From a virus, in the IMG/VR virus record IMGVR_UViG_3300046454_000037, positions 1-35,201 of that record: a stretch of DNA of 35,201 nucleotides. One strand, given 5' to 3'. Positions 1 to 35,201 of this stretch are shown piece after piece; the stretch's first letter is position 1, and every line of letters begins with the position of its first letter. The translations under genes were made by a program, and so were the position numbers. The notes beneath the pieces are model-generated. The model was not told where the DNA came from and ran no database searches. It worked only from the letters and a program-made list of their open reading frames with translations.

Positions 1-1221
1 CAGCTGGCCCGTGCGGTCGGAGAGCGGCAACTCGAACCGGCCCCAGTTCATGATCCGGCCGTTCTTTGGCCCGCCGAAGTAGCTCGACGGGTCAGACAAG
101 TCGCGCTCAGCGTCGCGCAGCGTCAGCGCGTTACCGGAGGCGTCCTTGAAGTAGGTTTCGACCCAAGCGTCGAGCTGGTCCTCGCCGCGCCAGAACGCAG
201 AGGTCGGGAACGTGGCGACTGAAGCGTTCGACGTCTCGGCACCGAGAGCGAGAAACGTCCCCGGCGCGTTGATCGATGCGTACTCGGCCGTGAGCCAGTC
301 CGCAGACCGCGCGACGGTCGCGATCCGCACTTCGTCGATGAGGCCGTCGAACGGGCTGCTGGCGTTGAAAATCTGTCGGCCGATATTCCAGTTCCCGTTG
401 CCGGTGAACAACGCGCTGGCCGTGCGCGTGCCTGCGCTCGCGCCGTTGCGATAGAGGGTCTGCGCGAGCCCGCTCGTCAGCGTGGCGGCCATCCGATTCC
501 AGACGCCGGCCATGCTCGACACCGTGACGTCAAGGTCGTCAGAGAACAGGCCGAAGCGGAACGTCGTGTTGCTCGTGTTGCGAAGGTGGAGCGCCTTGTC
601 GCCGCTCTGCACGTCGCCCACAGAGAACGGAGCCATGTCTGCGACGTAGGTGTTCGGCTTGATCGACAGCGAGATCGTCAGCGCGCTGCCAGACAGCGCT
701 GTCGCGCCTGTGCCCGAGATGTATTGAGAACTGGCGCGCGCGAAACTACCAGCGCCGCCGACCGTGCCGGTCGCTGCTGTCGGCGTGTTCTGCAACGTGC
801 CGTTGAGGCCGGTCGCGGTCGAGTCAGTCGCCGAGAGCACCGACGGCGTCCCGAGATGCCACACGGCAAGCGTGTTCGCGTCCCACGCAGCAGTCGGGTT
901 GCTCTGGTCGGTCGAGATGGTCGGGTCGCCATACGTCATGAAGATGACGCCGCCGAGCGCGCACGACGGGATCTTGACCCACCCGGTGAACGTGCCGGCC
1001 GCGCCGTCGTAGGCTTCGCGCTCGTAGTTCAGTGGCGTGACGTTGCGCGTGCTCCAGAACTTGATGTCGTAGCCGCTCGCGTGCTGCACCTTGCCGCCGT
1101 TGCCGACAGTCTTCAGCGTCACGTCGGACAGCACCACAGGCGCGGTGAAGTCCGTCTGCGTCGACGGCAGCAGCGTCGCGTTCGACGTGATCGTGAGCGT
1201 GCGATACCAAGCCGCGCTCAT
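1..1221 (-). CDS. Distal tail protein with DUF2341 and LamG-like domains (partial)
   Basis: This gene runs off the left edge; 407 codons are visible without a stop. The ATG at 1221 overlaps the stop of the gene before it (ATGA). About residues 20-110 match the DUF2341 pattern: a DIKFW segment, a tyrosine/glutamate strand, WVKIP, then a MTYGDP turn. A concanavalin A/LamG-type beta-sandwich follows at about residues 110-280, recognisable from AVWHLG, the FDGLIDEVRIA strand and the ARSADWL segment. In phage tails such domains usually bind host surface glycans. The position after the tape measure gene fits a tail-tip or fibre component. The domain calls are by pattern; host receptor binding is inferred. 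Confidence 0.8.
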   Translation of the reverse strand, partial: MSAAWYRTLTITSNATLLPSTQTDFTAPVVLSDVTLKTVGNGGKVQHASGYDIKFWSTRNVTPLNYEREAYDGAAGTFTGWVKIPSCALGGVIFMTYGDPTISTDQSNPTAAWDANTLAVWHLGTPSVLSATDSTATGLNGTLQNTPTAATGTVGGAGSFARASSQYISGTGATALSGSALTISLSIKPNTYVADMAPFSVGDVQSGDKALHLRNTSNTTFRFGLFSDDLDVTVSSMAGVWNRMAATLTSGLAQTLYRNGASAGTRTASALFTGNGNWNIGRQIFNASSPFDGLIDEVRIATVARSADWLTAEYASINAPGTFLALGAETSNASVATFPTSAFWRGEDQLDAWVETYFKDASGNALTLRDAERDLSDPSSYFGGPKNGRIMNWGRFELPLSDRTGQL

Positions 1222-2024
1222 GGCCAGACCTGCCCGCGCGAGACTTCCGTGAGCCGGACGGGGACGTTCGAGTTGTCCATGAACGTCGCCGTACGCGGCA
1301 GCGCGTCGTCAGTGAACCGGGCGAACCACGCCTCGTTGTTGCCGTCCCACAGGCAGACGAACGGCCGCGACTTGCCGCGCGCGCTCTGCTGCCACGCTTG
1401 ATGCACGAGCAGCCCGGCGGCGTTCGTGTTGTCGACCGCCGCGTCGAGCATCCACTGCCGCACGCCGCGCTCGGTCGCGAGGCTGAGCCCGCCAATGGTG
1501 CGGTTGATGACCGTGCCGTAGGTCGACGTGATCGTCGCGCCATTCCTGATGTTGATCGCGAGTTGGTAGGACGCCGAGTAGAGCGCGAGTTGCCCGATGC
1601 GCAGGTTGACGCCGTTGCCGCTCAGCACGATGCGCGTCCAGCGCAGCGCGCTGTCGCTTCGCACGAGGACGCTGTTGCGCCGCAGCCCGTCGAGGTCGGC
1701 GTCGTAGGTCGGGATCGTCACGCTGACGGTTGGCGCGCCCCACGAGTTCGTCGCGTTGCGCTGAAACAACGCCGACGAGATCGTCGACCGAAGGTTCGTG
1801 TGAATCAGCGCTGCGAGCGCGACTGAGACGGCCGAGCCGTGGTCGATGAGGATGATCGTGTGGTCAGTCGTCCACAGCGCGCCCTTGCCGGGGTTGCCAC
1901 TCGTGAGGTCGGCGAGCGAGTAGGCCGCGTCGAGCGTGCCGTCAGGCATCGTCACGACCGCGCCGGCCGCGACGAGCCCCGCGAAGACTTCGTCAGTCGG
2001 TCGCGTGTGAATGAGGTTAGACAC
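1218..2024 (-). CDS. Putative distal tail structural protein
   Basis: The product has 268 residues, starts at a GTG, and overlaps the tape measure stop by 8 nt and the next start by 4 nt. It looks rich in beta strands and has no signal peptide or membrane segment. The C-terminal third contains tryptophans in a pattern (RPFVCLWDGNNEAWFARF) typical of compact beta domains. I do not recognise the family. The position directly after the tape measure gene is where siphophages place distal tail or baseplate hub proteins, so a structural role is inferred from context only. Confidence 0.75.
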   Translation of the reverse strand: MSNLIHTRPTDEVFAGLVAAGAVVTMPDGTLDAAYSLADLTSGNPGKGALWTTDHTIILIDHGSAVSVALAALIHTNLRSTISSALFQRNATNSWGAPTVSVTIPTYDADLDGLRRNSVLVRSDSALRWTRIVLSGNGVNLRIGQLALYSASYQLAINIRNGATITSTYGTVINRTIGGLSLATERGVRQWMLDAAVDNTNAAGLLVHQAWQQSARGKSRPFVCLWDGNNEAWFARFTDDALPRTATFMDNSNVPVRLTEVSRGQVWP

Positions 2025-5000
2025 CGCTCACCCCGATCGCCGTGCGCAGCGCGGTGCGCGTCCCGCCACGGTTGTTCTGCACTTCGGCGATGAACTGGCG
2101 CGCGTGCTCGCGCGGGTCGTCCGTCTTCGCGTTGATAACGACTTGGTAAGTGTCGCCGCCGCCAGACGACGCCGCGAGCGCCTGCGCGATGATCGCCTTC
2201 AACTGTGGCGACGTGTTGATGAACTCGCCGCCCGGCGCGTCGCCGACCATCGCGAAGGTCGAGTGCGGCACGTAGCCGCCAGTGCCGAAGCGAATGATGC
2301 CGGAGTCGCCGTAGCCGCCTGAGTCGCCTGGCTGTGGCGTGGGCGACCCCGGCGTCGGGTTCGGGTTCGACGGCGAACTGGGGCGACCTGGCGGTTCGAC
2401 GAGGATGTCGGCTGCGCCGCCACCGCCCGGTCCGGGTCCGACGTTGCCACCGTGACCGGCGATGCCATCGAGCGCAGGATAGAGGCCCTGCGTGAGCGCA
2501 GTGATCAACTTGTCGATCTTCCCGATGAGCGTGTCGAACTGCTCGTCGAGCGACTGCGAGAACTTGACGTTCGAGAGGTCCTTGATCTTCTGGCCTGTGC
2601 CGTCGACAGCTTGCCCGTTGTCGATCAACATCTGCAGGATTGGCTTGAACTGGTCCGGCAGCGCTGCGCCGGTCGTGATGGCGTCGTTTAGCAGTTGGTT
2701 CAGGCCGCCAGAGAACCCCGTGATCTTGCCGTCCGCATCAGTGACGATGCCGGACATGTCGGAGATGACGTCCTTGACGTCGACGCCAGCGTCTTTCAGG
2801 CGCGTATAGGACCCGATCAGGTCCTTGGCCTCGAGCGTGAGGTTCTGCTGCTTCCACGCGGGGCCGAGTTGTTGAATCGTGACGTGGTATTTCTGGATGT
2901 CGGCGTTCAGGTCGTTGAGCGCCTGATTCTGGTCGGTCTGGTCCTGCGTGAGTTGCTTCTGCGCGGCGTCCTGCTTGTCGAGCGCCGTCGTGATCATGTC
3001 GATCGCGTGCTGAGCAGAGCCAGAGCCCTGCGTGAGCGCGCGCCACATATACTCGCCGGCGTCGCCGAGCGTGAGGAGTTTCGCGTGCAGCGCGTCGAAG
3101 CCGCCATTGGCGTTCGCGAACGCTGTCACGGAGTCGCGCGCGGCGTTACCGAACAGGCTGGCGATGCCGCCAGCAGCCGCGCCAATGCCTGCGCCGATAG
3201 CGGTGCCAATGCCCGGCGCGATCATCGTGCCGATGGCCATGCCGGTCTCGGCGCCGCCCGCGATGTTGCCGAGCGCGCCACCGCCAAGCACGTTGCGCAG
3301 TTGCAAGCCTTGGCCGACGGCAGAGGCGAGGCCGGACACCCAGCCGTTGATCTCTGCCGCGACGTCGCCACGCGCAGCCGCAGCCTGAATCTGCTTGTGC
3401 GCTTGGAACGCTGAGTTCAGCCCGGACGCGACACTGCCAGCCGCCTGCGCGACGTGCGCGAGCGCGACGACGCCAGACTGCCCAAGACTCTGCAGCCCAG
3501 CCGCGATGTCGCCGACCATGCCAATCCATGGCGGCCCGAGCTCCGCGATCATCTTGTGTTGGATCTGGACGATGCGGTCGGCGTGCTCGTCGTAGTTCTT
3601 GTCGTCGGTGCCAAGCTGGCTGAGTTGCGTGTTGGTCCACCGGACGATCTGCTGACGCTGCTTCTCGTAGGTCGTCAGGCCGATGTTGACGGTGTCGTCT
3701 GACAACTTCTGCTCAGCCGCGAGCGCGACGGCGTTGCCGCGAAACGTCGCCTCCTCTTTGTTCGCCTCTGCTTGGTCTGCGAACTTTTGCACCTCGTCGA
3801 AGTGCTGCTCCCAGCCCTTCGTGAACAACTCGAAGTCTTTTTTGAAGTCTTTGGCGTCAGTCTTGCCCTGCTCTGCGCGCAGCTTCTCCGCTTCAGCGAC
3901 CGCCTTCACGGCGACCTCGCTGATGTGGTAGTTCTTCGCGATCTGCTCCTCGCTGAGGATGTGCTCTGAGAGGTCGGTGGCAATCTTGTCGTAGTCCGGA
4001 AAGATCGCCTCGAGCGTCGCGCCGAACAAGCTGTGCGCTTCAGCGGCCGCCGCAGTCGCGTCGGCTGACTTCTTCGCTTCTTCGGCCGCCTTCTTGTGCG
4101 TCTCGATGAGTTTCGTGGCCGACGCGTCGCTGATGCCATACGTGTCGACGAGTTGCTTGGCCGTCGCGTCTGACGCGATCTCGACGTCCATGTGCGCGCG
4201 CTCGGCCGCAGACAAGTGCTGCAGCGTCTCGTCGTTCGCGTGCAGTATGCGATCGAGTTCTTCGACAGCAGCTTTGTGCGCCGACGTCTTCTGCGTGGCC
4301 TCCGTCTCGTCGTCGAGCGGCACCGCGTCGCGCATCTCCTGCGCAGCCTTAGCAGTCGCCTTGTAGCCGGCAGCGGCCAAGCCGAGCGCAGCCGCGAGGC
4401 CCTCAGGGCCGTACAGCATGAAAATCTGACGCTGCAGGTGCGGCTCCATCGCGTCGAGCGCCGTGCCGGACTCCATCAACGTCTGCGCGAACCCTTTGTC
4501 CTTCACGCGCTGCAGCGCGAGGATGAACGCGCCGAGGCCGGCCTCTGAGGCGTCGAAGGCTTTGTCCTTGAACTCGACCCACGCGTCGGTCGCGCCCTTG
4601 AGCGCTTTGATCGTTTCTTCGCCGGCGACCTTCGTGCCCTCTGCGAGCTTCAGCGTGCCGTTGTGGACCGCTGCCGCCATCGTCTGATACTGACGCCCGA
4701 AAATCTCAGCGCCGATAGCGTTCGCGCGCTGCACGTCGTCCATGTCTGTGAGCGCGCCGATGATGGCCTTGAACTGCTCCTCCGGGGACATGTTCTTAAG
4801 GTTGTCCCACGCGAGCGCTTGGTTGCCGGTCGCCTGCACGAGTTGCGAGAGCCCGTCTTTGGCCTTCGTCGTGCCGTCTTGGATGTTGACGCCCATGCGG
4901 TAGATCGCTTGGGCGAACTCGTCGACGCTCGACCCGGTCTTGTCGGCGACCGGCTTGATCTGCTCGAGGTAGGTAATCGACAGGCCGGTCTTCTCAGACA

Positions 5001-5310
5001 GGTCGACGAACTTCGCGCCAGCGTCGACGACGGCCTCTGTGAACGCGACCATCTCGTGGATGGCGAACAACTCGGCCAGACGCTCGACGAGCCGGATCGA
5101 CATGCGCTCGATGCCTGACAGCGAGTCGACAGACGACTGCGACGCACGCTGGATGCCTTCAGCGCCCTGCTCGGCCGCGCGCCCCATGCCTGCGAACGTA
5201 GTCGACGTCTGGTCGCCGAGCAGCCGGATCGACTGCGACGCGCGCTGCGTGACATCCGTCAGGTTGTCGCGCGCGGTGAGTTGAACCTCGAGCGTGCGAT
5301 CACCCGCCAT
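2017..5310 (-). CDS. Tail tape measure protein
   Basis: At 1097 residues this is the longest gene here. It has long alanine/lysine/glutamine-rich helical segments and a glycine/alanine-rich hydrophobic stretch at about residues 675-720, typical of tape measures, which span the tail lumen and reach the host membrane. The C-terminus has proline/glycine-rich linkers followed by a GGYVPHSTFAMVGDAPGGEFI segment of the kind seen at tape measure C-termini. The ATG at 5310 overlaps the tail chaperone fusion stop by 11 nt, the conserved siphophage arrangement. By the usual scaling of roughly 1.5 angstroms per residue the tail would be about 160 nm; that is an inference. Confidence 0.95.
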   Translation of the reverse strand: MAGDRTLEVQLTARDNLTDVTQRASQSIRLLGDQTSTTFAGMGRAAEQGAEGIQRASQSSVDSLSGIERMSIRLVERLAELFAIHEMVAFTEAVVDAGAKFVDLSEKTGLSITYLEQIKPVADKTGSSVDEFAQAIYRMGVNIQDGTTKAKDGLSQLVQATGNQALAWDNLKNMSPEEQFKAIIGALTDMDDVQRANAIGAEIFGRQYQTMAAAVHNGTLKLAEGTKVAGEETIKALKGATDAWVEFKDKAFDASEAGLGAFILALQRVKDKGFAQTLMESGTALDAMEPHLQRQIFMLYGPEGLAAALGLAAAGYKATAKAAQEMRDAVPLDDETEATQKTSAHKAAVEELDRILHANDETLQHLSAAERAHMDVEIASDATAKQLVDTYGISDASATKLIETHKKAAEEAKKSADATAAAAEAHSLFGATLEAIFPDYDKIATDLSEHILSEEQIAKNYHISEVAVKAVAEAEKLRAEQGKTDAKDFKKDFELFTKGWEQHFDEVQKFADQAEANKEEATFRGNAVALAAEQKLSDDTVNIGLTTYEKQRQQIVRWTNTQLSQLGTDDKNYDEHADRIVQIQHKMIAELGPPWIGMVGDIAAGLQSLGQSGVVALAHVAQAAGSVASGLNSAFQAHKQIQAAAARGDVAAEINGWVSGLASAVGQGLQLRNVLGGGALGNIAGGAETGMAIGTMIAPGIGTAIGAGIGAAAGGIASLFGNAARDSVTAFANANGGFDALHAKLLTLGDAGEYMWRALTQGSGSAQHAIDMITTALDKQDAAQKQLTQDQTDQNQALNDLNADIQKYHVTIQQLGPAWKQQNLTLEAKDLIGSYTRLKDAGVDVKDVISDMSGIVTDADGKITGFSGGLNQLLNDAITTGAALPDQFKPILQMLIDNGQAVDGTGQKIKDLSNVKFSQSLDEQFDTLIGKIDKLITALTQGLYPALDGIAGHGGNVGPGPGGGGAADILVEPPGRPSSPSNPNPTPGSPTPQPGDSGGYGDSGIIRFGTGGYVPHSTFAMVGDAPGGEFINTSPQLKAIIAQALAASSGGGDTYQVVINAKTDDPREHARQFIAEVQNNRGGTRTALRTAIGVSGV

Positions 5311-6135
5311 CAGCGTGCTCCTGCCGCGCTACTTCGGCGTCTACGACGGCTTTGCGCACGCATCGGTCGGTCGCTGCTGCCACGACGTCGATCGCGTCCA
5401 TGAGCGCCGCATCCTGCTCGCCGGCTGCGCCAGCGCGTGGCAGCGCGACGCGCCGGTAGTGCGGCTGCGCCATGCCGTTCGCCTCGAGTTCGTGCGTCGC
5501 GTGAAACCACTCGATCGCCTCGCTGACGTCTGGCGTGAACAACTTCACCGGGCAGTCGGTCACCGGCCCGTCCGCCCACGTCGGGAACACTGGCTCGGCC
5601 AGTGGCGTGACGCACCCGCGCTCGTCTTGCAGCCCGCGCTCGATGCACTTGTGGCAACTCAGGCCTGTGTTGGCCCACTCGGTGCCGCGCTCGCGACGGC
5701 TGAGCCACCACCGGAACCGTGTCGCGAGCGCCAGACGTTTTTTGCTGACTCCGTGAACGCGTTGTGGACCATGACCGCGTTCGCGAGCAGGATCATCGTC
5801 GGGCGGTTGCCGCCGAAGGCGTCGACGAGGTCGTCGCCAGTGCGCACCGACACGCCGTCGACGAGGATGGACGATTCGAGCGAGGCGTACCGGCGAATCG
5901 CGTCGACCTCGAACTCCTCGGAGGCGCGGTTCTCCTTCTCGACGCGCGCGGTCAGCGTGTCGACGTGCTCGTCAGTCGCGACCTCGAGCGCCTTGTTGGT
6001 GCGCGCGATGCGGCGGGCGATGTCTTCAGACGTCGCCCGGAACGCGAACGACTGCTCGCGCGTGAAGCGTGCGATGAGCACGACGACCGACTGGCCTTCG
6101 AGGGTCGTCTCGAATCTGTACGGGGTTCTCTGCAT
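5300..6135 (-). CDS. Tail assembly chaperone, long form made by -1 frameshift (lambda G-T analogue)
   Basis: Ribosomes starting at 6135 read 133 codons, slip back one base at 5743-5737, and continue from 5737 to the stop at 5300, giving about 278 residues. The downstream frame encodes a clearly protein-like segment (WWLSRRERG, then GLSCHKC with two cysteines, then EAIEWFHATHEL) but has no start codon of its own before this segment. Expression therefore needs the shift. In lambda the long form bridges the tape measure protein and tail tube subunits during assembly and is absent from the virion. Position directly before the tape measure gene is diagnostic. A predictor ignoring frameshifts would call only 5300-5590 from a GTG and lose the conserved region. 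Confidence 0.88.
5659..6135 (-). CDS. Tail assembly chaperone, short zero-frame form (lambda G analogue)
   Basis: The zero-frame product has 158 residues. ATG 6135 is preceded by CAGGAG about ten bases upstream. The protein is mostly helical, with many charged residues in the middle (RVEKENRASEEFEVDAIRR), and ends in a glycine/serine/alanine tail that is translated only when the ribosome does not slip. It lies between the tail tube gene and the tape measure gene. In characterised siphophages this form is made in excess of the frameshifted one, and the ratio matters for tail length and assembly. Family assignment rests on position and the frameshift signal rather than residue motifs. Confidence 0.9.
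   Translation of the reverse strand: MQRTPYRFETTLEGQSVVVLIARFTREQSFAFRATSEDIARRIARTNKALEVATDEHVDTLTARVEKENRASEEFEVDAIRRYASLESSILVDGVSVRTGDDLVDAFGGNRPTMILLANAVMVHNAFTESAKNVWRSRHGSGGGSAVASAAPSGPTQA
5687..5743 (-). promoter_or_regulatory. Programmed -1 ribosomal frameshift signal
   Basis: On the minus strand the zero frame reads GCA AAA AAC, so the slippery heptamer A AAA AAC lies at 5743-5737. A 5-nt spacer (GTCTG, 5736-5732) follows. Then comes a perfect 11-bp stem, GCGCTCGCGAC at 5731-5721 paired with GTCGCGAGCGC at 5697-5687, closing a 23-nt loop. Slippery site, short spacer and GC-rich stem are exactly the parts of a known -1 frameshift element. Slippage moves the ribosome from the short chaperone frame into the long frame that ends at 5300. 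Confidence 0.92.
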
Positions 6136-6238
6136 CTGGTGATAGCTCCTGAGCGCTCGACACGAGTCGAGCGTGATGTGCGGTGGACTTCAGGAGCCCC
6201 GAGCGGTGAGCGTCAGTCGCGACCGGAGTCAGGCGAGG

Positions 6239-6266
6239 CCCGCGCAGCCGGTGATGGCTGCGCGGG
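6239..6266 (-). terminator. GC-rich hairpin after the tail tube gene (possible attenuator)
   Basis: This is a perfect 11-bp stem (CCCGCGCAGCC and its complement) with a 6-nt loop, in the 217-nt gap between the tail tube and chaperone genes. No U-run follows on the minus strand, so it is not a classical intrinsic terminator. It could be an attenuator or an mRNA-stabilising or processing structure. The rest of this gap has no open frame I would call. Confidence 0.6.
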
Positions 6267-6278
6267 ATTGGTCCGGCC

Positions 6279-6298
6279 GCTCCGACTTTGTTCGGAGC
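6279..6298 (-). terminator. Second hairpin in the tail tube-chaperone gap
   Basis: A 7-bp perfect stem (GCTCCGA/TCGGAGC) with a 6-nt loop lies 12 nt from the neighbouring 11-bp hairpin. Transcripts leaving the tail tube gene meet this hairpin first. No U-tract follows. The tandem arrangement suggests partial termination or 3'-end protection of the abundant tail tube message; this is inference. Confidence 0.5.
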
Positions 6299-6352
6299 AG
6301 AGCGCGTCGCGTGCGTGTTCGATCGTACCGTGAACCGTCGTCTGGCTTGTTT

Positions 6353-7516
6353 CTACAGGTTCGCCACGTAGCACTCGTCGTTGCCGACCGTGCCGAGCGC
6401 CATGCCCTTGAACGACCAGTTCAGTTCGTTGTCCCCGTCCGGCGTCTGCGGGATCTCGATCGAGACGCTCGGATAGTAGAACGCCCACACCTGGCCCTCA
6501 GTGAACCCGATCTGGATGAAGATCGACGTGGGCGCGCCCGACTCGCCGAGCGCGTAGAAGATCGTCGGGTCTTCGACGAAGGCGTCGATCACGAGCGTGA
6601 CCTCGCGCTGGTCCTTCCGGTAGTAGTCGCTCGCGCGGTCCTTGCCCATTTCGCCGATGCGCACGACTTCGTTGTTCTTGATCGTCGTGACGATCTTCTT
6701 GATCTTCGCGGCCGTCGAGGCGCCGACGATGACGCTCGCCGTCATGCCGGTCGGCAGCGCCGTGCCAACCGTCGTGAACGCGCCCGGCTCTGACTGCGAC
6801 GACGGGCGGTTCTGGAACTGCGCCGGTCCGGCGAAGTTCATGAGCGGTTCCTGCGCCTGCTCCAGCGTGAAGCCGAACGTGTCGACGACGCCGCCGAGGA
6901 TCTCGCGCGAGAACGTGACGCCGTTGTTGACGAGGTAGTGCGCCAGATAGATCGACGACGCCAACTCGGTGCCGGGGCTGTAAGTCGTGCCCGTCTTGAA
7001 CGTGTCGGCGACCGTCGGCACGACCGTCAGCGCCGGCGTCCACGTCACGACCGCGCCGGCGACCGTCTGGAGTCTGACCGCGCGTCGCTTGTCGCCAGTC
7101 ACGTTGATGAGCGCCATGTCGCCGACCTGCAGGCCCGTGCCGGAGGTCAGCGTTGCGCCGGTCGACGTCGGCGACGACGCGATCGTCGTCGTCAGCGCGG
7201 CCGCGTGCTTCGCGCCGAAGGCGTTGAGCAACAGCGCGTCGGCTTCGGGCGCGGTGCCGATGGTGCCACTCGGCCACATCGCCATGCTCTTGATGTCGAA
7301 GCCGGCTTCGGCTTCGTGCTGCGTGCGGCGGCGGACTTCCGGCGTGCGGAATCGGTCGTTCGCGTTCGTATACTTGAAGCGGTTGAACGACAACTCGGCA
7401 TTGAGATGCCGCACGGCCTGCGTCGCCGTGATGACCGGCGCAGTGCTGTACGTCGACTCAGCCATCGCGAACAGGCGCCCGAGGCGCCCCAACTGGATAT
7501 TGCCAACAGGCGGCAT
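6353..7516 (-). CDS. Major tail tube protein
   Basis: The product has 387 residues. ATG 7516 has GAGGAG eight bases upstream. The sequence is beta-rich, with a regular pattern of strands and threonine/valine/glycine loops, and ends in an ELNWSFKGMALG strand typical of tail tube subunits, which stack as hexameric rings. An internal region at about residues 110-170 (GLQVGDMALINVTGDKRRAV) looks like an inserted beta domain. It sits between the head-tail joining genes and the tail chaperones, the standard position. It is followed by two hairpins that may end or protect its message, fitting a highly expressed gene. No enzymatic motif is present. Confidence 0.88.
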   Translation of the reverse strand: MPPVGNIQLGRLGRLFAMAESTYSTAPVITATQAVRHLNAELSFNRFKYTNANDRFRTPEVRRRTQHEAEAGFDIKSMAMWPSGTIGTAPEADALLLNAFGAKHAAALTTTIASSPTSTGATLTSGTGLQVGDMALINVTGDKRRAVRLQTVAGAVVTWTPALTVVPTVADTFKTGTTYSPGTELASSIYLAHYLVNNGVTFSREILGGVVDTFGFTLEQAQEPLMNFAGPAQFQNRPSSQSEPGAFTTVGTALPTGMTASVIVGASTAAKIKKIVTTIKNNEVVRIGEMGKDRASDYYRKDQREVTLVIDAFVEDPTIFYALGESGAPTSIFIQIGFTEGQVWAFYYPSVSIEIPQTPDGDNELNWSFKGMALGTVGNDECYVANL

Positions 7517-7520
7517 GTCT

Positions 7521-7766
7521 CTACTCCTCGGTCGCCGGCTTCACCGGCGGGCTAGCTGGCGTCGACTTGACGACAGCGGGTTGGTCAGTGACGAGGTAAA
7601 CGCCGAGCACGTCGCGCAGCGTGTGCGCGGCGACCTTGACGCCACCCTTCTCGGTGCGGGCTGGCACGACGACCTCGTCGGGGTCGACGAGCGTGCCGGC
7701 GACGAGCGACCGGCTGCGTTCGCCGGCTGTGATCGTGACGTTCGCCGTGACTCGCATCTGTGGCAT
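7521..7766 (-). CDS. Small conserved-position tail/connector protein
   Basis: The product has 81 residues. ATG 7766 shares a base with the upstream stop (TAATG), which fixes the start; a longer reading of the same frame up to 8318 is arginine-rich and only a shadow of the neighbour. The N-terminus is beta-like (MRVTANVTITAGERSRSLVAG), and a lysine/proline-rich tail ends in ATEE. It resembles the small protein encoded at 9546-9773 in layout (beta core, then a K/P-rich tail). I do not recognise the family. The position between tail terminator and tail tube genes suggests a virion joining role. Confidence 0.75.
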   Translation of the reverse strand: MPQMRVTANVTITAGERSRSLVAGTLVDPDEVVVPARTEKGGVKVAAHTLRDVLGVYLVTDQPAVVKSTPASPPVKPATEE

Positions 7767-8278
7767 TAGCCTTGACTCCGTGGCAGTCCGTACGTGCGCG
7801 GCTGCAGGTGAATGACGACTGGCTGACGCAGCAGCACGGCGCGCGAGGCGTTGATCGCCATGCCGGGCACGTCGACTGACTCGAGGCGCGTGTCGAGCGC
7901 CAAGCCGTTGCGCTGCACGCGGTCGTCCGAACCGACGAGCGCTGTCTCGACGTCTGCGACCATCTGCGCCCAGAGGTCGAGCTTCGCGCTCGTGTCGGCT
8001 GAGACGACGTCGGCGCGCATGTAGAGGTCGAACGTGAGCACGTCGCGACACCGCCCGCTCGGGTCGAACGAGCGCGTCAGCTTCGGGTCGATGAGGCAGA
8101 TGACAGGCAAGTCGGTGGCGTTCGCCGTGCCGAGCGCAGCCGGGTCGCCAGAGATCGACGTCGCCTTGACGTCGAGGTGGTAGCCGTTCGCGGTCGTGAT
8201 GCCGGCGAGCGCGTCGAGGACGTCGCTGAGGACGTCTGCCAGACGGCTGACCGAGTTGGCCGGGCTTGGCAGACTCAT
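7766..8278 (-). CDS. Tail terminator / tail completion protein
   Basis: The product has 170 residues. ATG 8278 overlaps the stop of the preceding gene (ATGA). The N-terminal helix (ADVLSDVLDALAGITTANGY) followed by beta strands (PVICLIDP, VLTFDLYMRADV) and a second helix (DLWAQMVADVETALVG) matches the alpha-beta fold of tail terminators such as lambda gpU. These form a ring that stops tail tube growth and contacts the head. It lies after the gp10-like gene and before the tail tube gene, the canonical order. The fold assignment is from secondary-structure pattern and position. Confidence 0.78.
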   Translation of the reverse strand: MSLPSPANSVSRLADVLSDVLDALAGITTANGYHLDVKATSISGDPAALGTANATDLPVICLIDPKLTRSFDPSGRCRDVLTFDLYMRADVVSADTSAKLDLWAQMVADVETALVGSDDRVQRNGLALDTRLESVDVPGMAINASRAVLLRQPVVIHLQPRTYGLPRSQG

Positions 8279-8922
8279 GCCGCCCCATCCCCGGTGACAG
8301 CCGCCCCAAGCGACCCACCAGCCACCTGCGTCGCTTCGGCGACCGTGGCCTCGAGCGACGCGAGAATGCTGTCGCGCTGGTCGTTGAGCGCTGAGAGCAG
8401 TGGCAGACGCGCCGGCAGCACCACAGACGGCTTCAGCACGAACAGCGGCAAGATCCCGCCGCCCTCGACCGAGCCGAACAGGATGCCCTTCGCGACGAAC
8501 GTGCCTTTGTAGCCGAACGCGAACGGGTTCGAGATGAGTTGGCGAGCGCTGAAGCGCGCGACGCCCTTGGCGGTGAGCGCTTCGCCAATGGGGATGGTCA
8601 GGTTCGCTGCGCGCTTGGCGGTCACGACGCCGCCGAGTTCTTGAATGCGCGCGTATGGCGCGATCGCCATGTCGAAGCCGACGCGCCCGGTGATGGTGTC
8701 CGACGACTGCTCGATCTTCTGGTAGAGCGAGCGCCGAAGGTTGCCGGTGCGTGGCTCGAGGATGCCGGCAGCAGTGATCTTCTGGTCGGCGACGAGTCGC
8801 AGCACGCTCGCGGTCGCCTGCTTGATAGCGCGCGTCACGCGCGGCCAGATCGAGCGCAGGTCAGCGTCGAGCGCTGCCGCGACCTCTGCCGTGTTCGCCG
8901 TGACCTCAAAGCTGACAGGCAT
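8275..8922 (-). CDS. HK97 gp10-like minor tail / head-tail joining protein
   Basis: I start this at ATG 8922, which shares a base with the upstream stop (TGATG); a seven-codon extension to 8943 would only increase overlap. The 215-residue product has the family hallmarks: an amphipathic N-terminal helix, the RTGNLRRSLYQKI motif, and a beta segment with APYARIQELGG. It continues into a region rich in leucine and alanine helices. HK97 gp10/lambda Z-type proteins act at the head-tail junction during tail completion. The gene order connector, gp10-like, terminator, tube supports the call. Confidence 0.85.
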   Translation of the reverse strand: MPVSFEVTANTAEVAAALDADLRSIWPRVTRAIKQATASVLRLVADQKITAAGILEPRTGNLRRSLYQKIEQSSDTITGRVGFDMAIAPYARIQELGGVVTAKRAANLTIPIGEALTAKGVARFSARQLISNPFAFGYKGTFVAKGILFGSVEGGGILPLFVLKPSVVLPARLPLLSALNDQRDSILASLEATVAEATQVAGGSLGAAVTGDGAA

Positions 8923-9542
8923 CAGAGTCGCACCACGCCCCACTGGTCGATCACGCGCTGGATGTCTTTCGGAATGCCCGGCAGCACCATGACGCTGCTC
9001 GGGCCGATGTTGATCGACGACGCCACGACCGCGTCGCTCGACAAGCGCTGATAGGTGAACTTCACGTAATCGAGCGCCGCCTGGTAGATGTCAGCCGGCA
9101 GCGTCGCGCTGTCTTGCGCGCCAAAGCCAGCCGAGTAGCCAGCGCTGACGTTCTGAAACCCGCGCGTGAACACGCCCGCGCGCAGCCGGACCTCGCCTTT
9201 GCGCGCGTCGAGGTCGTAATCGGTGTTGAGCACGAGCGCGTGAGGCGTGCCGCCGGGCGTGTCAGTGACCGACAGACTCGTCATCGCGATCACCGGGAAC
9301 ATGCGCAGCCGCATGGCGCGCTTGCCGTTGCCGTTGCGCGTCTCAGTCAGCGTGCGCGTCACGAACGATCGCGAGGTCTCGTTCTCGACGCGCTCGCTCA
9401 CCGCGTCAGCGATCATGGCGACGCGCGCTGCGTCGCGTGCATCGGCTGGCGCGTCAGCCAGCACGGCGCCAGCCGACTGCAGATAGGTGAGGACGGCCGC
9501 AAGCGAGAACAGCGTCGTCGGGCGAGTCGCAGGACTCGACAC
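8922..9542 (-). CDS. Head-tail connector protein (gp6-like)
   Basis: The product has 206 residues and a GTG start at 9542, three bases after the previous stop. The N-terminal part is helical and alanine-rich (DARDAARVAMIADAVSERVENETSR). A beta region and a C-terminal helix (DIYQAALDYVKFTYQRLSSD) follow. This layout fits gp6-type connectors, which form a ring under the portal. Typical gp6 proteins are about 100-200 residues, so the size is at the long end. The assignment is by pattern and synteny between the capsid region and gp10-like gene. Confidence 0.8.
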   Translation of the reverse strand: MSSPATRPTTLFSLAAVLTYLQSAGAVLADAPADARDAARVAMIADAVSERVENETSRSFVTRTLTETRNGNGKRAMRLRMFPVIAMTSLSVTDTPGGTPHALVLNTDYDLDARKGEVRLRAGVFTRGFQNVSAGYSAGFGAQDSATLPADIYQAALDYVKFTYQRLSSDAVVASSINIGPSSVMVLPGIPKDIQRVIDQWGVVRL

Positions 9543-9545
9543 GAC

Positions 9546-9773
9546 CTACTCGCCGCCCTTCTTGCCCTTCGGTTTGACGACCTTGGATTCGGACGGCGCG
9601 ATCGTGGCCGTCTCGACGGCGGTCTCGACCGGCGTCTCGATCGCCCACCCGTCTCGCACGAGCGCGTGCCCGAGCGAGTCGCGCACGTCGAGCACGGTGC
9701 CCGCTGCGAAGTGGGCGACGTGCAAGCCGTCGAGCGCGATAGGCCGACGCTGTCCGACGATGGTGATTCGCAT
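9546..9773 (-). CDS. Small structural-module protein of unknown function
   Basis: The product has 75 residues. ATG 9773 lacks a good ribosome site, so translation may depend on upstream ribosomes or the nearby hairpin. The first 50 residues look beta-rich (ITIVGQRRPIALDG, HFAAGTVLDVRD), followed by a threonine/valine repeat and a lysine-rich end (KPKGKKGGE). The TVLDVRDSLGHALVRDGWA stretch resembles the small beta proteins often encoded between capsid and connector genes. Function is not known. Confidence 0.68.
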   Translation of the reverse strand: MRITIVGQRRPIALDGLHVAHFAAGTVLDVRDSLGHALVRDGWAIETPVETAVETATIAPSESKVVKPKGKKGGE

Positions 9774-9791
9774 GGTGAATCACTGGCCCGA

Positions 9792-9821
9792 CGCGCGGCT
9801 GAGCGACAGCCCAGCCGCGCG
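9792..9821 (-). terminator. GC-rich hairpin after the capsid-accessory gene
   Basis: A perfect 10-bp stem (CGCGCGGCTG with its complement) and 10-nt loop lie in the 62-nt gap between the genes ending at 9836 and starting at 9773. There is no U-tract. It may be an attenuator or 3'-end stabiliser of capsid-region mRNA. Confidence 0.55.
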
Positions 9822-9835
9822 CCCGAGCAGCCGAA

Positions 9836-10225
9836 CTAGGCGACCTTCTTCTGGCCGATGAACGTGACGCCGACAGCGGTCGCCGCGACGCCCACGGTCA
9901 GCACGCCACGGATGTAGCGCTTCGCGAACTGACGCGAGCGCAGCGACAGCAGCGTCTTGCCCGACGCCGTGATCTGCGTGATGTTGACCGCCGGCGAGAT
10001 GTCCGCGAAGGACGAGTTGTCGTCGCTGTGCTGGATCTTGAAGTCGACCGTGGCGCCGCCCGAGATCGCGCCAGCCGAGATGAGAAACGCGAGCCCGCCG
10101 ACGTAGGACGTCAGGTCGATGCCCGTCAGGTTGTACGCGGCCGCCGCCTTCGACTGCGACGCGAGGCCCGGACCGGACGAAGCGTCGTCGAGGATGTCGA
10201 GGACGTCCGAAATCTTGTGAATCAT
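9836..10225 (-). CDS. Putative capsid decoration / head-associated protein
   Basis: The product has 129 residues, with ATG 10225 preceded by AAAGGG. The sequence has a helical N-terminus (ISDVLDILDDASSG) and then alternating beta strands with valine/threonine/glycine content (VDFKIQHSDDNSSFADIS, RYIRGVLTVGVAATAVGVTFIG). This profile resembles small proteins encoded right after HK97-type capsid genes that decorate the shell. The gene is set apart by hairpins on both sides (10248-10311 and 9792-9821), which suggests a separately controlled transcript level. Decoration is inferred from position and composition, not from a recognised motif. Confidence 0.72.
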   Translation of the reverse strand: MIHKISDVLDILDDASSGPGLASQSKAAAAYNLTGIDLTSYVGGLAFLISAGAISGGATVDFKIQHSDDNSSFADISPAVNITQITASGKTLLSLRSRQFAKRYIRGVLTVGVAATAVGVTFIGQKKVA

Positions 10226-10247
10226 GACTCTGCCCTTTTGTGAGAAA

Positions 10248-10272
10248 GCCGGGGCGCACCATGCACCCCGGC
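10248..10272 (-). terminator. Terminator-like hairpin downstream of the major capsid gene
   Basis: The stem GCCGGGG/CCCCGGC (7 bp) extends inward after one mismatch by 3 more base pairs. On the minus strand it is followed by TTTCTC, the best U-rich tail of any hairpin in this module. It probably causes partial termination after the capsid gene, raising capsid mRNA relative to downstream genes. Confidence 0.6.
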
Positions 10273-10291
10273 ACCCGATCTGACTCCCCTG

Positions 10292-10311
10292 CTGCGGACC
10301 ATGCGCCGCAG
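10292..10311 (-). terminator. Small hairpin just after the capsid gene stop
   Basis: A 6-bp stem (CTGCGG/CCGCAG) with an 8-nt loop begins 11 nt after the capsid stop and precedes the stronger hairpin at 10248-10272. Together they form a tandem structure in the only roughly 100-nt gap of the head genes. Confidence 0.45.
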
Positions 10312-10322
10312 ACGGGCTTGGA

Positions 10323-11546
10323 CTAGCTGAGGACTTGAATGACCGCTGCCCACGGCGCGATGACGTCGCCGCCGAAGCGCAGCCGGAAGATGAACCCGAC
10401 CTGGTCGGTGTCCGCGTACTTCTCGTCGAGGCGCTGCACGCTGAGGCCGATCTTGTTGACCGCCATGTACAGGCGCTTGAAGTCGGCGAAGATGAGCGAC
10501 TTCGACGCCGCTGCAGCCGCCGCCATGTGCTCGTTGGCCACGATCGGGTAGCCGTTGAGCGTCGCGGGCGTGCCGGCCTGATTCGACGGCTCCCACAGGT
10601 AGCGGTTCTGCGAGTCCTTCAGCTTGCGGATGAGGCCCATCGACGCCCGCGACGTCATGAACGTGCCGTTCTCCGCGTACTGGTTCGGCAGCGCGTAGGT
10701 CAGGTCGATGAGACCGTCGAACAGGAACGCGCCGGACGAGCCCGAGTTCTTCGTCGCGATGCTCGTGTTCGTCATGAACCCGGTCGGGAACTTCCCGCCC
10801 ACGCCCTTGGTGAACTGCCGGTCGCGGTCGACAGCGATCTTGTCGGCCATGAGCGACGCGACGAGCGCCGTCACGTCGATGGCGCTGTCCTCGAGCAGTT
10901 CGCGATCGAGCAGCACGAGGCCGCGCGCCTTCTTCGTCTGGATCGACACGCTGCCGAGCGGCGTCGGGTCGGTCGTGGTCGCGCTGTCGGCCGTGTCTTC
11001 GTAGGTCAGCGTCAGGCCCGAGTTGTCGATGTCGTCGGTCGTGTAGTTGACCTTCGGCCAGCGCACGACGTCTCGCGAGGTCGTGATGCTCGACACACGC
11101 CCGCCGACGTTCGCGATGTTCGCGACCTTCTGCAGCACGGTCGTCTGGAAGTCCTCGGGGACGAGGTTGCCGCCGCCGAGATCCGTCTGCGACGACAGCG
11201 ACTTGGTGCGCATGTCGGAGAACGCCTGCTTCTCCTCGGTCGACATGTGGTCGAAGCAGCGGCCGCCCTTCTCGCCGTAGCGGAACCACTTCTCCATCGC
11301 CTTGACGTCGACCGACTTCTCGCCCTCGGTCTCCCGGTTGCTGCCGGGCGTCAGCGACGGCTTACGCGCGAGTTTCGTCTCGATGGCGTCGAGACGACCG
11401 TTCAGCGCGTCGATCGCGGCCTTGGTTTCGGTGAGCGGCTGGCCGAGCTTCTTGATCTCGGCTGACTCCGCATCCATCTTCGTGCGGAGTTCGCCGAACA
11501 GTCGGCCCTGCTCCTCGATGAGCGACTTGACTTCCTGCATTTCCAT
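10323..11546 (-). CDS. Major capsid protein, HK97 fold
   Basis: The product has 407 residues. ATG 11546 has AGGAG nine bases upstream. Residues 1-60 form a charged coiled coil (the delta or scaffolding domain), followed by a linker of about 30 residues where the prohead protease would be expected to cut. The rest matches the HK97 capsid pattern: a GGGNLVPEDF segment at the start of the mature shell domain, the strand pair around VVRWPKV, a spine-helix region (DRELLEDSAIDVTALVASLMADKIAVDRDRQF) and a conserved end (FIFRLRFGGDVIAPWAAVIQVL). It forms the icosahedral shell. The neighbouring protease and portal genes support the call. Confidence 0.95.
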   Translation of the reverse strand: MEMQEVKSLIEEQGRLFGELRTKMDAESAEIKKLGQPLTETKAAIDALNGRLDAIETKLARKPSLTPGSNRETEGEKSVDVKAMEKWFRYGEKGGRCFDHMSTEEKQAFSDMRTKSLSSQTDLGGGNLVPEDFQTTVLQKVANIANVGGRVSSITTSRDVVRWPKVNYTTDDIDNSGLTLTYEDTADSATTTDPTPLGSVSIQTKKARGLVLLDRELLEDSAIDVTALVASLMADKIAVDRDRQFTKGVGGKFPTGFMTNTSIATKNSGSSGAFLFDGLIDLTYALPNQYAENGTFMTSRASMGLIRKLKDSQNRYLWEPSNQAGTPATLNGYPIVANEHMAAAAAASKSLIFADFKRLYMAVNKIGLSVQRLDEKYADTDQVGFIFRLRFGGDVIAPWAAVIQVLS

Positions 11547-11552
11547 CGGCGT

Positions 11553-12554
11553 CTACTCCTGTGCCGGCGCAATGGCGCGGCGCATCGTGTCGTTGAGTGC
11601 TTTCAGGGAACCGGCCACGGCGACGAGCGCGTCGTCGGCCGGAATGTCGAGGGCCTTCGGCGCAGTCGCCGCCGAGGCGAGAACAGCCGCGACGTGTCCT
11701 GCGGCTTTCGTCATGTGGTCGTGCGCAGCGGTGAGCGCCGACGCGTTCGCAGACGAGAGCGTGCGCCCGACCTTGACCGCCTTGGTGGCGTTGTCGATCG
11801 AGTCCGCTGCTTCCGCGAGTGGCGTGTAGGTGCGCTCGACTTCGGTCACGGCGCCGAGCGCGGCGTCGTCGCCGTCAGCGCCCCACGTGAGCGCGATCGA
11901 AAAGAACTTTTCACCGGACGCGACGATGACGTGGTCGTCGAACACGTCGACGACGTAAGCGTTCGCGAGCGGGTACGCGGCCTGCACGGCCTCGTAGACC
12001 GCGCACAGCTTGTCCTGCAGGCTGACGTCCTTCGTGAGCGCCGCGACGATGGGCTGCACGAACGCCGGCAGCGCGTCGAGCGCCTTCACGGCGACGACGT
12101 TCGCGGCTTCGTTCGCGGGGAACGTGACCGTCGAGACTTCGTACAGCTTCAGGTCGATCAGGTGGCGACTGCCCTTGTCGAACTTCTGCTTGACGACGTC
12201 GTAGCCGATGCTGAGGCCCTTGACGTAACCCTTCTTGAGGGCTGAGTAAGCGCGCGCACCTTGCGGCGTGTCGAGGTCGAGGTGGCCCTTGATGAGCAGC
12301 CCGTCAGCCGAGTCGCTCAGCGTGCCAAGACCGATAGGCTCGGTCTGGTCGTGCTGCCACAGAATCGGCACGTCGGCGCCGCGCTCCGCGATCGACTTCG
12401 TGAACGCGCCCGGGTCGACGATGTCGCCCTGCAGGTCGACGTTGCCGTAGACCGACGCGAGGCCGACGAAGACACCCGCATCGTTGAGGTCTTTGACCTC
12501 GAGTGCGAAAGCCTTGCGCTCGCGTTGGTTGGTGCGGGTGTGCGGCAGTGCCAC
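11553..12554 (-). CDS. HK97-type prohead protease with C-terminal extension
   Basis: The product has 333 residues. The protease domain (about 15-160) contains the family motifs: an N-terminal GVFVGLASVYGNVDLQGD segment, WQHD with the catalytic histidine at 68, the nucleophile serine at 115 in GLSIGY, and ELYEVSTVTFPAN-like EVS near 139-142. It cleaves capsid delta domains during maturation. Residues about 165-333 are extra compared with simple U35 proteases and include VDVFDDHVIVASGEKFF and EVERTYTPLAEA. Such a fused C-terminal region occurs in phage protease/scaffold fusions. The start is a GTG at 12554 with no clear ribosome site; the domain begins soon after, so the start is reasonable but not certain. 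Confidence 0.92.
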   Translation of the reverse strand: MALPHTRTNQRERKAFALEVKDLNDAGVFVGLASVYGNVDLQGDIVDPGAFTKSIAERGADVPILWQHDQTEPIGLGTLSDSADGLLIKGHLDLDTPQGARAYSALKKGYVKGLSIGYDVVKQKFDKGSRHLIDLKLYEVSTVTFPANEAANVVAVKALDALPAFVQPIVAALTKDVSLQDKLCAVYEAVQAAYPLANAYVVDVFDDHVIVASGEKFFSIALTWGADGDDAALGAVTEVERTYTPLAEAADSIDNATKAVKVGRTLSSANASALTAAHDHMTKAAGHVAAVLASAATAPKALDIPADDALVAVAGSLKALNDTMRRAIAPAQE

Positions 12555-12641
12555 GCAGCGAGTGTCGACGCCGCCTCGCGTGGCGTCTGCTGTGTCGCAG
12601 CGCTTTCGCTCGCTTCTGCTCGCTTCTGTCTGCTTTGCGCG

Positions 12642-12716
12642 TGGTGGCTGGCGGCTGGAGTCGAACCAACACCCTCGGGGATGGGCCCCGCGTTCTACCG
12701 TTGAACTACGCCAGCC
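12642..12716 (-). tRNA. tRNA-like gene with a shortened anticodon loop (Gly-CCC like; isotype uncertain)
   Basis: The acceptor strands GGCTGGCG and CGCCAGCC pair over 8 bp, followed by A and an encoded CCA. The D arm is GTTC-AACGGTA-GAAC. The T arm is GTTGG-TTCGACT-CCAGC with a standard loop. The anticodon stem CGGGG/CCCCG closes a loop of only five bases, CCCAT, rather than seven, and U33 is missing. Restoring two bases before CCC would give a normal glycine tRNA loop, and the D-arm sequence is glycine-like. Opening the top pair gives a 7-base loop with CCA (tryptophan) but still no U33. The D and T arms are convincing; decoding ability is doubtful. Two tandem 10-mers (AGAAGCGAGC) lie just downstream, before the protease gene. 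Confidence 0.7.
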
Positions 12717-12719
12717 GCG

Positions 12720-12920
12720 TTACTTGTCGCTCGTGATGCCGAGTCGACGACAGTACTGGTCGACCGCAGCTGGCGCGAAGCGGCGATACTTGCCGATGTT
12801 GACCGTGGGCAGTTCGCCAGCGTCGGCTTCTGAGCGCACGACGCGCGGGTCGAGCCCGGTCACGCGCACGACGTCGCCAGTGCGCAGCAATTTCGCTCGC
12901 GGCTTGTCGTCGCTCGCCAT
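12720..12920 (-). CDS. Small excisionase-like helix-turn-helix protein
   Basis: The product has 66 residues. ATG 12920 shares a base with the upstream stop (TGATG) and follows GAGAGG. The sequence LLRTGDVVRVTGLDPRVVR has the layout of a MerR/excisionase-type helix-turn-helix. It is followed by a wing with GELPTVNIGKYRRFAP, where the K/R-rich strand and following helix (AAVDQYCRRLG) are characteristic of HTH_17 proteins. It probably binds DNA. Its position inside the head gene cluster, next to a tRNA-like gene, is unusual. Such proteins can be excisionases or terminase-like accessory DNA binders. The exact role is unknown. Confidence 0.8.
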   Translation of the reverse strand: MASDDKPRAKLLRTGDVVRVTGLDPRVVRSEADAGELPTVNIGKYRRFAPAAVDQYCRRLGITSDK

Positions 12921-13255
12921 CAGGCGGCCTCTCGATCCAATCGCGCGAACGTGCTCGCGAGGTCTGACTCTTTGGCGCGCAGCGCCTCGAGCCTCGGGCG
13001 CCATGTGCGCGGCATTCGACTGCGCGCGCCGGTGAGGTCGACGCCGGCCAAGTGGAACCAGAACCGCGTTTTCTTGTCGTCGCGCTCGACGAGGAACCTG
13101 CCAGCGTCGATGCGGATGCGCGTGTTCGCCAGCGCGCGCTTGATCTTGTCGCGCTCAGTCTTGACCGGCATCCGGTCTGTGAGGTCGGTGACGGAGTTGA
13201 AGTCGCGAATGGCCTGATTGATCACGCCAGCCGCCAGCTTGCGCTCGCCGGTCAT
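12920..13255 (-). CDS. Hypothetical basic protein of the head module
   Basis: The product has 111 residues. ATG 13255 overlaps the MuF-like gene stop (ATGA) and has GAGGAGG upstream. The N-terminal half looks helical (AAGVINQAIRDFNSVTDL, then KIKRALANTRIRID). A short beta segment (FLVERDDKKTRFWFHLAG) and a final helix follow. No membrane segment or known motif is visible. It is tightly coupled to both neighbours, so it is co-expressed with portal and head proteins, but I do not recognise it. Confidence 0.75.
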   Translation of the reverse strand: MTGERKLAAGVINQAIRDFNSVTDLTDRMPVKTERDKIKRALANTRIRIDAGRFLVERDDKKTRFWFHLAGVDLTGARSRMPRTWRPRLEALRAKESDLASTFARLDREAA

Positions 13256-13878
13256 ACGTCCTCCTCGTTGTCGCCGTTGGGCGTGTCCGGGTAGATAGGC
13301 GTGAACGAGCGCTCGCAGTTCGGGTGCTCGATCGGGTTGTCGAGCGCTTCGTCGATCGTCCAGACTTGCCCGTCTGCTTCGGCGCAGGCGTCGTCGCCAT
13401 CGCCGTCGCTCACCATGACTTCGGTCGCGCCATCTTGCCGGTAGCCGAGCGACGCGCCGTGGTTGTAAGCGATCGCGACTTCAGTGCGCGCGATCATCAG
13501 CGAGCGCGATGGGTCGAACGCGCGCGAGTTCTCGGCCGCGTTCGCGAGCGTCTCGGCCAGCTGGCGCACGCTCAGCCCTTCGGCCGAGTCGAGTTCAGCG
13601 ACGACCGCGTCGCGCACCCACTCGCGCGTCGTGTCGCTAATCTGGGTGATGCGCTCGCCGATGTAGGTCTCTGTGAACCGACGCGCGGGCCGGGTCCAGT
13701 CAAAGCCGTCGGGGCCAGCCTTAGACGGCTGAGGACGCAGCACGCGCGCCGCCTGCGACTCGACGAGCGCCATGTAGAGCGGCGCATACAGGTCGTGGAG
13801 TCGCTGTCGCCACTCCGCCCACGGGAACTCGGCCAGCGCAGCGTCGACGTCTGCCTTCGAGATCGTCGGGTCGGCCAT
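13252..13878 (-). CDS. Phage head morphogenesis protein (MuF / SPP1 gp7-like)
   Basis: The product has 208 residues. ATG 13878 lies 3 nt after the portal stop. The C-terminal half carries the MuF signature: ARTEVAIAYNHG (RTE at 131-133), a strand-loop with DGDGDDAC (Cys 165), and EHPNCERSFTPI (HPNC at 185-188). MuF proteins are internal head proteins made next to the portal and can be ejected with DNA; some carry toxin fusions. No additional C-terminal effector is present here, since the protein ends 20 residues after the HPNC motif. Confidence 0.92.
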   Translation of the reverse strand: MADPTISKADVDAALAEFPWAEWRQRLHDLYAPLYMALVESQAARVLRPQPSKAGPDGFDWTRPARRFTETYIGERITQISDTTREWVRDAVVAELDSAEGLSVRQLAETLANAAENSRAFDPSRSLMIARTEVAIAYNHGASLGYRQDGATEVMVSDGDGDDACAEADGQVWTIDEALDNPIEHPNCERSFTPIYPDTPNGDNEEDV

Positions 13879-13881
13879 CGC

Positions 13882-15390
13882 CTAGCCGAGCTTCTGCCGG
13901 ATGAGGCGAGCGACGGCCTTCGCTTGCGCGCGGAAGTTGGCGTCGAGTTTCTGGTGCAGGTCGCGCTCGATGGCGCGCTGGTGGTCGGTGAGGTCTTGCG
14001 CCTTCGCGCCAGGCTCGAGGCCGGGCTGCGACGCGCCGGTCGTCTGCGGTTCGCCGGGCGCAGCGGTGTCGCCGGGCGCGCCTGGCAGTTGGCTTGGCTT
14101 GAGGAACGCGACCGGCGTGTCGGCTGGCTTGGTGTCGTTCGTCTCGTCGACCTCGTCGTAGCCGGTCGCCTCGCGCTTCTCGTTGACGCTCAGCCAGTCG
14201 GCCTGCCGAAGGCCCTGATACAACTTCTGCGCGTCTTCGTGCAGCGCTTCGATCTGGTCGCGGTCGTAGTCGAGAAACAGGTTGTCGCCATACGCGCGCA
14301 CGATCTGACTGTTGTTCAAGTCTTCGCGACGCTGGTCCATGAGCGGGAGGATGCGGTCCTGATACAGCCCTTTGCGCGCCTGCTCTTTGCTCGCGTAGCT
14401 GACGCTGTCCATGTCGACGAACTCGCTCGGCACGCCGTAGACGTTCGCGATCTCGCGCGCGTTCAACTTGCGGCCCTGCAGCCAGTCGAGGTCAGCCGGG
14501 CTGACGCTGAGCAGCTTCCAATCGACGTCGCCCTCGAGAATCAACGGGCGGCGTGCGTTGATCGGGCCTGAGAACGACGTGGCCAGCTCGTCGTTCAAGC
14601 GCTCGCGCATGTCGTCCTGCATCCCGCCCTTGACGACGAGCGCAGCCGGCGGGCGCGCGTCGTTCTGCAGCAGGTTGCGGTTCCACTCAGCAGCGGCGTT
14701 GTCGCCATCGATCGTGCGCGCCGCGACTTGAATCGGCGACAGCCCGTACAGGTCGTCGAGCGGGCTGTAGAACTTCTGGTGCAGGACTGTCGCGGGGTCG
14801 AACGTGTCGTAGGTCGTGCCGACGCGGTACTGATAGCCGCCGACGAGCTGGTGCGACGATGGCTCGGCGACGACGATGACGACGCGATCCGGACGCAGCG
14901 GCCAGAGTTCGAGCGCCCGGCCGCGATTCGCGCCGGTCTCGGGGCCAACCCACGTCTCGAACGAGTTGCCGTTGATGAGCAGCGACGCGAACACGAACTC
15001 GGCGTAAGACGACCCGCCCATCAGCGGGTTCGGGCGTTCGATGAGCGACAGCAACGGGTGGTCAGCGATCTCGGACGACTGCACGGCTTTGCGCGCCTGT
15101 GGCGTGCCGGCTTGCCACGCTTTCGTCGCCGCGCGCACCGACATGACCTTCTGCGGCTTGCCGCCAGCGCCACGCTTGTAGAGCACCCACGGGATGCCTG
15201 CGCAGCCGCGCGCCAGCAAGTTGACGCACGTATAGACGGCTGAGTTCTGCTGGTAGCCCTCGCGCGACTGCAGCGCGAATGACACCTTCGGGGTGATTGG
15301 CTGGCGGCTGTAGCCGAGCCCGAGGACGATGAGTTGCGCGACCGGATTGTCTTTGCGTCGAAGAAACGGCAGCCAGTCGCGTGCAGCCAT
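13882..15390 (-). CDS. Portal protein, HK97 family
   Basis: The product has 502 residues, within the usual HK97 portal range after allowing for an extended C-terminus. Recognisable parts are the N-terminal VYTCVNLLARGCAGIPWVLY helix, HPLLSLIERPNP, the LLINGNSFETWVG segment, and the clip/stem region with LNAREIANVYGVPSEFVDM. The last 100 residues contain a proline/glycine/alanine linker and a basic helix. Twelve copies form the DNA entry ring, which works with the terminase. The start ATG 15390 lacks a strong ribosome site. The 57-nt gap upstream shares a short motif with the gap before the glycosyltransferase gene. Confidence 0.95.
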   Translation of the reverse strand: MAARDWLPFLRRKDNPVAQLIVLGLGYSRQPITPKVSFALQSREGYQQNSAVYTCVNLLARGCAGIPWVLYKRGAGGKPQKVMSVRAATKAWQAGTPQARKAVQSSEIADHPLLSLIERPNPLMGGSSYAEFVFASLLINGNSFETWVGPETGANRGRALELWPLRPDRVVIVVAEPSSHQLVGGYQYRVGTTYDTFDPATVLHQKFYSPLDDLYGLSPIQVAARTIDGDNAAAEWNRNLLQNDARPPAALVVKGGMQDDMRERLNDELATSFSGPINARRPLILEGDVDWKLLSVSPADLDWLQGRKLNAREIANVYGVPSEFVDMDSVSYASKEQARKGLYQDRILPLMDQRREDLNNSQIVRAYGDNLFLDYDRDQIEALHEDAQKLYQGLRQADWLSVNEKREATGYDEVDETNDTKPADTPVAFLKPSQLPGAPGDTAAPGEPQTTGASQPGLEPGAKAQDLTDHQRAIERDLHQKLDANFRAQAKAVARLIRQKLG

Positions 15391-15447
15391 ATTGGGGATC
15401 AGAATGCCACTTGCGCTGAGGGAACACCAATCTTCACTGAGGCGAAC

Positions 15448-16881
15448 TCAGCGACCGGCCCGCCAGACGCGCACGGCGACGCCGCGCTGCCAGTAGTTGA
15501 GCGCTTGCGTCGTCATGTCGACTTGGTCGTCGTGCTCCGCGTTCGGGAAGTTCGTCAACTCGTGGACGTAGTCTTCGACCCACGGCGCGATCGACGGGTC
15601 GGGGACGTAGAAGTTGCCAGCCTCGATCGTGGCTGAGCACGCCGCGACGCGCGCGATCTTGCTGCCCTGTGGCTCGATGGGCACCATGCCGTCAACGAGG
15701 CCTTTCATGGTCTGCATGACCGCCGGGCCGTTGGCTTTGTCTTCGATGAGTTTCCGAAACGCCTTCGGGTAGGCTGCGGCGAGCGAGCGCAGCGCGGTGC
15801 AGGTCGCCGGCAAGTCGAGGCGCTCCTTGATGCGGTGGACGAGATACTTGGCGGTCCCTTTGCGCGCGAGCACGCCGATGCAGACGTAGTCGCTGCCGGC
15901 TTTGTCCTTGAACGTGCAGTCGGCCGAGATAACCCACTCGTCGAGGTCAGCCGGCAACTCGCGATACGTGCGCAGCCACGCGCGCTTGATCATCGCGCCA
16001 CCAGCGGGCGCTGGCTCTTGCTGCAACTGCCCGGCCGTGCCCATGCCGCCGAGGTCGATCTCGAGGTCCGCGACTGCCTTCGCGCTGAAGCCGGCTGGCC
16101 AGAGCAGGTCGCCATCGTGCTCGCGCGGGTCAACGAAGCCGGTCGACGTCGCCGGGCGCACCGTCGCGCCGCGTCGCATCGGCAAGCACAGATGGACCCA
16201 GTTGCCTTTCTTCAGCAGATGCCCGGTGAGGTCGTTCTCGTGCAAGCGCTGCATGACGACGACGCGGCGCACGTTGCGAATGACGCCGCGCGTCGAGATC
16301 GTGCGGTCGTACCAGTTGAGCGCTGACTGGCGCTGGTCGTCGGACTCGGCCTGCTTCGTATTGTGCGGGTCGTCGATGATGACGCGGTCTGGATGCTCGC
16401 CCGTGCCGACGCCACCGACTGACGTCGCGAGGCGCCAGCCCTTCGCGGTCGTGTCCATGCGCGTCTTGCGGTTCTGGTCGCTGCGCAGTTGCACGTACGG
16501 GAACGACTGCCGATACCAGTCGCTCTGCACGACGTCGCGCACCTTCAGTTGGTCGCGCACGCTCAGGTCTTCAGCGTAGGACGCCGCCAGGAATCGCGTG
16601 TTCGGGTTGCGCGCCCACTCCCACGCTGGCCACAGCACGCTCACGAGCAGCGACTTGCCAGTGCCAGGCGGGATGTTGATGATCAGGTTCTTGATGTCGC
16701 CGCGCGTGACCGCCTCGAGATGGTCGCAGACGACGTCGATATGCCAGTTTGGAATCAGCGGCGAGTCCGGCTCGACGATGGGCCACGCTTTCTCGACGAA
16801 GTAGCGCAGCGAGCGGCGCGCGCGCTCGGCTTGGACGTCGGTCAGCGACGGCAGCGTGAGCGTGTCAGCCACGCTTGTCAT
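15448..16881 (-). CDS. terL: Terminase large subunit (packaging ATPase/nuclease)
   Basis: The product has 477 residues. The ATPase domain has Walker A PPGTGKS (71-77), Walker B RVIIDDP (DD at 171-172), and a coupling segment VVVMQRLHENDL. The RNase H-like nuclease domain has its acidic residues at SADCTFKD (D322), LIEDKANG (E381/D382) and AEHDDQVDM (D452-453). It cuts concatemeric DNA and pumps it through the portal. It overlaps a small membrane-protein gene at its start by 17 nt and lies directly before the portal. The small subunit is about 3.3 kb away (20152-20853), with accessory genes between; adjacent placement is more usual. Confidence 0.97.
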   Translation of the reverse strand: MTSVADTLTLPSLTDVQAERARRSLRYFVEKAWPIVEPDSPLIPNWHIDVVCDHLEAVTRGDIKNLIINIPPGTGKSLLVSVLWPAWEWARNPNTRFLAASYAEDLSVRDQLKVRDVVQSDWYRQSFPYVQLRSDQNRKTRMDTTAKGWRLATSVGGVGTGEHPDRVIIDDPHNTKQAESDDQRQSALNWYDRTISTRGVIRNVRRVVVMQRLHENDLTGHLLKKGNWVHLCLPMRRGATVRPATSTGFVDPREHDGDLLWPAGFSAKAVADLEIDLGGMGTAGQLQQEPAPAGGAMIKRAWLRTYRELPADLDEWVISADCTFKDKAGSDYVCIGVLARKGTAKYLVHRIKERLDLPATCTALRSLAAAYPKAFRKLIEDKANGPAVMQTMKGLVDGMVPIEPQGSKIARVAACSATIEAGNFYVPDPSIAPWVEDYVHELTNFPNAEHDDQVDMTTQALNYWQRGVAVRVWRAGR

Positions 16882-17029
16882 CGTCGAGCAGCATGAACGC
16901 GAAGCCGACGATCGCGCCGATGTAGTAGAAGACCAGCATCCGCGCGAGCGGGATCTGCCAGCGGTCCTTGAGCACGACGACGAGCGCGCTCGCGACGACG
17001 ATGATGACCAGCCGGACGATCGTCTTCAT
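16865..17029 (-). CDS. Small two-helix membrane protein (54 aa)
   Basis: This short frame begins at ATG 17029, overlapping the upstream stop (ATGA), and ends with TGA at 16867-16865 inside the terminase gene start. The protein has a hydrophobic segment at 4-20 (IVRLVIIVVASALVVVL), a short KDRWQIPLAR loop, a second segment at 31-48 (MLVFYYIGAIVGFAFMLL), and an acidic-basic tail DDDKRG. Size and topology would suit a class II holin-like or other small phage membrane protein, but no lysis gene is nearby. The stop-start couplings on both sides argue that it is real. Confidence 0.72.
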   Translation of the reverse strand: MKTIVRLVIIVVASALVVVLKDRWQIPLARMLVFYYIGAIVGFAFMLLDDDKRG

Positions 17030-17301
17030 CGTCGCCCCGCCTTCGGTTCCGGCCCCGCGAACTCGCTATCCTCCGGCTGCGTCCGATTCACTTCCTCGAC
17101 GCTGGCGCGAGCGAGACCAACAGACAACATCGTGACGGATTGCATCCACTCCGCGACACCTTCAGCGCCTCGGTATCCGCTGCTGTTCATGTCTTCCTTG
17201 GATGCCAGCCCACTCGCGATGTTCCCCGCGATCCGCGCCACGGTAGAGTTGAGACGCTTCGCCGCCATCTGCGCCACGGCCGGCGCGTCGGGCTTAGCCA
17301 T
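17026..17301 (-). CDS. Hypothetical accessory protein
   Basis: The product has 91 residues. ATG 17301 has GGAGG four bases upstream, and the gene overlaps its upstream neighbour by 8 nt. A longer reading to 17490 lies antisense-like in composition and is rejected. The sequence is helical in the middle (VAQMAAKRLNSTVARIAGNIASGLA and GVAEWMQSVTMLSVGLARASVEEV) with a charged C-terminus. No known motif is visible. It belongs to the run of tiny coupled genes between the two terminase genes. Confidence 0.72.
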   Translation of the reverse strand: MAKPDAPAVAQMAAKRLNSTVARIAGNIASGLASKEDMNSSGYRGAEGVAEWMQSVTMLSVGLARASVEEVNRTQPEDSEFAGPEPKAGRR

Positions 17302-17527
17302 CGATCCTCCAGAGGGCTTTCCACTCGCTGCCGTTTGTTCCCGGTTTGTCGAGTTGCAGCCCGTAATGCCAGCCGTTGAAGTTCCAGCCATACCACTCAC
17401 GCGAGAAGGTTCCGGCGAAATACCCGCTACCGATCTTCGCCAGATAGGACTTACCGACCTTGATGTCCGGGTGCTCATGGCCATCGCCACGCCTCAAGTC
17501 GATGACGACCAGCTCCGGCTTAGCCAC
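17294..17527 (-). CDS. Hypothetical aromatic-rich beta protein
   Basis: The product has 77 residues. The GTG start at 17527 has AAGGAGG six bases upstream, within a 20-bp sequence repeated before the next gene. It overlaps both neighbours by 8 nt. The centre is strikingly rich in tyrosine and tryptophan (GKSYLAKIGSGYFAGTFSREWYGWNFNGW), suggesting a compact beta sheet or ligand-binding barrel. I do not recognise the family, but the composition is clearly that of a real folded protein. Confidence 0.8.
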   Translation of the reverse strand: MAKPELVVIDLRRGDGHEHPDIKVGKSYLAKIGSGYFAGTFSREWYGWNFNGWHYGLQLDKPGTNGSEWKALWRIDG

Positions 17528-17705
17528 GGTCGGCCTCCTTCGCGCTCAACTGGCCGTCCTTGAAGCCGCGTGCGTAGGCGTCGTCACGCTCGCGCGTCAG
17601 TTCCTCGATGCGCGCTTTGTAGACGGCGATGGCGCCCCCGAGTTGGCCGAGGTCGCCCATTAGCTTCGCCAACTGCTCCACTTCGCGTGCGTCTCTGCTA
17701 TTCAC
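17520..17705 (-). CDS. Short coiled-coil protein
   Basis: The product has 61 residues. GTG 17705 has AAGGAGG six bases upstream. Residues 8-48 look like a continuous amphipathic helix (VEQLAKLMGDLGQLGGAIAVYKARIEEL), probably coiled coil. The end of the gene doubles as the ribosome site for the next gene, which begins in an 8-nt overlap. Function is unknown. The placement two genes upstream of a small membrane protein leaves a regulator or antiholin-like role possible, but nothing shows it. Confidence 0.75.
   Translation of the reverse strand: MNSRDAREVEQLAKLMGDLGQLGGAIAVYKARIEELTRERDDAYARGFKDGQLSAKEADRG
17525..17544 (-). repeat. 20-bp ribosome-site repeat, copy A
   Basis: This 20-bp stretch, containing AAGGAGG and a GTG start, is identical to 17703-17722. 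Here it encodes the last residues AKEADRG of the gene before it. Confidence 0.85.
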
Positions 17706-18067
17706 GGTCGGCCTCCTTCGCGGGCGTCAGCGGTCGCCAAGGTTCGTCGCGTCAACTCGTGGAGCGCACGCTTGATCGCCTGTGATGTGCTGAGCGTCAT
17801 CTGATACACGCCCGGCCCGACCTGCTGCCCACCGGGCGGTCGCGGAGCACCTGCGCTGGCGATGTGGTCGAGTTCGATGACAGCCGCTTCTACCGCCTCC
17901 CGCTGCCGCGCGATCGTCGCGTCCCGATCGGCGAGGGCGGCTTGCGCGATCTCCAGTGCTGTCTCTGTGGCGACGACGCGCCACGCGATGGCTTCGCGCT
18001 CGCGCACAGCGGCGGCGAGCGTCGCGCGCAGCCGGTCAGCGTCGGCGCCGGACGAGAGCCAGGTCAT
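17702..18067 (-). CDS. Hypothetical coiled-coil protein
   Basis: The product has 121 residues. ATG 18067 overlaps the stop of the membrane-protein gene upstream (ATGA). Residues 10-70 form a long alanine/arginine/glutamate-rich helix (LRATLAAAVREREAIAWR, then AQAALADRDATIARQREAVEAAVIEL). A proline/glycine turn and a C-terminal helix follow. This resembles small phage coiled-coil proteins of no assigned function. The frame remains open upstream to 18436, but that part is arginine-rich and belongs to other genes' complements. Confidence 0.75.
   Translation of the reverse strand: MTWLSSGADADRLRATLAAAVREREAIAWRVVATETALEIAQAALADRDATIARQREAVEAAVIELDHIASAGAPRPPGGQQVGPGVYQMTLSTSQAIKRALHELTRRTLATADAREGGRP
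17703..17722 (-). repeat. 20-bp ribosome-site repeat, copy B
   Basis: This is identical to 17525-17544 but is read in another frame by the preceding gene, as AREGGRP followed by a stop. The identity therefore cannot be explained by duplication of protein sequence; the ribosome site itself is what is shared. Confidence 0.85.
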
Positions 18068-18339
18068 CGCGTCACCAGCCGCACGAGCGCGGCGAGCCAG
18101 AGCGCCACCACGACGCGCTCGGCCTGCTCGCGTGCGTGCCGACCCTTGTCGACGTCGCTGCGCGGCGTCCGGTCCATGATCAGCACGGTCGCGATCACGT
18201 TGAGCGCGAACGCCGTCGGCCACGTCAGCGAGACGTGCGCGACCGGCGCGACGAACCAGTTCCAGACCCACGCGATGACGAACGGCTCGCCGACGAGCAG
18301 CGTCCATGCCCACAGCGCGCGCTCGGCTTTGGGCGTCAT
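18064..18339 (-). CDS. Small multi-pass membrane protein
   Basis: The product has 91 residues. ATG 18339 overlaps the upstream stop (ATGA). Hydrophobic segments lie at about 9-32 (LWAWTLLVGEPFVIAWVWNWFV), 38-54 (LTWPTAFALNVIATVLI) and 76-88 (VVVALWLAALVRL), separated by a basic and acidic loop (DRTPRSDVDKGRHAREQAE). Two to three membrane passes are likely. A holin-like role is possible from size and topology, but there is no lysozyme gene next to it, so this stays a guess. Confidence 0.75.
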   Translation of the reverse strand: MTPKAERALWAWTLLVGEPFVIAWVWNWFVAPVAHVSLTWPTAFALNVIATVLIMDRTPRSDVDKGRHAREQAERVVVALWLAALVRLVTR

Positions 18340-18491
18340 CGGGTGCCGGCCTTCTCTTGCCGCTCGGCTGCACGTCGAGCCGCGCGGCGTTCGGCACGCT
18401 TCGACCACGACCGGACCTTGCGCGGCGGCACGGCAAAGTGGTCGAGCCAGCGCAGCAGGTCAGCCATCGGGAACACTACGGGTCGTGTCAT
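18336..18491 (-). CDS. Short basic protein
   Basis: I choose ATG 18491, with AGGAGG four bases upstream, giving 51 residues; the alternative ATG at 18554 overlaps the previous stop (ATGA) but adds a stretch with codons (AGA, TCA, GGA) rare in this genome. The N-terminus reads MADLLRWLDHFAVPP after a short lead. The rest is a strongly basic helix (KRAERRAARRAAERQEK) that could bind nucleic acid or nascent RNA. Function is unknown. Confidence 0.65.
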   Translation of the reverse strand: MTRPVVFPMADLLRWLDHFAVPPRKVRSWSKRAERRAARRAAERQEKAGTR

Positions 18492-18550
18492 CGGTCCTCC
18501 TGAATCACGCGCAGCGAGCGGCTTTCTGATCTCGCCGCGCAGGCGCAGCG

Positions 18551-18826
18551 TCATGCGAACTCCTTGCCCTTGAAGGCGTCGAGCGGCAGTGGCTCGCCGT
18601 CGAGCGTGTAGACCGGCAGCCGCGCGCCGTTCTCCGTCACGCGCGAGACGCCTGCGTGGGCGTAGCGGCGGATGGGATACACGGGCGCGGACATCGGCAC
18701 GTCGCCGAGCGGGTAGAACAGCGCCCGCAGCGTCGACGCGAACGGCACGCGCACGACGTCGTCGAGCGACACGACCTCGACGATGCGCTCCTGCGCGAAC
18801 GGCAGCAGCACAACGACGCGCGTCAC
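18551..18826 (-). CDS. Hypothetical beta-rich protein
   Basis: The product has 91 residues from a GTG at 18826 that overlaps the glycosyltransferase stop (GTGA). The sequence shows alternating strands (RVVVLLPFAQERIVEVVSLDDVVRVPF, then PVYTLDGEPLPL) and ends in KGKEFA. A longer reading to 18883 would run back through the glycosyltransferase end and is not preferred. No recognised motif. Tight coupling suggests it is made with the glycosyltransferase. Confidence 0.72.
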   Translation of the reverse strand: MTRVVVLLPFAQERIVEVVSLDDVVRVPFASTLRALFYPLGDVPMSAPVYPIRRYAHAGVSRVTENGARLPVYTLDGEPLPLDAFKGKEFA

Positions 18827-20091
18827 GGCTCTACTGCCGGGCGCGACGCCCCATCGCCGCCACAGGTCTCGCACGTGACCCACGTCGATTCTTCGGCCAT
18901 GCCGCCGGTGTCTTCAGACGGCGACACGTCGCGCGTGATCTCGATCGCGCCTTTGCCGTCGCAGTGCTCGCACACGTTCGCAGTTGGCGTGTCGTCGACG
19001 ACCGGCACGACCGGCGCGTCGTCGTTGATGACGAGCGTCATGTCTGGCGTGCGCATCGGCGGCGGGTCAGCGACCTCGATGCGCTTGTTGCGCTTGAACC
19101 GGCCGTAGTCGACGTAGTGCTGCCAGCGGTTGAAGCGCCAGATCACGCGCGCCACGTCGGGGTGCTGCTCGCGCAGCGACTCGGCCATCTTCAGCCGGCC
19201 GTCGTCCTTGTAGAGTTCGTCGGTGTTGCCGCCCTTCATCGTCATCGTCGCGGCCTTCATCGCGAGGAAGGCGTTGAACAGGAGCGTGCAGTAGCCGTCC
19301 TTCAGCGCGCGCAACGACAGGTCGGTGTCCTCGTTGTAGCGTCCGCGCCAGCGATACGGGATCGCGTTGTCGATGAGGATGCAGGAGTAAACGCGCGTGT
19401 TTGGCACGAACGCGGGCGGGCCGAACTTGCGCTTCGCCAAGAAGTCGTAGTTCATGCCGCAGAGGGCGACGTTCTCGAACTTGTCCGCGAAGTCTTCGAT
19501 CGCGACGAACGGCACGGGGTCGGCGCACTGGATCTTGGCGTTGTCGTGCAGCCGATAGAACCCGCGGATGTTGTCGTCGAGAATCCAGTGTCGCGTCGCG
19601 CCGGTCGACTGCGCGTGGTCCCACACCCAGTTGCGCGCCGGAATCGAGCCTTGGCCGAGGTTGCTGAACGGCAGCGTGAGAATCTTCGCCGGGTCGATGA
19701 CGGCGGCGTAAGCGTCGAACTCTTGCGGCTCGACGACGATCGAGTACGGCACGCGCATCGCCTCGAGCGCTTTGCTCGTGAGTCGCGACTCGGCGCGCCC
19801 TTTCGAGATGATGTAAACCGGATACTTTGGCACGACGAGCGCGCTCGCGTGCCAGCGCTTGTTCGCGAACTCCGCCAGCTCAGCCTTGGGGTGCCAGACG
19901 AACTTCGTCCGGTCGCTGAGCGCTTGCCCGATTACCTGCGCGAACGCCGCGCGGTCGGCTTCGTTGCGAAAGTGGACCTTGAGCGTCTGCCACGGCGCGA
20001 GGTTCTCGTGGTCGTAGGCCGGCATGTCGGCCCAGTCGTCGCGCCACTTCTCTGGCAGTTCAAACAGCGCTGGCTGCTCTGGGGTTGGCAT
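18823..20091 (-). CDS. TAGT-like glycosyltransferase with two DnaJ-type zinc motifs
   Basis: The product has 422 residues from ATG 20091 (a TTG at 20100 is an alternative). Residues about 35-75 form a small phage domain (WQTLKVHFRN, TKFVWHP). Residues 88-320 match the TET-associated glycosyltransferase pattern: PVYIISKGRAESRLTSKAL, a VVEPQEFDAY segment, SIPARNWVW, the acidic LDDNIRGFY (D172, D173), and YNEDTDLSLR near 255. TAGT enzymes of phages are linked to sugars added to 5-hydroxymethylcytosine. The C-terminus adds CEHCDGKG (Cys 374/377) and CETCGGDG (Cys 407/410), the CxxCxGxG repeats of DnaJ zinc fingers. No TET/JBP oxygenase is visible in this window. Glycosyltransferase fold: likely; DNA as acceptor: inference. 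Confidence 0.85.
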   Translation of the reverse strand: MPTPEQPALFELPEKWRDDWADMPAYDHENLAPWQTLKVHFRNEADRAAFAQVIGQALSDRTKFVWHPKAELAEFANKRWHASALVVPKYPVYIISKGRAESRLTSKALEAMRVPYSIVVEPQEFDAYAAVIDPAKILTLPFSNLGQGSIPARNWVWDHAQSTGATRHWILDDNIRGFYRLHDNAKIQCADPVPFVAIEDFADKFENVALCGMNYDFLAKRKFGPPAFVPNTRVYSCILIDNAIPYRWRGRYNEDTDLSLRALKDGYCTLLFNAFLAMKAATMTMKGGNTDELYKDDGRLKMAESLREQHPDVARVIWRFNRWQHYVDYGRFKRNKRIEVADPPPMRTPDMTLVINDDAPVVPVVDDTPTANVCEHCDGKGAIEITRDVSPSEDTGGMAEESTWVTCETCGGDGASRPAVEP

Positions 20092-20151
20092 TGCTGCCAA
20101 GTCTGCATATTCCCCAAAGAGAACACCAGCGGTCCCTTTTGCGAAGACCGC

Positions 20152-20853
20152 CTACGGCTTGCCATCCGTGATGCGCTGCAGGTGGACCCGTTCGAGCACT
20201 TCAAGGTCCGCCGCGCTGAGCGTCGCCAAGTCGGCGCGCGCCAGCTGCACTGGCCCGCCGCCCGGCCCGGTCACTTCGTGGCGTTCTCGGTAGCGCTCCG
20301 GCATCAGCCCCTTGGCGAAGAAGATCAGGAGCGTGTCGCTGTACTCGCGCGTCGTGCCGACAAGTCGGCCGTTCTGATATACCGGCTGCTCGACCCCGTC
20401 GTGGCCACGCCTGAAGATTTCAGCCTCGATGCGGTCGCACGCCATGCGACGCGCGACCTCGAGCGCGGCCGCAAACGGCGTGTCCGGGTCTTTGCGCCAG
20501 TTGTAGGCCGTGCTCTCGCAGATGCCGACAGCTTTGCACGACAGGCGCACGTTGCCGGTCATGGCGAACGTCGCCAGCCACTTGCGCTTTTTTGGGTCTA
20601 CAACCTCCGCGAACGCCGGCGGGTCGAGCGCGACGACGTCGGGTTTCGACAGTTCAGCCCCGCGAAACGGTGGCGGGTAGCGGCTGCTCGTCGGGGCGCC
20701 CTGCAGCGCGTCGCTCTGAGGCCGGCTAGGCGCATCGGTCACGCCCGGCGACTGGTTAGCTGTCTCGACGGTCGGTCGACGCTGAGGCCGGCGCTGGCTG
20801 GCTTTGGCTGGCTGTCTGACGCGCTTGCTGGTTGCTGACTGACGACGAGTCAC
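20152..20853 (-). CDS. Terminase small subunit
   Basis: I choose the GTG at 20853, preceded by GGGGAGG, giving 233 residues; the frame also allows a start at 20898. The first 75 residues are basic, proline/glutamine-rich and probably disordered. A helix-turn-helix follows at about 95-130 (KWLATFAMTGNVRLSCKAVGICESTAYNWRKD), the fold used to recognise the packaging site. Then comes a helical region with LLIFFAKGLMPERYRER, typical of phBC6A51-type small terminases, and a C-terminal part for large-subunit contact. It recognises concatemer DNA and stimulates TerL. Confidence 0.88.
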   Translation of the reverse strand: MTRRQSATSKRVRQPAKASQRRPQRRPTVETANQSPGVTDAPSRPQSDALQGAPTSSRYPPPFRGAELSKPDVVALDPPAFAEVVDPKKRKWLATFAMTGNVRLSCKAVGICESTAYNWRKDPDTPFAAALEVARRMACDRIEAEIFRRGHDGVEQPVYQNGRLVGTTREYSDTLLIFFAKGLMPERYRERHEVTGPGGGPVQLARADLATLSAADLEVLERVHLQRITDGKP

Positions 20854-20869
20854 GCCCCCCTCCCCTGCC

Positions 20870-21130
20870 CTACTGCGGGCGCGTCGGGCCGTCGACAATC
20901 GAGTCCGGCGACAGCACGAGCCACGGGTGGGTGAAGACGACCTGGAGCACGACGCCGTTGTCGAGCGTGAGCTGGCGCCAGCGCTGGTCAGACTTGTCGA
21001 GGAAGTCGAACGTGTCGACGATCGTGCGCCCGATCATCCACGTCTCAGGCCGCGTGATCTTGCGTTCGTCGCCGAGCACGCCGCCGACGACTTCGGGGCG
21101 CTTGCCGGATGACTTGCGGATAGGTTTCAT
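20870..21130 (-). CDS. Hypothetical protein
   Basis: The product has 86 residues from ATG 21130, with a weak GGGGA site. The N-terminus is basic (KPIRKSSGKRPE), followed by a beta-like region (RPETWMIGRTIVDTF, LTLDNGVVLQVVFTHPWLVLSPD). It overlaps the end of the ribbon-helix-helix gene by 86 nt, which is large for this genome, so an internal start (ATG at residue 32) remains possible. Family not recognised. Confidence 0.65.
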   Translation of the reverse strand: MKPIRKSSGKRPEVVGGVLGDERKITRPETWMIGRTIVDTFDFLDKSDQRWRQLTLDNGVVLQVVFTHPWLVLSPDSIVDGPTRPQ

Positions 21131-21569
21131 GGTCCCCGTGTTCGGTGATGAGGGCTTCGGCTAAGTCCGAAGCGCTCTTGTGCGTGCGCGTCTGCGCGGC
21201 GGCGAGCGCGTCGAGCGCTGGCGGCGTCATGCGAATCGCGTAGACGTTCTGGCCAAGCTTGGGCGAGAACAGCACGCCCGGTCGATCGCGATACGTCTCG
21301 GTGGTCAGGCTCGAGGCGTGCGCGAGCACAAGCGTCGTCAGCACGTCGTTGCGGCTGAGTCGATGCGTCGTGCAAAGGCTCGCGAGCGCAGCACGCCCGG
21401 CCTCAGTCATGTCGACGTAGACGGTGCGCGCCAAGTCTTTGCCGGGGTAGGCGGTCTTGCGGCCTGCGCCGGGGCGCGTCCCGCCACGTTGACGTTGCGC
21501 GTCGGGCGGCTGCTCCACTCTGACGATAGTATCGTCTGAATCGAACCCACGCACCAGCGAGGCGAACAT
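21045..21569 (-). CDS. Putative ribbon-helix-helix DNA-binding protein
   Basis: The product has 174 residues. ATG 21569 directly follows the previous stop. The motif RGGTRPGAGRK at about 28-38 is common at the start of phage DNA-binding proteins. Two segments each look like a beta strand followed by two helices: ARTVYVDMTEAGRAALASLC with the following helix, and YAIRMTPPALDALAAAQTRTHKSASDLAEALITEHGD. That is the ribbon-helix-helix layout, duplicated in one chain. The arginine-rich last 25 residues overlap the next gene and may be a by-product of frame overlap. Likely a transcriptional regulator. Confidence 0.68.
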   Translation of the reverse strand: MFASLVRGFDSDDTIVRVEQPPDAQRQRGGTRPGAGRKTAYPGKDLARTVYVDMTEAGRAALASLCTTHRLSRNDVLTTLVLAHASSLTTETYRDRPGVLFSPKLGQNVYAIRMTPPALDALAAAQTRTHKSASDLAEALITEHGDHETYPQVIRQAPRSRRRRARRRTQDHAA

Positions 21570-21854
21570 CTACGCGCTCTCGCTCGCGCGCTCGGCCGTG
21601 ACGATGGCGGCGTCGACGTGCGCGAGCACGCGCAGCAGTTCATGCGTCGCGCGCGCGAAGGCGATGCGCTGCGAGTCCGCGAGCACGACGCCATCCGCGT
21701 AGAGGGTCGAGTCGAGCGCCTGCAGCGAGGCGTCGAGCGCGCCTGAGACGCGGCGCAGTTGCTTCGCAGTGCGGGCGTGGCCTTTCTTGACGGCTGCCAG
21801 GCAGTGCTGCGCGCGTTGACGAGCGAGCGTGGTTGATAGTGAGAGTTTCGGCAT
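21570..21854 (-). CDS. Hypothetical helical protein
   Basis: The product has 94 residues. ATG 21854 has AAGGAGG five bases upstream, which decides the start over an upstream in-frame codon at 21899. The protein is almost entirely helical and alanine/leucine-rich (LARQRAQHCLAAVKKGHARTAKQLRRV, HELLRVLAHVDAAIVTAERASE). It may be a small coiled-coil or nucleic-acid-associated protein. No motif is recognised. Confidence 0.75.
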   Translation of the reverse strand: MPKLSLSTTLARQRAQHCLAAVKKGHARTAKQLRRVSGALDASLQALDSTLYADGVVLADSQRIAFARATHELLRVLAHVDAAIVTAERASESA

Positions 21855-21864
21855 GGTGTCCTCC

Positions 21865-22173
21865 TTAGCGGTCGCAGTCTTTGTCGATGACCGGCCCATA
21901 GATGGGCGCGATCACGTGCGCGCCGACGTGGTCGCCGTGAACGACGATGAGGCGTCGACAGCGGGTGCAGTGGGCGTCCCACACGATGCCAGCAGCATAG
22001 CGTCGCGCCTTGAACTTGCCCAGCTCGTGCAGGCGTCGCTTCGCCATCGCGCGCGCTTCACGCTTCAGCCCCCCAAGGTAGCCGAAGCCGTCGTCGGGGT
22101 TGTGGCGTCGCAGTTCGCGCTCGCCTATCTCGCGCAGGTTCAGCCGGGCCGGGCGTCGTCGCGTCGTCTTCAC
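21865..22173 (-). CDS. Small basic zinc-knuckle-like protein
   Basis: The product has 102 residues from a GTG at 22173 overlapping the previous stop (GTGA) with GGAGG upstream. The first 60 residues are basic and helical. The later region has HCTRCRRLIVVHGD, a single Cys-x2-Cys pair, with CDR at the C-terminus. This could be half of a zinc ribbon. Nucleic-acid binding is plausible but unproven. Confidence 0.72.
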   Translation of the reverse strand: MKTTRRRPARLNLREIGERELRRHNPDDGFGYLGGLKREARAMAKRRLHELGKFKARRYAAGIVWDAHCTRCRRLIVVHGDHVGAHVIAPIYGPVIDKDCDR

Positions 22174-22580
22174 TTCGCCCTCCGCTTGATGTCGAGGCCC
22201 TGCTGCTCGACGATGTTGCGCATCCACGTATTGGCGAATCGCGTGTGGTCGCGCTGCACGCGGTCATTCACGCTCGCGACGTGCCCGTTGACGATGACGA
22301 GCGACTCCTGCTCGACGTGCGCGTAGTCGTTGCGCCAGTACGAGGCGAAGTAGTCGCCTGACTCGTCGCGGTAGAACACCATCTCAGGGTCGCGCATCAG
22401 GTCGCCGTTCTGCTCGCCGTAGTGCGCGACTGAGAACCGATGCGGCCAGATCAACTCGACGTGGACCGCCATGAACGTGCCAGGGCGGCTGTTGAGCGTG
22501 CGCGCTGGCTGGCTGCTCGTCAGCCCCGAGGTCAGCGCGTCGAGCACGTCGCGGGCGTACTGGTTCACTGCTATCGCCAT
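22170..22580 (-). CDS. Conserved phage protein, DUF6908-like
   Basis: The product has 136 residues. Of two ATGs, the one at 22580 has GGAGG at correct spacing, while 22589 sits directly on the ribosome site. The segment MAVHVELIWPHRFSVAHYGEQNGDLMRDPEMVFYRD has the strongly conserved look of a phage domain I associate with DUF6908; the call is by memory of the pattern. A beta-rich half (YFASYWRNDYAHVEQESLVIVNG) follows. The molecular function is unknown. It lies downstream of the amidoligase/amidotransferase pair on the same strand. Confidence 0.78.
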   Translation of the reverse strand: MAIAVNQYARDVLDALTSGLTSSQPARTLNSRPGTFMAVHVELIWPHRFSVAHYGEQNGDLMRDPEMVFYRDESGDYFASYWRNDYAHVEQESLVIVNGHVASVNDRVQRDHTRFANTWMRNIVEQQGLDIKRRAK

Positions 22581-22594
22581 GATGTCCATCCTCC

Positions 22595-22954
22595 CTAGAC
22601 GAAGCGCAGCCGATGCGCGCGTGCCGCTGACGCCTGACGCTGCAGGCGCTCGCGCTCGCCAGTGCTGAGCAGCGCGTCAGCCGCGCGCGACTCGTCGTCG
22701 TAGGCGTCAGCCGCCCGGCCGAGCGCAGCAGCGATCTCGTCGCGCTCGTCGCTGTCGAACGCGACCCGCGTGCTCGTCGTCGCCGCATCGACGACGATGT
22801 CGAACAGGCGCGCCTGCTTCTCGAGGCGGTTCGCGCACTCGGCCAGCAGGTCGGCCATGCGCTGCACGCGCGCGGTGTCGTTGAACGGTTCGCGGTGGCG
22901 CGTCAGTTGCTCGCAGCGCGCGCGGGTGACGAGGTCGAGGGTGATGCTGTCCAT
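22595..22954 (-). CDS. Hypothetical helical protein
   Basis: The product has 119 residues. ATG 22954 has AAGGAGG nine bases upstream; the longer frame to 23131 is rejected because its extra part is the complement of the neighbouring gene. The protein appears all-helical with many charged residues (RMADLLAECANRLEKQARLFDIVVDAA, EIAAALGRAADAYDDESRAAD). Function is unknown. It lies 2 nt after the amidotransferase gene and is probably co-translated. Confidence 0.78.
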   Translation of the reverse strand: MDSITLDLVTRARCEQLTRHREPFNDTARVQRMADLLAECANRLEKQARLFDIVVDAATTSTRVAFDSDERDEIAAALGRAADAYDDESRAADALLSTGERERLQRQASAARAHRLRFV

Positions 22955-22956
22955 GA

Positions 22957-23715
22957 CTACTTGCCTCCTTTGGTCGTGTCGCCGGTGAGCGACATCTGGC
23001 GCCACTCGTCGCGCGTCGAGCCGGCCGCCGTCTCGCGCGTCGGGCCGCTGAAGCGCGGGACGAAGCGCGGCGACGTGTCGCACGCCGGGTGCGGGCGTTG
23101 ACGCTTCTCGTGATGCTCTGACCCGAGCCACACGCTCGTCGTCTTCTTGGCCGGCGCGCTCGTCGTCGACGGGACGCGCTCGCGCAAGAACCAGCCGTTC
23201 GACGCGCGCACGCCGTTCAGGATGTGGATCCAGTTGCCGCGAATGTGAACCTTCTCTGGCGTCATGACGACGGTCTTCTGCGTCAGCGGGACCACGCTGT
23301 AGAGCGCCTCGACGTCATACTCCTTGACGATCGCCGCCATCGCGCGCGTGTCGCTCCACGCAGTCTTGTCGACGTCGACGTATTCCTCCCAGTCGTGCCA
23401 GTGGCCGTTGTGAAACAGGACGCCAGCCTTCGACTTGCCGCGCGTCGCGAGCGCGTTCGACTTCGGGTTCAGCGTGAACGGGTGGCACAGTTCGGGGATT
23501 TTCCCGCCGACAGTCGCGATGCGCGCGTGGAACACATACGGCATCGGCACGCTGCGCGCGAGTTCCTTGACGCGCGCGACGGTGATGCCCTTCTCGAACA
23601 CGACGACGTCGTCGTTGATCCACGCGAACCCGTTGCCGTCCGGGTTGGCCTGCACGGCCGCGTCGATGAGAGTGTTGGACAGCCGGCGACTTTCAGCGAT
23701 CAGGATGACGCACAT
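22957..23715 (-). CDS. Class II glutamine amidotransferase-like Ntn hydrolase
   Basis: The product has 252 residues. ATG 23715 follows GGAGAGG. The protein begins Met-Cys, so removal of Met would expose an N-terminal cysteine nucleophile as in class II amidotransferases. Further support comes from NPDGNGFAW at 25-33, HARIATVGG near 63-71, CHPF at 77-80, and VLFHNGHW near 97-104, whose Asn-Gly pair matches the oxyanion motif. The last 80 residues are a basic, low-complexity extension. The enzyme would release ammonia from glutamine. It follows the amidoligase gene on the same strand, a pairing reported for predicted phage amide-modification systems; the substrate is unknown. Confidence 0.82.
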   Translation of the reverse strand: MCVILIAESRRLSNTLIDAAVQANPDGNGFAWINDDVVVFEKGITVARVKELARSVPMPYVFHARIATVGGKIPELCHPFTLNPKSNALATRGKSKAGVLFHNGHWHDWEEYVDVDKTAWSDTRAMAAIVKEYDVEALYSVVPLTQKTVVMTPEKVHIRGNWIHILNGVRASNGWFLRERVPSTTSAPAKKTTSVWLGSEHHEKRQRPHPACDTSPRFVPRFSGPTRETAAGSTRDEWRQMSLTGDTTKGGK

Positions 23716-23748
23716 GAGAACCTCTCCTTCGTCGAGATACCAGTGAGT

Positions 23749-23782
23749 GGGCCGAGCAGTCGTCTCGTCGACTGCCCGGCCC
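23749..23782 (-). terminator. Interrupted hairpin between amidoligase and amidotransferase genes
   Basis: Two 6-bp stems (GGGCCG/CGGCCC outer, CAGTCG/CGACTG inner) are separated by a 2x2 internal loop and capped by a 6-nt loop, in the 80-nt gap between these genes. There is no U-tract. It may reduce read-through or set the relative dose of the two enzymes. Confidence 0.55.
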
Positions 23783-23795
23783 GGTGTCTGTCGTG

Positions 23796-24677
23796 CTACG
23801 CGCTCACGCGGCGGCGGCGTGACCCGCCGTCATACTTCTTGGCCATCTTGCGGAGCACCTTGAGCATCGGCAACATCTGCGAGGCGTCGAGCACGCCAGC
23901 CGGCGTGCGACCGACGCGCGGCGTCTTGCGCCAGTTCAGGTGGCAGAGCATGTCGCCGAGCGCGAACACGCCAGGCGTCTGACCGGCAGCGCGCGCCGGC
24001 AGGTCGAACGACCACGGCAGCGGCGCGCGCGGGCAGTCGAGCGCCTTCTGCACGATGCCGAGGCACAGTTGGATGTAGGCCGCCATCTTCGTCGCGTTGA
24101 GCGTGCCTGCGAACACCCGAAACTCGACCGTGCGGGCGCGACCGTTGATCAGGTTGTGCAAGTTCAGCACGTGATAGCGCGACACGCCAGCGCTGACGAT
24201 CTCGCGCTCGCTCGTCATGTTCTCCAGCGCGCGGTAGCTGGTGCGAATCGAGGCGCAGTAGCGGTTGTGGTCGCGCGTGTGCGTGCCGGTCGCCGCGAGC
24301 AGCGCGCGCTCGTGGTAGGCGACGAAGCGCACGAGGCGGCGCAACTGCTCCGTCGTGCCGTTCCAGCCGATGTGAACGTGAAAGCCAGTCGAGCCGTTGA
24401 CCTTCGCGCCCATCGACTTCAGCTTGGCAGCCATCGCGGCGACGCTGCGCAGACCGTCGATGCCCTTGAGCACGGGCGAGACGACTTCGACGCCGACGTT
24501 CGGATACTGCGACGCGATCGAGCCGTCGTGCTGCGTCGTCCAGCCGTCGTGTCCCGGCACCGCGTGTCCGCAGTGATAACCACCGACGCCCCACGACTCG
24601 CGCAGTATTGACGGCTGCGGGATGGTGGTCTCGATCTCGACTCCGAAGGTCAGCGTGTTCAGGTCCGTGCGGCGCAT
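23796..24677 (-). CDS. Amidoligase (ATP-dependent COOH-NH2 ligase family)
   Basis: The product has 293 residues. ATG 24677 has AAGGAG seven bases upstream and its own promoter. The family core is clear: FGVEIET at 11-17 (E14, E16 as metal ligands), GW and HDGS near 46-53, VEVVSPVL at 63-70, a GFHVHIGW motif at 98-105 (H100, H102), and TVEFRVFAGTL at 183-193 (E185, R187). These are hallmarks of the glutamine-synthetase-like Amidoligase_2 family, which joins a carboxyl group to an amine using ATP. The next gene encodes an ammonia-releasing amidotransferase, suggesting a paired reaction. The physiological substrate (peptide, wall component or modified base) cannot be read from sequence. Confidence 0.9.
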   Translation of the reverse strand: MRRTDLNTLTFGVEIETTIPQPSILRESWGVGGYHCGHAVPGHDGWTTQHDGSIASQYPNVGVEVVSPVLKGIDGLRSVAAMAAKLKSMGAKVNGSTGFHVHIGWNGTTEQLRRLVRFVAYHERALLAATGTHTRDHNRYCASIRTSYRALENMTSEREIVSAGVSRYHVLNLHNLINGRARTVEFRVFAGTLNATKMAAYIQLCLGIVQKALDCPRAPLPWSFDLPARAAGQTPGVFALGDMLCHLNWRKTPRVGRTPAGVLDASQMLPMLKVLRKMAKKYDGGSRRRRVSA

Positions 24678-24696
24678 GTCGTCTCTCCTTGTTTCG

Positions 24697-24717
24697 TTCT
24701 GACGACCATCGTCAGAA
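24697..24717. promoter_or_regulatory. Operator-like inverted repeat at the amidoligase promoter
   Basis: The sequence is a perfect palindrome of 9-bp arms (TTCTGACGA/TCGTCAGAA) with a 3-nt centre. It lies immediately downstream of the predicted transcription start and upstream of the amidoligase ribosome site, where a bound dimeric repressor would block transcription. A hairpin in the 5' leader is the alternative. Confidence 0.72.
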
Positions 24718-24730
24718 TCAAACTTGAATG

Positions 24731-24759
24731 ATTATGACGATACGCCAGATAGGTGTCAA
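24731..24759 (-). promoter_or_regulatory. Sigma70-type promoter for the amidoligase operon
   Basis: The minus strand has a perfect TTGACA (24759-24754), a 17-nt spacer, and CATAAT (24736-24731). Transcription would start near 24724, about 47 nt before the amidoligase ATG. The surrounding DNA is visibly less GC-rich than the rest of the window. This is the strongest promoter I can see inside the long gene series. Confidence 0.82.
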
Positions 24760-24826
24760 GCGGTCACCTTGCAGCCGTCAGACTGCAGGAATGCTGAGTG
24801 TTTCCTCTACTTTGCGCTGTAGAGTA

Positions 24827-25405
24827 CTACCGCTGCGCGTCGGCCACAGCGCGGCACTCGCGGGCCTCGTCGCGCATTCTGCGCATGAACGCGCGCTGGT
24901 CTGCCGCGTCCTTGCACTCGACGACGACGTCGAACGTGTGCGCGACGTCGCGCGCGTCGTCGTCAGCCTCGAGCGCGCGACCGTAGAGCGCGTCGAGTTC
25001 GCCAGTCGTCCAGAACTTCGACAAGTCCGCGCCGTCTGCTTGCAGCGCGCGCAGCGTGTCGACGTCCCACGCCAAGCCAACTTCGGCGGTGCGGTTGTCA
25101 GCGATCGCCAGTTCCATCGCCATCGCGTCCGTCGCGAGATCGAGGTCGGTGCGCTGCACGACGACCAGCTTGGTCCCGTCAGTCGGCACGACGACGATGC
25201 GCGTGAGGCCAATGCTCGCGCACGCCTCGAGGGTCTTGTTGCCGGCGATCACGACGCCGTGTTTGTCGACGACGATCGATCGCGCTGCGCCGTAGCTGCT
25301 CAGGCTCGACTCGACGGCCTGCGCGCCGCGCTCGGTGCCGGTGTTCGCGTTGCGCGGGTCCGGCCGTAAGTCGTCCATCTGCGTGAGAGTCGCGCGCTCA
25401 CGCAT
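24827..25405 (-). CDS. ParB/Srx-like nuclease-fold protein
   Basis: The product has 192 residues. ATG 25405 follows GAGG and overlaps the previous stop by 8 nt. The N-terminal 100 residues match the ParB fold: DLRPDPRNANTGTERGAQAVESSL at 12-35, then IVVDKHGVVIAGNKTLEACASIG at 44-66 (the IxxGxxxxxA strand-helix), then VVVPTDG. Phage versions often sit with DNA methylases. The C-terminal half has acidic helices and a Phe/Asp strand region. After the stop, a 6-bp hairpin (24805-24824) may separate it from the amidoligase promoter. Function (nuclease, CTPase or specificity factor) is not shown. Confidence 0.85.
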   Translation of the reverse strand: MRERATLTQMDDLRPDPRNANTGTERGAQAVESSLSSYGAARSIVVDKHGVVIAGNKTLEACASIGLTRIVVVPTDGTKLVVVQRTDLDLATDAMAMELAIADNRTAEVGLAWDVDTLRALQADGADLSKFWTTGELDALYGRALEADDDARDVAHTFDVVVECKDAADQRAFMRRMRDEARECRAVADAQR

Positions 25406-25634
25406 GATCGTTGGCCTCAGACGTTGGCGCGTCGTCGCCGAGCAGCGCGCGCAGGTCGTAGAGCACGCGGAGCACTGTCAAAGACGGTGCTGGTGTGGCC
25501 TGCAGGCGCACGATGGCGTCCGCGACGCCGTCCTCGAGTGTCTCGACCCGCTCGATGAGTTCGGCGCCCATGCGTTCGAGCGAGTCGACGAGCGCGTCGA
25601 GCGGCGGGTATGAGTCTGGCAATGGCACGGTCAC
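25398..25634 (-). CDS. Hypothetical helical protein
   Basis: The product has 78 residues from a GTG at 25634 that overlaps the upstream stop (GTGA). It is almost fully helical (LDALVDSLERMGAELIERVETLEDGVADAIVRL, SLTVLRVLYDLRALLGDD), likely coiled coil. It overlaps the ParB-like gene by 8 nt, so they are coexpressed. Family not recognised. Confidence 0.75.
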   Translation of the reverse strand: MTVPLPDSYPPLDALVDSLERMGAELIERVETLEDGVADAIVRLQATPAPSLTVLRVLYDLRALLGDDAPTSEANDHA

Positions 25635-25969
25635 TTCTCCTTCGGGTATTCGTAAATGTGCAAGCCGCCGCGCGCAGTCATCTGCCAGGCGAAGGCTCGC
25701 ACCGCCCAGTTACGCTGCAGCGCGCCAATGACGGACTCGTTGCCGCTCCAGCCGCCGGTCGCGAAGCGGGCATACTTGCGGTCCTTCTCAGCGTGGATGA
25801 CGCCGGCCTCGTGCGCGTTGATGTCGTGGCCAACCCAATCGTCCCAATGCCAGAGCGCGATCGCGAAGTCGAGCGCACCGGCCGTGTCGTCTGCCGGCCA
25901 CAACTCGATGCGGCTGAGCGCAGCCTCAGTCGGATAGCCATCGCCGTCAAGCCACTCAGTCACGCTCAT
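25631..25969 (-). CDS. Hypothetical protein rich in aromatic residues
   Basis: The product has 112 residues. ATG 25969 has AAGGAG five bases upstream; a GTG at 25975 overlapping the upstream stop is the alternative. The N-terminus (VTEWLDGDGYPTEAALSRIELW) and ALDFAIALWHWDDWVGHDINAHEAG look like a phage globular domain. It ends in GLHIYEYPKEK. No catalytic motif is obvious. I do not recognise the family, though the composition is plainly coding. Confidence 0.78.
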   Translation of the reverse strand: MSVTEWLDGDGYPTEAALSRIELWPADDTAGALDFAIALWHWDDWVGHDINAHEAGVIHAEKDRKYARFATGGWSGNESVIGALQRNWAVRAFAWQMTARGGLHIYEYPKEK

Positions 25970-25971
25970 GC

Positions 25972-26241
25972 TCACTCCTTCGGGAACACGATGAACTTAT
26001 TCCCCACGTGCCAGCAGTGGCACTGCTTGCACTCGTAGGCCATGACATGACAGCCCGGCTGCACTTCGCCCGCGTCCATCATTCGGTCGGCGCGCACGTC
26101 GGCTTGCCCGCGCGTGAGGCATTCTTTGCCGCTCGTGCAGACGCGATCGGGCGTCGTCACGTGCAAGCGTGTCGGCCCGGAGTGCCGGTGCTTGCGGTTC
26201 GTCTGCGCGTGCTCGAGGACGCGCGTGAAGCCATCTGCCAT
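25972..26241 (-). CDS. Small cysteine/histidine-rich protein
   Basis: The product has 89 residues. ATG 26241 shares a base with the upstream stop (TGATG) and follows AAGGAGG. Cysteines and histidines occur as VCTSGKEC, then PGCHVMAYECKQCHCWH, which could bind one zinc ion. The N-terminal half is basic (QTNRKHRHSGPTRLHV). A small nucleic-acid-binding or structural zinc protein is likely. The frame further upstream to 26430 is a shadow. Confidence 0.75.
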   Translation of the reverse strand: MADGFTRVLEHAQTNRKHRHSGPTRLHVTTPDRVCTSGKECLTRGQADVRADRMMDAGEVQPGCHVMAYECKQCHCWHVGNKFIVFPKE

Positions 26242-26666
26242 CACGCGCTCGCCTCCTTGCGTCGATACCACGCGACGTTGTCGGCCTTCAGCCAGCCGCC
26301 AGCGACGAGCCACTGGATCAACTCGTCGACGCCGCCGACGACGTGCGCGACGTTCGCGCGTCGCGAGTTGATCTCGAACGTGGCTTGCTCCGGGCGAAGT
26401 CTGCCGCCTTGCGCCTTGACTTCCCACCACAGCGCGACAGCAGACGTCTGCGCGGCGTTGAGCAACGGCGGCGGCAGGACCGCGTAGACGTCCGGGATGC
26501 CAGGCGTCTGGCGCGTGCCTTGATAGTCGCCCTTCGGTCGTCGCGTGCCGATGACGTAGACGGATGCGCCGAGCGAGCGCAGCAGGACTGTGCCGTGCTG
26601 CTGCAGCGACGACTCGGGCACGCGCGGCGGGCCGACGCGACGACGGCGATCGCGGTTAACGACCAT
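26241..26666 (-). CDS. VRR-NUC domain nuclease
   Basis: The product has 141 residues from ATG 26666, overlapping the upstream stop by 11 nt. Motifs of the VRR-NUC branch of PD-(D/E)XK nucleases are all present: ESSLQQHGTVLLRSLG at 18-33, TPGIPDVYAVLP with the catalytic Asp 59, WWEVKAQGGRL with E82 and K84, and RPEQATFEI with Q94. A final AHVVGGVDELIQWL helix completes the domain. Stand-alone VRR-NUC proteins in phages act as structure-specific endonucleases, often in replication or recombination. It fits the nearby replication genes. Confidence 0.92.
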   Translation of the reverse strand: MVVNRDRRRRVGPPRVPESSLQQHGTVLLRSLGASVYVIGTRRPKGDYQGTRQTPGIPDVYAVLPPPLLNAAQTSAVALWWEVKAQGGRLRPEQATFEINSRRANVAHVVGGVDELIQWLVAGGWLKADNVAWYRRKEASA

Positions 26667-26991
26667 CGAACACGACCTCGAAGAACGCCGCGACGCCAGT
26701 GATCGGGTCCTTGAGCAGCCGCTCCGGTCGCTCTGGCGGCGTGTAGGCCGGCTTGTATTGAATCGCTGACGTGTCCGCGCGCGCGCCACAGTTGATGGCT
26801 TGGATCTCCAGCGTCGACAGCCGGTGGCCACGGTCCCACTGCGCGAGCAGTTGACCGTGCCGACGCACGCGCACCGCTGTGAAGTCGCGCGACAGTCGCG
26901 ACCCGCTCAGCCGCGCCGTCTTGTAGGAGTCATAGCAGCGCAGTTCTTTCCACCCGTCGCCTTCGTCGATCTCGACTACTGATGCGCTCAT
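26656..26991 (-). CDS. Hypothetical beta-rich protein
   Basis: The product has 111 residues starting at ATG 26991, which overlaps its upstream neighbour (ATGA). The N-terminal half has short strands and basic residues (WKELRCYDSYKTARLSGSRLSRDFTAVRVRRHGQLLAQWD). The C-terminus contains a proline-rich turn and GVAAFFEVVFDGR. The function is unknown. It is coupled to the VRR-NUC nuclease gene and may act with it. Confidence 0.75.
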   Translation of the reverse strand: MSASVVEIDEGDGWKELRCYDSYKTARLSGSRLSRDFTAVRVRRHGQLLAQWDRGHRLSTLEIQAINCGARADTSAIQYKPAYTPPERPERLLKDPITGVAAFFEVVFDGR

Positions 26992-27323
26992 GCGGCCCTC
27001 CGCGTTGCGTGGCGATACCTCTGGTTGTAGGCCGACCGCAGGCCCATTTGGTGCGCGCGCACGAGCGCGGCCGCGCGATCGAGGTCGGCGGTCGCTGCGA
27101 GCAGTCGCTCGGCCAGTCGCGCGCGCTGGATGAGTCCGCTCGCGCGCCCGCCTTCACGACCGCACTGCTCGTGCGGCATTGGGTGCGGGTGCAGACGTCG
27201 ATAGCGCACTCGGCCGCGACAGGCGTCGCTCACGAAGCGCATCGTGCAGCGCGTGCGCGCGCCGCTCGGCGAGAACTCGGGCAGCGGCCGCCCGCAGCCG
27301 CACTTGCAGAGGCGGCGCGTCAC
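26988..27323 (-). CDS. Putative zinc-binding protein
   Basis: The product has 111 residues from a GTG at 27323 overlapping the methyltransferase stop (GTGA) with AGAGG upstream. It begins TRRLCKCGCGRPLPEFSPSG, a treble-clef-like CxCxC knuckle, then RTRCTMRFVSDACRGRVRYRR with two more cysteines. The rest is a helical basic region (ERLLAATADLDRAAALVRAH). Zinc and nucleic-acid binding are inferred. Similar small CxCGCG proteins occur near phage methylases. No nuclease motif can be asserted. Confidence 0.78.
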   Translation of the reverse strand: MTRRLCKCGCGRPLPEFSPSGARTRCTMRFVSDACRGRVRYRRLHPHPMPHEQCGREGGRASGLIQRARLAERLLAATADLDRAAALVRAHQMGLRSAYNQRYRHATRRAA

Positions 27324-27919
27324 GCGGCCTCTGCTGAGAGCGCGGCCTTGTCTGCGCGCGAGAGTCGCGTGATGGGCTTTGCCGGGAGGACGGCTTTGTC
27401 CTTCGCCCAGATCGCCCAGCAGACCGTGACCGAGTCGACGCCGACGAGTGGCGTGCCGTCTGCGGCGACCGCGCCCGGCCCCGTGAACGGCGAGCGCGGC
27501 ATGATGACGAGCGCATCGGGGTCGGCGATGTCTGCGCGGTCGCGCGTGACCTCGAGCCACGTCAAGCGCACGAGCAGCGCCGTGACGTCGAACGCGCGAC
27601 CAAGTCGCCAGTACTCAGCCCCGAGCGAGAACGGCGGGTTCGTGATGAGCGCGGTCGGCTTGTAGACCGTGCCGAGTGTCGTCCAGTCGGTCCACGCGAT
27701 CGTGTCGCCGCGCATGACGTGGTCGGCGCGTGGCTCGGTGTCGAAGGCCATCGTGCGCGTGCCGGCTGCGTTCAAGACATCGACGATCGCGCCTGCGCCT
27801 GCGCACGGCTCGACGACGTAGTGTTTGGCGATCGCCGGCATGTGCTGCACGAGCGCGCGCGTCATGAAGGCTGGCGTGTCGAGCCGTTCGAGTGGGTCGC
27901 GAGACTGACGACGAGCCAT
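27320..27919 (-). CDS. N6-adenine-type DNA methyltransferase
   Basis: The product has 199 residues. ATG 27919 has AAGGAGG about eight bases upstream; a GTG one codon earlier overlaps the previous stop. Motif I is VVEPCAGAG (35-43, the S-adenosylmethionine-binding loop) and motif IV is NPPF (94-97), typical of amino-methyltransferases acting on adenine. The FDTEPRADHV segment binds the ribose edge. The protein lacks a clear target-recognition domain, and the C-terminal part is short, so it may be a minimal enzyme or a partner-dependent one. It would protect phage DNA from restriction or mark it. Specificity cannot be read. Confidence 0.88.
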   Translation of the reverse strand: MARRQSRDPLERLDTPAFMTRALVQHMPAIAKHYVVEPCAGAGAIVDVLNAAGTRTMAFDTEPRADHVMRGDTIAWTDWTTLGTVYKPTALITNPPFSLGAEYWRLGRAFDVTALLVRLTWLEVTRDRADIADPDALVIMPRSPFTGPGAVAADGTPLVGVDSVTVCWAIWAKDKAVLPAKPITRLSRADKAALSAEAA

Positions 27920-28476
27920 CACGTGGTCCTCCTTGCGGCGTCCAGCCGCTCACGTCGTCGTGCGACGACGGGGTTGTTGCCATGACATGAGCAGCGCACC
28001 GTGTTGGCGTGCGCCGCGTGTTCTTTGCGAAGGCCGCAGTGCTCGCGGTCCATGTCGACGAACCGCGCTGTCGGCTCGGCGGCGCGCTGTCGGCCACTGC
28101 CGGCGCACCAGACCAACTTCCACCCGCTTGGCTCGTCGCCGCACGCGCGACAGTGCAGCCATAGCCTGCGGTCCTGCTCAGCGGCGTCAGCCGGCATCGG
28201 CGGGAGCGCTTTGAATCGCTGCTCAGATGCTTCGGCCTTCGCGAGTTCGACGACGCGCGCGCGAATCGTGCCGAGTTCCGGCAGCGCCGGCGTGAACTCT
28301 CGGCGTGGCTCGCGCCCGATCTCCTCGCACACCTGCTCGACGTGTCGCGGGTCGAGGTCGAGCAGCCCGCGCACGAAGACCGTCGTGGCCTCCTCGTCGA
28401 TCTCGGTCGAGCGCGCGATCGCGAGTCGCAGGATCGCGTTGCCAACGCGCACGCTGGCCGGAACGAAGTCCGTCAT
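27919..28476 (-). CDS. Putative replicative helicase loader (lambda P position, G39P-like)
   Basis: The product has 185 residues. ATG 28476 overlaps the initiator stop (ATGA) and follows GAGGAG. The N-terminal 90 residues are helical with TTVFVRGLLDLDPRHVEQVCEEIGREPRREFTPALPELGTIRARVVEL, the layout of small phage helicase loaders. The C-terminal part holds a Cys/His-rich region (LHCRACGDEP, LVWCAGSG, DREHCGL, VRCSCHG) suggesting one or two zinc sites. Position directly after the DUF1376-type initiator parallels lambda O-P. The loader call is inference from fold pattern and synteny; no AAA+ motor is present. Confidence 0.72.
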   Translation of the reverse strand: MTDFVPASVRVGNAILRLAIARSTEIDEEATTVFVRGLLDLDPRHVEQVCEEIGREPRREFTPALPELGTIRARVVELAKAEASEQRFKALPPMPADAAEQDRRLWLHCRACGDEPSGWKLVWCAGSGRQRAAEPTARFVDMDREHCGLRKEHAAHANTVRCSCHGNNPVVARRRERLDAARRTT

Positions 28477-29366
28477 CTTGAAGACTCCTCGTTGGCGATC
28501 GCCTGCACCGCGCGTTGCACCGCCGCGCGCGACTTCGCGCCCTTGGTTGTTGGCGCGCTCGCGTTCGGCAGCACGCCGAAGCGCGCGGCGAACTGCTTGC
28601 GCCAGAAGCGGTCGGGGTCGTCGCCGATGGGTTCGTTCGGGTCGAGCGCGGCGATCGTGTCGGCGTAGAACGCCTTCAGGCGCGCCTCGCGCGTCGCGAC
28701 GTCGCCGCCAACCGAGCCGAGCTGCTCCTCGAAGATCCAGCGCGTGACGCACTTGCCGCGCTCGAAATCGCACCACGCGTGCTGGCCGTGTCGACGCTGT
28801 GATTGGCCGTCAATGAGACTCGCAGCGACGGCTTGCCGTGGGTGGATCGCGCGCGCGAGCGCTGATACACCTACTGCGCTCTCTGCAGTAGGTGTATCTG
28901 CAGATTGAAGATCGAAGATCGCAGAGTCATTTTTTGGCCATGGCTGAGGCGTAGCTACCCCATTGGGTGGGTTAATGGGTCCCCCATTGGGTCCCCCATT
29001 GGGTAAGCCATTGGGTCCCCCATTGTTCGAGCCACCCCCACCCCAGCGACGAGTCGCGCCACGACGACCACCCTCAGCTTGTCGCTCAGCGAACTCCTGC
29101 TGGCGCGCGCGCTGCTGCTCGAGGCGCCGATTGATCCAGCCGGCGTCAGTCCTCACCCACTTCTCGGCGACGACCTGCCACAGCCGGCGGAACTCAGCCT
29201 CAGACGCGCCTACGATGCGCGCCAGACGCAACTCGTCGACCGGCAGCGGGCCATTACCCCACGACCAGAGCAGCAGGCGAATGTAGACCCCGACTTCAGC
29301 GCACGACATCGGAGCAGTTCCGTCGAGAAAGTCCTTGGCATACATCTGGAAAGCTGGCGGCTTCAC
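28473..29366 (-). CDS. Replication initiator-like protein with DUF1376 domain (lambda O position)
   Basis: The product has 297 residues from a GTG at 29366 overlapping the previous stop (GTGA), with AGGAG five bases upstream. Residues 5-75 are a DUF1376/YdaU-type winged-helix domain (FQMYAKDFLDGTAPMSCAEVGVYIRLLLWSWGNG, then RLARIVGASEAEFRRLW). A basic helix follows (RRLEQQRARQQEFAERQAEGG). Then comes a Pro-Asn-Gly repeat linker at about 113-140, encoded by a 12-bp repeat array, and a less GC-rich stretch. A C-terminal helical domain ends in EESSR. Domain order and origin-like repeats inside the gene resemble lambda O. The initiator function is inferred from these and the loader-like next gene. 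Confidence 0.85.
   Translation of the reverse strand: MKPPAFQMYAKDFLDGTAPMSCAEVGVYIRLLLWSWGNGPLPVDELRLARIVGASEAEFRRLWQVVAEKWVRTDAGWINRRLEQQRARQQEFAERQAEGGRRGATRRWGGGGSNNGGPNGLPNGGPNGGPINPPNGVATPQPWPKNDSAIFDLQSADTPTAESAVGVSALARAIHPRQAVAASLIDGQSQRRHGQHAWCDFERGKCVTRWIFEEQLGSVGGDVATREARLKAFYADTIAALDPNEPIGDDPDRFWRKQFAARFGVLPNASAPTTKGAKSRAAVQRAVQAIANEESSR
28864..28898. repeat. 14-bp perfect inverted repeat inside the initiator gene
   Basis: The arms GATACACCTACTGC and GCAGTAGGTGTATC are separated by 7 nt. This is low-GC sequence within a GC-rich gene, about 60 nt from the 12-bp repeat array. It could be an initiator-binding or strand-opening element of an origin. It is not followed by a U-tract on either strand. 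Confidence 0.85.
28960..29025. repeat. Array of 12-bp direct repeats, candidate origin iterons
   Basis: The core CCATTGGGT recurs at exact 12-bp steps starting at 28960, 28984, 28996 and 29008. The register at 28972 is degenerate (TTAATGGGT), and the one at 29020 is truncated after CCATTG. The unit is CCCCCATTGGGT and codes for four residues (Asn-Gly-Gly-Pro) of the initiator linker. Spacing of one helical turn or slightly more would place bound proteins in a regular array. Confidence 0.85.
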
Positions 29367-29740
29367 TGCGACTCCTGGCCTGGCATGTAGCGGTAACGCG
29401 AGACGGTGACCCAGTTGCGACCGTCCGGGTCGAGCGCCTCGCGGTGGTTCTCGTTCTCGATGTTCATGTCGTAGGGCGCGCGCCGAAGGTCCGAGACGCG
29501 CGTGCGCCAGCCGCCGATGCCGCCGACGCGCGCGAGCGTCTGCATGTCGATCCACTCGCTCGGGCGCGACCGAAACAGCGCCGCGACTTGGTCGGTCAGC
29601 GTCGGCTTGCCCTTCGTCGCGCTCGCGATCTCGCGCTCGCGCAGCCGCTCGGCCGCTGTCTCAGTTGGCGCGACAGCCCACGGCTCGTCGAGCGTGACGC
29701 GCGCGACGTGCTCGAACATCGGGAAGGCCGGCTGCTTCAC
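29363..29740 (-). CDS. Winged-helix DNA-binding protein
   Basis: The product has 125 residues from a GTG at 29740 overlapping the previous stop (GTGA). The segment LTDQVAALFRSRPSEWIDMQTLARVGGIGGWRTRVSDLRR at about 47-86, followed by YDMNIENENHRE, is a conserved phage winged helix in which the WRTRVSDLR helix would lie in the DNA groove. It ends with the strand WVTVSRYRYMP. It probably acts in transcription or origin binding next to the initiator gene. Confidence 0.85.
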   Translation of the reverse strand: MKQPAFPMFEHVARVTLDEPWAVAPTETAAERLREREIASATKGKPTLTDQVAALFRSRPSEWIDMQTLARVGGIGGWRTRVSDLRRAPYDMNIENENHREALDPDGRNWVTVSRYRYMPGQESQ

Positions 29741-29940
29741 TGCCCCGCCCTGCGCGAGACAGCCGCGTAGAGCGCAGCGCGAGCGCGACGCGCCGCTGCC
29801 TCGGCCTGCTCGCGCGCGTGAACGGCTTCAGCTTTGCTCTGGTCGTGCCCGACGAACTTCTGGACGATGCCGGTCGGCGCCCACGTGTGGCGCGGCCGAG
29901 GCGGTCGCGGCGAGAGCCAGCGGCGAATGATGGCGATCAT
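29737..29940 (-). CDS. Small basic protein
   Basis: The product has 67 residues. ATG 29940 has AGGAG five bases upstream and overlaps the preceding stop (ATGA). The short N-terminus (MIAIIRRWLSPRPPRPRHTW) is followed by a charged helix (KAEAVHAREQAEAAARRARAALYAAVSRR). Function not recognised; a nucleic-acid-binding accessory is possible. Confidence 0.68.
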   Translation of the reverse strand: MIAIIRRWLSPRPPRPRHTWAPTGIVQKFVGHDQSKAEAVHAREQAEAAARRARAALYAAVSRRAGQ

Positions 29941-30164
29941 GAGCACTCCTGTCTGGCGTCGCGCACGCCAGCGTCGAACGCTGACGCGCTTGGCGACCCC
30001 TGTGGATACGGGTTGACGATGCGACCAGCGCCAGCGAACCAGCGGTCGAACGCCTGCCGACCCTCGACGCGCTGAGCGTCGACGGGGACAAGCCTCCGAC
30101 CGCGTGGGCCGGCCTCAGACGTGCGCGCGTCGTGCGCGCTGACGTTGATGACGGCTGCGCTCAC
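29937..30164 (-). CDS. Small protein with RMF-like C-terminal pattern
   Basis: The product has 75 residues from a GTG at 30164 overlapping the previous stop (GTGA), with GGGAG upstream. The second half, FDRWFAGAGRIVNPYPQGSPSASAFDAGVRDA, resembles the ribosome modulation factor pattern of an aromatic-glycine helix, NPY turn and aromatic/glycine helix. That is only a weak pattern match. If real, it could bind ribosomes; otherwise it is an uncharacterised small phage protein. Confidence 0.68.
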   Translation of the reverse strand: MSAAVINVSAHDARTSEAGPRGRRLVPVDAQRVEGRQAFDRWFAGAGRIVNPYPQGSPSASAFDAGVRDARQECS

Positions 30165-30859
30165 CGACGGCTCCCAGCCGCGATGCCGCTCTCGCTGAAG
30201 ACCTGCACGCCCGGGAACTTCGCCATCGCCTTCAGCGAGCGCGCCTGCGCCGTCAGCGCTGGCCCGTTCGGCAGCAGCAAGTTGAGGTAGGACGGATTGG
30301 CAGCGACGAACTTGACGAGCGAGTGCAGGTCGGTGACGCGATAGGTCCACGTCTCGCGTCGCGAGATGCCGGCGACGACCGGCGTCGAGCGCTGCACGAT
30401 GGGCACCATCGGCGCTGGCGCGCTGACCGCTTCAGCGAGCACCTCAGCGGCCTGCTCGTGCTGCCCTTCGGATTCGAGCAGGACCGCTTCCTCGAGCCGG
30501 CGGCGCTCCTCGTCTTGGCGCGCCTGCGCCTCGAGCCGACGCTGCTCTTTCTCGGCCGCGCGTCGCTGCTCGTCGTCGTAGCTGACCAGACCGGCCTTGA
30601 TGATGCCTTCGGCCTCGACGAGCGGGTTCTCAGCGGTGCGCTTCTGCGCGCACGCCGTCTTGTGCGCAGTGTGCTGCGCGGCGATGATCGGGTCGAACGT
30701 CGCGTCGACTTCCCTGCGAAGGTCCTTGATGCCGACGAGCATGTCGGCGGCTGACCGATACTGCTCGTCGTTCGTGATGACGATGGCGCGCGCCTTCTGC
30801 GGCCACGTGAGGGCGAGGTCGGTGACGTGCTGGACGGTGTTTTCAGCGAGCGAAGCCAT
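30161..30859 (-). CDS. Coiled-coil protein of the recombination module
   Basis: The product has 232 residues. ATG 30859 follows GGAGG. The first 60 residues contain QKARAIVITNDEQYRSAADMLVGIKDLRREVDATFDPII, common at the start of phage proteins encoded next to exonuclease/annealase pairs. Residues 85-150 form a long charged coiled coil. The C-terminal domain (TWTYRVTDLHSLVKFVAANPSYLNLLLPNGPAL, KAMAKFPGVQVFSE) is globular. The frame up to 30895 overlaps the nuclease gene more deeply and is not preferred. Exact function is unknown; co-occurrence suggests a role in recombination or DNA end handling. Confidence 0.82.
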   Translation of the reverse strand: MASLAENTVQHVTDLALTWPQKARAIVITNDEQYRSAADMLVGIKDLRREVDATFDPIIAAQHTAHKTACAQKRTAENPLVEAEGIIKAGLVSYDDEQRRAAEKEQRRLEAQARQDEERRRLEEAVLLESEGQHEQAAEVLAEAVSAPAPMVPIVQRSTPVVAGISRRETWTYRVTDLHSLVKFVAANPSYLNLLLPNGPALTAQARSLKAMAKFPGVQVFSESGIAAGSRR

Positions 30860-31481
30860 GTGCTTTCCTCCATGACGCGACGCGAAGCGCCGCAATGAAC
30901 GTCAAGTCGTCAGTGCGGTCCGTTAGTGGCTCGCACCGATACGTGCCGGTCTTCGTCAGCACGAGCGCAGCCCGGTCGAAGAACACGGACTGGACGCCCT
31001 TGCGGTCATCGGCTGACTGATAGAGCGCGCCGGCTGCGCGCGCGTAGGCGGCTGTCTGAGGGCCGACGCTCGGGTAGAGGCCGAGCTTGACGTCGACGAG
31101 CAGACGCCGCCTGTCGCTGTGCTGTGGCAGTCGAACGATCGCGTCGAGCGTGCCCGCGTAGCCGAGCGGGACGTCGCCGACGACCGCTTCGCAGTGCTCG
31201 ACGACCGCGCCCGACTCCGCGAGATAGAGTCGCCACGCGCTGAGATACGGGATCAAGGCTGGGTCGAGCGAGCCTTCGTCGAGGTCGTTCTCGACGTCGA
31301 GCGCGATCGCAGCAGCGACAGCACCGCCACGATCGCGCGCGTAGTCGTCAAACCACGGCGCAGTGAAATCGCACAGCCCGGCCTCCTTCAGGACCGACGT
31401 CACGCCGAGCAGCGCGACGTCGCCAGCGAAGTAGCGATGGTCGGGCGTGCGGACGATCGTCGCGTGCGCTGTGAACGTCAT
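30843..31481 (-). CDS. PD-(D/E)XK exonuclease (RecB/Cas4-like)
   Basis: The product has 212 residues. ATG 31481 overlaps the annealase-like gene stop (ATGA). An N-terminal LLGVTSVLKEAGL region is typical of Cas4/RecB-like phage nucleases. The active-site series is GYAGTLDAIVRL (D113), LLVDVKLG (D130, K132) and PQTAAYARA (Q142). No four-cysteine iron-sulfur signature is visible, so it is more like a RecB-type or lambda-exonuclease-like enzyme. With the neighbouring annealase-like protein it would process double-strand ends for recombination. Direction of resection cannot be read. Confidence 0.9.
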   Translation of the reverse strand: MTFTAHATIVRTPDHRYFAGDVALLGVTSVLKEAGLCDFTAPWFDDYARDRGGAVAAAIALDVENDLDEGSLDPALIPYLSAWRLYLAESGAVVEHCEAVVGDVPLGYAGTLDAIVRLPQHSDRRRLLVDVKLGLYPSVGPQTAAYARAAGALYQSADDRKGVQSVFFDRAALVLTKTGTYRCEPLTDRTDDLTFIAALRVASWRKAHGFAR

Positions 31482-32458
31482 CGACCTGGTCCCTTGCGTG
31501 CCGCCTCGACGACCTTTTCGTAGATGCTCACCGGCAAGTCGCGGTCGGAGTTGATGCCGAACTTGCCGGCGAGCCACGCGCGGTAGCTGGCCTTGTCGAA
31601 GCCGGCGCCCATCGCGATCGCGTAGAGCCGGCGCGACTGCGCGTCGTTGATGGGCGGCCCGCCAGCGTCAGCCGGCGCGTCGTCTTCGCGCGCGTCGTCG
31701 TCGAACGGGATGTCGGCGTCAGCCGGGCGCGCGTCAGCCGGCGGGGCGTCGTGCTGCACAGCCTGCGACTTGCGCTGTGGCTGCTGAATCGGCGCGCGCG
31801 CGGGTTCGTGGTTCTCAGCCTCGACGACCGACTGCCGCAACTCGTCCGGCAAGTCCTCGAGGTCCTGCGCGAAGACGTCAGACGCGGCCGTGACAGTGAG
31901 CGTCGCGTCGATCTGCGACCGCTTCTTGGCCATCTTCAGGATCGTGTTCGCGAGGTCGGCGCGCTGCGTGCGCACCTGCTGCAGCTTGGACGGCGGGTTG
32001 CTGCCCCAGCCGCGCTTCCACACTTCGCGACGACGATCGTCTGGCGTCTCGTCGAACTCCTGCTGGCACACGCTCGCGCGCCACTTGTACTTTTCTTCGT
32101 GACTCGACGCTTCGCCGGTGCCGCTGCCGAGATAGGCGCCCGTGCCCTGCGCAGTCGCGCGCGTCTCGACGCGGAACCGCGCCTCGTCTTCGGTCGACAA
32201 GTCCGTCACGACCGGCTCGATCGCGATGCGGAACGTCGACAGGATCTTCTCGGCGCCGGCCTTGAACAGCGTCGGCTTCTGCGTGCCAGGAATCGTGCCG
32301 TAGTGGACTTTGTCCTTCATCACGGCCGCGAGAACTTCCTGAATCAAGTTGACGTGCGCGCGCACTTCAGCGGCCGAGAGCGGGCCGTTCTGCGCTTGCG
32401 CGTGCTCGACGAGTTCGTGGTTGGTGCTCCGATGCGCGATGGCAGTGCCGTTTGACAT
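31478..32458 (-). CDS. Predicted single-strand annealing / recombination protein
   Basis: The product has 326 residues. ATG 32458 has AAGGAG six bases upstream. The conserved N-terminal half contains LIQEVLAAVMKDKVHYGTIPGTQKPTLFKAGAEKILSTFRIAIEPV, a beta region, and ANTILKMAKKRSQIDATLTVT, features of a common phage recombination protein class. An acidic, alanine/proline-rich linker leads to a C-terminal helical domain (DAQSRRLYAIAMGAGFDKASYRAWLAGKFG) also seen at the end of annealases. It likely binds and anneals single-stranded DNA with the neighbouring exonuclease. The annealase label is inference; Walker motifs of Sak4-type proteins are absent. Confidence 0.78.
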   Translation of the reverse strand: MSNGTAIAHRSTNHELVEHAQAQNGPLSAAEVRAHVNLIQEVLAAVMKDKVHYGTIPGTQKPTLFKAGAEKILSTFRIAIEPVVTDLSTEDEARFRVETRATAQGTGAYLGSGTGEASSHEEKYKWRASVCQQEFDETPDDRRREVWKRGWGSNPPSKLQQVRTQRADLANTILKMAKKRSQIDATLTVTAASDVFAQDLEDLPDELRQSVVEAENHEPARAPIQQPQRKSQAVQHDAPPADARPADADIPFDDDAREDDAPADAGGPPINDAQSRRLYAIAMGAGFDKASYRAWLAGKFGINSDRDLPVSIYEKVVEAARKGPGR

Positions 32459-32492
32459 GCGATGCTCCTTGTCTGCTCGAACGGTGAAACGT

Positions 32493-32518
32493 GGGGCTGG
32501 CGTGACGCCGCCAGCCCC
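32493..32518 (-). terminator. Terminator-like hairpin between DGQHR gene and annealase gene
   Basis: The perfect 10-bp stem GGGGCTGGCG/CGCCAGCCCC with a 6-nt loop lies 6 nt after the DGQHR gene stop. On the minus strand it is followed by ACGTTTCACC, only a short T-run. It is a likely attenuator inside the early operon. Confidence 0.62.
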
Positions 32519-32524
32519 GGTGAA

Positions 32525-33379
32525 CTACCGCCGCTCCGAGGGCAGCGGGTAGAGGTCTTCAGTGACCGGCACGAGGTTGCGGCCGAGATCCTTGCGCTCG
32601 CAGAACGCCTTGATGCCGCGCTGCGTCTTCGCGTAGTTCTCGCGCGCGCTCTCGTCGCCGCCGGTGTGCGTGCGCGTCATCAGGTAGTTGCGCAGCTTGA
32701 TCGCGGCGAAGTCGCGCGGGTCGGTCGTCGTGCCGTCGATCAAGACGGCCGCGAGACGCACGAGGTCGGCGCGGTTCTCGTGGTAGTAAGCGCGCGCCAT
32801 CGCGGCGAGCGTCGGCGCAGACATGACGCCCTTGATGCGCTTCGACGCCGGGAACTGCGACACCACGAAGTGGATCGCCTCCCAGTGCTTGCGCAAGAAG
32901 GCGGCGTGCCACTGTCGCGTGACGACGCCGAGCGCGTCGCTGCGCCCGAAGCCGACCGCCATGCGACGCGCGACCGCCGCGTGAAGCGCCGTCATGCCAG
33001 ACATCGCGGCATCGGACACGCGCAGCACGTCGACGACTGAGCGCGCGAGGCCGTCGTCGACGACGAGTTGCGAGTCGAGCGGCAGGCCATACGTGACCTG
33101 CATGACGACGCTCGTCTCAGCCGAGATGACCGCGAACAACCGATGCTGGCCGTCGATGAGGGTGTGGTCGACGTCGAACGCGATGCCCTGATGGGTCTGC
33201 TTCCAACGCCCGGACTTCATGTCTTCGGCGTAGCGCGCGACGACGTGATCGCGCACGCTGCGATTGTGGGTGTTGCCTTCGAGCCACTTCGTCGCCAGCT
33301 CTGGCGTGACGATCCGCCACTCGGAGCGCACGCGGTCGGCGCGCGCGGTGTTCAGTTCAATGATCTTCGCTGCGTTCAT
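32525..33379 (-). CDS. ParB-like / DGQHR-domain protein
   Basis: The product has 284 residues. ATG 33379 follows GGAGGG. Residues 20-95 match the DGQHR/ParB-like fold: TPELATKWLEGNTHNRSVRDHVVARYAEDMKSGRWK, then LIDGQHRLFAVISAETS (DGQHR at 76-80). A long helical region follows, with ISAPTLAAMARAYYHENRADLVRLAAVLIDG-like packing. Proteins of this type are frequent early genes of phages and actinobacterial elements. Some relatives act in DNA modification systems (DndB type). The function here is unknown. Confidence 0.85.
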   Translation of the reverse strand: MNAAKIIELNTARADRVRSEWRIVTPELATKWLEGNTHNRSVRDHVVARYAEDMKSGRWKQTHQGIAFDVDHTLIDGQHRLFAVISAETSVVMQVTYGLPLDSQLVVDDGLARSVVDVLRVSDAAMSGMTALHAAVARRMAVGFGRSDALGVVTRQWHAAFLRKHWEAIHFVVSQFPASKRIKGVMSAPTLAAMARAYYHENRADLVRLAAVLIDGTTTDPRDFAAIKLRNYLMTRTHTGGDESARENYAKTQRGIKAFCERKDLGRNLVPVTEDLYPLPSERR

Positions 33380-33393
33380 ATAGGCCCTCCTGT

Positions 33394-33651
33394 CTAGTGA
33401 GCGAACCGCGACCGACGGTCGTCGTCGTTGTCGCGTCGTGCGTCGTTCAAGTCGTTGCGGAGTGTCACGATCGCGCGCTCGCAGTCAGCGAGCAGCGCGT
33501 CGCGCACACTCGCGGCGCGCTCGAGGCGCACGATCTGGGCTGAGGCTCTGTGCAGCAGCAGCCCGCGACCGATGTAGCCGAGCAGCGTGAACACGGCGAG
33601 ACCGGCGAAGAACACCGCGACGAAGGTCAGCGCGACGATGCTGGCGAGCAT
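33394..33651 (-). CDS. Membrane-anchored coiled-coil protein
   Basis: The product has 85 residues from ATG 33651. A single membrane helix at 4-25 (SIVALTFVAVFFAGLAVFTLLG) is followed by a charged helix (IVRLERAASVRDALLADCERAIVTLRNDLNDARRD). The layout resembles an i-spanin or small anchored phage protein, but it sits among early regulators, not lysis genes. It directly abuts the upstream gene, whose stop lies next to this start. Confidence 0.75.
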   Translation of the reverse strand: MLASIVALTFVAVFFAGLAVFTLLGYIGRGLLLHRASAQIVRLERAASVRDALLADCERAIVTLRNDLNDARRDNDDDRRSRFAH

Positions 33652-33870
33652 CTACGCCGCCCCCTTCGTGTCGAGCGCGCGGTCGCAGGCGACGCAGAGC
33701 GGCACGATCGAGTCGTCGACGAGCTGGTCGACGTCGCAGTAGCGATGGCAGCGCGCGCACTTGACGGTGTTGCCACGCACGAGCGCTTGCGCGAACCACG
33801 CGACAGCGACCCCGCTGGCGCCAGCGAACATCAGCGTCCCGACCACGTCCAGAACCTGTGCATCGTTCAT
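33652..33870 (-). CDS. Membrane-anchored zinc-ribbon protein
   Basis: The product has 72 residues. ATG 33870 overlaps the previous stop (ATGA). An N-terminal hydrophobic helix (VVGTLMFAGASGVAVAWFAQAL) is followed by VKCARCHRYCDVDQL and VPLCVACDRAL, a four-cysteine zinc ribbon that would lie on one side of the membrane. Its role is unknown. With the next gene it forms a pair of small membrane proteins early in the operon; superinfection exclusion is one possible but untested role. Confidence 0.78.
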   Translation of the reverse strand: MNDAQVLDVVGTLMFAGASGVAVAWFAQALVRGNTVKCARCHRYCDVDQLVDDSIVPLCVACDRALDTKGAA

Positions 33871-34097
33871 GCGACCCTCCGTTGACGGCGCACGCCGTCC
33901 CAGTCCTTGCGAAACACCAACGCGCCTTGCACGTCATGCGCGAGCGCGATGACTTGTCGCCCGGCGAACCTCGTCGGGACGCGCATGTCGTCGAGCCAGC
34001 GGCGCGCGCGCTTCTCGTTCGGCGAGCCGTCGCGCTTCAAGAACCGCAGCAGCACCGCGATCTCGGTCGTGTTCAGATACGGCGAGCGCAAGTTCAC
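33867..34097 (-). CDS. Excisionase-like helix-turn-helix protein
   Basis: The product has 76 residues from a GTG at 34097 overlapping the previous stop (GTGA). The sequence YLNTTEIAVLLRFLKRDGSPNEKRARRWLDDMRVPTRFAGRQVIAL has the helix-turn-helix plus wing of HTH_17/excisionase proteins, with a basic C-terminus. It follows the CII-position regulator, so it is an early protein that likely binds DNA. No integrase lies in this window. Confidence 0.8.
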   Translation of the reverse strand: MNLRSPYLNTTEIAVLLRFLKRDGSPNEKRARRWLDDMRVPTRFAGRQVIALAHDVQGALVFRKDWDGVRRQRRVA

Positions 34098-34495
34098 GCC
34101 AGACCCCTTCGCCGGAACGCGAGGATCCGGCCGAGCAACTGCACGATGAGGTCGGCCTCGATCTCGTCGGCGCGCTCGTCGATCGCGCGCTCCGTCTTCA
34201 TGAGGTCGATCAACGTCGAGACGAACTCGTCAGGCTGTGCCCACACCCACTCGGTCGCGAGATGGCGCGCGCCAGAGAGCGCTTCCGAGATGACCGACTC
34301 CGACTGCCCGGCGTTGATCGCGAAGGCCTTGTTCGACAGCCCGCACAGGCGCATCGCTTCGCGCGTCAGCGCGCGCAGCGGCCGGCGATCTGGCCCAGGT
34401 TGGTCAGAGTTCGCAGCGATTCGCGCACGAGCAGGGTGGCTGCTAACAGCATTCGCAAGCGTTCGCACCGACTGGTCAAGCACACTGGACGGCAT
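34094..34495 (-). CDS. Putative transcriptional regulator in the lambda CII position
   Basis: The product has 133 residues. ATG 34495 has GAGGAG seven bases upstream; an in-frame codon at 34519 is less likely. Residues 50-85 contain REAMRLCGLSNKAFAINAGQSESVISEALSGARH, a helix-turn-helix in which VISEALSG would be the recognition helix. A C-terminal helical part (FVSTLIDLMKTERAIDERADEIEADLIVQLLG) could oligomerise. It is the second gene of the leftward operon after the Cro-sized gene, matching lambda cII. That role is inferred only from order and fold. Confidence 0.78.
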   Translation of the reverse strand: MPSSVLDQSVRTLANAVSSHPARARIAANSDQPGPDRRPLRALTREAMRLCGLSNKAFAINAGQSESVISEALSGARHLATEWVWAQPDEFVSTLIDLMKTERAIDERADEIEADLIVQLLGRILAFRRRGLA

Positions 34496-34736
34496 GGGAC
34501 ACTCCTCTCTGATTGACACGAAGCGACCGGATCGGGAGCAGGCTTCCGGTCACGCATTGACGCGGATCGCCATCGCTGAAGCCAACATGCGCGCCGCCCT
34601 CGACGTGCTGAGGCGGTCGCGCGACGAGTTGGTCGCAGCGCTGGCCGAACATCAGGCGCGCACTCCTGTCGAGGTCGTCAGCGCGGCTGACGCCCGACCG
34701 GACTTGTATGTCGCGAGAAAGCGGCGGAACTTGTGA
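34494..34736 (+). CDS. Possible antisense-strand small protein (uncertain)
   Basis: This plus-strand frame gives 80 residues and overlaps the end of the Cro-sized gene on the other strand. Its middle reads like real protein (IAIAEANMRAALDVLRRSRDELVAALAEHQARTPVEVVSAADARPDLYVARK) and its codons mostly end in G or C. It covers the otherwise non-coding 34496-34651 region. Against it, no ribosome site precedes ATG 34494 or ATG 34587, and antisense frames in GC-rich DNA often look open. A regulatory antisense RNA in this place, like lambda OOP, is an alternative. Confidence 0.3.
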   Translation: MGHSSLIDTKRPDREQASGHALTRIAIAEANMRAALDVLRRSRDELVAALAEHQARTPVEVVSAADARPDLYVARKRRNL

Positions 34737-34906
34737 GCCGTCGTCGAGCGCATGACTGGCTGCTCGCGCTCGAGGAACCGCCACACCGTGGGGGCCGTGA
34801 CGCCGATGCGCCCGGCTAGCGTCTTGAAGGACCAGCCTTCGTCGAGCCGAATCTGACGAAGGCGGCTGAGTTCTCTGGCGCTCAGTGGTGCTGGCGTGTC
34901 TGACAT
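34652..34906 (-). CDS. Cro-sized helix-turn-helix regulator
   Basis: The product has 84 residues. ATG 34906 has no ribosome site but lies 7 nt after a predicted -10 box, so the message would start almost at the ATG. The helix-turn-helix is ELSRLRQIRLDEGWSFKTLAGRIGVTAPTVWRFLERE, with TAPTVWRFLE as recognition helix. Small size and lead position in the leftward operon suggest a Cro-type repressor. A leaderless start is also known for lambda cI from PRM, so a CI-type role cannot be excluded. It faces a plus-strand regulator across a 66-nt switch region. Confidence 0.85.
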   Translation of the reverse strand: MSDTPAPLSARELSRLRQIRLDEGWSFKTLAGRIGVTAPTVWRFLEREQPVMRSTTAHKFRRFLATYKSGRASAALTTSTGVRA

Positions 34907-34913
34907 GAAACGA

Positions 34914-34942
34914 ACTTTACGCTTCACTTTCGCGAATGTCAA
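34914..34942 (-). promoter_or_regulatory. Leftward promoter of the regulatory switch, leaderless type
   Basis: The minus strand shows a perfect TTGACA (34942-34937), a 17-nt spacer and TAAAGT (34919-34914). The expected start point falls within a base or two of ATG 34906. The spacer contains the palindrome TTCGCGAA (34929-34936), and a second inverted repeat GTGCG-aag-CGCAC lies at 34957-34969; both could be operator half-sites. Confidence 0.75.
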
Positions 34943-34972
34943 CCGCCCGTGCAGTTGTGCGAAGCGCACCGC

Positions 34973-35201
34973 ATGGGTAACGTGAGGGACGTGGTGCTGA
35001 ATCTGACCTTTGCAGACTTTGTCAAACAGGTCGTGGTCGAGCGCTTCGACGGCGTCGACTACAAGTTGGCCGAAGCCATTGGCGTCGTGCCGTCGCAGGT
35101 CTCGCGCGTCGGCAAAGGTGGCGCCCCGTTCGGCGTCGTCACGTGCCTGCGGCTGGCAAAGGTCGCCGCCGCGAGCCCGTCTGACGTGCTGCACTTGGCC
35201 G
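34973..35201 (+). CDS. Divergent helix-turn-helix repressor-like protein (partial)
   Basis: This frame starts at ATG 34973 (GTG codons at 34982 or 34991 are alternatives) and stays open to the right edge, so the C-terminus is missing. About 76 codons are visible. The segment VDYKLAEAIGVVPSQVSRVGKGGAPFGVVTCLRLAKVAAASPSDVLHLA is a clear XRE-type helix-turn-helix with VVPSQVSRVGKG as turn and recognition helix. Opposite orientation to the Cro-sized gene suggests the repressor side of a lysogeny switch. No good plus-strand promoter or ribosome site could be identified. Confidence 0.72.
   Translation, partial: MGNVRDVVLNLTFADFVKQVVVERFDGVDYKLAEAIGVVPSQVSRVGKGGAPFGVVTCLRLAKVAAASPSDVLHLA

Follow-up and report, generated by a model that had tools for sequence, protein, structure and literature searches.

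We analyzed a 35,201-base IMG/VR virus record (hereafter, the window), which is linear and probably a fragment. The window encodes an amidoligase followed by a class II glutamine amidotransferase (GAT), and a promoter and an operator-like inverted repeat lie upstream of this pair (Table 1). Long, GC3-rich ORFs prevail on the minus strand. Family scans identify minus-strand structural genes (portal, head protease, major capsid protein, connector proteins, and a likely tape-measure gene), as well as recombination, primosomal, and regulatory genes in the right part of the window.

Table 1. Positions of window features discussed in the text.
Feature	Position	Strand	Details
tRNA-Trp (cca)	12642-12716	-	in the gap separating the head protease gene from the next upstream gene
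Terminase large subunit	15448-16881	-	family scans
TET-associated glycosyltransferase (TAGT)	18823-20100	-	PF20691, 2.6e-43; between terminase small and large subunits
Terminase small subunit	20152-20898	-	family scans
Gene downstream of GAT	22595-22954	-	119 aa
Class II glutamine amidotransferase (Ntn) domain protein, GlmS-like (GAT)	22957-23715	-	252 aa; profile, fold, residues
Amidoligase_2 protein	23796-24677	-	293 aa; PF12224, E 2.3e-29; phrog_2443, 2.9e-37
Operator-like inverted repeat	24697-24717	.	TTCTGACGA-TGG-TCGTCAGAA; perfect 9-bp arms, 3-nt center
Sigma-70-type promoter, TTGACA-N17-CATAAT	24731-24759 (24759-24731 as read)	-	TTGACACCTATCTGGCGTATCGTCATAAT; consensus match
Third half-site copy	24732-24740	-	TCGTCATAA; overlaps -10 element
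ParB-like protein	24827-25405	-	phrog_620, 4e-20; directly upstream of amidoligase

Several minor features of the window were also recorded. The C-terminal CxxC/CxxC tail of the TAGT protein weakly resembles a DnaJ zinc finger, and viral contigs often encode close relatives of this protein (identity up to 73%). A DUF1376 primosomal ORF contains a perfect inverted repeat (28864-28898, 14-bp arms, 7-nt loop) with arms longer than any found in 30 simulated windows (maximum 13). GC-rich perfect hairpins lie between ORFs at 32493-32518 and 6239-6266 (10- and 11-bp arms, respectively) and are possible terminators or regulatory sites.

Regulatory sequences upstream of the pair

A first-pass annotation of the window had assigned the two genes a private promoter and operator. 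The promoter it named, TTGACA-N17-CATAAT, is exact: this sequence has one match in the window and none in 100 shuffles, and its score of 11/12 is the best in 19 kb (p<0.005 by shuffling). The ‘perfect 21-bp palindrome’ it named does have arms that are perfect over 9 bp, but it is not a perfect 21-mer because its 3-nt center is non-palindromic. About five repeats with 9-bp arms of this type are expected per 35 kb, but shuffling the 149-bp intergenic stretch 20,000 times produced one in just 80 cases. This stretch holds the lowest-GC 60-mer of the window (0.40). The half-site TCGTCAKAA is present in three copies in the window, all inside 44 bp at this site (0.32 expected). A putative operator covering the -10 element and the start of the leader can fairly be inferred from this arrangement.

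The claim of private regulation stands with respect to the promoter, as judged by its consensus match. Privacy itself is not established, because the next gene starts 2 nt past the GAT stop codon and no minus-strand terminator-like site was found from 20152 to 24677. The Shine-Dalgarno sequence of this downstream gene (AGGAGG) sits inside the 3′ end of the GAT gene, and the two genes therefore probably do not form a closed transcription unit. Transcripts likely continue into the genes downstream of GAT.

We dropped two broader interpretations of this region. The palindrome of the window was not seen in relatives, and the inverted repeats that L089 and L248 have at this site are unrelated to it; we thus do not describe a conserved operator. 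Counting the window, just 4 of 41 non-redundant GAT-type loci have an upstream promoter scoring at least 10/12, so such a promoter does not characterize the family as a whole. In another relative (L018), TTGACA and TATAAA flank a TATCACTGTGATA palindrome upstream of the amidoligase (start ~5992), an operator-like arrangement.

Predicted folds and conserved residues

The amidoligase scores 103.4 bits against PF12224, above the gathering cut-off of 22. Across 50 relatives, D51, S53, E64, V66, G98, H100, N172, E185, and R187 are invariant and E14, E16, W46, S67, and P68 are near-invariant. Foldseek matched an AlphaFold2 model of the protein (made with an alignment of relatives; pLDDT 90.5, pTM 0.91) to YbdK (8e-6), GlnA (7e-5), and PafA (3e-4) with probability 1.0, and glutamate-cysteine ligase (GCL) and Dop were also among the structural matches. 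The amidoligase is thus a member of the Amidoligase_2 family with a predicted GS/GCS-type ATP-dependent carboxylate-amine ligase fold, in which the conserved acidic, His, and Arg residues are present. A sequence search of the PDB found no amidoligase relative. Scanning viral contigs with P0001 or P0002 as single proteins gave no matches, and alignments were required.

The GAT protein begins with Met-Cys (MCVILI) and contains the motifs NPDGNG, HARIATVG, CHPF, and HNG. As a single sequence it has no Pfam match; several of its relatives match GATase_4 in single-sequence Pfam searches, and a profile built from 38 sequences hits the glutaminase domain of GlmS (4e-17). Residues M1, C2, G29, H63, R65, T68, H78, P79, N103, G104, and D122 are invariant in 38 relatives. 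Alignment to GlmS places the N-terminal nucleophile Cys after Met, the HxRxxT and NG motifs, and the Asp, and we take the invariant C2, R65, T68, N103-G104, and D122 to be counterparts of the GlmS residues that attack or bind glutamine.

An AlphaFold2 model of GAT (also made with an alignment of relatives) is folded over residues ~1-185, with core pLDDT mostly >90 and predicted disorder at residues 191-216 and 225-252. Foldseek matched this model to 1xff (2e-5, probability 1.0, overall TM ~0.45), and the closest folds are the glutaminase domains of GlmS, PurF, and AsnB, which are ammonia donors. GAT is thus predicted to have a glutaminase-domain fold of the GlmS/PurF type. Since TM-scores are ~0.45, the likeness to known enzymes is at the level of the fold. 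EgtC was reached by the GAT profile only with an E value of 0.49 and is absent among the 50 Foldseek matches listed for the GAT model. Given the far stronger profile match to GlmS, we dropped the idea that GAT is simply an EgtC as a statement of family membership and kept it as possible chemistry.

These results bear out the first-pass description of an amidoligase with intact motifs (through the PF12224 match and conservation in 50 relatives) beside a Met-Cys protein with an HNG amidotransferase motif, in which every catalytic and glutamyl-binding residue is present. Loss of catalytic residues, which would have counted against the first-pass interpretation, was not seen in the relatives of either protein.

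Linkage of the pair and exchange of partners

Amidoligase profiles identified 382 viral loci and an independent GAT profile identified 239, and the best 80 of each were kept. An amidoligase is present at 75 of the 80 GAT loci (best 80 of 239), mostly 4-120 nt upstream of GAT (usually within 125 nt) and in reverse order in a few loci. At one of the five GAT loci left (L088/L248), a divergent amidoligase lies directly upstream and scores 20.4 bits, just below the cut-off. Rarity of co-occurrence, which would count against pairing, thus did not appear in this neighborhood survey. Together with the kept catalytic residues, the co-occurrence supports the earlier proposal that amidoligase and GAT function as a unit.

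Amidoligase-GAT pairing is already known in many phages, having reportedly been described by Iyer in 2009. UFV-P2 and other LUZ24-like phages encode Amidoligase_2, GATase_6, ATP-grasp, and AIG2 proteins (PMC3890496), and the OM43 phages MEP401/402 carry the pair (PMC10580990). The pairs of phiEco32, UFV-P2, MEP401/402, and Arthrobacter phage Ottawa resemble that of the window in that the same two families are present, usually close together, with a predicted joint function. The window pair differs in being only ~35-38% identical to its nearest relatives and in having TAGT and ParB nearby, whereas the second ligase, the ATP-grasp enzyme, and AIG2 of UFV-P2 were not recognized beside it. Prophages have been found to encode an amidoligase with GGCT (PMC11318856, PMC11253131). 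Those of Firmicutes (C. clostridioforme LM41, Terrisporobacter) share with the window the ligase family and a nearby gamma-glutamyl-cleaving gene, but the partner is GGCT rather than GAT.

Where an amidoligase lacks GAT, a different gamma-glutamyl-cleaving enzyme is almost always encoded nearby, in most cases downstream. The alternative partners are GGCT (PF06094) and, rarely, Peptidase_C26 (PF07722, 1e-41; loci L011 and L018). Of the 73 viral loci having 2.5 kb or more of downstream sequence, 68 carry one of the three enzymes (20 GAT only, 43 GGCT only, 3 both, 2 C26) and 5 carry none. The mutual exclusion of GAT and GGCT is significant (p 2e-9; non-redundant p 3e-5), and a 111-row tree implies at least nine switches between these partners. 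The tree rows nearest to the window carry C26, GGCT, both, and C26, with modest supports near the window. GAT and GGCT are fused in one protein in two phages (C75C1 and ctfjg026).

Two other neighbors recur. A ParB gene is found within ~5 kb of 51 of 104 GAT loci and 27 of 45 GGCT loci, and thus accompanies both partner types. A stand-alone MgsA/RarA C-terminal domain protein (L133 2268-2825 and relatives) is encoded in 55 of 104 GAT-type amidoligase neighborhoods and in 0 of 45 GGCT-only neighborhoods.

DNA-modification genes and candidate functions

The TAGT of the window is a possible partner in DNA modification. TAGT genes lie within ~5 kb of 52 of 104 GAT-type loci and 0 of 45 GGCT-type loci (16/42 and 0/29 when non-redundant). 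Of 40 contigs selected for GAT-type (plus a few closely related C26 or GGCT) amidoligases, 16 have TAGT genes, as against 0 of 39 control amidoligase contigs, which are mostly GGCT-type. TET/JBP genes show a similar distribution (4 of 31 GAT-type contigs, E 1e-23 to 1e-25; 0 of the 39 controls).

Three relatives have the amidoligase-GAT pair inside or beside a TET/JBP hypermodification cluster. Contig L254 encodes TET/JBP, ParB, and terminase and, at 3349-8140(-), GATase_6, GNAT, an ADDT amino acid:DNA transferase (PF18724, 1.5e-21), a P-loop kinase (PF18751), amidoligase, and GAT. We regard this cluster, which has two amidotransferases, as a candidate operon for DNA hypermodification. Contig L252 encodes ParB and TET and, further along, TAGT, amidoligase, and GAT. 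The cultured Arthrobacter phage Ottawa encodes, within a single gene block, amidoligase (gp65), GAT (gp66), three ParB proteins, a TET-like protein (gp74), and a kinase (gp75), followed by terminase. Ottawa gp74 is a weak TET match (28.4 bits, under the 34.9 cut-off) and is 52% identical to a protein of Arthrobacter phage Altadena annotated as Tet-like; gp75 matches Ploopntkinase3 (PF18751) at 1.4e-39. Altadena itself has TET, glycosyltransferase, and deacetylase genes, and no amidoligase is annotated in the stretch of its genome consulted.

Amide-bearing DNA bases, one of the outcomes considered by the first-pass annotation, thus gain contextual support from clusters of TET, TAGT, ADDT, and kinase genes in relatives. 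The window has TAGT and ParB, whereas this 35-kb fragment yielded no TET, thymidylate-synthase-like hydroxymethylase, C5 methylase, or ADDT. When 80 close relatives of the window TAGT were surveyed, a single one had an amidoligase within 10 kb. At this one locus (L315), TAGT, amidoligase, and GAT occur in a row, and the GAT is of another subtype with no significant match to that of the window. Most of the GAT-TAGT association comes from one broad amidoligase branch, that of the window, and a test on phylogenetically independent pairs gave no significance. Five of six annotated phage records that carry the pair genes show no TAGT or TET. Because TAGT so rarely accompanies an amidoligase, a DNA-base role for the window is plausible, not more, and with the result for independent pairs this led us to drop the claim that the window TAGT proves such a role.

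We lean, at somewhat less than even confidence, toward the pair being a two-component glutamine-dependent amide former whose product in the branch of the window is most likely a hypermodified DNA base. The GS-fold ligase would activate a carboxylate using ATP, and the class II amidotransferase would cleave the gamma-amide of glutamine and pass ammonia to the ligase reaction, so that a product made by the phage would gain a carboxamide (or another amide). On DNA, TET/JBP would oxidize a pyrimidine that would then be phosphorylated, aminoacylated, or glycosylated, and a carboxyl group would be amidated, probably to evade host restriction. This scheme presumes ammonia transfer rather than gamma-glutamyl transfer or removal, DNA as the substrate, and, for the phage of the window, a hydroxymethylation step encoded outside the fragment. 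It is supported by the predicted folds, the intact catalytic residues, the tight adjacency of the genes, and the DNA-modification genes of relatives; one point against it is that GGCT and Peptidase_C26, the other partners, do not donate ammonia. Judging from gene neighborhoods, tailoring of DNA bases leads the candidate substrate reactions for this amidoligase branch. A more specific version is possible though doubtful: the pair may be a dedicated amide-forming tailoring step that amidates the carboxylate of an aminoacyl or oxidized pyrimidine produced by TET/JBP, a kinase, and an amino acid:DNA transferase. If true, it would reveal a previously undescribed class of amide-bearing DNA bases and answer a question about the substrate of phage amidoligases that has stood since 2009.

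The exchange of partners fits a common chemistry on gamma-glutamyl amides, glutamine included, and therefore keeps alive a protect-and-remove model with precedents in EgtA/EgtC, BtrJ/BtrG, and PuuA/PuuD. The ligase would add a gamma-glutamyl group to the amine of a phage or host metabolite and the partner, with GAT acting as an EgtC-like hydrolase, would later cut the gamma-glutamyl bond. That three unrelated gamma-glutamyl-cleaving enzymes fill the downstream slot argues for this model, as do the exclusion of GAT and GGCT, the repeated switches (including among the nearest relatives of the window), the GAT-GGCT fusions, and the GATase_4 matches. EgtA/EgtC of ergothioneine synthesis is likewise a gamma-glutamyl ligase with a hydrolase of class II GAT fold, but no ergothioneine genes were recognized in the window, and fold and profile both place GAT with GlmS, PurF, and AsnB rather than EgtC. 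The neighborhoods also differ, with TAGT and TET absent from GGCT-type loci, and on balance we consider protect-and-remove somewhat unlikely.

We regard as quite unlikely a role in the cell envelope, in which the pair would make or amidate a host-surface peptide or polymer and so block superinfection. A strong sigma-70 promoter suits a separately expressed accessory gene, and passages in three papers credit Iyer et al. 2009 with predicting a cell-wall role, as reportedly suggested for phiEco32 (PMC10580990, PMC11318856, PMC11253131). However, neither the window nor the relatives examined showed a cell-wall gene next to the pair; the neighbors there are instead ParB, TET, TAGT, kinase, terminase, and AAA proteins, and we found no experiment on the function of such pairs in the literature examined. 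Peptide or protein tagging, by a GS-fold ligase that joins a peptide or amino acid to a protein in the manner of the Pup ligase PafA, is suggested by structural matches between the ligase model and PafA and Dop. It is highly improbable given that YbdK and glutamine synthetase match this model better, that no Pup-like peptide was recognized adjoining the pair, and that a GlmS-like glutaminase has no part in pupylation.

For amide formation on DNA bases, phage 9g Gat-QueC offers an example of a GAT domain that works in DNA-base modification (PMC6884629), although it acts with a QueC domain on preQ0 and without a GS-fold ligase. Phage amidoligase/GAT pairs have been annotated for more than 15 years with a predicted role only. 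The survey presented here gives firm linkage and interchangeable partners that point to gamma-glutamyl amide chemistry. It also provides the partner-exclusion pattern and the DNA-modification neighborhood, which may be new relative to Iyer 2009 and 2013. The gene pair of the window is real and, as a pair, ordinary. Its substrate is directly testable by nucleoside mass spectrometry and enzyme assays, since the DNA-modification neighborhood is present in the cultured phage Ottawa. Positions 37401-44903 of Ottawa correspond to 402-7904 of contig L349, and the TET-like protein and kinase are annotated there only as oxidoreductase and adenylate kinase.
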